A stretch of DNA of 64,000 nt from Hemileia vastatrix (taxonomy: Eukaryota > Basidiomycota > Pucciniomycetes > Pucciniales > Zaghouaniaceae), in contig JASXTE010000001.1 of the NCBI GenBank assembly GCA_030280995.1, positions 348,501 to 412,500 on the forward strand, written 5' to 3'. The notes under the pieces were generated by a model. That model saw nothing but the letters and a program-made list of their open reading frames with translations, did no database searches and had not been told where the DNA came from. A program made the translations under genes and the position numbers. Below, one piece after another: positions 1 through 64,000 of the stretch. Each line of letters starts with the position of its first letter. Positions within the stretch are counted from its first letter, which is position 1.

Positions 1-59
1 ACAATTCTAACTGAGGGAGTAAAAGGGTTTGAAGATCCAGAAGCAACAGCAGAAGACAT
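1..59 (-). CDS. 5' end of gag of element A1 (rest lies outside the window)
   Basis: The first codons of a Gypsy gag read leftwards from the ATG at 59-57. They match the start of the complete A2 gag at 17097 almost residue for residue (a start rich in Ser and Ala, then VASGSSNP). Only about 19 codons lie in the window, so whether the rest is intact is unknown. In A1 the sequence upstream of this ATG is in another frame, which supports starting the A2 gag at the equivalent ATG. Confidence 0.8.
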   Translation of the reverse strand, partial: MSSAVASGSSNPFTPSVRI

Positions 60-240
60 CCCAATAAGTAAAGAAAAGCATTAAAAACCGTTAAAATAAA
101 CAAGCCTCTTGCAGGCTAATAACAAAGATCGACTAGAGTTCTAAGAATAAGCTTCTTGCAGGCTATTAACAAAGACCTTGACCCAAAAAAAAGTCCTAGT
201 AAAAGCTAGAGATTTCGAACCCCACGTTGGGCGCCAACTA
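60..240 (-). other. A1 leader with primer-binding site and twin hairpins
   Basis: Untranslated leader between the LTR and gag of A1. It holds a primer-binding site next to the LTR (about 220-236, read on the - strand as TGGCGCCCAACGTGGGG) and two copies of a small hairpin, AGCCT-CTTGC-AGGCT at 103-117 and a version with one changed base at 150-164. The same layout occurs in A2 at 17098-17274. Confidence 0.75.
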
Positions 241-1350
241 TAGTAAGGTAAACTCTTACAGTCGCTTTGCTGTAAGCAGAATCCGGAGGAGATATGTGGA
301 TTTAGTTGAAAACCCCGTCCTTCCAATAAAAATAACAAAATGGGAATTCTAAATCACTAAGCTAACCAGTCTACTTGGATCTGATTTTTAGAAATAATAA
401 AACTCTAAAATATTTAACGCTTATTGAGATTTAAATAAAAGTGGCTGTTGAGAAAGAAATACTGATAACAACAATTAAGGTGTACCAGTGAAAGATCTGA
501 AAAGATTGACATTTATGTTTTTATAATAATTTGAATTTTTATGAGACAGCAATAATCAAGTCCCAGTGATGAAGAACTTTCTAAAGATACCCTGTATGAA
601 GTGTGATTTAAATTGTTGAGTAGTATTTCTAAAATGTTATATATAAAATATAAAGTTATAAGGGTATTACAATTTATTTAATTTGTTGAGTAATAAAAAA
701 TGAGACTGTGGTGGTTAAAGATTAAGCTGTATGATCTATCCCCCCCCCTCAATTTCAAGTTTGAGAGGCTCTTAAGTATTCCTAGTCAAGTGCCTAAGTT
801 TTCCCCTCCAGAGCTCACCCAGAGTCAATCCGGAGCCCGTACGGAGTCAAAGCGGAGTCCGTACGGAGCTCGTACGGAGTCCGTCTGGACTCAATTAGAA
901 CCTTTAAAACTATAATAAAAAATTTATAAAAATTACACACAATAGAGCCACTTTCCCTTTATATTCAAAACTAATTTTTGTAGTCTGCGCAGCTCTAATC
1001 ATCCCGTGAAAATTCATCAAAGTTAAGTAATTTCTAAAAACATAAATATTTCTATAAAACTTTAAAATTCATTTAAAAATATAAGAAAAATAGCAAAAAT
1101 TCTGGGAAAAATTCCCAAGGTTCTTGAGTGACTCCACTTGATACTTATAAATTTTTCAGACCGTAAAAATAAGTTTTCTTTGTAAATAAATTGTTTTCGC
1201 GTAGGCATTTGCTTTTAACCAATTTCTTCATATTTAAAACTCAAATAAATTAAATAAAACCCTTTTATAAAAAATAATAACGCGAATCTTGCACGCCTTA
1301 ATAACTCCATTTACATACTTAGGTGCCATACTAAACTTTAGGCTACCACA
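241..1350 (-). repeat. 5' LTR of element A1
   Basis: About 1110 bp, homologous along its whole length to the two A2 LTRs (8072-9170, 17275-18372). The right edge is the conserved ...GGCTACCACA; the left edge is TAGTAAGG where A2 has TGGTAAGG, so the terminal TG has mutated to TA. It contains a CpG-rich array of short units based on CGGAGTCCGTACGGA (about 822-893), longer than in A2. It is more diverged from A2 than A2's two LTRs are from each other, so A1 is an independent, older insertion. Confidence 0.92.
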
Positions 1351-1566
1351 CCGGAACCGGTCAAAGTAGAAGACCATCTAGAGTGGGAAGTAAGCTGTAT
1401 CCTTGATTCAAGAATGCGCAAGGGGAAACTTCAATACCTCGTGGAATGGGAAGGCTTCCTCGATAACTCAGACAAAACATCCTGGGAACCAGCCATCAAT
1501 GTTTCTAATGCCCCTGAACTCCTAAAATCTTTTCATCTTAAATATCCTTTAAAACCAAAACCTTAG
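1351..1566 (+). pseudogene. Chromodomain end of a chromovirus integrase (element D)
   Basis: Starting directly at the A1 LTR edge, an open + frame of 71 codons ends in TAG. It has the chromodomain pattern: an aromatic-rich start (EWEVSCILDSR), the core strand LQYLVEWEGF, then SDKTSWEPAINV and a C-terminal helix ELLKSFHLKY. In chromoviral Ty3/Gypsy elements this domain sits at the integrase C terminus and directs insertion to marked chromatin. The upstream integrase, reverse transcriptase and gag are not in the window because A1 is inserted here. The visible piece has no break. Confidence 0.85.
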
Positions 1567-2427
1567 AATTCTCTTTTATTTTTTTCTCTTCTTTCTCTTT
1601 TCTTTTTTCTTTTTCTTTTCTTAAAATTCTAAAACTTCTTCTCTTTTAAAATCCTTATTCTTTGTTTTCTTTTCTTCTTTCTTCTTTTTTCTTTCAAAAG
1701 TTTTTCAAACTTCTTTAAAATAAATAAAATTAACTTAAAATTAAATTAAATTAAGATAAAATAAACTAAAATTAAAATTAAATTAAAAATAAAAAAATAA
1801 AAAAAAATAAAATAATAAAATTAAAATCTTAAAAAATCAATAAATTCCTTTAATTTTTCTTTTCTCTTTTCAAAACTTTTCTTCTTTTCCCTTATTTCTT
1901 TTTCTTCGAACTATCAAAATTTTTCACAAACTCAATACGACAATCATTCTCAAACTTCACTTCAACCTTTAAATCTCTCTTTTAAAATTCTTCAAACAAA
2001 TTACTTCTTTCTTTCACATTCTATTTTTTTCAAAAACTATATTTCTTCTTTCTTTTCAAATAACCAAAATTCCTCAAAAACTTCAATAAATAATCTTTCA
2101 CAAATAAAATTTTTTTTCTTTCATAAAATTTTCATTTCAAGCAAAATTATTTCAATCAACTATTTCTTTTTTCTTTTCAAAATTTAAACTAAAATTCCTT
2201 CAATTAAATATTCTTTCTTCTTTCAAAATTTAACACAAAATTTTATTCAAATCTTTTCTTTTTTCCTTTTTTTTTTCTTTTCTCAAAATCTTATAAAATA
2301 TATCATCATTTTCAATTAAAACAACAAAATAAAAATAAATAAATACACAATCGCTTTCTACTTTTTTCCTTCCATCTTTCTTTCTTTTCCTTTTCCTTCC
2401 ATTTTAAATTTTCTCCTTTATTTTCTC
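1567..2427. other. Pyrimidine-rich low-complexity spacer
   Basis: TTTCTT and CTTTT runs alternate with AAATTAAA tracts. No credible reading frame on either strand. It separates the chromodomain stop from the end of the antisense gene of D and corresponds to the 3' region of D. Confidence 0.6.
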
Positions 2428-3188
2428 TCAAACCAATATCTTCATCTTCTCCAAAATCACCCTTATTTCCTTCCTACATTTCTCAAAAACCTCTCCCTCT
2501 CCTACCGGTACCACTTCCCGGATCTCCAGCAATTCTTCAGCCACATTGAAGGAGGCAGCATTGATAATCTTGTTTATATCCCCACTGAACTCCTCAATAA
2601 ACCTAGCTTGTCGACCCTGGTGAGGTTTTTTTGACCATACCTGGTCAAGAGTTTCTTCATTATCCTCCCTCAAGGCAATCACTGGTAAATGTTCTTCAGT
2701 TGGGATCGACGGCGCCACTTCCACAGCAGTGGTTTCCACAATAGGAGCTCCCACACTCGAGGTTTTCACCTTTGGGGCTTCCACAATGACATCTGAATTC
2801 TAAGACATATGGTCATCAGTAAGATTTTTTCTTTGGAAAAACAAAATTAAAATAAAATAAAATAAAAGCAAACTTACTTTGAACATTGGATCAGCCTCTA
2901 GAAATAACTTCGATGTGACTTCCACTGTCATATCTTTTTCTTCTTCGTCATCTTCAATGACCATACGACGCTTCCTCAGTGTCCGCCTTGAGATGGGGAC
3001 TTCCTCCTCATCTTCCTCCACCAATTCATCCACCTTCTCTTCTACCCTTCATTTTTTACCCGTGGCTTGGTTTACCCAGGTTGCCACGGTATCCTTGACT
3101 TCCTCCTCAACTGCTTCTGATTTATCATCCCTGATTGACACATCCCATATATCTTCAACCACCTCTTTGGTCTTCGGTATTACCCAAT

Positions 3189-3560
3189 AGGGGGTGTCAG
3201 TTCTGGCAAATCTGCACTTAACTTAAGTGTGGATTTCAAACCAAATCAGCACTTAAATTTTGCAAAAAAGTCACTTATTTCAAAAAAGGGTGTCAGTTAT
3301 GACCTCAAATCAGCACTTTTTTCCCAACCACATTTTGGCCACAACACATCCCTTCCTTTCTTACCCCATCCCTGTCACGTGTGACACACTGACCTTCCTT
3401 GCTACCTACCCATCAATCCTCGGCGCACACCCCTTCCTGAAATTTTCAATATTTTGACCAGGCATGTTTACATTCTTTTATAATTATTTCTTCTACTTCT
3501 TAATCTTTTTTCAATGGGTGTCAGTTCTGACCTCAAATCAGCACTTTTTTCATGATTTTT
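3189..3560. repeat. Left terminal and subterminal repeats of H1
   Basis: Three direct copies of a GGGTGTCAGTTMTGRC...AAATCWGCACTT block begin at about 3190, 3289 and 3515. The last two are each followed by similar text (an ACCACATKTTGGCCACA stretch). The right end (about 6715-6885) has several short GCACTTA and AAGTGCGGAT copies instead. Such subterminal blocks are typical transposase binding sites; the role here is inferred. Confidence 0.65.
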
Positions 3561-4429
3561 TTTTCAAAACCACATGTTGGCCACATTATCCCTTTCTTTC
3601 CCATACCATTTTGTACTCTCCAAATTTCCTCTTTGTGTACTTCATTCACTTGGGTTGGTATTTTGGTTTGTTGCATATTCATTTTTTTTTGGAATTTACA
3701 GTGAATTTTTTTTTTGGATGGCTCATTGGTTTTCTTTCACCAGCTCAACATGAAATCGCATATTTTCTGAAATCGCATATTTTGTCAGTGATTTTTTTTT
3801 TCATTCATCCCTCATATCCTTTTCCTATTCTCCTCCAACATCCCTCAAACAATTTGGTTTCATTCATTTTGTCATCTCATCTCTCCAGGTAAGTCACTTT
3901 GTTCTTTTTTTTTGATTTTTTGATTACTAATTACAATTTTTTTGTTTTTTTCTGTATATTTTATTTTTTTTATCTAAATTTTTTTTGTAAGTGGTTATTT
4001 TGGATTTCAATGGTATAATTAACCTTTTTTTTCTCTCCCTCTTTACTTTATTTTTTAGCTCCATCACCCTACTCTTCATCTCTCTTTGGCATGGTCATTA
4101 TCCCCCCTTTCCCTTATTTCACTTTTTTTTGGCTCCATTTCATTGAAACACATACATTGCACATTCTTTATGCATTTCACTTACTCCATATTCAATTTAC
4201 CCACAATTCCAACATCAATCTTTCTCACTCTATTTTTCCTACTTTTCAATCAAGGTAAGTTTCATCTCCTTTTTTTCATGCCTATATGATATCTCATTCC
4301 TTTTATGAAAAGTTCATACTTAAATATATGTATGACTCTTATCTGGAAAACAGTGAACTTATAAAACTCCTTTTGATCTCATCTTCATTACCACTTTTCA
4401 AGTTTTTGTAAAATTTTGAAAATCAGACT
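3561..4429. other. T-rich internal part of H1 without a recognisable gene
   Basis: AT- and pyrimidine-rich. Two good donor-like sequences (AG/GTAAGT near 3889 and 4253) could belong to upstream exons of the oxygenase-like gene that ends at 5481, but the open stretches here are short and show no motif. Confidence 0.35.
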
Positions 4430-4752
4430 CGGAATTAGGGTTAGGTTTATTCAAATCTAAAATTCTTTTTACTGAAGATTCTCCTGAAGGCTACCTTTCA
4501 TTTCCCACAAACAGATTTGAATTTGATTCAGTGGTTGCTGAGATATTGACCATTAAAGTTGAGCCTATTTTTTCCCAATTTAAGTTTTTATTTCATTTTT
4601 TTATGTAACAAATTAGGGTTTGGTTTATTTTAATCAAATGTCCTTTAACTGAAGATTCTAATAAAGCATATCTTTCATTTCCCTCAAAAAGGCTTGAATT
4701 AGGTTCAGTGGTTGCTGAGATTTTGACCTTTGAAGTTGAGCCTTTTTTTCCA
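4430..4752. repeat. Two-copy direct repeat inside H1
   Basis: A block of about 140-150 bp occurs twice with a period near 175 bp (about 4432-4572 and 4606-4750). Both copies share TTTAACTGAAGATTCT-like and CAGTGGTTGCTGAGAT sequences. Related text in opposite orientation occurs around 37850-37960, next to another Harbinger remnant. Confidence 0.6.
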
Positions 4753-4835
4753 AATTTCACTTGTCTTACTTCACATTTTTATATTGCATATTTAGAGGAT
4801 AAGGATTCTGAAACTCTTACATGATTATTATCTAG

Positions 4836-5481
4836 GCATTTCAACTTTATAGGCATATATTCGTTGCTCAAGAATATCACTAAAGCTCAAAAAGATGAAT
4901 ATTTTTGCTTATGGGACACTCTACCTTCCTTTAACTCTTTTCTTGCTCTTTGACTCAAAAAGCACTGTAATGAAGCATTTGAAAAAAATCATGAACTTGC
5001 AACCAAAGTTGGAATACCGAATTGGTGTGACTCCAAATGGGAAGATATCAGCCATGAATATCTTTTATTTTCTAATGTTATTATCACTCATTCTGGATTT
5101 CACAATAAAATTCACACCAATACCAAGGACACCAATTTTCTTACTTTTGGTATATTCTCATATATCAAACCGATTACTGGCCAACCAATACCATCTCCAG
5201 CTAAAATCAAATGACATGGTTTATATTTTCCAGACCACTGGTGCATCATTGATTTTGGTTTGGGAAATGGTATCATTGAAACTATTTGGAATTCTTCTAA
5301 GGATAATCATCAAACAACCAAAGCTCCTCCTGGTTTGGAATCCTGTCAAGATTTAACACATTTTGGTTGCTCATTTCAAATCAGTCATAAGTTGATTCAA
5401 AGAATCAATAAGGTAATGAAAGAAGGTAAAGTTAATCAATTTAAAAAAACTTTATTTAGATCCAAAAAGTATGGGGATTAG
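4836..5481 (+). pseudogene. 2OG-Fe(II) oxygenase-like (TET/JBP-type) frame in H1, broken
   Basis: One frame reads from a TTATTATCTAG acceptor-like site (about 4836) to TAG at 5481, with in-frame TGA codons at 4951 and 5212. It resembles the fungal TET/JBP-like dioxygenase core: SGFHNKIHTNTKD (an H-x-[D] iron motif with Asn where Asp is expected), FGIFSYIKPITG, LYFPDHWCIIDF, a GNGIIETIW strand, a distal His in KDNHQTTKA and a FGCSFQISHKL end. That family oxidises methylated bases in DNA and is expanded in basidiomycetes, often near transposons. The assignment rests on motif order only. The stops and the missing Asp suggest an inactive copy. Confidence 0.45.
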
Positions 5482-5785
5482 AGTTGTCATTGAAAAAATT
5501 TTATTTTTTTGTAAATTTTTAATAAATATTTTTTATGTATCAATTTCCTCAACTAAAGTAATGGGCCCACAACCTTGTGTTGTATAAATGGTAATCATGA
5601 TAACATTTATTTGTTTCATGGGGTTCCTCTAGCCTATACCTGTGGAAAGTCCCAAACTTTTGTTTCTAGACTTGGTCTGCATTTTGGCTTGAGGGATTTT
5701 CATTACTTTAAACTAGGGAAAGTGATATATATTAGATTTTTATTTAATAATTTACGTAATTATATTAAATTTAGATGACTTCCAC

Positions 5786-5945
5786 CACTTACTTCAATAA
5801 AATGCAGGGGGGGGTATTGCCAAATTTTCAAATCTGACATGTGAAATTGATGACTTAGAAAATTTTTTGGTGATATCCACCCCTTGCTTCAATAAAATTC
5901 AGGGGAGAGTATTGCCAATTTTTTAAAACAGATATAGAATTTTTG
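5786..5945. repeat. Palindromic ~90-bp minisatellite (two units) in H1
   Basis: Two units built on TTGGTGATACCCACCCCT, about 16 nt containing CAATAAAAT, then AGGGGGGGTATTGCC. The two halves are near-complements, so each unit can fold. The same repeat occurs at 36890-37100 and 41045-41390, each time near a Harbinger transposase remnant. Confidence 0.75.
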
Positions 5946-5959
5946 GTGAAAATTTTTGA

Positions 5960-6599
5960 CGAGAATGTGAAAGTAATTGTTTCATCCTTGAGCAGGTTTC
6001 TGGCTCAAAGGAATAGCAGTACCATCATCAAAACCAATACATCCTGGGAAGCCTTCTGCTTGCATAACCTGAGATGATTCAAGTCACTCTTCTTTTGTTG
6101 GCCAGGTGAGAAGTTGAGATTACAAGGAGTTGATGGCAGTGATACATTGTTTGGTATAAGTGAAAACTGAACCATACCCTAAATCAAAGACATTTTCTAA
6201 ACATTTCAAAGCGGCTCCATTACCATTTGAACCCAAATGACATAGTGTGATGGCCAATTTAATTGAAGGATGTCGTTGTTCTTTTTGAGAATTATTCTGA
6301 AATATGGGATGATCCTGAATAAGCTCAAGCAATTTAAGGAAACATTCCTGAGAAGTCCTGAACAGCTGTCTAAAACTGGGTGTAAATAGTTTAAGAAGTG
6401 TTTGGATGGTGTACTTGGGGGTATGAAGTACTTGAGGCTTTCTGGGAAGAAGGTAACGTTTCGTGCCCGTTTTTGATAAAAAGACAAAATCTTCTTCTAG
6501 ATCAGAATCAGAATCGCAATCAGAGTCCAAGAGCAGTTCAAGAGCCATGAAAGTCATTGCTTTATGTAATTTATCACAATTTGAAAGTGAGGAAGGCAT
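5960..6599 (-). pseudogene. N-terminal part of a Harbinger transposase (H1)
   Basis: From the ATG at 6599 the - strand encodes an acidic start (SDCDSDSDLEED), then the HARBI1-type region with FRQLFRTSQECFLKLLELI, SIKLAITLCHLGSNGNGAAL and FDLGYGSVFTYTKQCITAI. After an in-frame TAA at 6120 and a TGA, the same frame continues with EGFPGCIGFDDGTAIPL and KPAQ, the site of the first catalytic Asp of the DDE_Tnp_4 fold. Then it stops and the rest of the catalytic domain is absent. Length is about half the usual 350-400 residues. It is convergent with the oxygenase-like frame. Confidence 0.75.
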
Positions 6600-7150
6600 A
6601 ACTCTTATATGATATGATATGAAGATGTAAGTGATGTACAATGATTTGAGTTATGAAGTGTTATGCTGCGGAGTGCTGCGTATGAATGGGATGATGCTGA
6701 CAAATCAGTGAAATGGGACTTGATAGTGAAATCAGCACTTTTGGTTGAGAAAGTGCGGATTTGAGTGACATAAGTGACTTATTTCATTTTGAAATCCACC
6801 AGTATTGGGGCTAGTGTGTTTTGGAAATCCGCACTTATTTAAGTGCGGATTTGTAAGTGCGGATTTTCCAGAACTGACACCCCCTAATATTTGGTCTTGG
6901 TAAACCTTTTTTTGATGTCAGAGTTTTTAGCTAAAGCATTGCACGTCACCTGTCTCCATCGGCAAAACTTGTATTTCTGGAGAGGACCTCAAGTAGCCGT
7001 GCTTTCAACACAGAAGTATTCCATTGAATCACAAGCCGTGCATGCTTTGAAGTACTGTCGGGTAACAAGCCCACCATCCGCTTTGGGGTGAGGAGGCGTG
7101 GGAGTTGGAGTCGGGCAAGTTGACATAATAATAATAATCAAGAATTCAAT

Positions 7151-7163
7151 AAAAGGAAAATAG
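7151..7163 (+). other. Polypurine tract of chromovirus D
   Basis: AAAAGGAAAATAG lies directly upstream of the TGTGGGAAG start of the D 3' LTR. It is the expected plus-strand primer site and fixes the LTR start. Confidence 0.6.
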
Positions 7164-8025
7164 TGTGGGAAGTATATGTCTCACACTCAACGGAGCTCAT
7201 CTTTTTATACCTGGACATCTGTCATGCGCCACGTGACACTCGAGGCAAAAGCAGCTCATTAAATCAATAATACAGATGTCTAAATCCATACTTGAAGTGC
7301 AGAAAGCAATTCTACATAGCAACTGAAACTTTCCTTTGTGTACTCACTATTCAACCGCGCTAATCTAAACTCTAAATCTAAATTAGTCAATCTCTCAATA
7401 GTGTGTGTTAGTCTTCTCCTCAATAAGCGACGCACAGTGCAATAGTCAATGTAATAGTCCGCTAAAAGGTTTATTAAGTATCTGTGGATTATTAAAAGGT
7501 GTAGTGAGCATGGATGGAATGGTTAGTGGAGGATTAAAGGGTTGACGGATGTTAGTGAGTAGGGTCCAGGTGTAATGGGTGTATTTTTAATTGTCTGTGG
7601 TGTGCGGAATAACAGATGGGTATGAGGTCAATGCGAGGAGGAGTAAAGGATATAAAAGGGGTTGGGTTTTGGTTCAACTTTCTTTAGAATTAAATTATAA
7701 AATGTATATATATTTAATAGTGGTAAATTTGGGTTAAATCATTATTATTGTATCTTTCCTTATTTTCTCAGTAATCGTTTCTCAATCCTAAATCTTTGAT
7801 TATTGAGTTTCCAACCCTTTGTGAGATCTTAAGAATTTTAATATTACCCTTAAATTATATTAGAATTCTTCTCAAAAGTATCTCTAAGCAGTAGCTCTTC
7901 CTTTGAGTCATCTTCGAATCACTTCCTCGAACATTTCCTCTGAGCCTTGAAGAAGTTTCTAAACTCCCCCCTCCATCTAACTTCCAGGAAGACCCTCGAC
8001 CTTGTGCGTAGGTTGTCTGGTGACA
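7164..8025 (+). repeat. 3' LTR of chromovirus D
   Basis: About 862 bp from TGTGGGAAG to ...CTGGTGACA. The left edge follows a purine tract and the right edge is where similarity to the other B LTR (28816 onward) begins. It contains a TATA box (7651). D is therefore inserted in the left LTR of element B. The matching 5' LTR lies outside the window. Confidence 0.7.
7651..7657 (+). promoter_or_regulatory. TATA box in D LTR
   Basis: TATAAAA followed by GGGGTTGGG, about 490 nt into the LTR: the expected U3/R promoter position. Confidence 0.5.
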
Positions 8026-8071
8026 AAAACAAGTATTACTATATGGATATTTCTATTCTTAATAAGCGCTA
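8026..8071 (-). repeat. Fragment of the left (3') LTR of element B
   Basis: Short piece between chromovirus D and A2. It matches 28816-28860 of the right B LTR. The LTR resumes beyond A2 at 18373. The last six bases, GCGCTA (8066-8071), are duplicated at 18373-18378 as the A2 target-site duplication. Confidence 0.85.
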
Positions 8072-9170
8072 TGGTAAGGTAAACTCTTACAGTCGCCTTG
8101 CTGTAAGCAGAATCCGGAGGAGATATGTGGATTTAGCTGAAAACCCCGTCCTTCCAATAAAAATATCAAAGTAGGTGTTCTAAATCACTAAGCTAACCAA
8201 TCTACTTAGATCTGATTGATAAAAATAATGAAACTCTAAAATAATTAACGCTTATTGAGATTAAATGATCGTGGCTGTTGATAAAGAAATACTGATAACA
8301 ACAATTAAGGTGTACCAGTGAAAGATCTGAAAGATTGACTTTTATGTTTTTATAATAATTTGAATTTTTATGAGACAGCAATAATCAAGTCCCAGCGATG
8401 AAGACCTTTCTAAAGATACCCTGTATGAAGTGTTATTTAAACTGTTGAATTGTATTTCTAAAATGTTATGTAAAAATAATAATGTTATAAGGGTATTACA
8501 AGTTATTTTAATTTGTTGAGTAATAAAAAATGAGACTGTGGTAGTTAATGATTAAGCTGTATGATGTGTCCCCCCTCTCAATTTCGAGTTTGAGAAGTGC
8601 TTAAGTATTCCTAGTCACGTGCCTAAGTTTTCCCCTCCAGAGCTCTTCCAGAGTCAATCCGGAGCCCGTACGGAGTCGAAACGGAGTCCGTCCGGACTTC
8701 CGGACTCAATTTAGAACCTTAAAACCATAATAAAAAATCTAGAAAAATTACACATAATAGAGCTACTTCCCCTTTACCTACCAAACTAATTTTCGTAGTC
8801 TGCGCAGCTCTAATTACCCCGTGATAATTCATCAAAGTTAAGTAATTTTTGAAAACGTAAATATTCCTATAAAACTTTAAAATTCATTAAAAAATATAAG
8901 AAAAATAGTAAAAAATTCTGGGAAAATTTCCCAAGGTTCTTGAGTGACTCGACTTAATACTTATAAATTTTTCAGACCGTAAAAAATAAGTTTTCTCCGT
9001 AAAATAAATTGTTTTCGTGTAGGCATTTGCTCGTGACCAATTTCTTCATATTTAAAACTCCAATAAATTAAATAAAACCCTTTTATAAAAAAAATAATAA
9101 CGCCAATCTTGCACGCCGTAATAACTCCATTTACATATTTAGGTGCCGTACTAAACTTTAGGCTACCACA
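8072..9170 (-). repeat. 3' LTR of A2
   Basis: 1099 bp, TGGTAAGG...GCTACCACA as read on the + strand. Near-identical to 17275-18372. It contains a shorter version of the CGGAGTCCGTACGGA array (about 8655-8705) than A1 or the solo LTR at 29313. Confidence 0.95.
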
Positions 9171-9183
9171 TCCTCCCTCCAAT
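9171..9183 (-). other. Polypurine tract of A2
   Basis: Read on the - strand the sequence is CGATTGGAGGGAGGA followed by the LTR start TGTGGTAG. Families B and C have nearly the same tract (19371, 43149, 52987, 32551). Confidence 0.75.
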
Positions 9184-9830
9184 CGAGAATGTCCCCATTC
9201 TTATAACTTTGCATAAGTGGTTGAGCAATTCCAAAAGAATTATCTTTTCCAATAAAGTAATTTGATAAATTTGTTTTTTAGCTGGTCTTCTTTTAAATCT
9301 TTATAATAAAAACGTTCTTTCTTCTTCTCTGGCTTGATATATCATAAAATAATATAAATCTTGTGATGATTCCACTACTGAGAGCAAGGTTTGAATCCCT
9401 TCAGACTCCCATATACCAGTCTTCCTTCTTGTCACAGCATTGAGAGAGTGGATCTTCCTATGAGCCGAATACTCCTGATTCCAACTTCATAGGGCCCCCC
9501 ACTGAGCCGAATTCTATGATTCCAATCTCGCCATAAGGTCCTCCAAGCTTCACACCAAAAAAATGGCCTAACTATGAGGCACTAAAAAAATCATTCCCTA
9601 AAATCCAACTACCATCCTAACTTCTGATTCCTTCATCACAATTTTCAAACTTTGCTATACAGCAAACCCATAAAATACTTTTGCCAGGCTTCCAATAATA
9701 ATATTAACTTTAGACCATGTTAAAGCGCCACAAATTTCACCTAATTAACCATTATGCTTTCCTTAGCATCATCACCACCTAAAATTTTAGCCTCCTAAAG
9801 CTTATCATCACCCAATTCCAGAAATAATTG
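9184..9830. other. A2 3' untranslated region, first part
   Basis: No gene seen on either strand. A GAGCCGAATWCTMYTGATTCCAA-like block occurs twice (about 9463 and 9501). Families B and C hold their antisense zinc-cluster genes in this position; A2 has none. Confidence 0.55.
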
Positions 9831-9836
9831 AATAAC

Positions 9837-10330
9837 CAGTTTAGAGTCTTAGTGGACAGTGTTAAATTAAAAGATTGAATTGAGTTATCCAAACAAGATT
9901 GACATTCCAATTTAAAGTCTTGGTAGACCAAACATATAATCGATTGCCAGTTTATGGTCTTGGTGGACCAAAGATCGTTTAAGTGCATAAATATCTTGAT
10001 ATATTCTTGAAATTCAGTTTAAAGTCTTGAAGGACTAACAGCTCCAATATAAAATCTTTAATGACTGTCTTGAAAATTAGCCAGTTTAAAGTCTTGGAGG
10101 ACTAACAGCTCCATAATTCGTATAAAACCCTTAAGGAAAGTCTTGAACAGTAGCCAGTTTAAAGTCTTGGAGGACTAACAGATCCAAAATACGTGTATAA
10201 AAAAAACTTTAAAGAACGTCTTGAAAAGTAGCCAGTTTAAAGTCTTGGAGGACTAACAGCTCCAAAATTTGTATAAAACCTTAAAGAAAGTCTTGAACAG
10301 TAGCCAGTTTAAAGTCTTGGTGGACTAACA
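9837..10330. repeat. Array of AGTTTA stem-loop motifs in A2
   Basis: Copies of CAGTTTA-A-AGTC-N6-GACT start at about 9837, 9908, 9948, 10015, 10082, 10155, 10233 and 10305. The last five are spaced 67-78 nt apart and are followed by AACAG. The copy at 9948 has the stem GGTC/GACC in place of AGTC/GACT, so both sides changed together. The intervening sequence is less conserved than the motif. Confidence 0.85.
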
Positions 10331-10439
10331 GATGTCTTGAAGTAAAATCCCATAGGTATTGAATTCCCCTAGACCCTGTTTCCTGTCTAAACTATATGAA
10401 TAAACTAAAAAGAATAGTGACTGGAAAATAAAACTAAGA

Positions 10440-10640
10440 AATATAATAATAATTTTGATTTAATTAATTAATATTTTTTTTATTTTTTTTTTGTTTTTTT
10501 TTATTTTATTTTATTTATTATTTTTTATTTATTTATTTTTTATTATTTATATATATATATTTTTTTTTTTTTTTATTTATTTTTTTTTATTTTTTTTTTT
10601 AATTTAATTTTTTTTTTTTTTTTTTTAAATTTTATTTTAA
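10440..10640. repeat. T-rich simple sequence
   Basis: Runs of T with interspersed A (poly-A in the sense of the element). No reading frame. Confidence 0.9.
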
Positions 10641-10766
10641 TAAAAGATTTTAGAAAAGATAGGTTTGAAATAAAATTTAAAATTTAATTTTAAAGAAAGA
10701 TAAATGAACGTGAAAAGAAAGATAAAAAAAGGTAAAAAGAATTATCAAAATTTAAAATTTAAAAGA

Positions 10767-11230
10767 TGCCCCCTGGCCATTTGATGAGCCGTACCCTCGA
10801 CATCATACCCACATCCAAGTGCAACTTGATGTGGTTACACAATTCAAGAAATTGAAAAGAAAATAAAATAAATGAAATTTTTAGAAGATAATTTTTATAA
10901 TGATGATCACTGGGTGGGCTCCCTCCAATTTATAAAAATGATTAGAGACCACCAGTGAGCATCACCTTTACAATAATTCATAATATATATTAAAGAAAAG
11001 AAATCACAGTCTAACATAAAAAATCAAAAACAAAATAAAAAAAAAACTTGAATCCGGCGTTGAGAGCGGTGTCTCTTGATTCGTTCCAGTTTATAGTCTT
11101 AGTGGACTTCCTAAAATTAAAAGACAAAGCCAGAATTCAACTAGAAACAGGGAAAATTTTGGAAACGAACATTATGGGGTAATTGTGCATAGAGCAGCCA
11201 GCCCATCAATTACCCCCACACTTGCCAATA
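10767..11230 (-). promoter_or_regulatory. Structured 3' modules of A2
   Basis: Four foldable blocks recur in family C. (1) about 10800-10840: CCACATCcAAGT / ACTTGATGTGG. (2) about 10903-10962: TCACTGGGTGG / CCACCAGTGA around CTCCCTCCAAT. (3) an AGTTTA stem-loop at 11087. (4) 11176-11216: GGGGTAATTG / CAATTACCCC with a 21-nt loop containing AGAGCAGCCAGCCC. A fifth stem, AAGAAGGTTC / GAAC-a-CTTCTT, follows at about 11240-11267. The strand on which they act is not known; they lie in the 3' part of the element transcript. Confidence 0.6.
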
Positions 11231-11433
11231 TTAAATTAAGAAGGTTCCCCTGTGAACACTTCTTCCAATAAATTTTAAAATTTTTCCAACACTATCTTCA
11301 CCCATATTTTAAGAATTTTTAATTTTGAAAATTTTCAATGAAGGTTTTCTTGCATTTCGTTATGTTTCATCACAGTTTCGTCGCCCATATGCAGTGTAAT
11401 GATAGTAAAGTATTTTTGATAAAAATAAGAAGA

Positions 11434-11556
11434 TAGTTTATACTCGTTGCGGAGGAATCCATAAAATTTCGTAGATATCATAGTTTATCCTCATTGCGGA
11501 GGAATCCATAAATTTAATAAAAGTCATTAAAATTGTAGTTTATCCTCATTTCGGAG
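11434..11556. promoter_or_regulatory. Stem-loop cluster directly after the pol stop
   Basis: Three AGTTTAT-MCTC-N6-GAGG motifs (11434, 11481, 11536). In the sense of the element the last begins immediately after the pol TAA (11559-11557) as CTC-CGAAAT-GAG followed by GATAAACTA. The same arrangement follows the gag stop at 15898. Confidence 0.65.
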
Positions 11557-14500
11557 TTAGACTTCGGCACTCCTGGTGCCTCTAGGATAGAACCGTTTCA
11601 CTTGATCGGCCGCTACCCTCTTCTTCAATACTACTCCATCCAACTCTTCTAGCACATATGAACCGCCGGAAACTTGCTCCTTGATTTTATACGGTCCATT
11701 CCACCTATCTGCAAACATTTTTCCCCACTGACTTTCCAAACTCCTATTATACACCAAGACCATATCTTCTGGGTTCAAAGGTTTCCTTAATCGATGTGCC
11801 AACCGCTCATCCCAATATCTAACTGATTGATTTCGGATCTTCATCATCCGCGAATATGCCTTTTCTAAATATTCTTCTTTCTTTTCTAGCTGCATCATTC
11901 TTGCACACAATAATTCTTCAGTAGTTTTGACCGTGTCCCAGTCAACTCCAAGATATGATTCAGCTTCTAAATCAACCGGTAAAACTGCTTTCTGTCCAAA
12001 AACAAGTTCATAAGGTGAAAATCCGGTCGTCCTTTTGGCAGTGATTCGATCAGCAAATAAAACTAAAGGTAAATAGTGCCTCCACTTTTCGGCACTCGTC
12101 CCACACATTTTAACTAAAGCATCCTTAATAACTTGATGCCCTCTTTCAACCATGCCTTCAGCTTCAGGATAATATGGGGTTGCTACCCTAACCTTTGATC
12201 CAACTTTCAATACGGCCTCCTTAAACTCTGTCCCGAATTCAGGACCTCCATCTACCGTCACCAACTTCATCACCCCATACCTATATACCCAATTATTCAA
12301 AAAGAATTCTGCCACATTTTTGGCAGTTAAATTAATAAGAGGCGCTGCCTCTACCCAACCAGATAAATCATCTCTGGCCACAATTAAATATTTATACCGT
12401 CCCTCTTTAATATGAACGGCATCTAAACTAACTCTCCCAAAGAGTGTATTTTCACCGGTCGCGCGTCCAGGTTCTTTTGGCCTTAAATAACTTCGTCTTT
12501 GACATTCTTCGCATGACTGAACCCACTGTTTAACAGCCATCTTCATGCCAGGCCACCAAAATCGATCAGAAATTCTTCTAAACGTTTCTCCCATGCCTCT
12601 ATGCCCGAGATCTTCATGCAGTGATTTCAAAACTAATTCTTGCCCCTTCTCTTGAGTTATAACTACTTGAGGATTTGGATACCTCCTCCTCATTAAACGT
12701 CGACCAGATAGGTAAAACGTAGATGACTTCCTCTTGATAGCCACCCATTCATCGTCTTCACAATCTTCTGGCCTCTCTAAAGTCAACAAATATTTGACTA
12801 ACAAAAAATAAAAACCAGTCTGACCCCAGACTTCATCTTGAAAATCTATTAATATAACATCAATAGGGACTTCTCTATCACCAATATCACCTGCACATGA
12901 ATGAGCCAATAATCGTTGACCCCTAAATAAATTTTTAATCGAGCTATGTCGACGTTTTTCTTCTGAACCTTTGGATCCTTCGAAAACCGTATTTGAAAAT
13001 ACCTCTTTCTCTGTATCCACCTTTTTATTTAAATTCTCTAATTCTCCAACATATACACCATTCCTTAATTTACTACTATCCCACACTACCAATCCATCTT
13101 CCTCTACATACACTACATCTTCTTCTACCTCCTCTCTGCCGAATTTATCTACACCTTTTCCAACACCTTTATTAACATAAAAACTATTTTCCAGTTTATC
13201 CTCTTGGTGGAGGTCATCATCATCATAATCTAAACACAATAGTCCTGCCAGTTTAACCTCATGGGGGAGGTATGGAAAGTCTTCAGCTCCTTTAGTGCTG
13301 GCTTTGATAATAGGTATATCTTCATCGAACTCTTCTGAGTCTGAATCTTCTTCAGTGGGTGGTCTCCTTGATAAACCATCTGGCATAGTAAAAGTTTTGC
13401 CAGGCTTATGAACTAAATCAAACGAAAAATGTTGAATAAAAGCTACCCATCTCGTCATGGGTGCGTTCGGTAAACTTGGGGAATTAATCATCTGGATTAA
13501 CGATTTCGCATCCACTTGCAACTCAAAATGTTGCCCCCACAAAATATGCTGAAGTTTCTTCAGTATTTTCTCCACACCACATAATTCCAATTTTGGTTGA
13601 GAATATCTTGATTCGACCTCAGTAAATATTACAGATTCATACCTAACTGGCCTGATGTAACCAGCTTTATCCATCTGAGACAGAACCGCCCCAGCTGCAA
13701 CCTGACTTGAATCAACTGCTAAATAAATTCTACCAGCATCTTTTCCATAATCTAACTTGTGCAGGACTAAATCCTTCCCCACAACCTCCTTCAACTTCAC
13801 AAACGCCTTCTCACACTCTTCATCCCACTCCCAGTCTGCATCCTTTCTCGTTAACCGTCTCAATGGAGCTGCCAATGAAGAAAAGTCCTTGATAAACATT
13901 CTAACATATACGCAAACGCCTAAAAACCCTCTAACTTCGGTCGTATTCTTGGGTCTTGGCCAGGACTGAATTTGGTTAACTTTCTTCTTGGACATAATCC
14001 TACCCTCTCTACATACCACATGGCCTAATATTTCTAAGGCTGGCACACAACATGAAAATTTTGAACCTGAAATAGTTAAACCAGCCTCTTCAATTCGAAA
14101 CAAGATTCTTTCTAAAGTAATTGCAAACTCCCAAATGAATTTGCGTATCCCGGGATTCTCTTCCAACACCTGGTTATCATAGTCGGTTGTTGGTCCCTTA
14201 ATTCCTCCATCATCTATAAAGATTCCAGCATATTGTGGAATTTCATCTTGAAGGATCCAAGCCATCTGAGCTTGATAAACTGCAACCGAATTTGTTGCTC
14301 CTTGAGGTAATCTTGTTAACTGTAAACGTCCAAGTGGCGTATCGAATGTAGTGAGAGGCCTTGAGTCCGGATGTAACTCTCTCTCATCATATCCACCCAT
14401 AATATCTCCCAAACCATAGCACACTCTCCCTGCAAACGCTTCGACAAACTCCTCAGCACTAGGCGGTATCCCAGCATCCTTTATTGTAACCCTATTTAAT

Positions 14501-15840
14501 TCCCTAAGATCATGAACAACTCTAAGCTTGCCATTCGGTTTCTTGATACAAAATACCGGACTAGAATAACTTGACGTTGATTGCTCATACAGTCCAGTGC
14601 GTATCCGTTCTCTGACAACTTCAATATAGGCTTCTTTTAATGCAGCCGGAATAGGAATCGGTTTCTGCTGCCACGGTTCATGACATACCACAGGAATCTT
14701 GTAAGGCTCCCCATAGGAATGCTTCAACACACCCCTCTCCTCTTCTTCAAAAGCAATGGCCTTCTCTCGCTTGACCATCACATCCAACAACAACTTCTTC
14801 TCTTCTCCAGACAACCAACCATAAGGTCCAAAATTAACAACACCCAGTCTCTCAAAAGTGATTCTTGACGTCTCAGAAAATTCAGGCGGATTCTTTACCA
14901 AGGGACTTTCATAAGGATCTCTTGATAACCTTGGTCTTCTCAAGGGTGGATTTAATTCAGCAGGTAGCGGTTCATTAATAGGTCGAACTTTATTTGCTAC
15001 TTTCTTATATTTGGCTGCCTCCACATCTAAATTAACTTGAGGTAAAACATTTTCTTTTGTATCGCCATTAAAACTTTCATCAAATGAATCTTCTTCATCG
15101 CCAGAATTAGAATAAGAAAAATTAGAAAAATATTTTATTTCATTTTTAAATTTTACCCTTTTCTCCTTTCCCTCGTCTAATTTATAAACAGATTTTCCAA
15201 CACCTTTGCTTCCCTTATCCAACAGTAAATCACCCGTAAAGAAAGTTGGCAGTTTACCCTCTTGCTGGAGGACCGGAATTAAATTTTCACAAAAATTATT
15301 TTTTTGAGTTTTAATTATACTGAGATTTTTTATCGTATTTTGATGTGATATTTGCAGTTTACCCTCTTGCTGGAGGTCCGTAATAGAAGGAGATAATTGC
15401 AGTTTAACCTCTTGCTGGAGGCCCCGAATAACATTTTCACATAAGTTATTTTTTTGTGTTTTACTTATACTGAGATTTTTAATCGAGTTTTGATGTAATT
15501 TTTGCAGTTTACCCTCTTGCTGGAGGTCTGAAAACATACCCTTCCAATTTTTATCCAACCTAATTTGGCCCATTTTGCCTTTTTCACCGTTTTTAAATTT
15601 AATAGAAAAACCGGGTAAATCCAATAAACATATAGAAAAGTCCAAAACGTATTTGCACTCCAAAGTAATATTAACAGAAAATAATTGAGAATCCACTTGA
15701 ATTATCCTTAAGTGAGCTGACCTATTGCAATCCGGGATCTCATCCTGAGGAGAGATTACAACATTTGAGCGATCAGCCCCTGCTACCCCAAAAAATGAGG
15801 GCATCCATAATAATTTGAATCCTGAATAAATTGAAGACAT
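11557..15840 (-). CDS. pol: Gypsy pol polyprotein (reverse transcriptase, RNase H, integrase) of A2
   Basis: Open frame of 1427 residues. Reverse transcriptase lies at about 400-600: catalytic Asp at 479 in GLGDIMGG, then FIDD at 541-544 in place of YxDD. RNase H is at about 705-800 (LAVDSS, ELCG, QVDAKS). An acidic spacer of about 250 residues follows. The integrase has an HHCC finger at about 1075-1113, catalytic D1140, D1197 and E1232 (D-x34-E), and a GPYKIKE...GGSYVLEELDG module near 1380. The N-terminal 300 residues are not conserved and carry repeated DLQQEGKLQ segments that arise from stem-loop motifs in the DNA. I find no protease motif. The ATG at 15840 is in the same frame as gag, two stops downstream (TAA, TGA). 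A stem-loop sits in the gap. It copies element RNA into DNA and inserts it. Confidence 0.95.
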   Translation of the reverse strand: MSSIYSGFKLLWMPSFFGVAGADRSNVVISPQDEIPDCNRSAHLRIIQVDSQLFSVNITLECKYVLDFSICLLDLPGFSIKFKNGEKGKMGQIRLDKNWKGMFSDLQQEGKLQKLHQNSIKNLSISKTQKNNLCENVIRGLQQEVKLQLSPSITDLQQEGKLQISHQNTIKNLSIIKTQKNNFCENLIPVLQQEGKLPTFFTGDLLLDKGSKGVGKSVYKLDEGKEKRVKFKNEIKYFSNFSYSNSGDEEDSFDESFNGDTKENVLPQVNLDVEAAKYKKVANKVRPINEPLPAELNPPLRRPRLSRDPYESPLVKNPPEFSETSRITFERLGVVNFGPYGWLSGEEKKLLLDVMVKREKAIAFEEEERGVLKHSYGEPYKIPVVCHEPWQQKPIPIPAALKEAYIEVVRERIRTGLYEQSTSSYSSPVFCIKKPNGKLRVVHDLRELNRVTIKDAGIPPSAEEFVEAFAGRVCYGLGDIMGGYDERELHPDSRPLTTFDTPLGRLQLTRLPQGATNSVAVYQAQMAWILQDEIPQYAGIFIDDGGIKGPTTDYDNQVLEENPGIRKFIWEFAITLERILFRIEEAGLTISGSKFSCCVPALEILGHVVCREGRIMSKKKVNQIQSWPRPKNTTEVRGFLGVCVYVRMFIKDFSSLAAPLRRLTRKDADWEWDEECEKAFVKLKEVVGKDLVLHKLDYGKDAGRIYLAVDSSQVAAGAVLSQMDKAGYIRPVRYESVIFTEVESRYSQPKLELCGVEKILKKLQHILWGQHFELQVDAKSLIQMINSPSLPNAPMTRWVAFIQHFSFDLVHKPGKTFTMPDGLSRRPPTEEDSDSEEFDEDIPIIKASTKGAEDFPYLPHEVKLAGLLCLDYDDDDLHQEDKLENSFYVNKGVGKGVDKFGREEVEEDVVYVEEDGLVVWDSSKLRNGVYVGELENLNKKVDTEKEVFSNTVFEGSKGSEEKRRHSSIKNLFRGQRLLAHSCAGDIGDREVPIDVILIDFQDEVWGQTGFYFLLVKYLLTLERPEDCEDDEWVAIKRKSSTFYLSGRRLMRRRYPNPQVVITQEKGQELVLKSLHEDLGHRGMGETFRRISDRFWWPGMKMAVKQWVQSCEECQRRSYLRPKEPGRATGENTLFGRVSLDAVHIKEGRYKYLIVARDDLSGWVEAAPLINLTAKNVAEFFLNNWVYRYGVMKLVTVDGGPEFGTEFKEAVLKVGSKVRVATPYYPEAEGMVERGHQVIKDALVKMCGTSAEKWRHYLPLVLFADRITAKRTTGFSPYELVFGQKAVLPVDLEAESYLGVDWDTVKTTEELLCARMMQLEKKEEYLEKAYSRMMKIRNQSVRYWDERLAHRLRKPLNPEDMVLVYNRSLESQWGKMFADRWNGPYKIKEQVSGGSYVLEELDGVVLKKRVAADQVKRFYPRGTRSAEV

Positions 15841-15872
15841 AACAATAAAAAAAAAATTTCAGCCGAGTTTAG

Positions 15873-15897
15873 GTAGTTTATCCTCATTTCGGAGGAA
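15873..15897. promoter_or_regulatory. Stem-loop at the gag-pol junction of A2
   Basis: In the sense of the element the gag stop TAA is followed by TTCCTC-CGAAAT-GAGGATAAACTA, then an in-frame TGA and the pol ATG. The stem-loop lies between stop and restart, where signals for readthrough or reinitiation would be expected; this role is inferred. Confidence 0.5.
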
Positions 15898-17097
15898 TTA
15901 AATTCTTGATATCCCCTGGAGATAATCCATAATTTTGCCCCAAGGGCTTTTCCACCGATTCCATAAAACCCAAAAATAAATTCCCAGAATTTGTCCTATA
16001 AAAGGACATAAAAAATAAACTACCTTTTTCCAAAATATGAGTGCATCCACTTTATGCACCCTATTGTCCAATGGCACTACACTCTCTATTAGTGCAGGAA
16101 AAACCATATCCTCCATAAAAATCTCTTCCTGAGATTGAAACAAATCCACCATACATATACCAGATTCATAAACCATATCCACATCTGAATTGCAGACAGT
16201 CTCCGCTTTTGAAGACAAAACCTGAGGTAAATATTCCTCTAAATCAAATTCCAAATTATCCAAAACAAAATTATCGCCAACATCCAAATTTTCTTCATCA
16301 GTGACAATAATATCTTCATCTTCAGAAACCTCTTCTTTCCAAACAGAAGAGTCAACAAAAATAATATCTTCAGACTGGAAAAAATCTTCAGGAATGGCTG
16401 AATCCGGAATTTCATCAGTAACTAGTTCTTTTACACCATCCTCTTCTATCTCTTGAGTGACCAAAGTGTCTTCTCCAGAGTCCAAATCAACAGAGTTATG
16501 AGTATCCAGATGTTCCAAAATAACCTTCTTTAGCACCTCCATACCAGGAATCCTAGTTTCTCCATCTGGGAGATCCTTCATTAAATTCGCATTAATAAGC
16601 ACCATCAAAACATCTTTCTTAACCTTTTCCCCCATAGCATCCCAAAAAACATACTTTGATGCATTATCATGAAATAAAATTTCATACTCCAACAAATAAT
16701 CCAGAACCACCTGAAATTCAACCATAAACTGATGATACTGATGCAGAGATGTTACACCACCTTTTGATTCCCATTTCCTAGCTATATCCTTTAGATCCTC
16801 CAATGAATAAACTTTTGGCCACCTTTTTTCCATTTCCATCTTGAGCTTTCTCCAATCTTGATCTTTATAACCATCCATAGAAATAACCTCCTTTTCCACC
16901 TCTCTGTCCAAAATAAAGAACCTAATCTGCTTCACCATATCCAAAGGTAAAGCACCATCAATCGCAGCAGCAGCTTCATACCTGCTAATGAACCATTTAA
17001 CCTCCTCCCCATCAAACTTTGGGCCATCCCAAGAAACAATTCTAACTGAGGGAGTAAGAGGGTTAGAAGATCCAGAAGCAACAGCAGAAGAAGACAT
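15898..17097 (-). CDS. gag: Gag capsid protein of A2
   Basis: 399 residues from the ATG at 17097; the upstream part of the open frame has no ATG, and A1 is out of frame there. Residues about 25-180 match family C gag (62424-63413): FDGEEVKWFISRYE, LDMVKQIRFFI, a W-rich stretch with EKRWPKV, and GGVTSLHQYHQF. This is the retrotransposon gag fold that builds the particle. The C-terminal half is strongly acidic and lacks the CCHC knuckle seen in C. The last 45 residues include a hydrophobic stretch of about 24 residues (VVYFLCPFIGQILGIYFWVL) resembling a membrane segment. It is followed by pol in the same frame after stops. Confidence 0.85.
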   Translation of the reverse strand: MSSSAVASGSSNPLTPSVRIVSWDGPKFDGEEVKWFISRYEAAAAIDGALPLDMVKQIRFFILDREVEKEVISMDGYKDQDWRKLKMEMEKRWPKVYSLEDLKDIARKWESKGGVTSLHQYHQFMVEFQVVLDYLLEYEILFHDNASKYVFWDAMGEKVKKDVLMVLINANLMKDLPDGETRIPGMEVLKKVILEHLDTHNSVDLDSGEDTLVTQEIEEDGVKELVTDEIPDSAIPEDFFQSEDIIFVDSSVWKEEVSEDEDIIVTDEENLDVGDNFVLDNLEFDLEEYLPQVLSSKAETVCNSDVDMVYESGICMVDLFQSQEEIFMEDMVFPALIESVVPLDNRVHKVDALIFWKKVVYFLCPFIGQILGIYFWVLWNRWKSPWGKIMDYLQGISRI

Positions 17098-17138
17098 CCC
17101 AATACATAAGAAAAGCGTTAACAACTGTTAAAATAACA

Positions 17139-17202
17139 AGCCTCTTGCAGGCCAATAACAAAAATCCAATTAGAGTTCCAGAGAATAAGCCTCTTGCAGG
17201 CT
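17139..17202 (-). promoter_or_regulatory. Twin leader hairpins of A2
   Basis: AGCCT-CTTGC-AGGCC (17139-17153) and AGCCT-CTTGC-AGGCT (17188-17202) lie between gag and the primer-binding site. A1 has the same pair. Position and duplication resemble packaging or dimerisation hairpins; inferred. Confidence 0.5.
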
Positions 17203-17253
17203 AAGAAAGTCCTAGATCCAAGTAAGTCCTAGAAAAAGCTAGAGATTTCGAAC

Positions 17254-17270
17254 CCCACGTTGGGCGCCAA
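17254..17270 (-). other. Primer-binding site of A2
   Basis: CCCCACGTTGGGCGCCA on the + strand, four nucleotides from the LTR. Together with the preceding TTCGAA it reads like the 3' end of a tRNA: T-loop TTCGAAC, 5-nt stem CCCAC, 7-nt acceptor GTTGGGC, G, CCA. Family C has the same site at 63463-63479. The tRNA species is not identified. Confidence 0.8.
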
Positions 17271-17274
17271 CTAT

Positions 17275-18372
17275 GGTAAGGTAAACTCTTACAGTCGCCT
17301 TGCTGTAAGCAGAATCCGGAGGAGATATGTGGATTTAGCTGAAAACCCCGTCCTTCCAATAAAAATATCAAAGTAGGTGTTCTAAATCACTAAGCTAACC
17401 AATCTACTTAGATCTGATTGATAAAAATAATGAAACTCTAAAATAATTAACGCTTATTGAGATTAAATGATTGTGGCTGTTGATAAAGAAATACTGATAA
17501 CAACAATTAAGGTGTACCAGTGAAAGATCTGAAAGATTGACTTTTATGTTTTTATAATAATTTGAATTTTTATGAGACAGCAATAATCAAGTCCCAGCGA
17601 TGAAGACCTTTCTAAAGATACCCTGTATGAAGTGTTATTTAAACTGTTGAATTGTATTTCTAAAATGTTATGTAAAAATAATAATGTTATAAGGGTATTA
17701 CAAGTTATTTTAATTTGTTGAGTAATAAAAAATGAGACTGTGGTAGTTAATGATTAAGCTGTATGATGTGTCCCCCCTCTCAATTTCGAGTTTGAGAAGC
17801 GCTTAAGTATTCCTAGTCACGTGCCTAAGTTTTCCCCTCCAGAGCTCTTCCAGAGTCAATCCGGAGCCCGTACGGAGTCGAAAGGGAGTCCGTCCGGACT
17901 TCCGGACTCAATTTAGAACCTTAAAACCATAATAAAAAATCTAGAAAAATTACACATAATAGAGCTACTTCCCCTTTACCTACCAAACTAATTTTCGTAG
18001 TCTGCGCAGCTCTAATTACCCCGTGATAATTCATCAAAGTTAAGTAATTTTTGAAAACGTAAATATTCCTATAAAACTTTAAAATTCATTAAAAAATATA
18101 AGAAAAATAGTAAAAAATTCTGGGAAAATTTCCCAAGGTTCTTGAGTGACTCGACTTAATACTTATAAACTTTTCAGACCGTAAAAAATAAGTTTTCTCC
18201 GTAAAATAAATTGTTTTCGTGTAGGCATTTGCTCGTGACCAATTTCTTCATATTTAAAACTCCAATAAATTAAATAAAACCCTTTTATAAAAAAAATAAT
18301 AACGCCAATCTTGCACGCCGTAATAACTCCATTTACAAATTTAGGTGCCGTACTAAACTTTAGGCTACCACA
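17275..18372 (-). repeat. 5' LTR of A2
   Basis: 1098 bp, TGGTAAGG...GCTACCACA on the + strand, near-identical to 8072-9170. It drives the leftward gag-pol transcript. Confidence 0.95.
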
Positions 18373-19370
18373 GCGCTAATATCCACAGCTACTCCCTCTT
18401 GAAGCACTCTCTTTGAATATGCCTTATTATAGCAATAAAACAACTCTAATAATAGTCAATCCTACTAAATCTATATATTCCCTCTATGATGCGCTCTTTC
18501 ACTTATGCTATATGAAATACACACACAGACGCACGAATGATAAAAGACTCAGAAGTATCTCTAATTTACTATTCTATATCTCTCTATATATTCTACTTAC
18601 AAAAAGACTCCCTATCTTTATCAAATAGTCCTCCTTTTTATATTTTTCCAGTACTCAAGACACAGTTCCCTAGTGGATATCCAGCACTGGCTCTAGCGCC
18701 ACATTATTAAAACAATAAATAATCTATTAGTAAACTATGTACACTGCTTGTGACAACTACGGCACCTAAAACATACCCTATGATTACTAATGCTAGTATT
18801 AACTTGTTTCACTCATACTCCACATATGCGCTTTTGACTATACCTTCGTTTTTGTTTCAGTGCTATTTTCAGGTTTGACCCATTCTAACATTGATCCTAG
18901 TCGCCTTGACTCTTGGGTAGTCTCCTGATTGAGTCCCCACTTTACTTTCTTTAATAATAAGTTCATAGTCCTAACAATTCACTTAACTAGTTAGCCTCCC
19001 TTTTTACCTGTTTCAGTAAGTTACCCAACTATCCGCAGTACAGTATACTATGCACTTGAGTCGTCCTTAAGCCATAAATCTTTCTTTAATGCGTAACAAA
19101 TAATTATTGGAAAGTCCAAATCCATATTGTTTAGCGCTTTACAGTCCTAAATCAATAACACACAATTCCCCATTGTGCGGCACATCTTGTTGCAATATCC
19201 GAGCGCACAGACCCTCAATCCTTTTCTGCGCTTCCATTTCCTTTGTTCTTTGAAACACACAAATACATATTATATTTTAGCACTACCTACTGCTCTAACT
19301 TCCTTTGTTCTTCCTGGACTTCGCGCGCTGATTGGTCTAGAATTATGCTACCTGCAAGGCGTGTACCACA
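18373..19370 (-). repeat. Left (3') LTR of element B, main part
   Basis: Matches the right B LTR (28861-29312 plus 30435-30979) with roughly 95 percent identity by eye, so B is much older than A2. It ends in GTACCACA, followed by the polypurine tract complement TCCTCCCTCT. Its missing start lies at 8026-8071 and beyond element D. Confidence 0.9.
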
Positions 19371-19503
19371 TCCTCCCTCTACTCGTGACTGTCCCCAGGA
19401 TCCCATTAATACCTGCATCTCGCAGAGTTTCCTTCCTCCATATTCTATCTTCTTCTCTTATCTTTCCTCTCCTTCTCTTATCTGTCATCCTTCATATCTT
19501 TCA

Positions 19504-20450
19504 ATGAACACCAGAAGAGCTAATCCTAACACTGAAAATACTGCCAACGTCATGGACACAATTCGACAGTTCATGCGCCCTCAGCCCCCTGCTGCTCCAA
19601 CAACAATGCCCATAACTAGACTGATGGGTGGGACAAGATGCACCTGCTGCATCAAAAATGGCATAACTCCTTGTCATTTCTCAAAAGCCCGCTGTGGCAA
19701 TAATTTCTTCACTGTAAGTTATCTTCACTTTCCTTCCTTGTTGTTACTAACCTTTCATTTCTTTTCCCCTTTTTTTTTTTTTTAGTCATGTGATTACTGC
19801 AAGAAACGCAAAAAGAAGTGTATTTACGATGGGCCACCCACCGTTGCACGCCTGGACTCTAACACTTCAACCACTAATATGATGAGTCAAATGACCATCA
19901 GGCACCTGGCGCCTGCTTCTGTTACCCCACCTGGCAACAAACGGGCCAAGGTTGGTTACTGCAAATCTACACCCAGTAGTGTCGCTTCTGTCCCAAGATC
20001 TCTCTTTTCAGAGGAGACTACCGTAAGTCTTCCTTTTCTAATGCTAAAATTCTCTCTTTTTTTTCTTTTTTTTTTTTTTAGAATGAGCCAGGAACACCTT
20101 ACGCTGAAAGGCCTTCGCCTCCTAACATTCCTCTATTCCTTCAAGCCTTGGAAGAAGATCCTGTCTGGGATACCGAGTCTATTCCGGAGTGTACTCCTCG
20201 AATACCCATCTCTTACTGGACAACTATGCAGCCGGTCTTTGATACCATCATCCCAGACGAATGGCCCATTGAAACATTTCCGGACGTCGATGATGAAGAG
20301 CCCGCCATGGCTCAAAACAGGGAATTTGCAGAGAAAATTGCCTGCGCTCCATACAATGCAACCATGCGTTGTATGAACAACATGTTAACTGCTGTCGAAG
20401 AATTCCTTGAGCCGGTCCTGGTTTATACTCGCGCTGAGTATAACAAATGA
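19504..20450 (+). CDS. Antisense zinc-cluster protein 1 of element B (three exons, intact)
   Basis: Exons 19504-19713, 19786-20022 and 20082-20450 give 271 residues. Intron 1 (72 nt) has GTAAGT, a TTACTAAC branch site and a T-tract before TAG; intron 2 (59 nt) has GTAAGT and T-tract-AG. The phase is conserved across both joins. Residues 46-82 form a Zn2Cys6-like cluster: C46-x2-C49-x7-C57, a 14-residue linker, then C72-x2-C75-x6-C82 with the basic loop CDYCKKRKKKC. The cluster is split by intron 1. The C-terminal half is Pro-rich then acidic (QALEEDPVWD, DEWPIETFPDVDDEEP). Zn2Cys6 proteins are fungal DNA-binding regulators; a nuclear role is inferred. It lies antisense to the dead pol of B. 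A pyrimidine-rich tract precedes the ATG. Confidence 0.8.
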
Positions 20451-20984
20451 AAACAGCTAATAACCACCTTGCAACAAAACATGCAAGAGGCTGTTAACAA
20501 CTGGGCTTTCTGCATTCCAATCTTTGACGACGCAGAATACTAAAAATCTTCCTTGTATATATTCCCTGTAAATTGTATATTACCTTGTAAAAAAAAAAAA
20601 CTGTAATATTTTTTATTTATTTTCCCTTAATTTTCTTGTGAGAATTCTACAACTGCAAGATGAGTTGCCTTCAAAAAAAAATCCTTTTTCTAAGCAGCAC
20701 ACCCTTGTACTAAGTGCTTATGAATGATGAAACAACAAAAAATAGCAACTTGAGATTGTTGCTACTTTCTATAGCAGAAAAAACTTCCCCTGCATTGTAT
20801 ATGCATGTTCTCTCTTGTAATCTTCAGATCTTCGCAAAATATGACTTTCCCTTGACTGCGACAGATTTGCCTTTCTTTGGGTAATTCATTATGAAATTTT
20901 TTTTCACTATCTTCTTATAAACCATCCAGCGCTCAAGTCAGACATGGCACAACTGATGACTCCTCTATGATGCCATTGTTATCT
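20451..20984. other. Spacer between the two antisense genes of B
   Basis: AT-rich. Likely contains the 3' end of gene 1 (A-rich and TTTTTATTTATTTT tracts near 20590-20630) and the promoter of gene 2. No other gene seen. Confidence 0.5.
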
Positions 20985-20992
20985 TATAAATA
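20985..20992 (+). promoter_or_regulatory. TATA box of antisense gene 2 of B
   Basis: TATAAATA lies 39 nt before the ATG at 21031, on the gene strand. It suggests gene 2 has its own promoter inside the retrotransposon. Confidence 0.5.
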
Positions 20993-21030
20993 GCCTTTTT
21001 CATAACCTAGATCACTTTCATCCAAATATT

Positions 21031-21827
21031 ATGACTCAATATTGTACGGTTCCCAAAGATCAAGCGTGCTTGTTTTGCAAACACCGCAACTTTCATTGTA
21101 CATTTTCTAAACCTTGGGGGTATGCCTCCTTTAGACCTGCCTGTGACAATTGCTTCAGATACCACAAAACTTGCAATATCTCTTTTAACCAGAATACTCC
21201 TCAGCCTACTGGTTATATTTGCTTTCCACCTAGATCTACTAGTAGCGCTCCCATAATTACAACAACTAGTCCCACTATTTCTACTAATAATAATGTTCCT
21301 TATGAATCACCATCGCTTCCTAGTTTTCCCAGGCGTGAAATATCTATTCAGCCTAGTGCTACACCTTCTTCCACTCCGAGCTCTAATGGTTCTATGCGCT
21401 CAGGCTCCATTGCAGCTTCTCCTGACGCAGTTACCATTACTTTTACATCAGCAAACCCACAAAACTTATTAGCAAGTAAGTATCCTTTATTATACTTACA
21501 CTCTCCTTTCCCACTGACTCCTTGTCAGGCTTCAATGAATCCATCTTTCTGGGATGGGTTCATATTCCTTTACCCTTTGTCCATTCCATGAAAATGTTTT
21601 CCAGACTTCGTCTTATATATGACGCTATGTCTCTATCCTATTCTAACACACCAGCTTTTTCTGACGCTGAACTTGAAGCTTGCTATACCCATATAGAAAT
21701 GATAGATCAACTAATGAACAAAATCAGCTCATCAACTATTCTTGAATTCCCAACCGATCCCTGTTGCTTTGTCATGCCTGAAGACTGGAAAGGATATCCG
21801 ATTAGCTTTCACCCTGATAACAAATAG
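21031..21827 (+). CDS. Antisense zinc-cluster protein 2 of element B (two exons, intact)
   Basis: Exons 21031-21475 and 21529-21827 give 247 residues; the 53-nt intron has GTAAGT, a CACTGAC branch region and GTCAG, and splicing keeps the frame. Residues 13-48 are a full Zn2Cys6 pattern: C13-x2-C16-x6-C23, 14 residues, C38-x2-C41-x6-C48. A Ser/Thr/Pro-rich linker follows, then a C-terminal helical region (MFSRLRLIYDAMSLSY, DAELEACYTHIEMIDQLMNK). The start PKDQAC and the cluster align with gene 2 of family C (54417: PKDYAC), so the two are relatives at the same position and orientation. A DNA-binding role is inferred; the target is unknown. Confidence 0.8.
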
Positions 21828-22460
21828 CCCACTAGCGCTTCTCCTTATGAGCCTCCTCTGTCCATTCTCCTTGTACATAGTCTTCATATATTTTTCATGC
21901 TATGCCTTCAAATAATCTTTTTAGACATGGCACTATTTTATTACACCTGTCTTCCATACTATAGAGCGCCTAACTTTGCTCCCTCTACTTTCTTTAAAAA
22001 ACTGTAAACCCTAAAAAAAAATCATAAAACTTTACCGCCTTTACTGAAATACAGCAATATACCATTTAAAATAGAATTGAACTGTAGAGCGCCCCATCTA
22101 TAAATCTCTATTCCACTCCTGGTTAGTTAAACCATTAGCTAAATTCCCAGCGTCTTTTGCGTTTACATGGAACACATCTCCTTTAATCCAATTACCTATT
22201 TGGTCATGTCCCCTCTAACAATGAAAAAATATATATAAGATTTCATTTTCCTTTACTCCCTCATCTAAGCGCTTATGCCAGTTGCCTTTTCAGCCATAGT
22301 CTGCCTGACTTCCAGCTAGCACCCTCTATCCGTCACAACTGTGTCAAAGCCTCCTGTGAGTCCTTATAGAAAAACAAAACTTTAACATATCTTGTTAGTT
22401 TAACCTCTTCCCGGAGGTAACATAAAAAACATAAAAAATCATTGATAGTTTAACATCTTT
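21828..22460. other. Spacer between antisense gene 2 and the pol stop of B
   Basis: AT-rich, no gene seen. At the pol end are two AGTTTAA stem-loop motifs: a good CCTC-TTCCCG-GAGG at 22396, and a decayed one at 22446 directly after the pol stop. Confidence 0.5.
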
Positions 22461-25400
22461 TTAAAGGTATTTTTCTGGTAGTTTTTCATCATTCAGGAGG
22501 TTATCTTGTATCACTGGAACACCCCTTGGGTAGAATATTTTGATCTGATCTCCAGCCACACGTTGCTTCCACTCAGTACCATCCAATTCCTCCAGTAAAC
22601 AAGACGCTCCAGTTATCTTCTTTCTTATCTTATATGGACCATTCCATCTGTCAGAAAACATCTTACCCAATTAGCTTTCTAAACTTCTATTATAAACCAA
22701 AAACGAATCTCCCGGGTTCAATGGCTTTCTTATCCTATGCGTTAAGCGCTCATCTCAATATTTAACTGACTTGTCCTGGATCTGCATCATTCTTTCATAC
22801 ACCTTCTCCACAAACTCGTCTTTCCTTTCAAGCTGCGCTACCCTCACTAGAATTAAATCATCAGTTGAGCGCACTTGATCCCAGTCACATCCTAGAAAAG
22901 ATCCAGCCTGCAGATCAATAGGTAATACCTCCCTTTGACCATAAATCAGTACATACGTTGAAAAACCTGTTTTTCTTTTAACTGAAATCCTGTCCACAAA
23001 CAAAACTAATGGCAAGTAGTTCTTCCACTTCGCCCCATTATTTCCACATAGTTTAACTAGCGCATCCTTAATAACTTGATCATCTCTTTCTACCATTCCC
23101 TCTGATTCAGGATAATATGGTGTTGCAACTTGTAACTTTGCGCCAATACCTTTTACTACCTCTTAAAATTCTCCAGCAAATTCAGTGCCACCATCTACAG
23201 TTACCATCTTCATTACTCCATACCTGTAAATCCGTTCTTTCTTCAAAAATTCAGCTACATTACTTGCCTTGAAATTTACCAATGGTGCTGCTTCAACCCA
23301 TCCTGATAGATCATCCCTGGCTACTACCAAGTATTTAAAGCGTCCTTCTTTTATATGAACTGCATCTAAACTGACCCTACCAGAAACAGTATCTTCGACC
23401 GTCGCTCTACCTTTCTCTTTTGGCTTTCTGTAACTCCTGCGCTGATATTCAGGACAAGTTTTAACCCAATCTCTTACTTCATTTTTCATATTGGGCCACC
23501 AGAATGTTTCCCTAACTCTGCGATATGTCTCATCTTGACCTCTATGTCCTAAATTCTCATGTAACTTCCTGAGTATCTTCTCCTTCCTTTCCCTAGTTTG
23601 AAAAAGTAACTGAAGAGACAAAGTTCTATTCTTCCATAACTTCCAATTTTTAATAAAATAACCTTTAGCGCGCTTCTCAATATTACGCCAAACCTTTTTA
23701 TTGCAATAATTTGGTTGACTATTACCTTCCATAAATAACCTTAACAACTCTACTCCCTCATCAATAGATGTGCCGTCTTCAGAATACTCCCCTTCTTTGA
23801 GATGAGTACTACTGTCTTGACTTCCCCTTGAATCATCTTCATCATCTGACTCTTCCACTACCTCGCCTTGCGCACTCCTTGTAGCTACTTTAGCTTCAGT
23901 GTCCCCTAAATCCAGTTGCAGACTACCCTTGCTACAAACATCCTTTGCATTGTCAATATCTAGTTTTATGTCTTTACGGACATTCCACGTTACTAGTTTA
24001 TTGTCATCACAGACAATACTGCCTGATAGTTTATTATCATTGCAGACGATACGGTCTACTAGTTTACTGTCAAATCTTTCATAACAATTATCTATCCCAT
24101 TTACCCATTTCTTATCTTCTTCAAATTCTTCCACTTCTGAGTCTTCTTCACAAAACGGTCTTCTGACAATGAATCCGGCATAAAGAACAATTTTCCCGGT
24201 TAATGGACTAAATCGAAATAAAACAAATTAATCTACGCTACCCACCTCGTCATGGGCGCATCTGGTAAACTTGGCCTACTAATCATTTGCACCAACGATA
24301 GCCCATCAACATGCAGCTCAAAATGCTGCCCCCAAAGCATCCATTGTGGCTTCTTAAGAATTTTTGCTACTCCACATAACTCCAGCTTGGACTGAGAGTA
24401 CCTGGACTCCACTTTGGAAAAAGTCTTAGACTCATAACGGACAGGTTTATCATTACCTTCCTCATCCTCCTGCATCAAAACTGCTCCCACTGCAGACACA
24501 CTAGAATCTACCGCTAGAGTAATTTTCCCAGCGCCTGGTCCATACTCCAATTTTTTCAAAAGAATATCTTTCCCTACAATCCTTTTCAATAACTCAAATG
24601 ACTCCTTGCATTCCTTGGTCCAATCCCATACAACATCTTTTCTTGTTAAGAGCCATAAAGGTGAAGACAACAAAGCAAAATCTCAAATAAACATTCTTAC
24701 ATATGTACAGATTCCTAAAAACCCTCTAACTTCCTCAGTATTTCTTGGTCTCGGCCACGTAAGCACCTTATTCCTCTGTTGTTCAGCAATGATTCTCCCT
24801 TCCTTGCATACCACATGTCCCACTATCTCTAGTGCTGGAGCACAACAAGCAAATTTGGACCCAGAAATCATTAATCCTGCCTCCTCTATCCTAAATAGCA
24901 CCCTTTCCAAAGTAATCACATATTCCCAAAAAAACCTTCTAATATACAGATTCTCTTCTAACACTTCCCCATCATAATCACTGGCTGGTCCTTTTATATA
25001 GCCATCATCGATGAAAATTACCACATGTTCTGGAATTTCATCCTGCAATATCCACATCATCTGTGCTTGATATACCACCACAGAATTTGTTGCGCCTTGC
25101 GGTAACCTTGTCAACCTGAAGCGCCCCAGTGGTGTTTCAAAGGTTGTCATGGGTCTGGATGATTCGTCCAATTTGCGCTCATTGTATCCTCCCATAATAT
25201 CACCTAATCCATAACATGCACATCCTGCAAAAGAATCCACAAACTCCTCTGGCATTGGTGGCATCCCTGCATCCTTTACTGTAACCTTGTTCATCTCCCT
25301 AAGATCATGAACAACCCTTAATTTACCATTATGTTTAACAACACAAAACACTGGACTTGAATAACTAGACATAGACTGTTCATACAAGCCAGACTTTAAC

Positions 25401-26260
25401 CTTCCCCAAATTAATTCCGTATACTCTTCTCTTATAGCTGCTGGTATTGGAAAAGCCTTCTTCTGCCACAGAACATGAGATATAACTGGAACAATATAAG
25501 GTTTACCATAAGAGTGTTTCAACAAACCTCTTTCCTTTTCTGAAAACGCAATAAAATTTTCTCTAAGAGCCATAACATGCAACAACAACTCCTTTTCTTC
25601 CTACAATAACCAATCCTCTGGTCCAAAATTTACCATCTGAAGCCTTTCCATTGTAATCTTACTAGTAGGCGCAAAATCAGGCGGAAACCTTTTTAAAGGG
25701 GTATCATAAGGATTCCTAGACAGCGCCGGCCTCTGCAAAGGAGCATTCAAATCAGGCATCGCTACATTCACTGGTTTAAACTTAACAGCTACTGGTTTAT
25801 ACTTTGATGCAAAACAGCTCTTGCTGCTTCATTCATTAATTAAAATAAAACCCTTTCTAATATAACTACGGGTTGCACCTAAATCCTGTTTTAGTCTTTT
25901 CTTTTTCATATAAGTATAAAAATACCCATAATCAAAGAAATTAAAAAGCTTAGGTATAATACATTCTACAGTAGTATTCTCAAGACACCTATGAAGTACC
26001 TCTTTACGTATCCCTTCTTGTTGGCATGACTGGTCACTATCTGGGTTCCTCTCATCCTGGGAGATAATAACACCTAAAATGCCAGTCCCTAATGAAAATG
26101 TTGGCTCCTTCCTGGCGGTCGCCCTATCTAGTCATCTGAGACTTCCTCATAAAATTCTCTTTCTTTCTCTAACCGCGCAGCACCAGAGTACTTAGTTTCC
26201 CAGCCACCATCCTTGGGCACTACTAAGACTACTGTTACTGGAACACCATCATCATCCATA
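22461..26260 (-). pseudogene. pol: Degraded pol of element B
   Basis: The order and motifs match A2 pol. Reverse transcriptase lies at 25588-24683 (GLGDIMGGYNE, VIFIDDGYIKG), RNase H at 24673-24233 (LAVDSS, ELCG, HVDGLS), an acidic spacer and HHCC finger with DDE integrase at 24134-22755 (SLDAVHI, VTVDGGTEF, EGMVERD), and the GPYKI module at about 22640. In-frame stops occur after CTYVRMFI, after MTRWVA, after TEFAGEF, after DKSVKY (TGA where A2 has Trp) and after NRSLES. The stretch 25589-26260 is the decayed N-terminal part. Mostly point changes rather than frameshifts. Confidence 0.9.
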
Positions 26261-26264
26261 ATCC

Positions 26265-28349
26265 TTATTCCAATAGTCTTATCAAACAATAATCTATAGT
26301 TGTAGAATAATCCATTAAAAATGGTGTGCCTAAAACTGGTTTAACTACACCCATTGGAACATAAAAATGTATATCCCTCGTTGCTCCCGCAACTCTAGTG
26401 GGTACATACTCTGCTACACCTATAACAGGTAACCTACCTCCACCAATTCCTGCAACAGTACCCTCACCATCTTTAACAGGAAGACCTAACTCCACTGCAT
26501 CATCCACTGACACCACGTTGATTTGTGAGCCTGTATCCACTAACGCTTCAATTTTCTTACCATTTACAGTAATTGTTAAATACCCTAAGGGTCCTGCATA
26601 ATGTGGCCCCCTAGGTATTCCAACAACAGGCTGAAATGACTGCTGTTCAACATCAAACTCAGTGACATTAGCAATCCTTTGCTTCCTAAACTTATCCACA
26701 ATTCCATTCACTACATCTGGCGCTACTGCTGTCAGCATCCCCAATGGAACGGAAACTGTAGTTCTCAAACATTGCACAACTAAATCCTCAGCTGCTTTAC
26801 GAAAATCAGAGTGAACCGGGAACTGCATTCTCAATTTAGTTTGAGTTGCCTTCGCACAAGCTTTCGCTCTTCCAGGTAGGTTCTTTGGAGTATTGTGCCT
26901 TGCTCCTGGCATTTGTTCAGCAGGTACCACTCTTTGCTGTACTACCTCTGACTCCTCCAACATTGCCGTTTGATCTTCTATCTGGTGATTCACACTATAA
27001 CCTCCTGGTTCCATACCATCCATTTCAACATCCTTGATTGGCGCAGGTGTATTTTCTCTTGTAGTATACCCTACTTCCTCCATATCCTCTGGATTTGCAT
27101 ACCTAGCACTAGTCCTTCTTGGCCTAGTAACTGTAGGTGGGGCAATTTTCTTGTGCTTTGCTGCAAACATCTCCAAACACACTGCTGTAAGTGGTTCTGC
27201 AACTGCTCCCTCTTTTACTTCAAAATCCAGCACTGCGCAAGTAACTGCAAAATTGACTGACTTGGCATCCTTGCCTTTCTCTTTAATTTCAGGCTCTTTG
27301 CCCTTGTTTTACCTGCCTTCCATAGACTTTCTATTAATATGATCGATAACCATGGCTTGCATCCCTCAATCCTTGTCTTTAACAAGCTTAGTGCCGTCTT
27401 CCAACATAAGTGTAGTCCCGTCCTTGTAAACTACCTTTTCCTCTTTATCCCTTTGAAGCGCATTACACCTCATCCTAGTATGCTCCTCTTTATTAAAATA
27501 ATAGCACATCATAGCAGAAAAATGCAAAGGTTGAGGAGAACTATTGGGCCTAAACAACTCTTTAGCCTTTCCCGCTTCAATTATCTTTTTCTCCAACTCA
27601 TCAATCCTTGCCATAACTGCATCTGGCTCCTTAGTAAAAACTTTAACTTTATGAGACGACATCTGAGGAGGCGATTGTACGCCAGACGCATCTTCATTCA
27701 TCTCCTCATTATCCAAAGCAACCCTAGCTACACGACGCTCAACTCGACGCAAATTCATTTCAGCTTCCACTTCCATTTCTAATTCTTCTAATCCAGGGTA
27801 CTTATAATTTCCGTCCGTTTTTCTAACCAGCTTTCCTTTGTTATCCAAGCACCTTTTTGCCCAGTCTTCAACTTCTGGCACTAACGCTTCACAAAAAGAA
27901 GTTAAAGACCCATTAGCATCACTAAAATCGTCATTACTAACTAAATATTCCACTATTTGGTCAAAGTCTTCCCTAAAACTTTTAAATTCCTTAGGGTCTC
28001 GAATACCTCCTTTAGCTTTGACCCTTTTTACCAAAATATCCAGGTCCTTCATGGTATACCTAGTTTCCTCGGTAACCTTTGGCCATCTCTTGAGCATCTG
28101 TTCTTTTAGCGCTGGTCAATCTCGCTCTTCATTCCCTTTTAGATCCTCTAAATCGTCTTTGCACTCATTATTTACAAAGAATAGTACTTGATACACCATA
28201 TTGTATTCAGTTGCTCCATGAACTTCAGCTGCCTGTTTAAACCTGCATAAAAACTTCTTGGTATTAATGCCCGCAAAAAGAAAGCTTTCATCTTTACACC
28301 TAATGATTGTAGTTAATGTCTTTGGCAACGATGCCAAAGAATTGGGCAA
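26265..28349 (-). pseudogene. gag: Degraded gag-protease of element B
   Basis: Gag lies at 28349-27366 and is broken by a TGA at the position of a conserved Trp in A2 gag, then by a TGA and a TAA near 27365-27310. A knuckle-like sequence, CYYFNKEEHTRMRC, has lost its second Cys (Phe). The protease lies at about 26600-26265 with ALVDTGSQINVVS (catalytic DTG kept), a GIGG loop and GTPFLMDY. Retroviral-type aspartic proteases cut the polyprotein. Family A lacks this segment. Confidence 0.85.
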
Positions 28350-28619
28350 TTTAACCCTCTCCTAACATTCCCTAGATGTAGTCGCAGTAGGATCCATTCC
28401 CAAAATATAAAATCGAAACAGAGATCACAAAAACACACACTTGGTAATTAAACCTGACTATATTCACGATACATCCCTACGCTATCCTCTGATAAAGGCT
28501 ATTGATCCACTCGTAGTAGACCCTACAACTCTTCCGCTGAAGCACCAGCTTGATTATGTCCTCTTGAATAAACCCTAAAAACCAAACAATCTAATCAAAA
28601 AACACTAGTTACAATTATG
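28350..28619 (-). other. Leader of element B
   Basis: Untranslated sequence between gag and the primer-binding site. No gene or clear hairpin pair seen. Confidence 0.5.
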
Positions 28620-28636
28620 CCACTGTTGGGTCACCA
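28620..28636 (-). other. Primer-binding site of element B
   Basis: CCACTGTTGGGTCACCA on the + strand, ending in CCA and lying four nucleotides from the LTR. It differs from the site of A and C, so either another tRNA is used or the site has drifted. Confidence 0.65.
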
Positions 28637-28640
28637 ATTA

Positions 28641-29312
28641 TAGGCTGTTCTAAAGTACAAAGCAGTAGAGACAATGCTAGATGGGTTGGTTTTCATCTTC
28701 AATTTCTAAAAAGAAGCGCCTGCCACTCTTATTTTTAAAGACAGCGCAATAATGTGTAACACTAATATTTGATTAGAAAATTTATAAGTTGAGAGATGAG
28801 TTTTAGAGATCAGGAAAAACAAGTATTAATATCTGGATATTCCTATTCTTAATAAGTGCTAATATCCACAGCTACTCCCTTTTGAAGCACTCTCTTCTAA
28901 TATGCCTTATTATAGCAATAAAATAACTCTAATAATAGTAAATCCTACTAAATCTATATATTCCCTCTATGTTGCGCTCTTTCACTTATGCTATATGAAA
29001 TACACACACAGAGGCACAAATGATAAAAGACTCAGAAATATCTCTTATTTACTATGCTATATCTCTCTATATATTCTACTTACTAAAAGACTCCCTATCT
29101 TTATCAAATAGTCCTCCTTTTTATATTTTTCCAGTACTCAAGACACAGTTCCCTAGTGGATCTCCAGCGCTGGCTCTAGAGCCACATTAGTAAAATAATA
29201 ACAAATCTATTAGTAAGCTACGTACACTTCTTGTAACAACTACAGCGCCTAAAACATACCCTATGATTACTAACACTAGTATTAACTTGTTTCACTCACA
29301 CTCCACATACGT
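28641..29312 (-). repeat. Right (5') LTR of element B, first part
   Basis: Starts TAGGCTGTTC (TG mutated to TA, by analogy with the 4-nt spacing in A and C). Contains the empty site for A2 at about 28854-28864. Interrupted by the solo A LTR at 29313. Confidence 0.8.
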
Positions 29313-30434
29313 TGTGGTAGCCTAAAGTTTAGTATGGCACCTAAGTACGTAAATGGAGTTATTACGGCGTGCAAGATTGGTGTTATTATTTTTTATAAAA
29401 GGGTTTTATTTAATTTATTTGAGTTTTAAATATGAAGAAATTGGTCAAGAGCAAATGCCTACGCGAAAACAATTTATTTTATGGAGAAAACTTATTTTTA
29501 CAGTCTGAAGAATTTTTAAGTATCAAGTAGAGTCACTCAAGAACCTTTGGAAATTTTCCTAGAATTTTTACTATTTTTCTTATATTTTTAAATGAATTTT
29601 AAAGTTTTATAGAAATATTTACGTTTTTAGAAATTACTTAACTTTGATAAATTTTCACGGGGTGATTAGAGCTGCGCAGACTACGGAAATTTATTTGTAA
29701 TGCAAAGGGGAAGTGGCTCTATTATGTGTAATTTTTCTAAATTTTTTATTATAGTTTTAAAGGTTCTAATTGAGTCCTCTTGGACTCTGCTTGGACTCTG
29801 TTTGGACTCCGTACGGACTCCGCTTTGACTCCGTACGGGCTCCGGATTGACTCTGGCTGAGCTCTGGAGGGGAAACTTAGGCACGTGACTAGGTATACTT
29901 AAGAGTCTCTCAGACTTGAAATTGAGAGGGGGGATAGATCATACAGCTTAATCTTTAACCACCACTGTCTCATTTTTTATTACTCAACAAATTAAATAAA
30001 TTGTAATACCCTTATAACTTCATATTTTATATATAACATTCTAGAAAACTACTCAAAAATTTAAAATCACACTTCAATCAGGATATCTTTAGAAAGGTCT
30101 TCATCACTGGGACTTGATTATTTCTGTCTCATAAAAATTCAAATTATTATAAAAACATAAAAGTCAATCTTTTCAGATCTTTCACTGGTACACCTTAATT
30201 GTTGTAATCAGTATTTCTTTCTCAACAGCCACTTTTATTTAAATCTCAATAAGCGTTAAATATTTTAGAGTTTCATTATTTTTTTATCAATCAGATCCAA
30301 GTAGACTGGTTAGCTTAGTGATTTAGAATTCCTATTTTGTTGTTTTTATTGGAAGGACGAGGTTTTCAGCTAAATCCACACATCTCCTCCGGATTCTGCT
30401 TACAGCAAGGCGACTGTAAGAGTTTACCTTACCA
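29313..30434 (+). repeat. Solo LTR of family A
   Basis: 1122 bp from TGTGGTAG to CCTTACCA, opposite in orientation to A2. It sits in the right LTR of B; the left B LTR (about 18820-18835) is uninterrupted at this point. Flanks TACGT and TAATG(T) are a decayed duplication. A TATAAAA box lies at 29394. It carries the longest GGACTC/GGAGTC array (about 29775-29860). It was formed by recombination between LTRs of a full element. Confidence 0.92.
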
Positions 30435-30979
30435 TAATGTGTTTTTGACTATACCTTTGTTATGTTTCAGCGCTACTTTCAGCTTTGACCCATTCTAATG
30501 CTGATCCTAGTTGCCTTGACTCTTGGGTAGTTTTGTGATTGAGTCCTCACTCTCTTTTCTTTAATACTAAGTTCATAGTTCTGACAATTCACTTAACTAG
30601 TTAGCCTCCCTTATTACCTGTTTCAGTAAGTTACCCAACTAGCCACAGTACAGTATACTATACACTTGAGTTGTCCTTAAGCTGTAACTCTTTACTTAAT
30701 GCGTAACAAATCATTATTGGAAAGTCAAAATCCATATTGTTTAGCGCTTTACAGTCCTAAATCAATAACACACAATTCCCCATTGTGTGGCACATCTTGC
30801 TGCAAAATCCAAGCACACAGACCCTCAATCCTTTTCTGCGCTTCCATTTCTTTGTTCTTTGAAACACACAAATACATATTATATTTTAGCACTACCTACT
30901 GCGCTAACTTCCTTTGTTCTTCCTGGACTAGGCGCGCTGATTGGTCTAAAATTATGCTACCTGCCAGGCGCGTACCACA
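30435..30979 (-). repeat. Right (5') LTR of element B, second part
   Basis: Matches 18830-19370 and ends in GTACCACA. Immediately beyond it the sequence is an LTR of family C in + orientation, so B is inserted in that LTR. Confidence 0.88.
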
Positions 30980-31580
30980 CCTCCTGACTCTGTTTTAGAA
31001 GGTTGGGGAGTGCTTCTGGAGGGTTTTTATTCAATTTGTCTGGTACAGGCACCAAATTCATTGGTGTGCATGGGCTCTTAGATAGTGGTCTGTGTGTGCA
31101 TAGTGAATAAGACAGTTTGGGGAAACTTTAATTATCATACAACCATCCAGAGGTGATATCCTTGTTCCTCACTCAGTTTTCACTGTTTTTTGGCCACAAT
31201 TGGCTGTGTTTTTTGTAAGGTTAGTTCTTTATTTAACTCAACTTTAGCAACAGGTTCTCTAGTATAGTCTTGCAAGCTATATCAATCATTATTTCTGTCT
31301 ATGGTGTAGATTTGCAGCCTACATCAAGTATCTTTTCTTTCTCTGGTGTGGACATTGGTCTACATTTCAGTTCATTGGTCTGGTAGTCTGTCTGGGGACT
31401 ACTTTATTGGCTCATCAAGCAGTCAAGTGTGTTGAAAAAGGGGCTTTAGAAAACAGGAACAAACTTACTTTAGCAAGTAAATTTCACTCTATTTTTCCAA
31501 AGGGAAAGGGGATTTTCCCTCTGGTTTTTCTCCAACTCCCTTGGTCAAGGCCTATAGCAAGTACTATAGGATTGTCTACA
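30980..31580 (+). repeat. Partial 5' LTR of the + orientation C remnant
   Basis: Reverse complement of 42057-42650. Ends in ATTGTCTACA, which fixes the CA terminus of family C. Confidence 0.85.
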
Positions 31581-31699
31581 GCAGGAGTCTCTGAATTTAG
31601 TTTAGGCAAGTGTGGGGGTAACTGATGAGCTGGCTTCCCTGTATAAAAGTTATCCCAGAATTTTAGTTTATTTTCTTTGGTCTTTAATGATTTTATCTC

Positions 31700-31850
31700 T
31701 GGTTCTGTCTTTATGATTTAGGGTTTGAGTCCCTCAAGACTAGAAACTGAGGGTTTTGAGTCCCTCAAGACTATAAAATGAGGGCTGTTAGTCCCCCAAG
31801 ACTTAAAAATGAAGATGAGTCACCCAAGACTTTAAAGTGAGGATTTATTT
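31700..31850. repeat. Stem-loop motifs of the C remnant
   Basis: Four copies of AGTC-CCTCAA-GACT type, in reverse orientation to those at 43900-44300, in an array of roughly 30-40 nt period. Confidence 0.75.
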
Positions 31851-31899
31851 TTTATTTTATTTCTAAGTCATGAATTTCAGGAAAGAATCAATTAAATTA

Positions 31900-32522
31900 T
31901 AGAATCAAGAGATGAAACAAAGTGTTCAGCATCAGTCTTGAACTGGCAAATGAGGTGTCTTATTTTCTTAATTTTCTGTGGATCTTTGGCAGGAGGGGAT
32001 TGGAAGTATTTTAGAATGAGAAGTTTTTGTTGAGAAGAGTTTTTTTGGAATTTTTCCTTGATGGTGTGAAATTGATTGGGTGCCTTATTTTAATGGTTCC
32101 CACATTGTCATCATCACTGTCTGTATGGGAATGAGCTGGAAATTCATCAGCCCAAATTTCAGTATTGAGAAGCATTGGTTTCACCATCAGATGGACCAGG
32201 TAATGTAGAGCTAGTGGTTGTAGTGGTGTTGGCACTCTTTTTGGAAGGGTGTAGCTTGTTGATTAATCTTGGTATCAAGATGGAAGGCCTAAATCTTTTG
32301 GTTTTTATGGAAGATGGAACAGGTTTAGGGGGAGGTGAAACTGTTGCAGATGATAATGGACTAGGTCTGGAGCAATATTTCCTTCTGAATCAGCAGGAAT
32401 CACAAGCAGTTCTGTATGGATGGATTGCTTTTGTTATGGTACAGATGAGGTTATGGTCAATACAGTATTGACAGGGACCCAATTTAGAGATAAATTTTGA
32501 AAAATGTGTGAAAATGGTGATT
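31900..32522 (-). pseudogene. Broken antisense gene 1 of the C remnant
   Basis: Relative of 53035-53675. It keeps C-x2-C-x6-C (GPCQYCIDHNLIC) and the next C-x2-C (ACDSC), but a TGA follows, and the start ATG is changed to ATT. Downstream pieces match the Pro/Ser-rich and SDSDDDN parts in shifted frames. It lies antisense to the remnant, as in other family-C copies. Confidence 0.7.
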
Positions 32523-32563
32523 TTGGTGAAGGAGAATAAGCACATTCTCAATTGGAGGAAGGA

Positions 32564-33642
32564 TGTGAACTTCCAACATTGGAAGAGGCCTTTGTTGGTC
32601 TGTTTGGGGCTGTTTTGGAATGTTTTAATTGACATTGGTTGAATAAATGGGTGTTTTTCTGGTTTTATTCAGTGAATATTAGGAATATGGGTATGTGAGG
32701 AGTACCAATGGATAGCCCCGGTTTCTTTCTATATTTTATGACTTTTGAAAATTTTCATATTCTAAGTTTTAAGGGGTCATTTTCTCACTTTTCATTTCTA
32801 AAAGATAGCAGTTTAATTTTATTTTTCGTGTTTTACAGGCTAACCTTAAGTCTTAAAGTTAAGTGCTTAGTACCGTTAAGTAGAGCTAATTTGTCTCTAT
32901 ATTTTATGTCTTAATGTTTTCATAGCTTAAATTTTTTTTGAGGGTTTTAGTAGTTGTGGTGGATTTTTCTAAGTATTTTGGGCTTTGTTGGAGGATTTTG
33001 GTGGGTTTCTGGCCTTGGGGAGGTCTGGCTGCTTCTAGGCAGGCTTCCCACCTCAGTAATAGAAGTCTGGGGAGCGCTTCTTGAGGGTTTTTATTCAATT
33101 TGGCTGCCTAAAGCACAAAGTTTGTTGCTGTGCATGGATTTTTTAGATGGTGGTCTTTGTGTACATACTGAATAATACAGTTTGGAAAAACTCTAATTAT
33201 CATACAACCATCCGGATGTGATATCATTGTTTCTCACTCAGTGTTCACTGTTTTTAGCCACAATTGGCTGTGTTTGTTGTAAGGTTAGTTCTTCATTTAA
33301 CTCAAATTTGGAAACTGGTATATCTATTATAGCCTTCCAAACTGCATCAAGTATTATTGCTGTTTTCTGTGTAACTAGTGCACAGTGGTTTGTTTTTCTG
33401 GTGTGGATCTTTCTGAATTTTAGGTTTCTGGTTCTTTGGTTCTCAGTGGTCTTCTATTAGCTACTCTCTTGAATTGTTAAGCAGTGAAGAAGTGTGTTGG
33501 AAAGGGTATAGTAACAGTCTCTAATTTGCTGTAGCAAATAAATCTCACCTGGTATTTTTTCAAAGGGACAGGGGTTTTTCTCTCCAGTTTTACTCCAATT
33601 CCCTTGGTCAAGGCCTATAGCTATTGCTATAGGATTGTCTAG
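32564..33642 (+). repeat. 3' LTR of the + orientation C remnant
   Basis: TGTGAACTTCC...AGGATTGTCTA, homologous to 42057-43148 and 51896-52986 in reverse. Its polypurine tract GGAGGAAGGA directly precedes it. Confidence 0.88.
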
Positions 33643-33777
33643 AACACCATCTCCTTAGATTTTTTTTCACCTATTTCTTAAGGGATATTATTCAAAATGT
33701 GAAAAACTTTACTTCCCACAACTTAAGTAGGCCCTTTATAATTCACTCACCCTTAGTCTTCATCACCGTTCACTAGC

Positions 33778-34158
33778 ATGCCACTTTCAGTCTGTTTTCA
33801 GCTTGAGATCACCTCTACTGCTCTAGCCTTGGATCTAATGGTTAAATATGATACTGACTCCAATTCTGAACTTCACTTGGCTTGCATGTGTGACATGCTA
33901 GAGAATTGCTACTTATTTTCCAAAACACCTTTCAAACAACACCAACCACAATTTAACCTTAAGGGTCCTTACAACATTTCTGACATTAGCTTTAAACAGA
34001 CATTTTGCACAACCTTTCATGGATTTCTCAGTTTAATTGAATTTAAAAAGATCACTCAATGTTCAGAAATGATTTTAGTTGTCCACAAAGAGATCCTGCT
34101 ATTCAAATCTGTGTTTCACTTTGTCATTTTAGTTCAAATTGAAATGGTGCCACATTAA
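33778..34158 (+). pseudogene. N-terminal Harbinger transposase remnant H2
   Basis: Similar in layout to the transposase at 6599: a short acidic start with repeated Asp and Ser, then FKQTF...FHGFLSLIEF, and near the end the nucleotides of the GSN-x-NGA motif with a TGA in it and a frameshift. No catalytic domain follows; after about 280 bp the T1 element begins. Confidence 0.55.
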
Positions 34159-34434
34159 CCCATCTTTTAAACCTCTTCCAGATCAGAGATGGAAATAAAT
34201 ATTTTAATTGTAAATAAATTCTTTGAATCTCTTGTATTTACATCACATGCTTCTACTGTTGCTATTTTTTAGGGTTTCAGTTGATTAAATGTTTTGTATT
34301 TAAATTATAAGTAATGTTTTTCTCTATATCTACATGACTAAAATTCATTCTGGATTTCTATTAATAATTTGGTTAAATATTGTTTTTCAACAGCTTCATT
34401 AACCAACCCTTATGCACAATATACATACACCACA
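34159..34434. other. AT-rich sequence between H2 and T1
   Basis: No gene seen. Confidence 0.5.
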
Positions 34435-34440
34435 CAATAT

Positions 34441-36868
34441 GGGTGGCGCACTTGCTAGCAAGTCCGCAACCTTGAACCCTAATTCATATCTTTTTCAGAA
34501 CACATTGAAGTGGTGATGAAACAATCATGAAGAAATATTGAATTTACTTTGAAAACACCTTGAAACTGATTTGAACCTTCATTGAACCACAGTTGATTAA
34601 TAGTTCAAAAAATATTAACAGCAGGAAAAAAGTGTGCACTAGAGGTCTAGTGCTTTTTTTGCTTCCTGAAATAATTCCTGGTAGAATTCCAAGTGTGACT
34701 TCCATCTGACACCTTCCTTCCCTAAATCTCCCTTATTTCTAATCAGCCTTCCTACTCTACTCCCCTTATCTCGTTTCTAACCTTGCCATCTACTTACCCT
34801 TTCTACCCTATCCCTTCCCTTCACAGTGAGAAATTGACTCTCCTCTCCTTCCACCCCTCTCCCTTCTCTTCTCTTTATTTCTCACACCTCCCCCAGAACC
34901 TCACTCACCTTTCCTAGCCCACTGTCATTATTTAGTTTTATTTTACTTTGTATTTTTTTCTTTCTTCTTGTTTCTTTCCTACAAATATTTTCCTTCCTCA
35001 ACACTTGGCCACATTTTTTTTGGTAAACACAAGCAACTCAAATTCTGAAATATGTATTTAGTTACTTTATTTACCACTTGGAATTGTTTATAATTCCTCA
35101 AGATTTTATTTCTTGTTATTTCTAATTTATACATATTAATTATTCTCAAGTTTATCAAAAGTTGGCTACTTTCTAAGCCCTTGCATACCTCCCCAGTACT
35201 TATTTCACCTCTCCGATCTCATTGCTCACCTCACCCAGAAAAATTGAGGGACTGGGGAAGGCTGGAGAAGGTGAGAGAGGGGCTTTACCGGGCTGAGAGA
35301 GGTTATAAAAGCCCCTAATCTGCTTCAGGAAGGCTGGAAAAGGTGAGAGAGGGTCTTTAAAGGGCTAGGAGAGGTGATAAAAGCCTCTCACCTACTACTC
35401 CCAGCCCTACTTAGTCTTTAAAGTACCTCTCTCACATCTCCTGCTAAATTAAGGGACTGGGGAGGCTGGGGGAGGTTAAAAAAGCCTCTCACTCACTTCT
35501 CCCAGCCCTCCTTAGTCTATACAGCACCTCACTCACATTTCCAGCCAAAGTAAGGGACTGGGGAGGTTGGGGGAGGTGAGTGAAGGGCTGGAAAGGTCTT
35601 TGGAAGGTAAGAAAGGGCTAGGGGAGGTATGTGAGAGCTGGGGGATGTGGACAATAGACTGGGAGGTGAGTAATATTTTGAGAATGTGAGAGAAAGGCTG
35701 GTGAGGGCTAATAGAGGCAATTTGGGTGATTGAGGGGAATGGAAGGTGAGAAAGAGGTTGCAAAAGGGGTGGAGTTGTGTTAAAAGTGAAAACAGAGTGG
35801 AGGGGAGTAGTGAGGAGGGCTTAAACTTAGATTTTGAAGCTTAAATGGTGTAGCAAATGTACCAGGAGGGCAATAAATGGGTGGGGAGTGGTAATAGAAT
35901 TAACAGAAATGACAAGGCATAAAAAGTTGTGTGGAGAGATTGAGAGGTTGTCCATTGAGGTAGTGAAAAATGGAGAGTGAACTTTGTTATTCAGGCGAAC
36001 ATCAGAGTCCACCCCCTCAATCTACAGCTCTATTCTGCCAATATGGAAAATGATTTATAATTATTTTTTATTAATATTTTTGAACTTAAACCTATAGTTT
36101 ATACGTCTTTATTTTATATTTTTGATTTATAATGCACTTTTAGACTAAGAAAGTAATATAGTAAAATAATTGGTAATGAAATACTTTTTTGCTTTTTTAC
36201 ACAAGAATTCAAAGAATTCTCCTGATAGCTATACATGATATAAATAAATAATATAATAGGAAAATTGCAGCAAAAAAATTAAAACTAGAACAAAACATTT
36301 AAAGAAATTTTAAACTATTGAACTTATGTATTTTATGAGTTTATTGTATTAATTTTTAAATTTAATAGTAAAATATGTTGGTTATATTTCATAATCAGAA
36401 AGAATAAAAATACAAAAAAAAAATCAGGTAATATGGTGTAAATTAAAAAATAAAAGCTTCAAGTTTTTGGTTAAAAGGAGTTTTCATTAAAAAGAAACAC
36501 TGATATTATTTTATATTTTTTCAAAAAAAAATAGAATAAAATCATTAGAGAGGTTTAAAGTGATGTTTTTGAAACAAATGGTATAATTTTCAGTATTTTT
36601 AATGATCAAGTGAAATTCAAAATTAAAATGAGTTTGATGAAAAAAATTCTGTGAATGGATCAGATTATTAATCTTCCCTTCTCATTATTTCTATAAATTA
36701 TTTGTTAAATTTTCTCTATTATTCCAGCACAGACTCATCCAATTTTGGTTAAGAGCTCAAGATAAGTTCAAAGTAAAGTTCAGCCTGAGTCAAGTCTGAG
36801 TTCAGTCTGAGTCCAGTCTGAGTTCCATCTGACTTCAAGTTGAGGACTTGCTAGCAAGTCACCCCCCC
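34441..36868. mobile_element. TIR element T1, non-autonomous
   Basis: Inverted ends GGGTGGCGCACTTGCTAGC... (34441) and ...GACTTGCTAGCAAGTCACCC (about 36865), each holding the 12-bp palindrome CTTGCTAGCAAG (34451-34462, 36847-36858). CAATAT at 34435-34440 and 36869-36874 is a 6-bp target duplication (5 bp possible). The 2.4-kb interior has no transposase frame. It holds a GC-rich repeat block (35205-35725), a GCACTAGA/TCTAGTGC hairpin near 34636-34653 and a CTGAGT(T/C)CAGT short repeat near the right end. The superfamily is not assigned. Confidence 0.75.
35205..35725. repeat. GC-rich inverted and tandem repeat block in T1
   Basis: Copies of AGGGACTGGGGAGGCTGG and GGAGGTGAGTGAGAG alternate with their complements CTCTCACTCACTTCTCCCAGCCC and CCTTAGTCTATA-like text. 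Open frames here are by-products of the repeats. Confidence 0.75.
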
Positions 36869-36889
36869 CAATATTGCACAGTGGTAAAC

Positions 36890-37100
36890 TCACAAATTTT
36901 ATTTTTCTAAATCTAGTAATTTGGCAATACCCTCCCCTGCATTTTACTATATTAGGGGGTGGGGATTGCCATTTTTTTCATGTCAAAAAAATTTTTTATG
37001 TCTGGAAAAAAAATATTTATGTCAGAAAAACAAATGACAATACCTCCCCCTGCAATTTAATGTGGGAGGGGGTAAAGATTACCAAATTTTCATTTTAATT
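36890..37100. repeat. Palindromic ~90-bp minisatellite next to H2/T1
   Basis: Two units in opposite orientation to 5786-5945, for example TTGGCAATACCCTCCCCTGC with AGGGGGTGGGGATTGCCA. Confidence 0.7.
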
Positions 37101-38190
37101 TTATAAATTCTTAAAAAAATCAATCAAAAAAGATAATCATCCAAGTAAAAGAAATGGGATTCACAATATAACCTGCCAATGATTTCAGATGTGACCAAAG
37201 CCAAAAAAATCATATGACAATCATTGTATTAAGAATTAATCCATGGAATACAAATAAATGATTAAATCAAAAAATTTATACAGCGGCAAGGATCAATCAC
37301 ACAAATGTTTTACTTGATTGATTATCTTTAATAATTGATAATTTATAAATTTATGATATAAAAAGATGGAAAATCTTCTAATTACCATATTTAGAAGCTC
37401 TCCCTAAAGATTTACTAGAAATCAATCCTTCACCCCTTGCTTTACTTACCTGGTTTATCAGGCTATGGTCTATCTGGAATGAAAAAACAAAATGAGTAAG
37501 AGTTTCACAAGATATAAAAAAGATGAGTAAATATTTTACAAGTATCCAAACCAAGATTTTCCTGGGTAGTTTGATGATTATCTCTTGGATTTTATATTGA
37601 TGATTATCTTGAGAAGAGTTCTAAATAGATTTTATGATACTATTTCCTAAAAAAAATCCAAAATGTCAAAAAATCAGGGAAAAAATGATTTATAAAGAAG
37701 AATAATTGAGTAAACAAAAGATAAAAACATTTTTAGAAATTGACATATTTTGGGAGTGGTAAAATGAAAAGTATCAAAAAAATATGCATATTACGGAGTA
37801 TCAAAATTCAAAAATGTAAATTAGTTTGTATAAAAAGACTCAACTTCAAAAGTAGATATCTCAGATATTTCTGAGCCAAAATTTATTCTGCTTTCTTGAA
37901 ATAAAATACATGCCTCTAGAGAACCTTTACTCAAAATAATATGAGATTCAAATGAGCCGAAATTCAGCAAATGTCAATATTCATCCTCATGAAAAAAAAT
38001 CACAAAATAGGAAGGACTCATCCAAAAAAAAATTTAAGCTGATCAAATCAGAGCCAAAATCCTGAAGTATGATTTTAAATAGATTGCATAAGCCCTATAT
38101 GCATATTATGGGGTATCAAAGTTGACCAATCCACAATTAGGGATCAGTACTTTTTTTCACGGGATCAGACATTATTAATTGCAGATAATT
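37101..38190. other. AT-rich remnant, no gene recognised
   Basis: No credible frame on either strand. The segment 37850-37960 resembles, in opposite orientation, the direct repeat of H1 (4430-4752), so this is probably a decayed Harbinger-type interior. Confidence 0.4.
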
Positions 38191-38222
38191 CTTATCCACT
38201 AGCCCTGGGGCTAGTGGATAAG
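38191..38222. repeat. Perfect 15-bp inverted repeat
   Basis: CTTATCCACTAGCCC, a TG spacer, then the exact complement GGGCTAGTGGATAAG. It is the longest perfect short-loop palindrome I noticed in the window. It may be the folded end of a small transposon; not resolved. Confidence 0.85.
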
Positions 38223-38441
38223 GAGTCCATGATAATGCATTATCCCACCTCTTATACCCCAACTTCCATTCCTAATTCCTGATCCCAAACTAATCACATC
38301 CATGATGGATTTTTAAGAAAGTCACATGACTTATAATTTCTGATGCCTTCCTTAAGTCTTTCTTAACTCTATGATACCTGATTTTGGTGGAAAACACTGA
38401 ACATTTTTTCTATCTACACACCCCAACTGCAAATTTGGATG

Positions 38442-39527
38442 TGTAGAAAATCATATAGTACTAGCTATAGGCCTTGACCAAGGGAGTTGTAGTAAAACTG
38501 GAGAGAAAAGCCCCTGTTCCTTTGAGAAATAACAGGTGAGATTTATTTACTACAACAAATTAGAGACTGTTACTATACCCCTTCCAACACACTTCTTGAC
38601 TTCTTAACAAGTCAAGACAGTAGCCAATAGCAGACCACTGAAAACCAAAGAAGCAGAAACCTGAAATGCAGAAAGATCCATACCAGAAAAACAACACACT
38701 GTGCACTTGTTGCACAGAAAACAGCAATAATACTTGATGCAAGTTGCAAAGCTACACCAGAGAAACCAGTTGCCAAAGTTGAGTTAAATGAAGAACTAAC
38801 CTTGAAACAAACATAGCCAATTGTGGCCAAAAAACAATGAAAACTGAGTGAGAACAATGATATCCCCTCTGGATGGTTATATGATAATTAGAGTTTCTTA
38901 AAACTGTCTTATTCACTATGTACACACAGACCACTATCTAAGAAATCCATTCACAGCAATGAATTTGGTGCTTTTGGAAGCCAAATTAAATGAAAACCCT
39001 CTAGAAGTGCTCCCCAGCCTTCTACAACCTAGACAGACAGGCCACCTGCCTAGAAGCGGCCAGACCTCCCTGAAGCCAGAAAACCACCAAAAACCTCCAA
39101 TAAAGCCCAAAATACTTAGAAAAAACCACCACTACTACTAAAATCCTTAAAACACACAATTAAGCTATGACAACATTGAGACATAAAATATAGAGCCAAA
39201 TTAGCTCTACTTAATGGTACTAAGCACTTTACCCTAAGGCTTAAGGTTAGCCCGTAAAACACAAAAAACAAAATTTAACAGCTATCTTTTAGAAATAAAA
39301 AATTAGCAAATGACCCCTTAAAACTTAGAATATGAAAAATGTAATCAAGACATGAAATATAGAGAAAATCCGGGGCTATCCAATGGTAGTACCCACATAC
39401 CTATAGTCCCAATATTCACAGAATAAAATCAGAAAAACACCCAATTATTCAACCAATTTCAATTAAGACATACCAAAACAGCGCCAAACAGACCAACAAA
39501 GGCCTCTGCCAATGTTGGAAGACCACA
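38442..39527 (-). repeat. Solo LTR of family C
   Basis: TGTAGAAAATC...GGAAGACCACA, 1086 bp, homologous to the C1 and C2 LTRs. No internal sequence on either side. Flanks GGATG and GCGGT do not match, so the target duplication is lost or the flanks were rearranged. Confidence 0.88.
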
Positions 39528-39575
39528 GCGGTAAATTCCCACTCCCCTCACCACATAAGCCTTCCACCAAAAACT

Positions 39576-40010
39576 ATGAAACACCTCTCTACTAGGCAGC
39601 TACTTCACTCAACTATGAATGCTGTTGCTTTACTTTTAGTTCTTTACTATAAAACAGACTCTTATTTGGAAGATGCTTTAGCCTATATGTCTTTTCTTTC
39701 CAAAAAGAGTTACATAAACCCAAGGTGGCCAAATCTTCATCATGATCCCAAATATGATCTCCACTGCATTCTCAACATTCCTCAACTAAACTTCACTCAA
39801 CTATTTCAAAATTCTCCCAATTCTGTCTACAAACTTTATCAACTCATCTCCAAAAATCCTATATTTCATAACAATTCTCAAAATAAACAGTGTGATCCTG
39901 CTATTCAACTTGCTGTCGCACTATGTTGCTTTGGCTCAAATTGAAATGGTGCTGTTGTAAGATGTTTTGAAAATCTTTTTACCATAGGATAAAATTAAGA
40001 AAAAAATAAT
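39576..40010 (+). pseudogene. N-terminal Harbinger transposase remnant H3
   Basis: An open start resembling the H1 transposase: NFTQLFQNSPNSVYKLYQLI, NPIFHNNSQNKQCDPAIQLAVALCCFGSN, then TGA, NGAVVRCFENLF and another stop. The TGA in the GSN-x-NGA motif is shared with H2. The catalytic domain is missing. Confidence 0.7.
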
Positions 40011-41040
40011 AATTTTTTTAATAAATCTTGTGGTAAATCTTCATTTGAAGTCCATGATTTATGTAGAAGATTTTTTTCACCTCACCAGCAGAACTCACAT
40101 GTACAATCTAAACTATGTAAGCTCGCCTAATGAGGCCTATAAAAATGGTTTAAAATTTAATCAAATTTTTTTGGTTAAAATTATTTTCTAATTTACCTAT
40201 TATTTTTTGTCATATATATAATTATCAACCACATTACATAAAAAAGTCTGAAAGAAAAATCATACTAATATTATATGGGTATTTTTTATATCATATTACT
40301 TCTCATTCTTTACATTACAATGTATATAAATAATGATCAATACATCTGTAGGTAGAGTTAGTGAAAAATTATACAAATAAATACACCATAATTCAAAAAT
40401 GATTTACATAATAAAGTAACTTTACAGCTTTAGTATCCTATTTAAAATACTAATGTATGTCTAAAACTACTTTGAAGTTAATTTTTTCACCTTATATATT
40501 TCATGTTTCAGTTAATATTTTATAGCAGTGAACTCTGTTCTTCACCCAAAGAACAGAGTCCATCCTCCTATTTTTACACTCAGTTTGCACCAGTCCCCAT
40601 CCCTTTCAATTCTATCAACACATGCTTGTCTTCCCTACCCACCCCTTTTGCTACCCTCCCAGCCTCATTGTATTCCATCCTCTTTTGATTCCCATTACAC
40701 CCCTCCCAACCTTTTCCCGACCCTTTTCTTCATTCAAAATGCCTCGGAAACCCTTAATCTTCCCTTAAAACTCTTTTCCAGCCTTTTTTCTGCCTCATAT
40801 ATCCTTCCTCACCCCTCTCTCAAGCCTCCCCAACACTTGTAGCCCCCTTCCTCCCCTTTACCTTGCCTCCACAATCCTTGAACCTCTATTTTCATTACAT
40901 CAATATAGATTACTGTTTTTATATAATGGTGCATCTGGCCTTAGGTAGTTCTACTGGATATTATATAAAATAGAAAAACTTGTTTGTGACTGGTGAAAAT
41001 AATTGGTTGAAAAAATTATCATTTTTAAATATTTTTTCAT
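40011..41040. other. AT-rich then C-rich spacer with a hairpin
   Basis: No gene seen. ACTCTGTTCT (40532-40541) and AGAACAGAGT (40550-40559) form a perfect 10-bp stem with an 8-nt loop. Confidence 0.45.
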
Positions 41041-41044
41041 TTGA

Positions 41045-41390
41045 TTTCTTTGATTCAATAAATTTCAGGGGGGGTATTGCCAAATTTTCATATCAGACTT
41101 TAAAAAAAATTTTGACTTGAAAATTTGGTGATAACCTTCCCTTAATTCAATAAAATACAGGGGGGGGTATTGCCAAATTTTCATATGAGACTTGCAAAAA
41201 AAAAATTGAATTGAAATTTTGGTGATACCCATCCCTTACTTCAATAAAATGCAGGGAGGAGTATTGTCAAAATTTCATATAAGACTTGCAAAATTCTTTA
41301 CTTGAAATAATTTTGGTGATACCCACCCCTTAGTCCAATCAAATTCAGGGGTGGGATTGGAAAATTTTCAAATGTGACTTGTAAATTTTG
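41045..41390. repeat. Palindromic ~90-bp minisatellite, four units
   Basis: Four consecutive units of about 92-96 bp: CAGGGGGGGTATTGCCAA, a variable AT-rich middle with GACTTG, then TTGGTGATACCCAYCCCTTA and CAATAAAAT. The last unit is the most diverged. Same family as 5786-5945. Confidence 0.85.
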
Positions 41391-41529
41391 ACTAAAAAAT
41401 TCTTTAACATTAAAAATTCTTGAAAATTTTATTTAAAAAAAATTATAATATTAAAATTTGAAAATTTGACTAATGATGGATAGAGTAAATAAATAAAGGA
41501 AGTTAACATAAAATTTTGTGTACAATTAA

Positions 41530-41960
41530 TTATGAAAAGTTGAAGTGTGAGAGAAATAAAACAAACCAGTCATCAAAAAATTTATTTAAACTTTCAATTT
41601 CCTCAACAGATTTATTAGCTTTAACACATTCTATCAAGAAATCTTTCTTTTTGGAATTTTCTTCACAATCAAGTTTATATTTCATCTGTTCCATGAGGTT
41701 TTGATTCTTGAGTATTTTCTCCTCTTTCTTTGATTATTCAATACTTAGATATAACTCAAATTTCTTCTCCTCCAAGTCTTGTGCCCTATCATCCTTCAAT
41801 AAAGAGAGTTTGTACTTCCTCTCCTCCATAACTTGTGTCCTATCATCCTTCCGTAAAGAGAGTTTTAAACATCTTCACTTCCAAATAATGTACCCTGTCA
41901 TAAGTCCTTAATGAGAGCTCATATTTATGCTTTTCAAACTTAAGAGTCTCTTAAGAAGCT
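41530..41960 (-). pseudogene. Coiled-coil C-terminal fragment with 18-19-residue repeats
   Basis: The - strand encodes up to four copies of a unit like RKYKLSLLKDDRAQDLEE, then KKEEKILKNQNLMEQMKYKL and SVEEIESLNKFFDDW, with one frameshift (about 41870) and a stop (after LYLSIE). It is highly charged and heptad-like. It lies convergent with the H3 transposase; by position it could be the second (Myb-type) gene of a Harbinger element, but I see no Myb domain, so that is a guess. Confidence 0.45.
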
Positions 41961-42056
41961 TCCACTTGTTCTAGAGTGATAATAAATATTAACTAAAAGG
42001 AGAATAAAAGCAGAGTAAAGTATTAAGAGGTTAGGTATCACTTACCAGAATCACGT

Positions 42057-43148
42057 TGTAGACAATCCTATAGTACTAGCTATAGGCTTTGACCAAGGGA
42101 GTTGGAGAAAAACCAGAGATAAAATCCCCTGTCCCTTTAGAAAAATAGAGTGAAATTTACTTGCTAAAGTAAATTGGTTCCTGTTTGCTAAAGCCCCTTT
42201 TTCAACACACTTGACTGCTTGATGAGCCAAGAAAGTAGTCCCTAGACAGACTACCAGACCAAAGAACTGAAATGTAGACCAATGTCCACACCAGAGAAAG
42301 AAAAGATACTTGATGTAGGCTGCAAATCCACACCAGAGACAGCAATAATACTTGATATAGCTTGCAAGACTATACCAGAGAACCTGTTGCTAAAGTTGAG
42401 TTAAATGAAGAAATAACCTTGCAACAAACACAGCCAATTGTGGCCAAAAAACAGTGAAAACTGAGTGAGGAACAAGGATATAACCTCCGGATAGTTGTAT
42501 GATAATTAAAGTTGCCCCAAACTGTCTTATTCACTATGTACACACAGACCACTATCTAAGAGCCCATGCACACCAACAAATTTGGTGCCTGTACCAGCCA
42601 AATTAAATAAAAACCCTCCAGAAATGCTCCCCAACCTTCTAAAACAGAGGCGGACAGGCTGCTCGACATCGGAGGTGCCGCCTGAAGCAGCCCGGCCTCC
42701 CTGAAGCCAGAAAACCAATAAAAACATCTAATCTACTTAAAAAAATTCACTACAACTACTAAAACCCTTAAAACACAAAATTATGCTATAACAACATTGT
42801 GACATATAATATAGAGCTAAATAAGCCCTATCTAATGGTACTAAGCACTTAACCCTAAGACTTAAGGCTAGCCTGTAAAACACAAAAAACAAAATTAAAC
42901 AGCTATCTTTTGTAATTGAAAAATGAGGAAATGACCCCTTAAAACTTAGAATATGAAAAATATTAAAAAGACATGAAATATAGAGAAAGGCCGGAGCTAT
43001 CCAATGATAGTACTCACATACCTTCAGTCCCAATATTCACGGAATAAAACCAGAAAAACATCCAATTCTTCAACAGATGCAAATTAAGACATGCACAAAC
43101 AGTGCAAAACAACACAACAAAGGCCCCTGCCAATGTTGGAAAACCACA
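42057..43148 (-). repeat. 3' LTR of C1
   Basis: 1092 bp, TGTAGACAATCC...GGAAAACCACA on the + strand. Contains the GC-rich block at about 42647-42700, partly decayed relative to C2. Confidence 0.93.
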
Positions 43149-43196
43149 TCCTCCCTCCAATTAAGAATCTACACATTCTTTCTTCATTGAACCACC

Positions 43197-43838
43197 ATGT
43201 TCAACCTTCTTCCCAATTCTTTCTCTGAAATGGGTCCTTGCCAATACTGAATTTTCAATAATCTAATCTGCACCATCACACCTCCTGTCCATCCATACAG
43301 AACGTCCTGAGATGTCTGCCACTCCAGAAAGAAGACCTGCTACAGACCTGGTCCATTATCTTCTGCAACAGCTTCACCTCCACCTCAACCTGGTCCATCT
43401 TCTACCAGCACCAAAAGATCTAGGCCATCCATCTTGATTCCCAGATTAATCAAAAAGCTACACCCTTCCCAGAAGAGTGCCAAAACCATTAAAACAACAA
43501 GTTCCAACATCCCTGGTCCATCTGATGGTAAAAACTTCCATTTCTTCCTTCCACTTTATAAAACTGATGACTTCTCAGTTCCTTCATCTTCTGACAGTGA
43601 TGATAACAATATAGGATCCATTGAACCACCAACACCAAACCACTTGCACACAATTGAGGCCAAGTTCTAACAACAAGCATTTCAACAGAAACACCTTCTG
43701 CTAAACTACTTCCAATCCACTCCTGCTAGAGATCCACAAGACATTGAGAAAGGAAGACACCTCATTCACCAGTTCAAGGCTAATTCTGAACACTTCATTT
43801 CATCTCTTGATTCCCTCTGTAATTCAACTTGTACTTGA
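43197..43838 (+). pseudogene. Antisense gene 1 of C1, broken by stops
   Basis: 642 nt in one frame with three internal stops and no frameshift. Two of the stops (TGA after GPCQY, TGA after PYRTS) replace cluster Cys residues; the third is TAA after TIEAKF. The rest matches the C2 copy: RPSILIPRLIKKLHPSQKSA, an SDSDDNN acidic stretch, and LIHQFKANSEHFISSLDSLC. Confidence 0.8.
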
Positions 43839-43894
43839 GTTTGATCCAGAAAAGAAAAATTGACCACACCCTCTATAGGATGTAACCACAAAAA

Positions 43895-44325
43895 ACCCTC
43901 AGTTTTAAGTCTTGGGGGACCATCCTCTTTTTATAGTCTTGGGGGACTCAAAAACCCTCAGTTTAAAGTCTTGGGGGACTCAAAAACCTAAATCATAAAC
44001 CAAGAACCAGAGATCAACCACATTAAGACACAGAGAAAAAACTAACAATCTGGGGTAATTGTGAATAGAGCTGCCAGCCCATCAATTACCCCCAAACTTG
44101 CCTTTTCTAAGTTCAGAGGCTCCCCCTGTGGATACCCTCTGCCAATCTTTCTAACCCATTCCAACAACAAAACCCCATTCCTCAGTTTATAGTCTTGGGG
44201 GACTACACCATCAAACAATCCTCAGTTTAAAGTCTTGGGGGACTAACATGGTGTTCAGTTTAAAGTCTTGATGAACTATTCTTGAAACTATAGATTTTTC
44301 AGTTTAGATTCTTGATGAACTAGCA
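43895..44325. repeat. Stem-loop array between antisense genes of C1
   Basis: Seven or so AGTTTA/AGTTTTA motifs with AGTC-TTGGGG-GACT type stems (43900, about 43930, 43957, 44183, 44222, 44255, 44300). Inside the array lies GGGGTAATTG / CAATTACCCC (44052-44092), followed by CAGAGG / CCTCTG. Confidence 0.8.
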
Positions 44326-44473
44326 GAATTTTGCATAAAATAGACCCAGCCAATTTCATACAGAGTACACCTACAACCAACCTGCTGAACTTCCACCTTC
44401 ACTTCATCATCTACCCATCACTGACAAAAATCTCCTTCTTATCTCTTTCCATCAACTTTTCTCACCACAGATC

Positions 44474-46040
44474 ATGGCTGGATCCCCTGATGTTGACCCC
44501 TCCAATCTTCCTTGCTTCACTGCTCCCAAGGACTATGCCTGCAAACAGTGCATCCACATGTGCAGACCTTGCACATTCACTCTTCCAACTCCTGAAGCCA
44601 AATTCTACAACAGGGCCTGTGATTCTGGCTACTCCAAAAAAAAGAAATGTGACAGAGATGCCAACTACCCTATTCCTCCTCCTTCAACTTCTCATAAATA
44701 CCTCTCCAGATCCCCTACCAGATTCCCAGAGCTTGGTCCAGCCTCTTCATCTTTATCCCCTGCACCATCCAGAAGATCCCGGAACTCAGATTCCAGAACT
44801 CTCCCAAAAAGGCCTGCTTTAACTTCCCAAGAAACTGCTTTTATCTCTGCTAAATTAGCTCCAAAAGCTTCAAAATCTGCTCCTAGGCTGCTAGACCGCA
44901 TACAGGCAGCCCGTCCGATGTCGGGCGGCCCGCCTGCCTCACTAGACAGTGAAAATCAGGCTCAAAACCTCCAAAAACAACCAGAAACAGCCAAATTCCT
45001 CCAATCAACAAAAAAAACTCCACGCAGCCACCTCCTACTGCTCCCAGAGCAATGCAGCCAACCTTTCAAAGGTCCAATAACTCCAAAATTTCCCAAACTT
45101 CTAGGAGACCTGCCAGAGGACCCCAGGAAGAAACCAGAGCACCAACACTGCACCAAAGCAACAACTTTGCCCCCAGCTAAGGTAACAAAACTACACCTCT
45201 CCTCTGTCAGCCAACTATTCTTCTGACAGTTACATTCCTTCAAAAGCTCCATCCAGAAGATATCAATCCGCTTCCAGATCACCCTCTCCTGCCCCATCTT
45301 ATAACAACCCTGGCACTCCATCACCAGCACCCCATCAAACTGAATCAAGCAGAAATATTAACAACAGCAACAACAGGCCTGGTACTCCAACTAGGCCCAA
45401 AGAACATCAGCCTCCCAGTTCAACTTCTCAAAACCTTTCAGAGGAAGATCAAGAGAATCCATATCTTTCCCTGAATGATCCACCTACTATCACTATTCCA
45501 AAATCTTCAGAAGTCTAAATTCCGGCAGCTTACAAATTTGATGAGCTTCCAATCTGTAAGTACCAGATTAATTCATCCAATTTCTTCAACGAAAATAATT
45601 ACTGATCCAATTCTTCTTGACTAGTTGGCACCCCTCCTCCTGAATCTAATATTGGAGTTGGCCAACCTCTAGAAACTTCTTTGACCCTGGATTATGGAGA
45701 CATGAAACAACACCTCAACACCATGTGTTCAAAAATTCTGAAAGCCTTTGCCCTCCATGGACCTTTAAATGACTTTGAGAAAACCTTGAGGAAACAATTA
45801 TTGGACAACCACTGGAAGATGTCTAGGATCATTAAGCACACCTTCCAACAATCCATTCCTGCCTCTTCTTCTTCCTCTTCTGAACTTCCATCCAAACCCA
45901 TTCCTGCCCATTATAATCCATATAATCTCTCCAGCAGGATGCACTTCAAAGAACACAGTGCTTCCCACAACCCCAACAAAAAACAAAAATGACATCATAA
46001 CCCAGACCAGCCTCCAGAAACCTCATCATCTAGACAGTGA
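44474..46040 (+). pseudogene. Antisense gene 2 of C1
   Basis: Relative of the C2 gene at 54417. It starts MAGSPDVDPSNLP; cluster C-x2-C-x6-C is kept but the fifth Cys is Gly (ACDSGYSKKKKC). A Ser/Pro/Arg-rich middle follows. The frame shifts once in the same region as in C2, and once more privately near 45170. A 69-nt intron (45556-45624) has GTAAGT, ATTACTGAT and a CTAG acceptor. Exon 2 has DYGDMKQHL...KAFALHGPLNDFEKTLRKQLL. In-frame stops occur after SSEV and KKQK. Confidence 0.75.
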
Positions 46041-46139
46041 GCTCCTGCAAAAAGATTAAAAACATGATAGCAAAATAATAACTAAAAAATCAAAGAAAGT
46101 CCAGCTCCATGGATGGTCCAGATTAAGAGAAGGTCCAGT

Positions 46140-46800
46140 AAGTGAAAGTCCAGTCCATAGAAATGATCACTGAGTGGGCTCCCTCCAATAAGTAAAAATG
46201 ATGGGAGACCACCAGTAATCCACCACCAACCCAAAAAAAAACCAAAGATAAAGAAGCCAGTCCCAAACCAGTTTAAAGTCATAGTGGACTTGAAATCTGA
46301 ATAATAAACAACAGAACTAGAATTCAACTAGGAAAAATAAAATACTTGAGACAGACATTCTGGGGTAACTGTTCTCCAGAGCAGCCAGCTCATCAGTTAC
46401 CCCCACACTTTCCAAAATAAAATCTAGAAGCCCCCCCTGGGTACCTTCTAACAAAAACACAACATCCAACACAATAAACCAAAATTAATAAGAGTGAAGA
46501 GTCCAGCACTTGAAAACCAAAGAAAATTCCAGTTTAAAGTCATAGAGGACTAAAACCTTTGAAAAGAAACCAATACTAGGGCTCAACCAAATAAAGAGAA
46601 AGGGTTGGAAACAGACAATGTAGGGTAACTGAGCTACAGAGCAACCAGCCCTAAAGTTACCCCTACACTTTCCAAGATCAAATCTAGAGGCTCCACCCAT
46701 GGGTACCTTCTAACAAAAAGTTTCCAACACAAATGTTGCTCTGCAACACCAAAAATTCAAAAATTTAAAGAATGTTTTCTAGTTTATCCACATTGCCGAG
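46140..46800 (-). promoter_or_regulatory. Structured 3' modules of C1
   Basis: Contains TCACTGAGTGG / ACCACCAGT (46165-46221), AGTTTA stem-loops with AGTC-ATAGTG-GACT and AGTC-ATAGAG-GACT stems (46269, 46530), GGGGTAACTG / CAGTTACCCC (46362-46402), a decayed copy at 46622, and AGAAG / CTTCT stems after each. The stem change AATTG to AACTG is matched on the other side (CAATT to CAGTT). Confidence 0.65.
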
Positions 46801-49800
46801 TTAATCTTCTTCATGTCTAGTGCCTCTAGGATAAAACCTCTTCACCTGATCTGCAACCACTCTCTTCTTTAAGACTGCACCATCCAAATCTTCTAAAACA
46901 TAAAAACCTCCAGACATCTGACATCTGACTCTGTAAGGTCCATTCCATCTGTGGGAAAACATTTTTCCCCACTGACTCACCAAACTTCTATTATAAACCA
47001 AAACCAAACAACCAGGTTTCAAGGGATTCCTGATTCTATGAGCCAACTTCTTGTCCCAGTATCTGACTGATTGATTCCTAATCTTCATCATTCTAGAGTA
47101 TGCCTTCTCTTGACATTCCTCTCTACATTCCAACTGTTGCATCCTGGCACAGAGCAATTCTTCTGTTGAGCATACATCATCCCAATCAATTCCAAGATAA
47201 GAGACAGCTTCCAAGTCCACTTGTAGAACGGCTTTCTGACCAAACATTAACTCATAAGGAGAATAGCCAGTTGTCCTCTTCACAGTGACCTTATCAGAAA
47301 ATAACACCAAGGGTAAATAATGCCTCCACTTTTAAGCACTATCCCCACGCATCTTTACCAAAGCATTCTTTATAACTTGATGGCCTCTTTCAACCATGCG
47401 TTTAGCTTCAGGATAATAAGGTGTAGCCATTCTAACTTTAGAACCAACACTAGCCACAGCTTCTTTAAATTTGGCACCAAACTCTGGCCCGCCATCAACA
47501 GTCACCAACTTCATCAACCCATACCTATAAATCCACTCCTTCTTCAAAAACTCTTCCACATTCTTGGCAGTCAAATTAACCAGAGGCACTGCCTCAACCC
47601 AACAAGACAATTCATCCCTGGAAACAATTAAGTATATACCTGCCCTCTTTAATATGGACAGCAACCAGACTGACTCTTCCAAAAACAGTTGTTTCACCAG
47701 TAGCACAGCCAACCTCTTTAGGTTTCAAGTGACTTCTTCTTTGACATTCTTCACAAGATTGAACCCAACCCTGTGCAGCCAACTTCATACCTGGTCACCA
47801 AAATCTGTCAGCTACTCTTCTATAAGTCTCCCCAAAGCCTCTATGACCAAGGTCTTCATGTGAAGACTACAAAACAACTACTTGACCCTTCTTCTGAGTC
47901 ACCAAAACTTGATGATTAGGATGTCTCCTCCTCATCAACCTTCTTTTTGACACATAAAATCCAGGACTCTTCTTCTTTATTGCCACCCAAGTATCATCAT
48001 CACAACTATCTGGCTTCTCCAAGGTCAACAGATATTCCACCATAATAAAATAAAACCCAGACTGACCCCAGGTCTCATCTTCAAAATCCAACAAAACAAC
48101 ATAAAAGGGTACAACTCTGTCATCATAATCACCAGTGTGAACATGAGCCAATCGACCAGCCCAACCAGGATACCAATCCTTAAATTTTGGCAAATCCTTC
48201 TCTTTCCACTGAATCCTGTGGGAATCCAGTTCACTAACAAAAACACCATTTTCCATATTTGAGCTGTCCCAAACAACAACTCCATCTTCATCAACAAAAA
48301 CATCCTGATCACCAGAATCATAATCAGATCCAGCAAGTTTAGCCTCTTGGGGGAGGTCAGAAAAATCTTCAGCACCCTTTGTGCTGGCCCTAACCGCTGG
48401 AAAATCTTCATTAAACTCTTCAGCCTCAGAATCTTCATCTGTAGGTGGCCTCCTTGATAATCCATCTGGCATTGTAAAAGTTTTTCCTGGTTTGTGTACC
48501 AGGTCAAAAGAAAAATGTTGAGTAAATTCCACCCACCTAGTCATTGGAGCATTTGGAAGACTAGGTGTATTGATCATCTGAACCAAAGATTTTGCATCTG
48601 CCTTCAGCAGAAAATGCTTCCCCTACAAACAGTCTGTAGCTTCTTTAAATTTTTGCTACACCACACAATTCCAACTTAAGTTGAGAATACCTAGATTCCA
48701 CCTCAGTAAACACCACAGACTCATATCTAACTGGCCTGACCCTCCCAGTTTTATCTTCCTGAGACAAAACAGCACCAGCACAATATAGCTTGAGTCCACT
48801 TCCAGATAAATTTTTTCAGCACCAACACCATAATCCAACTTGTGAAGAACAATATCTTCCCCAAAAACCTTTTTCAACTTCTGAAAAGCCTCTTCACATT
48901 CTTCAGTCCATTCTCAATCTGCATCTTTCCTTGTCAACCTCCTTTAAGGTGAAGCCAACAAAGAAAAATCCTTAATAAAAATCCTGACATATACACACAC
49001 ACCCAAAAATCCCCTGACTTCAGTTGTATTTTTAGGCCTTGGCCATGAATGAATTTTATTAATCTTTTTCTTTGCCATAATAATTCCCTCTTTACATACC
49101 ACATGACCCAGAAGTTCCAAAGCAGGAGCACAACAACAGAATTTTGACCCTGAAATGGTCAAACCAGCCTCTTCAATCCTGAACAACACTCTCTCTAGAT
49201 TTATTGCATATTCCCAAACAAATCTCCTTATTCCAGGGATCTCTGCTAACACCTCATTACCATAATCAATGGATGGTCCTTTAATTCCACCATCATCAAT
49301 AAAAATACCAGCATGAGTAGGAGCCTCATCCTGAAAAATCCAAGCTATCTGTGCTTGATATACTGCCACTGAATTAGTTGCTCCTTGAGGCAACCTAGTG
49401 AGCTGAAATATTCCCAAAGGAGTTTCAAAAGTTGTGAGAGGCCTAGAATCTGTATGAAGTTCCCTCTCATCATAACCACCCATAATATCACACAAACCAT
49501 AACACACCCTTTCAGCAAAAGCTTCAACAAAATCCTCTGCACTTGATGACATACCAGCGTCCTTGATAGTGACTGTATTCAAGGCTCTAAGATCATGAAC
49601 CACCCTCAACTTTCCATTCTGCTTCTTTACACAGAAAACCGGACTTGAGTAACTGGATATCCTAAGTTCATATACCCCAGTCCTAACTATTTCCCTAACA
49701 ATCTCCAAAAAATACTATCTGATAGCAGCTGGAATCGGAATAGGTTTGATTTGCCAAGGTTCATGACAAACCACAGGAATCACATAAGGTTCCCCATAAG

Positions 49801-50536
49801 AGTGCTTCAATGCACCCCTTTCCTCCTCAACAAAAGCCACAGCTTTTTCCCTTAGCACAATAACGTGCAACAACAAATTCTTTTCTTATTCAGACAACCA
49901 CCCATCAGGACCAAAATTAACAACTTTCAACCTTTCCACAGTCACCCTAGCCGTCTCTAAGAATTCTGGAGGATTCTTCACCAAAGGAGTAAAGTACAGA
50001 TCTCTTGAAAAAGGATGTCTCTTCAAGAGTGGATTCAAACCCACAGGCATAGGCTCATTGACAGGCCTAATCTTCTGCGCTACCTTCTTATACTTTGCTT
50101 TTCCACCCTCAACTTGAGGGATCTTCAGAAAATATTCACCACCAGACCAGAAACAAAAACCAGGGGTGTCCCCAATGCTCAAAGGTGTGGTTCAGGTAAT
50201 GTTTTTGAAAGGTGTAGAAGAAACCCTAGCGGTGCACAATTGGGAGGACTTACTTTTAGACCCCAATCTCACCAACCCAAAACTTATACGCATATCTTTC
50301 AATAAATATATATAACCAATCTTCTTCCTTGAGCTTGAATTAAAAATAATTGAGAATCTTGAGAGAGAACAGAGACTTGATAAAAAATTTGATGAATAAT
50401 TGCAGAGAATAGAAACATTAAAAAGTGAAAGTTGAAAATCCACTTGGTATATCTCCAAGGGAGCTGACCTACTACAACCTGGGATTTTCTCATCTTGGGG
50501 AGAGGTTGTAGCACTAGGGTGATTGGCTCTCCTCAT
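46801..50536 (-). pseudogene. pol: Degraded pol of C1
   Basis: The start ATG at 50536 overlaps the protease stop (ATGA). Reverse transcriptase lies at 50182-48944 (CDIMGGYDE, IFIDDGGIKG), RNase H at 48877-48586, a spacer with DLPQEAKLAG, HHCC-DDE integrase at about 47870-47332 (VTVDGGPEF, MVERGHQ), and the GPYRVR module at about 46930. Breaks include TAG after YQIAAIR (near 49717), a TAA after GWLSE, a TAG near 47868, a TAA near 47331 and frameshifts in RNase H and integrase. The pol stop TAA (46801-46803) is followed by a decayed AGTTTA stem-loop. Confidence 0.9.
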
Positions 50537-51645
50537 TCTAATAAAGACAGACCCTGACTAGGGCCCAAGCCATACTCCAAATAACCAGAGGGAGCACCCA
50601 CTTCTCTTCTTCTCCTACAAAAATCCATGCACTGGCACATTGAAGGTAAACCAGGCCTGGTCTCCCAACCATCCTCTCCAGGGGATGATAACCTCATGTG
50701 AAGTCTCCTTTCATCTTCACCAGTCAACTCCAAACTGATTCCAAAATTAAATTGATAACCAATTCTTGCCTGAAAATCCATCAAGAAAGGCCCACCCAAA
50801 ACAGCTTTAACTGCTCCCTTAGCAATATAAAAATGAACCTTCCCTGAGGCTCCACCAATATCTAACTTCACAAACTCAGAAGTTCCAACCAATTCCGTGA
50901 CATGGCCACCAATCCCTCTCAAATTCTCACCAATACCAGTTTTGATGGGGAGGCCCAAATGAGTAGCCTCAAAAAAAGAAATCAGGTTTATCTGAGAACC
51001 TGAAGCCACCAATGCCCTTACCTCCCTGCCATTCTGAGTGACATTGACATAACCCAGAGGAGCAGAAAAATGAGTTTCCAAACCCTCACCAGTCAGCAGA
51101 ATCACAAATATATTCCACCTCCCCAGAAGAAACCCATCTCCTGGTCAACAACTTTTCTGTCTATCAGCCAACCCTGGACTGATAGCATACAATTCCTCAT
51201 AAGAAAGGGAAAACTGACCCTGATTCATCCTTTCAAGAACAGAGTCCATAACATTAGATTGACCAGAAACCACCGGCCTCTCAAAGTGAGCCCTTAGCTT
51301 CACTACCTTGGTCCTAAAAGCTTCTTGAGGACAAACACCACCAACAGATTTACCATCAACAGGAACCAAACCAGATCCCTCACCAGAACCTCTAACTCCA
51401 GAAGGCTTTGCAATGAAGCCAAAGGGACACCCTCCTCAGGGTCAGAATCAACCTCCATTGGCATTGGCTCACCATTCATGTCCAATGCACCAAAACTAGG
51501 GGGGCCCATGTCAGCCATACCCTTCTGCATCTTGTACAGCTCCTCTTTGCTGTACCTCTTCCTAGCTGCACTCAGCTTAGGATCCACCTTTGAAACCTTT
51601 GGCTTTGATTGGGCCTTGTTGAGTTTCTGCAACGCATGCTTCCTA
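50533..51645 (-). pseudogene. gag: Partial gag-protease of C1
   Basis: Protease region at about 51060-50720: the active site reads ALVASGSQINLIS, so the catalytic Asp of D-S-G is Ala here, followed by GIGGHVTELVG and GGPFLMDF. The upstream part (51632-51145) matches the gag-protease linker of C2 and is frameshifted. The capsid part is absent because the element is truncated at about 51645. The frame ends in TGA overlapping the pol ATG. Confidence 0.85.
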
Positions 51646-51895
51646 ACTCACAAGGATACTTCTGATACATTATCTATTTCCATATCATAATTCCTATCAC
51701 ATACCCAAATCAATAATGTGTATTATCTACTGTGGCAGTAGGTTAGAATAATAGGTTATACAATGTGATAACAATTATTATACATATATATATTTATTTC
51801 TCCCCAACGTTATATACTCATTGATTGTTATTTCATTAATATCAATTAACATTTCACTGATTGAATATGCATTACTTGTGGCACTTTGTTACTGT
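51646..51895. other. AT-rich flank between C1 and C2
   Basis: No gene seen. A TGTGGCAGTAGG... stretch could be an LTR edge of another family; not supported further. Confidence 0.4.
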
Positions 51896-52986
51896 TGTAG
51901 ACAATCCTATAGTACTAGCTATAGGCCTTGACCAAGGGAGTTGAAGAAAAACCAGAGATAAAATCCCCTGTCCCTTTAGAAAAAAAGAGTGAGATTTACT
52001 TGCTAAAGTAAGTTGGTTCCTGTTTTGCTAAAGCTCCTGTTTAACACACTTGACTGCTTTATGAGCCAAGAAAGTAGTCCCAGATAGACTACCAGACCAA
52101 AGAACTGAAATGTAGAACAAAGTCCACACCAGAGACAGCAAAGATACTTGATGTAGGCTGCAAATCCACACCAGAGACAGCAATAATACTTGCTATAGCT
52201 TGCAAGACTATAACAGAGAAAACAGTTGCCAAAGTTGAGTTAAATGAAGAACTCACTTGCAACAAACACAGCCAATTGTGTCCAGAAAACAGTGAAAACT
52301 GAGTGAGGAACAATGAGATCACCTCCGGATGGTTGTATGATGATTAAGGTTGCCCCAAACTGTCTTATTCACTATGTACACACAGACCACTAACTAAGAG
52401 CCCATGTGCACCCACCAATCTGGCGCCTGTACCCGCCAAATTGCATAAAAAACCCTCCTGAAGCGCTCCCCAACCTCCTAAAACAGAGGCAGGCGGACGG
52501 CCCGACGTCGAAGATGCCGCCTGAAGCGGCCCGGCCTCCCTGAAGCCAGAAAACCAATAAAAACCACTAATCTACTTAGAAAAATTAGCTACAACTACTA
52601 AAACCCTTAAAACACAAAATTACACTATAACAACATCGTGACATGAAATATAGAGAAAAATTAGCTCTATCCAATGGTACTAAGCACTTAACCCTAAGAC
52701 TTAAGGTTAGCCCATAAAACACGAAAAACAAAATTAAACAGCAATCTTTTATAAATGAAAAATGAGGAAATGACCCCTTAAAACTCAGAATATGAAATTT
52801 TCTACAAGACATAAAATATAGAGAAAAACCAGTGCTATCCAATGAAAGTACCCACATACCCGCAGACCCAATATCCACGGAATAAAACCAGAAAAATACC
52901 CAATTCTTTAACAGATGTCAATTAAGACATGCACAAACCGCGCCAAATCACACAACAAAGGCCCCTGCCAATTTTGGAAGACCACA
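51896..52986 (-). repeat. 3' LTR of C2
   Basis: 1091 bp, TGTAGACAATCC...GGAAGACCACA on the + strand, followed by the polypurine tract complement TCCTCCCTCCAATTGAG. Contains a CpG-rich block at 52486-52540 (GGCGGACGGCCCGACGTCG and GCGGCCCGGCCTCC) unlike its AT-rich surroundings. Confidence 0.94.
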
Positions 52987-53034
52987 TCCTCCCTCCAATT
53001 GAGAATGTCCACATTCTTTCTTCATCCAACCACC

Positions 53035-53675
53035 ATGTTTAACCTTCTTCCCAAATCTGCCTCTGAAATGGGTCCTTTCCAATACTGCATCAACAATAAC
53101 TTAATCTGCACCATGACACCACCTGTCCATCCATACAGAACGTCCTGCAATGTCTGCCAATCCAGAAAGAAGACCTGTCACAGACCTGGTCCACTTTCTT
53201 CCACAACAGATTCACCTCCACCTCAACCTGGTCCTTCTTCTGCCAGCACCAAAAGATCTAGGCCATCCATCCTGATACCCAGATTAATCAAAAAGCTCCA
53301 CCCTTCCCAGAAGAGTGCCACAACCCATAAAACAACTAGTTCCCCCATCCCTGGTTCATCTGATGGTAAAGAACACTCATTTCTTCCTTCAACTTTAAAA
53401 CTGATCACTTCTCAGTTCCTCCCTTTTCTGATAGTGATGATAACAAAGTAGGATTCATTGCACCACCAACACCAACGCACTTGCCCACTATCAAGGCCAA
53501 GTTACAACAGCACACATCTCAACAGAAACAAATTCTGCTTCACTACTTCCAATCCACTCTTGCTAGAGATCCACAGGACATTGAGAACAGAAGACACCTG
53601 ATTCACCAGTTCAAGGCTAATTCTGAACACTTCATTTCATCTCTTGATTCCGTCTGTAATTACACAAGTACTTGA
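53035..53675 (+). pseudogene. Antisense gene 1 of C2, one frameshift
   Basis: About 213 residues from the ATG at 53035; the frame also stays open upstream into the LTR (from 52915). Cluster: Phe15 where a Cys is expected, then C18, C25, C38, C41, C48, i.e. [C]-x2-C-x6-C-x12-C-x2-C-x6-C with QSRKKTC. A Pro/Ser-rich region, RPSILIPRLIKKLHPSQ, an acidic stretch and a C-terminal helix LIHQFKANSEHFISSLDS follow. One base is missing near 53390 relative to C1 (641 against 642 nt). It is related to B gene 1 at the same position but has no intron in the cluster. Confidence 0.75.
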
Positions 53676-53719
53676 GTTTGATTCAGAAAAAAAAATTGAG
53701 CACATCCTCTATAGGATGT

Positions 53720-54262
53720 AACCACAAACAACCCTCAGTTTTAAGTCTTGGGGGACCATCCTCATTTTATATTCTTGGGGGACTTAAAAACCCTCAGTTT
53801 AAAGTCTTGGGGGACTCAAAAACCTAAATCATAAACCCAGAACCAGAGATCAACCACATTAAGACACAGTGAAAAAACTAAAATTCTGGGGTAATTGTAA
53901 ATAGAGCAGCCAGCCCATCAATTACCCCCAAACTTGCCTTTTCTAAATTCGGAGGCTCCCCCTGTGGATACCCTCCACCAATCTTTCAAAACCAACTCCA
54001 ACAACAAAAACTTTTCCCTCAGTTTATAGTCTTGGGGTACTTACAACCCTCAGATTAAAGTCTTGGGGGACTAACACAGTGTTCAGTTTAAAGTCTTGAT
54101 GGACTATCTTGATAAAATCCTGAAACAGCCAGTTTAAAGTCTTTGAGGACTAACAGAAACCAAATTTCAGTTTAAAGTCTTGATGGACTGACAGAATTTT
54201 CAGTTTAAAGTCTTGATGGACTGTCTTTATAACATAGCTTTTTCAGTTTAGAGTCTTGATTG
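53720..54262. repeat. Stem-loop array between antisense genes of C2
   Basis: At least ten AGTTTA-type motifs with stems AGTC/GACT and loops TTGGGG, TTTGAG, TTGATG and TTGATT, plus GGGGTAATTG / CAATTACCCC at 53888-53928 and GGAGG / CCTCC just after. More copies than the same stretch of C1. Confidence 0.85.
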
Positions 54263-54416
54263 ACTGGCGGAATTTTGCATAAAATGGACACAGCCAATTT
54301 CATGCAGCACACCTCTACAGCCAACCTGCTGAACTTCCACCTTCACTTCATCATCTACCCATCACTGACAAAAATCTCCTCCTATCCCTTTTCATCATCT
54401 TTTCTCACCACAGATC

Positions 54417-55987
54417 ATGGCTGGATCTCCTGATGTTAACCCTTCTACTCTCCCTTGCTTCACTTCTCCCAAGGACTATGCCTGCAGACAGTGCATCTAC
54501 ATCTGCAGACCTTGCACATTCACTCTTCCAAATCCTGAATCCAAATTCTACAACAGGGCTTGTGACTCTTGCTATTCCAAAAAGAAAAGATGTGACAGAG
54601 ACGCCAACTACCTTATTCCTCCACCTTCTCCTTCTCACAAATACATCTCCAGATCCCCTACCAGATCCCCAGAGCTTGGTCCTTCTTCTTCATCTCTATC
54701 TTCTGCTCCTTCCAGAAGATCTAGAAGCTCAGCTACCCGCACTCTTCCCAAAAGACCAGCCTTAGCCTCACAAGAAACTGCTTTTATCTCCGCTAAATTA
54801 GCTCCAAATGCTTCAAGATCAACTCCCAGGCTTCTAGACCGCGTCCAGGAGGCCGGGCCAACGTCGGGCGGCCCGTCTGCCTCACCAAACAGTGAAAATC
54901 AGGGCCAAAACCTCCAAAACAGCCAGAAAACAGCCAAATTCATCCAGACAACAACAACAACTCAACCCAACTACCTCCTACTACTTCCAGAGCAATGCAA
55001 TCCACCCTTCCAAAGTCCAAAAGCACCAAAATTTCCCAGATTTCTAAGAGACCTGCCAGAGAACCCCAAGAAGAAACCAGAACACCACACACTGCTCCAC
55101 AACAACAACTTTGTCCCCAACTAAGACAAAGAAACTACACCTCTCCTCTTTCAGCCAACTACTCTTCTGACAGTTCCATCTCTTCAAAATCTCCATCCAG
55201 AAGAGATCAATCTGCTTCCAAATCCCCCTCTCCTCCTCCATCCATTAACAACACTGGTACCGCATCATCAGCACCTCCTCCAGCTGAATCGAACAGAAAT
55301 AACAACCACAACAACAACAACAATCTCACTGCTCCAACTAGGCCCCAGGAACATCAGCATCCCAGTTCACCTTCTCAGGATCCTTCAGAAGAAGACCATG
55401 AGAATAAATATCATTCCCTAGTTGATCCACCCACTATTACCATAACAAAATCGTCAGAGATCCAAATCCCAGCTGCTTACAGATTTGATGAGCTTCCAAT
55501 CTGTAAGTACCAAATTAATTATTCCATTTCTTCAACAAAAAATAATTACTGATCCAATTCTTCTTGTCTAGTTGGCACCCCTCCTCCTGAATCTATTATT
55601 GGAGTTGGCCAACCTCTTGAAACTTCTTTGACCCTGAATTATGGAGACATGAAGAAACACCTAAGCACCATGTGTTCCAACATGCTAAAAGCCTTTGCCC
55701 TCCATGGACCTTTGAATGACTTTGAAAAATCCCTGAGAAAGCGCCTGTTGGACGACCACTGGAAAATGTCTAGGATCATTAAGCACACCCTCCAGAACTC
55801 CATTCCTGCCTCTTCTTCCTCCTCCTCTGAACTTCCCTCTAATCCAATTCCTGACCATTACAACCCCTATCATCTCTCCAGCAGGATGCACTTCAAAAAA
55901 CACAGTGCTTCCCACAATCCCAACAAAAAACAAAAATGTCATCACAATCCGGAACAGCCTCCAGAAGCTTCATCATCCAGACAATGA
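54417..55987 (+). pseudogene. Antisense gene 2 of C2 (zinc-cluster protein)
   Basis: Complete Zn2Cys6 pattern at residues 23-59: C23-x2-C26-x6-C33-x15-C49-x2-C52-x6-C59, with the basic loop CYSKKKRC. A Ser/Arg/Pro-rich middle follows (SPTRSPELGPSSSS), then an Asn/Pro-rich part. The frame changes once between about 54893 and 55124; C1 shares this shift, so an undetected intron or an old frameshift is possible. A 69-nt intron (55503-55571) with GTAAGT, ATTACTGAT and TCTAG joins in frame to GTPPPESIIGVGQPLETSL and NYGDMKKHLSTMC...NDFEKSLRKRLL. Apart from the shift both parts are open. It is homologous to B gene 2 at 21031 (shared PKD-x-AC and cluster). I infer a DNA-binding protein. Confidence 0.75.
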
Positions 55988-57223
55988 GCTCCTGAAAAAG
56001 ATTAGAAACATAATAATAATATAAATTAATTAATAAAAATAATTTCAGATTTTTTTTTTTTTTGTCTACTAATATACTAAAAATAAAAAAAAATTAATAA
56101 ATAAAATAAAATAAAATAAAATATAAAAAATAATACAAATGGTATCCCCCAGCCAATTGATGAGCTGATCCCCTGATACCTTACCCACATCCAAGTGCAC
56201 CTTGATGTGGATACACAATTAGTTCTTTTAAATGGTTAACAGAAAACAAAATTCAAAAAAATTAGAAATTCAGAAGATAATAAAAATAATGAAACACAGA
56301 AACACATGAAATAAATAATAAATAAAAAAGAAAATAGCATTGCCCAGCCAATTGATGAGCCTTTCCCCACCAATGCTTGCCCACATCCAGGTGACCCTGA
56401 TGTGGTAACAACCTATATTTTTGATTTTATAATTTTAAACAACGCCCATACAAAAATTAAAAGAAAAAAAGAGAAAAAAAGAAAATAATCTAAAACTACT
56501 ATCTAGCAAAAAACATAACTGCAAAATCAAAGACAGTCCAGCTCCATAGATGGTCCAATAAGGGAAAGTCCGATCCATAGAAATGATCACTGAGTGGGCT
56601 CCCTCCAATAAGTAAAAATGATGGGAGACCACCAGTGATCCACCACCAATCTGAAAGAACCAAAGATAAAGAAGCCAGTCCCAAACCAGTTTAAAGTCAT
56701 AGTTGACTTGAAACCTGAATAAATAAACAACAGAACTATAATTCAACTAGGAAAAACAAAAGACTTGAGACAGACATTCTGGGGTAACTGTTCTACAGAG
56801 CAGCCAGCTCATCAGTTACCCCCACACTTGCCAAAATAAAATCTAGAAGCCCCCCCTGGGTACCTTCTAACAAAAACACAACGTCCAACACAAAAAAACC
56901 AAAACCAATAAGAGTGAAGAGACCAGCACATGAAAACCAGAGGAAATTCCAGTTTAAAGTCATAGAGGACTAAAACCTGTTAAAAGAAACCAATACTAGG
57001 GTTCAACCAAATTAAGAGAAAGGGTTGGAAACAGACAATCTGGGGTAACTGTTGATAGAGCAGCCAGACCATCAGTCACCCCTACACTTGCAAAGATCAA
57101 ATCTAGAAGCCCCACCCATTGGTACCTTCTAACAAAAAGTTTCCAACACAAAAGTTGCTCTGAAACACCACAAAAATTCCAAAACAAAAAAAGAATGTTC
57201 CATAGTTTATCCTCATTGCAGAG
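55988..57223 (-). promoter_or_regulatory. Structured 3' modules of C2
   Basis: An AT-rich simple stretch (56040-56130), two CCACATCCA-AGTG / CTTGATGTGG-type blocks after GCCAATTGATGAGC (about 56150-56215 and 56345-56410), GATCACTGAGTGG / CCACCAGTGATC (56585-56640), AGTTTA stem-loops (56686, 56950), and GGGGTAACTG / CAGTTACCCC (56781-56822, second copy 57042-57082). An AGTTTAT-CCTC-ATTGCA-GAGT motif directly follows the pol stop. Confidence 0.65.
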
Positions 57224-60200
57224 TCAATCTTCTTCATGCCTAGTGCCTCTGGGATAAAACCTCTTCACTTGGTCTGAAGCCACCCTCTTTTTAAAGACTG
57301 CACCATCCAACTCTTCCAAAACATAAGAACCTCCAGACGCCTGAGATCTGACTCTATAAGGTCCATTCCATCTGTCAGAAAACATTTTCCCCCACTGACT
57401 CTCCAAACTTCTATTATACACCAAAACCAAACAACCAGGTTTCAAGGGATTCCTGAGTCTATGAGCCAACTTCTTGTCCCAGTATCTGACTGATTGATTC
57501 CTAATCTTCATCATTCTAGAGTATGCCTTCTCCTGAAATTCCTCTCTACATTCCAACTGTTGCATCCTGGCACAGAGCAGTTCTTCTGTTGAGTGCACGT
57601 CATCCCAATCAATTCCAAGATAAGAGACAGCTTCCAAGTCCACTGGTAGAACGGCTTTTTGACCAAACATTAGCTCATAAGAAGAATAGCCAGTTGTCCT
57701 CTTCACAGTGACCCTATCAGCAAATAACACCAAGGGTAAATAATGCCTCCACTTTTCAGCACTATCTCCGCACATCTTCACCAAAGCATTCTTGATAACT
57801 TGATGGCCACTTTCAACCATGCCTTCAGCTTCAGGATAATAAGGTGTAGCCATTCTAACTTTAGAACCAACACTAGCCAAAGCTTCTTTAAATTCGGAAC
57901 CAAACTCGGGCCCACCATCAACAGTCACCAACTTCATTAACCCATACCTATAAATCCACTCCTTCTTCAAAAACTCTGCCACATTCTTGGAAGTCAAATT
58001 AACCAGAGGCACTGCCTCAACCCAACCAGACAAATCATCCCTAGCAACAATCAAGTATTTATACCTGCCCTCTTTATATGGACAGCAACCAGACTGACTC
58101 TTCCAAAAACAATTGATTCTCCAGTAGCACAGCCCACCTCTTTAGGTTTCAAGTGACTTCTTCTTTGACATTCTTCACAAGATTGAACCCAACCCTGCAC
58201 AGCCAACTTCATACCTGGCCACCAAAATCTGTCTGCTACTCTTCTATAAGTCTTCCCAAAGCCTCTATCACCAAGGTCTTCATGGGAAGACTACAAAACC
58301 AATTCTTGACCCTTCTTCTGAGTCACCACCACTTGAGGATTTGGATGTCTCCTCCTCATCAGCCGCCTTCCTGACACATAAAATCCAGGACTCTTCTTCT
58401 TGATTGCCAACCAAGTATCATCATCACAACTATCTGGCCTCTCCAAGGTCAACAGATATTCCACCAAAATAAAATAAAACCCAGACTGACCCCAGGTCTC
58501 ATCTTCAAAATCCAACAACAACACATCCAAGGGTACAATTCTGTCATCAAAATCACCAGTATGAACATGAGCCAATTGAGCAGCCTAACCAGGACACCAA
58601 TCCTTAAATTTTGGCACGTTCTTCTCTTTCCACTGAACCTTGTGAGAATCCAGTTCACTAACAAAAACACCCTTTTCCAATTTTGCGCTGTCCCAAACAA
58701 CAACTCCATCTTCATCAACAAAAACATCCTGATCACCAGAATCAAGATCAGATCCAGCCAGTTTAGCCTCTTGGGGGAGGTCAGAACAATCGTCCAGTTT
58801 AGCCTTATGGGGGAGGAGAGAAAAATCCTCAGCACCCTTTGTGCTGGCCCTAACTAGTGGAACATCTTTGTCAAACTCTTCAGCCTCAGAATCTTCATCT
58901 GTAGGTGGCCTCCTTGATAATCCATCAGTCATTGTAAAAGTTTTGCCTGGTTTGTGTACCAGGTCAAAAGAAAAATGTTGAGTAAATTCCACCCGCCTAG
59001 TCATTGGAGCATTTGGAAGACTAGGTGTATTGATCATCTGAACCAAAGATTTTGCATCCACCTGCAGCTCAAAATGCTGCACCACAAAACCATTTGTAGC
59101 TTCTTTAAAATTTTAGCTATGCCACACAATTCCAACTTAGGTTGAGAATACCTAGATTCCACCTCATTAAACACCACAAACTCAAATCTTACTGGCCTGA
59201 CCTTCCCAGTCTTATCCTCCTGAGACAAAACAGCACCAGCAGCAATATAACTTGAGTCCACTTCCAGATAAATTTTTCCAGCACCAACACCATCATCCAA
59301 CTTGTGAAGAACAATATCTTCACCAACAACCTTTTTCAACTTCTGAAAAGCCTCTTCACACTCTTCAGTCCATTCCCAATCTTCATCTTTTCTGGTCAAC
59401 CTCCTTAAAGGTGAAGCCAACAAAGAAAAATCCTTAATAAAAATCCTGACATATACACATACACCCAAAATTCCCCTGACTTCAGTAGTATTTTTAGGCC
59501 TTGGCATTGACTGAATTTTATTAATCTTCTTCTTCGCCATAATCCTTACCTCTTTACATACCACATGACTCAGAATTTCCAAAGCAGGAACACAACAACA
59601 GAATTTTGACCCTGAAATGGTCAAACCAGCCTCTTCAATCCTAAAAAACATTCTCTTTAGAGTTATTGCATATTCCCACACAAACCTCCTTATGCCAGGG
59701 TTCTCCGCTAGCACCTCATTACCATAATCAGTGGATGGTCCTTTAATTCCACCATCATCAATAAAAATACCAGCATGAGTAGGAACCTCATCCTTCAAAA
59801 TCCAAGCCATCTGTGCTTGATAAACTGCCACTGAATTAGTTGCTCCTTGAGGCAACCTAGTGAGCTGAAATCTTCCAAAGGAGTCTCAAAAATTGTGAGA
59901 GGCCTTGAATTGGTATGGAGTTCCCTCTCATCAAAACCACCCATAATATCACCCAAACCATAACACACCCTTCCAGAAAAAGCTTCTACAAAATCCTCTG
60001 CACTTGGCGGCATACCACCGTCCTAGATAGTGACTGTATTCAAGGCTTTAAGATCATGAACCACCCTCAACTTTCCATTGTGCTTCTTTACACAGAACAT
60101 CAGACTTGAGTAACTGGATGTCGATTGTTCATATAACCCATTCCTGACTCTTTCCCTATCAATCTTTACAAAATCCTCTCTAATAGCAGCTGGAATCGGA

Positions 60201-60990
60201 ATAGGTTTGATTTGCCAAGGTTCATGGCAAACCACAGGAATCACGTAAGGTTCCCCATAAGAGTGCTTCAATACACCCCTTTCCTCCTCCAAAAACGCCA
60301 CAGCTTTTTCCCTTAGCAAAGTAACGTGCAACAACAACTTCTTTTCTTCTTCAGAAAACCACCCATCAGGACCAAAATTAAAAACTTTCAACCTTTCCAT
60401 GGTCACCCTAGCTGTCTCTACAAATTCTGGAGGATTCTTCACCAAAGGAGTACAGTACGGATCTCTCGACAAAGGAGGTCTCTTCAAGGGTGGATTCAAG
60501 CCCACAGGCATAGGCTCATTGACAGGCCTAATCTTCTGCGCTACCTTCTTATACTTTGCCACTCCACCTTTAACTTGAGGCATCTTCAGGAAATCTTCAC
60601 CACTAGACCTGGAACAAAAACCAAGGGTTTCCCCATTGCTCACATGTGTGGCCAAGGTAATGTTTTTGAAAGGTGTAGAAGAAACCCTAGCAGTGCACAA
60701 TTGGGAGGACTTACTTTTAGACCCCAATCTCACCGCCCAAAACTTTTCCGCATATCTTTCAATAAAGATATATAACCAATATTCTTCTTTGAACTTTAAT
60801 TAAAAATAATTAAGAATCTTGAGAGAGAACAGAGACTTGATAAAAAACTTGATGAATACTTGCAGAGAAGAGAAACATTAAAAAGAGAAAGTTGAAAATC
60901 CACTTGGTATATCTCCAAGGGAGCTGACCTACTACAACCTGGGATTTCCTCATCTTGGGGAGAGGTTGTAGCACTAGGGTGATCATCCCT
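57224..60990 (-). pseudogene. pol: Degraded pol of C2
   Basis: Reverse transcriptase at about 60250-59500 (CYGLGDIMGG, GIFIDDGGIKG), RNase H 59400-58960 (LEVDSS, ELCG, QVDAKS), a spacer with two DLPQEAKLAG-like segments, HHCC finger and DDE integrase 58290-57560 (VTVDGGPEFG, EGMVESGHQ), and GPYRVR. Breaks: the start ATG is ATA, a TAG near 60023, a 1-nt deletion near 59870, frameshifts near 59090 and 58060, and stops near 58585 and 58290. Catalytic residues are present, so the decay is not confined to active sites. Confidence 0.9.
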
Positions 60991-60992
60991 TA

Positions 60993-63413
60993 TTACTCTA
61001 AAAAAGACAGACTCTCAATAGAGCCTGAGCCGCACTTCAAAAAACCAGAGGCAGCACCCACTTCCTTCCTTCTCCTGCAGCAGTCCATGCACTGGCACAT
61101 TGAAGATAAACTAGGCCTGGTCTCCCAACCATCCTCTCCATGGGATGATAACCTCATGTGAAGCCTCCTTTTGTCTTCACCAGTCAACTCCAAACTGATT
61201 CCCAAATCAAATTGATAACCAATTCTTGCCTGAAAATCCATCATCAATGGCCCACCCAAAACTGCTTTTACATTACCTTTAGCAATGTAAAAATGAACCT
61301 TCCCTGAGGCTCCTCCAACATCTAACTTCACAAACTCTGAAGTTCCAACCAATTCAGTGACATGGCCACCGATCCCTCTCAAATTCCCACCAATACCAGT
61401 TTTGATGGGGAGGCCCATATGAGTTGCCTCAAACAAAGAAATCAGGTATATCTGAGAACCCGAATCCACCAATGCCCTTGCCTCCCTGCCATTCAGAGTG
61501 ACATTGACATAACCCAGAGGTGCAGAAAAATGAGTTTCCAAACCCTCCCCAATTTTTTCAGCAGAATCAAAAATGTATTCTACCTCCCCAGAAGAGACCC
61601 TTCTCCTGGTCAACAAATTTTTTTGTCTATCAGACAACCCAGGACTGATAGAGTACAATTCCTAATGAGAAAGGGAAACCTGACCCTGATTCATTATTTC
61701 TAGAACAGATCCCATAACATAAGATTGGCCAGAAACTACTGGCCTCTCAAAGTTAGCCCTTGGCTTCACTACCTTCTTCACTTTTCCCTTGACATCTTCA
61801 TCAGCCTTAGCCAAAGACTCCCCATGATCAGGGATCTCCTTAAACCTTGGCCTCCTAGATCCCTCACCAGAACCTCTAAATCCAGCAGGCTTTGGCAATG
61901 AAGCCAAAGGAACATCCTCCTCAGAGTCAGAATCCACCTCCATTGGCATTGGCTCACCATTCATGTCCAATGCACCAAAACTAGGGAGGCCCATATCAGC
62001 CATACCCTTCTGCATCTTGTACAGCTCCTCTTTGCTGTACCTCTTCCTAGCTGCACTCAGCTTAGGATCCACCTTTAAAACGTTTGGCTTTGGTTGGGCC
62101 TGAGAACTGCTCTTAGGCCTACCCACCTTTCCTGCTTCCACATCACAAACACCAGCCAAGCATTCACCACTTGACTGTCCATAACAAGAATACAACTTTA
62201 AACCAAAAAAAGAAGTAGAGGAAGAGACCTTATTGACCTCCTTCCCCTTTCCCTTGACATCCTCATCTACCTTAACAGAAGACTTCCCCTGATCAGGAAT
62301 CTCCTCAAACCTTGGCCTCCTTTAATTGAGACCACCACTTCTCCTGACCAAATCAACAGGAGCCTGCTCCTCACTGGGCTTCACAAAAGAACTGTCAGGG
62401 AACGTAAAAACCCTGCCATCAAACTACACTTTTCCTTCAGACACATCTCTGTTCAGTGCCCAACAATCATTGTACCTGTGCCCCCTCCTACTGCAATAAG
62501 AGCAAACCCAAGGATCACTCCTACCAGCCCTCCTTTCAAAATCTCTAGGCTGAGAAGGTGCCTTATTAACCTTCTTGGCCTCCTGAACAAAAATGTGCAG
62601 CTGCTTTGTAAGATCAGCCAACTGCTCCACCATTGGGTCCCTCTCTTGTTTGGGAACCTGCACCAAATTCTTCTCCTCCTTCTTCTCCCTAACTTCCTCT
62701 TTAGCCAAAGCCTGACTGACTTTGCTGACATACTTGGCACACCCCTCCTGATAGGTGTCCACAGCCAATAACTTCAAATGGGCCTCAACAGCCTCCTTCA
62801 CCTTATTCAAGGCAGGCAACTTCTGATCCCCATTAGAAAGAGTCTTCATCAATTCCTTTCTTGAAAGCTCCTTCAACACATCCATCCTGACATCTCTAGC
62901 CAGGGCAGACCAAAAAACATCCTTGGCAGCATTTTCATGTGCCAGCTCCTCCACTTCCACCAAATATTCCACCACAGGATCAAACTGTAGCAGAAACTTC
63001 CTGTAACTATGTAAGTTACCAACACCACCATAATATTGCCATTCACTGACAACCTTGTTCAGATCCACCATAGTGAACCTGACACCCCATCTATCCACCA
63101 TTTCCCTACACAACAATTTCCAATCCCTCTTCTTGTAGCCAGACATGGCCACAATCTCCTTCTCCACTGATCTATCACCAATAAAGAAGATAATCTGCTT
63201 CACCATGTCCAGGTAGGAAGCACCATCCACTCCATCAGCAGTCTCATACTTCGCTAGAAACCACTTGACATCCTCCCCATTAAAACTGGTACCATCACAA
63301 GTTTTAATTCTCACACACTTTCTAACCATCACAGAAGGAGGACCATCCCCCCCACTGACAGTCACCACAGGAATAGCAGAACCAGAAGCCACTCCTCCTG
63401 ACCAAAACACCAA
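60993..63413 (-). pseudogene. gag: Gag-protease of C2, broken after gag
   Basis: Gag (63413-62424) is open for 329 codons, though the ATG expected upstream is lost; the first in-frame ATG is at 63329. It has the capsid-like region FNGEDVKWFLAKYE...LDMVKQI and a CCHC knuckle CSYCSRRGHRYNDC near the end. A TAG follows, then a TAA near 62325, a linker with KRYSKEELYKMQKGMADMG, a TAG near 61660, and the protease with ARALVDSGSQIYLISLF (catalytic DSG kept), GIGG and GGPLMMDF. It ends in TAA at 60993. Confidence 0.88.
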
Positions 63414-63462
63414 AAAGAGCCAACCAAAGAAAACAGAGATTCCACAGAACTAGCAAGTTCTA

Positions 63463-63479
63463 CCCCACGTTGGGCGCCA
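63463..63479 (-). other. Primer-binding site of C2
   Basis: CCCCACGTTGGGCGCCA on the + strand, four nucleotides from the LTR and identical to that of family A. Confidence 0.8.
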
Positions 63480-63483
63480 GAAA

Positions 63484-64000
63484 TTTAGACAATCCTATAG
63501 TACTAGCTATAGGCCTTGACCAAGGGAGTTGGAGAAAAACCAGAGATAAAATCCCCTGTCCCTTTAGAAAAAAAGAGTGAGATTTACTTGCTAAAGTAAG
63601 TTGGTTCCTGTTTTGCTAAAGCTCCTGTTCAACACACTTGACTGCTTGATGAGCCAAGAAAGTAGTCCCAGATAGACTACCAGACCAAAGAACTGAAATG
63701 TAGAACAAAGTCCACACCAGAGACAGCAAAGATACTTGATGTAGGCTGCAAATCCACACCAGAGACAGCAATAATACTTGCTATAGCTTGCAAGACTATA
63801 ACAGAGAAAACAGTTGCCAAAGTTAAGTTAAATGAAGAACTCACTTGCAACAAACACAGCCAATTGTGTCCAGAAAACAGTGAAAACTGAGTGAGGAACA
63901 ATGATATCACCTCCGGATGGTTGTATGATGATTAAGGTTGCCCCAAACTGTCTTATTCACTATGTACACACAGACCACTAACTAAGAGCCCATGCGCACC
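63484..64000 (-). repeat. 5' LTR of C2, partial
   Basis: Starts TTTAGACAATCC where other copies have TGTAGACAATCC, so the U5 end is ...AA rather than ...CA. The remainder lies beyond the window. Confidence 0.92.

Follow-up and report, generated by a model that had tools for sequence, protein, structure and literature searches.

An intron-containing antisense gene pair in a decayed Ty3/Gypsy element

The window, by which we mean the whole stretch of 64,000 nucleotides that was analysed (positions 348,501 to 412,500 of contig JASXTE010000001.1 in the 747.6 Mb, 791-contig Hemileia vastatrix assembly GCA_030280995.1), contains on its - strand a Ty3/Gypsy element, element B, which carries two intron-containing genes, g1 and g2, in antisense orientation between its pol and its 3' LTR (Table 1). 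The coordinates, the lengths of 271 and 247 aa, the canonical GT-AG introns and the location of these + strand genes inside a - strand element, as given in the first-pass annotation, were all confirmed. The reverse transcriptase (RT) and the integrase zinc-binding domain of element B score above the Pfam cut-off, and its integrase core (rve) gives a Pfam match below it. B pol is dead: tblastn with the polyprotein of element A located seven stops in two alignable stretches that lie in different frames, which bears out for pol, the part that this count covers, the earlier description of a dead gag-pol with stops. The LTRs of B differ by 7.9% K2P (0.0785; 45 transitions and 29 transversions over 998 sites) and not by about 5% as first estimated, and the element is larger than had been implied: the nested element A splits its 3' LTR, and a solo LTR interrupts the 5' one. 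The 3' LTR ends in ..TACCACA and is followed by a pyrimidine tract, the would-be PPT on the opposite strand. Element A has LTRs that are 99.5% alike, an open pol frame of 1433 codons and a gag-like frame of 409 codons.

Table 1. Positions of the elements and genes discussed, counted from the first nucleotide of the window
Feature	Position	Strand	Remarks
B 3' LTR, remnant	8025-8071	-	47 bp, beyond nested element A; family copies align here again
Element A	8069-18372		nested in B 3' LTR; younger than B
B 3' LTR, main part	18372-19370	-	family copies align up to 18372
B g1	19504-20450	+	exons 19504-19713, 19786-20022, 20082-20450; introns 19714-19785, 20023-20081, both GT-AG; 271 aa in the window copy
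B g2	21031-21827	+	exons 21031-21475, 21529-21827; intron 21476-21528, GT-AG; 247 aa
B gag-pol remains	22518-28115	-	stops and frame changes
B integrase	about 22518-24227	-	
B RT	24683-25600	-	
B gag-like ORF	27366-28115	-	
B 5' LTR	28634-30979	-	28634-29309 and 30437-30979, interrupted by a solo LTR
Solo LTR inside B 5' LTR	29310-30436		
Decayed relative of D g1	31898-32515	-	inverted fragment, 52% identity, several stops
Apparent solo LTR	38442-39527		related to C and D LTRs (78-80% identity)
Element C	42055-51616	-	older sister of D
C g1	43197-43835		antisense pair with C g2; has stops
C g2	44474-46037		antisense pair with C g1; has stops
Element D	51894-64000	-	young; extends past the window end
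D g1	53035-53675	+	exons 53035-53365, 53416-53675
D g2	54417-55987	+	exons 54417-55502 (one frame break in the window copy), 55572-55987

Both B genes had been described as intact, which holds for g2 alone: it is open and free of lesions, whereas the window copy of g1 is truncated. The g1 stop at 20448-20450 is premature, since the same codon is a stop in five of 30 family copies and a sense codon in the other 25, part of which carry other stops in the 30-codon tail that leads to the family stop (20541-20543, kept in 28 of 30 copies). Across copies the g1 introns range from 45 to 86 bp and both finish in long T-runs; 27 of the 30 copies have a g2 intron of 53 bp.

The pair belongs to a high-copy family whose copies decay after insertion

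Genome searches with B g1 and B g2 returned 1156 and 1251 first-look candidates, respectively, 40 of which were scored in each case, and the antisense pair is thus a feature of a high-copy Ty3/Gypsy family and no local oddity. We studied the best 30 of the 40 scored g1 matches (L001-L030). Of these loci, which were chosen via one gene of the pair, 28 carry g2 in collinear order with g1, and GT-AG borders are kept in 25, 25 and 27 copies for the first and second g1 introns and the g2 intron. Of the 12 copies retrieved for pol, 10 have it where its distance from the pair predicts (identity 0.83-0.93); identity is 0.46 in the remaining two. That the window copy had acquired the genes as cargo is refuted by their presence in many copies and in diverged families. 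Locus L043 holds a 5.8S rRNA copy (positions 1501-1655, - strand of the locus) in an AT-rich setting, the sole match among 39 scored candidates.

An open g2 inside a dead element could be taken to mean that the host has kept or domesticated the antisense genes and that the window copy owes its intactness to a host function. However, g1 of the same copy is broken, and g2 is also intact elsewhere, in seven of the 30 B copies with the window copy included, so that an open g2 is not the exception it had appeared to be (g1, read in the family frame, is intact in three of 30). Moreover, the density of premature stops, tallied by hand, is of a similar order in all three genes. Per 100 codons it amounts to 0.64 for the 30 copies of g1 and 0.26 for 28 copies of g2 (excluding L011 and L025), against 0.34 and 0.51 for two segments of pol (11 of 13 copies, excluding L036 and L040). 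In addition, the genes occur in numerous near-equal copies instead of at one preserved locus. Retention for the host, one of the options raised in the first-pass annotation, is therefore very improbable. With such similar stop densities, there is no sign that individual B copies are protected, and after insertion they undergo neutral-looking decay. Equal decay of the antisense genes and gag-pol, which the first-pass annotation had named as grounds for refuting selection, is roughly what individual copies show, but it is compatible with selection during replication.

Within the B family the selection signal is weak. When N/S ratios of changes shared by three or more copies were compared with those of singletons, we obtained p = 0.11 for g1 and p = 0.045 for g2 (30 copies each), and p = 0.26 and p = 0.85 for the polRT and polIN segments (13 copies). 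This site-frequency test took in the badly aligned copies L011 and L025 (g2) and L036 and L040 (pol) and for this reason bears no conclusion alone.

Sister elements C and D share the layout, family A has no detected pair

Elements C and D have the same layout as B: g1 is proximal to the LTR and g2 distal, both are antisense, and each contains an intron. In B, C and D alike the pair sits in the interval from pol to the 3' LTR and runs antisense to gag-pol, which is the position of an aORF-3R. Element D is young (LTR K2P 0.012, 515 sites), and its g2 is homologous to that of B over the cysteine cluster (37.5% identity over 56 columns, E 2e-6). As g1 and g2 have a common cluster pattern, the comparison suggests that they arose by an old duplication. 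A genome search with residues 1-143 of D g2 returned 10,899 first-look candidates; the best 150 were scored and are 91-100% identical, and 137 of them are stop-free over the 143-residue stretch, a list that represents the best-scoring end and is biased to good copies. Among 20 C/D loci, again chosen via one gene of the pair, g1 is collinear with g2 in 18.

The pol of family A is nearer to that of D than B pol is, with RT identities of 81% (A-D), 74% (A-B) and 70% (B-D) over 150 columns and integrase identities of 81%, 64% and 63% over 208 columns. Nevertheless, a search of the 3' region of element A for a relative of g1 or g2 found none, and two matched parts of this region lie less than 500 bp apart in at least 20 of the 40 scored family A copies, leaving no room for the pair. 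Family A has probably lost the pair, or else B and D exchanged it. Since family A moved recently without the pair, the latter is dispensable, or at least not needed in cis.

Between the window C and D elements dS is about 0.4 in g2, 0.19 in g1, 0.10-0.24 across the segments of PR, RT and integrase and 0.40 in the gag-end segment, and in g1 the C-type copy L063 resembles the D-type (0.938). The excess of dS in g2 and the g1 of L063 look as if elements had recombined.

Protein-level purifying selection between the C-type and D-type subfamilies

We aligned six D-type loci, taken from the D g2 search, and 14 C-type loci, the window D and C among them, over both genes, with about 32 bases around the frame break of D g2 excluded and with L060 and L061, which have no alignment there, dropped from the g1 test. 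These loci are the best-scoring copies, with decay below average; mean identity is 0.935 within the D-type, 0.897 within the C-type and 0.846 between them. Differences between the subfamilies were taken to date from the active phase and private changes to be mostly post-insertion. Between the subfamilies g2 shows 70 nonsynonymous and 93 synonymous differences and no stop, compared to 333 nonsynonymous, 120 synonymous and 38 stop changes that are private (Fisher p = 8e-12 for N/S and p = 2e-5 for stops). The corresponding values for g1 are 17/19/0 versus 131/51/11 (N/S/stop; p = 0.006 for N/S), the absence of stops between subfamilies not being significant here (p = 0.22). A stricter test on near-fixed differences in the 20 copies gave 49/57/0 versus 222/59/29 for g2 (p = 1e-9) and 1/2/0 versus 165/41/15 for g1 (p = 0.11), where the sites are too few. 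Thus, g1 agrees with g2 on purifying selection, though more weakly.

Frame controls placed the effect in the annotated frame for all three g2 segments (p = 9e-6, 4e-4 and 2e-5) and for g1 exon 1 (p = 0.006); g1 exon 2 alone, whose true frame is + shift 1, gave no significant difference (6:6:0 versus 46:23:3, p = 0.33). N/S was also low in the mirror frame on the - strand (shift 2) of the three g2 segments (p = 0.0095, 6e-5 and 3e-4), as expected because its third codon positions coincide with those of the annotated frame. None of the remaining frames had a low-N/S effect, the three with nominal p < 0.05 deviating in the opposite direction.

These controls bear on the alternative that the antisense RNA is what matters, through dsRNA or silencing control, with the proteins incidental. 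A review indeed reports proposals that antisense transcripts of LTR elements are regulators (PMC7264820), but selection acts here on the annotated protein frames, with an excess of silent changes and no stops between subfamilies, and third positions account for 34/52, 37/77 and 24/34 of the majority differences in the g2 segments. We therefore regard an RNA-only function as improbable. Chance open reading frames were considered as well and rejected.

In pairwise comparison of the window C and D elements, dN/dS is 0.22 and 0.28 for two parts of g2 and 0.56 for g1, and lies between 0.30 and 0.82 in seven gag-pol segments. The antisense genes are as well conserved as the other proteins of the element, as is the case for an aORF-3R. 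Retention by selection for the element family, which the first-pass annotation had offered as one possibility, is accordingly supported, mainly by the comparison of C-type and D-type copies, and the selection appears to act on the replicating lineage and not on the window copy.

A six-cysteine cluster with seemingly swapped halves

The g1 and g2 proteins have a six-cysteine cluster close to the N-terminus; a low-complexity linker comes next, and then a C-terminal segment. The cysteines are arranged in two CxxC-x6-C halves, as in Zn2Cys6 proteins (B g1 has x7 in its first half), with the patterns C-x2-C-x7-C-x14-C-x2-C-x6-C in B g1, C-x2-C-x6-C-x14-C-x2-C-x6-C in B g2, C-x2-C-x6-C-x15-C-x2-C-x6-C in D g2 and C-x2-C-x6-C-x13-C-x2-C-x6-C in D-type g1 (locus L046; the window D g1 is without the first cysteine). 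In B g1 the cluster is divided between exons 1 and 2; in B g2 it occupies residues 13-48, and among 28 B copies (excluding L011 and L025), 25-28 conserve its cysteines.

Zn_clus (PF00172) is the sole Pfam family listed for the whole B g1 and g2 proteins, with 14.1 and 12.2 bits, and cluster fragments reach at best 19.2 bits, all below the Pfam gathering score of 21. The earlier designation as Zn2Cys6-like therefore stands as to the six cysteines in two halves, but the HMM search stayed under the gathering score, and formal Zn2Cys6 membership was rejected. Positions 1-17 of the Zn_clus profile represent the canonical first, basic half. When five first and five second halves were scanned separately, two of the ten fragments matched Zn_clus, both of them second halves: the basic second halves of B g1 and D g2 align to positions 1-17 (E 0.0013 and 0.005), and the other eight gave no Zn_clus match. 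Conversely, when B g2 was scanned whole, its highest-scoring stretch placed the first half on positions 19-35, again in a weak match. The basic half thus comes second in g1 and g2, where the canonical cluster has it first, and on the basis of these partial matches, all weak, the order of the two halves appears swapped with respect to canonical Zn2Cys6.

AlphaFold2 run on the cluster alignment was uninformative (pLDDT 44.5), a single-sequence search of the PDB gave unrelated matches, and a profile search gave chance-level matches, the best of which (AlcR, E 1.1) pairs the cluster halves in swapped order over two weak stretches. A protein search at E 1e-3, which does not address taxonomic breadth, found no match among 185 (B g2), 308 (B g1) and 444 (D-type g2 exon) word-sharing candidates.

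The non-canonical cluster, the uninformative fold prediction and the chance-level PDB sequence matches leave room for the proteins to work elsewhere in the element's cycle instead of as DNA-binding regulators, for instance by importing cDNA into the nucleus, by selecting integration sites or as RNA-binding chaperones. On the other hand, the basic CxxC-KK-C half is the part that matches Zn_clus positions 1-17 in the two fragments, and we judge such a function unlikely, albeit well worth keeping in mind.

Element-encoded accessory genes with a proposed regulatory role

Taken together, we consider it likely (with a probability of roughly 0.7) that g1 and g2 are element-encoded accessory genes of a Ty3/Gypsy lineage, for which we propose a role as regulators. 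The lineage keeps a tandem pair of small genes, in antisense, between pol and the 3' LTR. According to this proposal, transcription of g1 would start from an antisense promoter that most likely lies in the 3' LTR, because only 133 bp in B, and 48 bp in D (from the LTR end at 52986), separate the LTR from the g1 ATG; g2 may be transcribed from the intergenic stretch. The introns would pass through reverse transcription because they are reverse-complemented, and hence unspliced, in the sense genomic RNA. The proteins are predicted to act as nuclear DNA-binding regulators of the element's own LTRs or chromatin, and this role is the least certain part of the proposal. A more specific version is doubtful, if still a possibility to be entertained: that the pair forms a two-protein transcriptional self-regulator, driven from the 3' LTR, with an HBZ-like layout of independent origin and a swapped Zn2Cys6 cluster, which helped the elements to reach thousands of copies in a giant genome.

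Among Gal4-type Zn2Cys6 regulators (PF00172) we find the same two CxxC-x6/7-C halves, one of them basic, followed by a proline/serine-rich linker. The g1 and g2 proteins differ from them in having the basic half second, 13-15 residues between the halves and scores under the Pfam cut-off. HBZ of HTLV-1 is a spliced nuclear regulator and a bZIP protein. Its antisense promoter is located within the 3' LTR (PMC7264820, for HTLV), as proposed for g1; unlike HBZ, g1 and g2 gave no Pfam match to a bZIP domain up to E 10.

Plant Retand and Botrytis Boty elements have antisense additional ORFs (aORFs), of which the pair is a fungal variant with two intron-containing genes. In Retand (PMC11963269, PMC7264820), aORFs with the same place and orientation and a suggested DNA-binding regulatory role are present in most copies; according to a 2025 survey, 97% of clusters have an antisense TRP28 protein for which DNA binding is predicted (PMC11963269). 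Other aORFs are described in sunflower (PMC11728184), and a review states that the function of plant Gypsy antisense aORFs is not known (PMC7264820). The Hemileia pair differs from Retand in its fungal host, its two genes with introns, its six-cysteine zinc cluster and the lack of TRP28 (PF04195, no match up to E 10 in the Pfam scan). Boty-like elements of Botrytis cinerea provide a fungal LTR retrotransposon with an antisense gene, brtn, downstream of pol (PMC7264820, PMC8365987, PMC4227169); unlike here, a single gene is described in these passages, and brtn, which two Botrytis papers mention without a domain (PMC8365987, PMC4227169), was compared by description only. In the main text of a rust transposon survey the terms antisense, zinc, additional ORF and open reading frame are absent (PMC12210899), and among the titles and abstract openings listed from the open-licence literature none reports zinc-cluster genes lying antisense in a Gypsy element of a fungus.

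Paired, intron-containing zinc-cluster genes under measurable protein-level selection allow a direct test of whether antisense regulators are encoded by LTR elements themselves, and where a large fungal genome shows zinc-cluster genes with introns, these may belong to transposons instead of being host regulators. A further likeness to Retand concerns tandem repeats, which occur in the same region in about half of the Retand elements (PMC11963269): element D has short ones there, as detected by TRF, and element B has one weak repeat.
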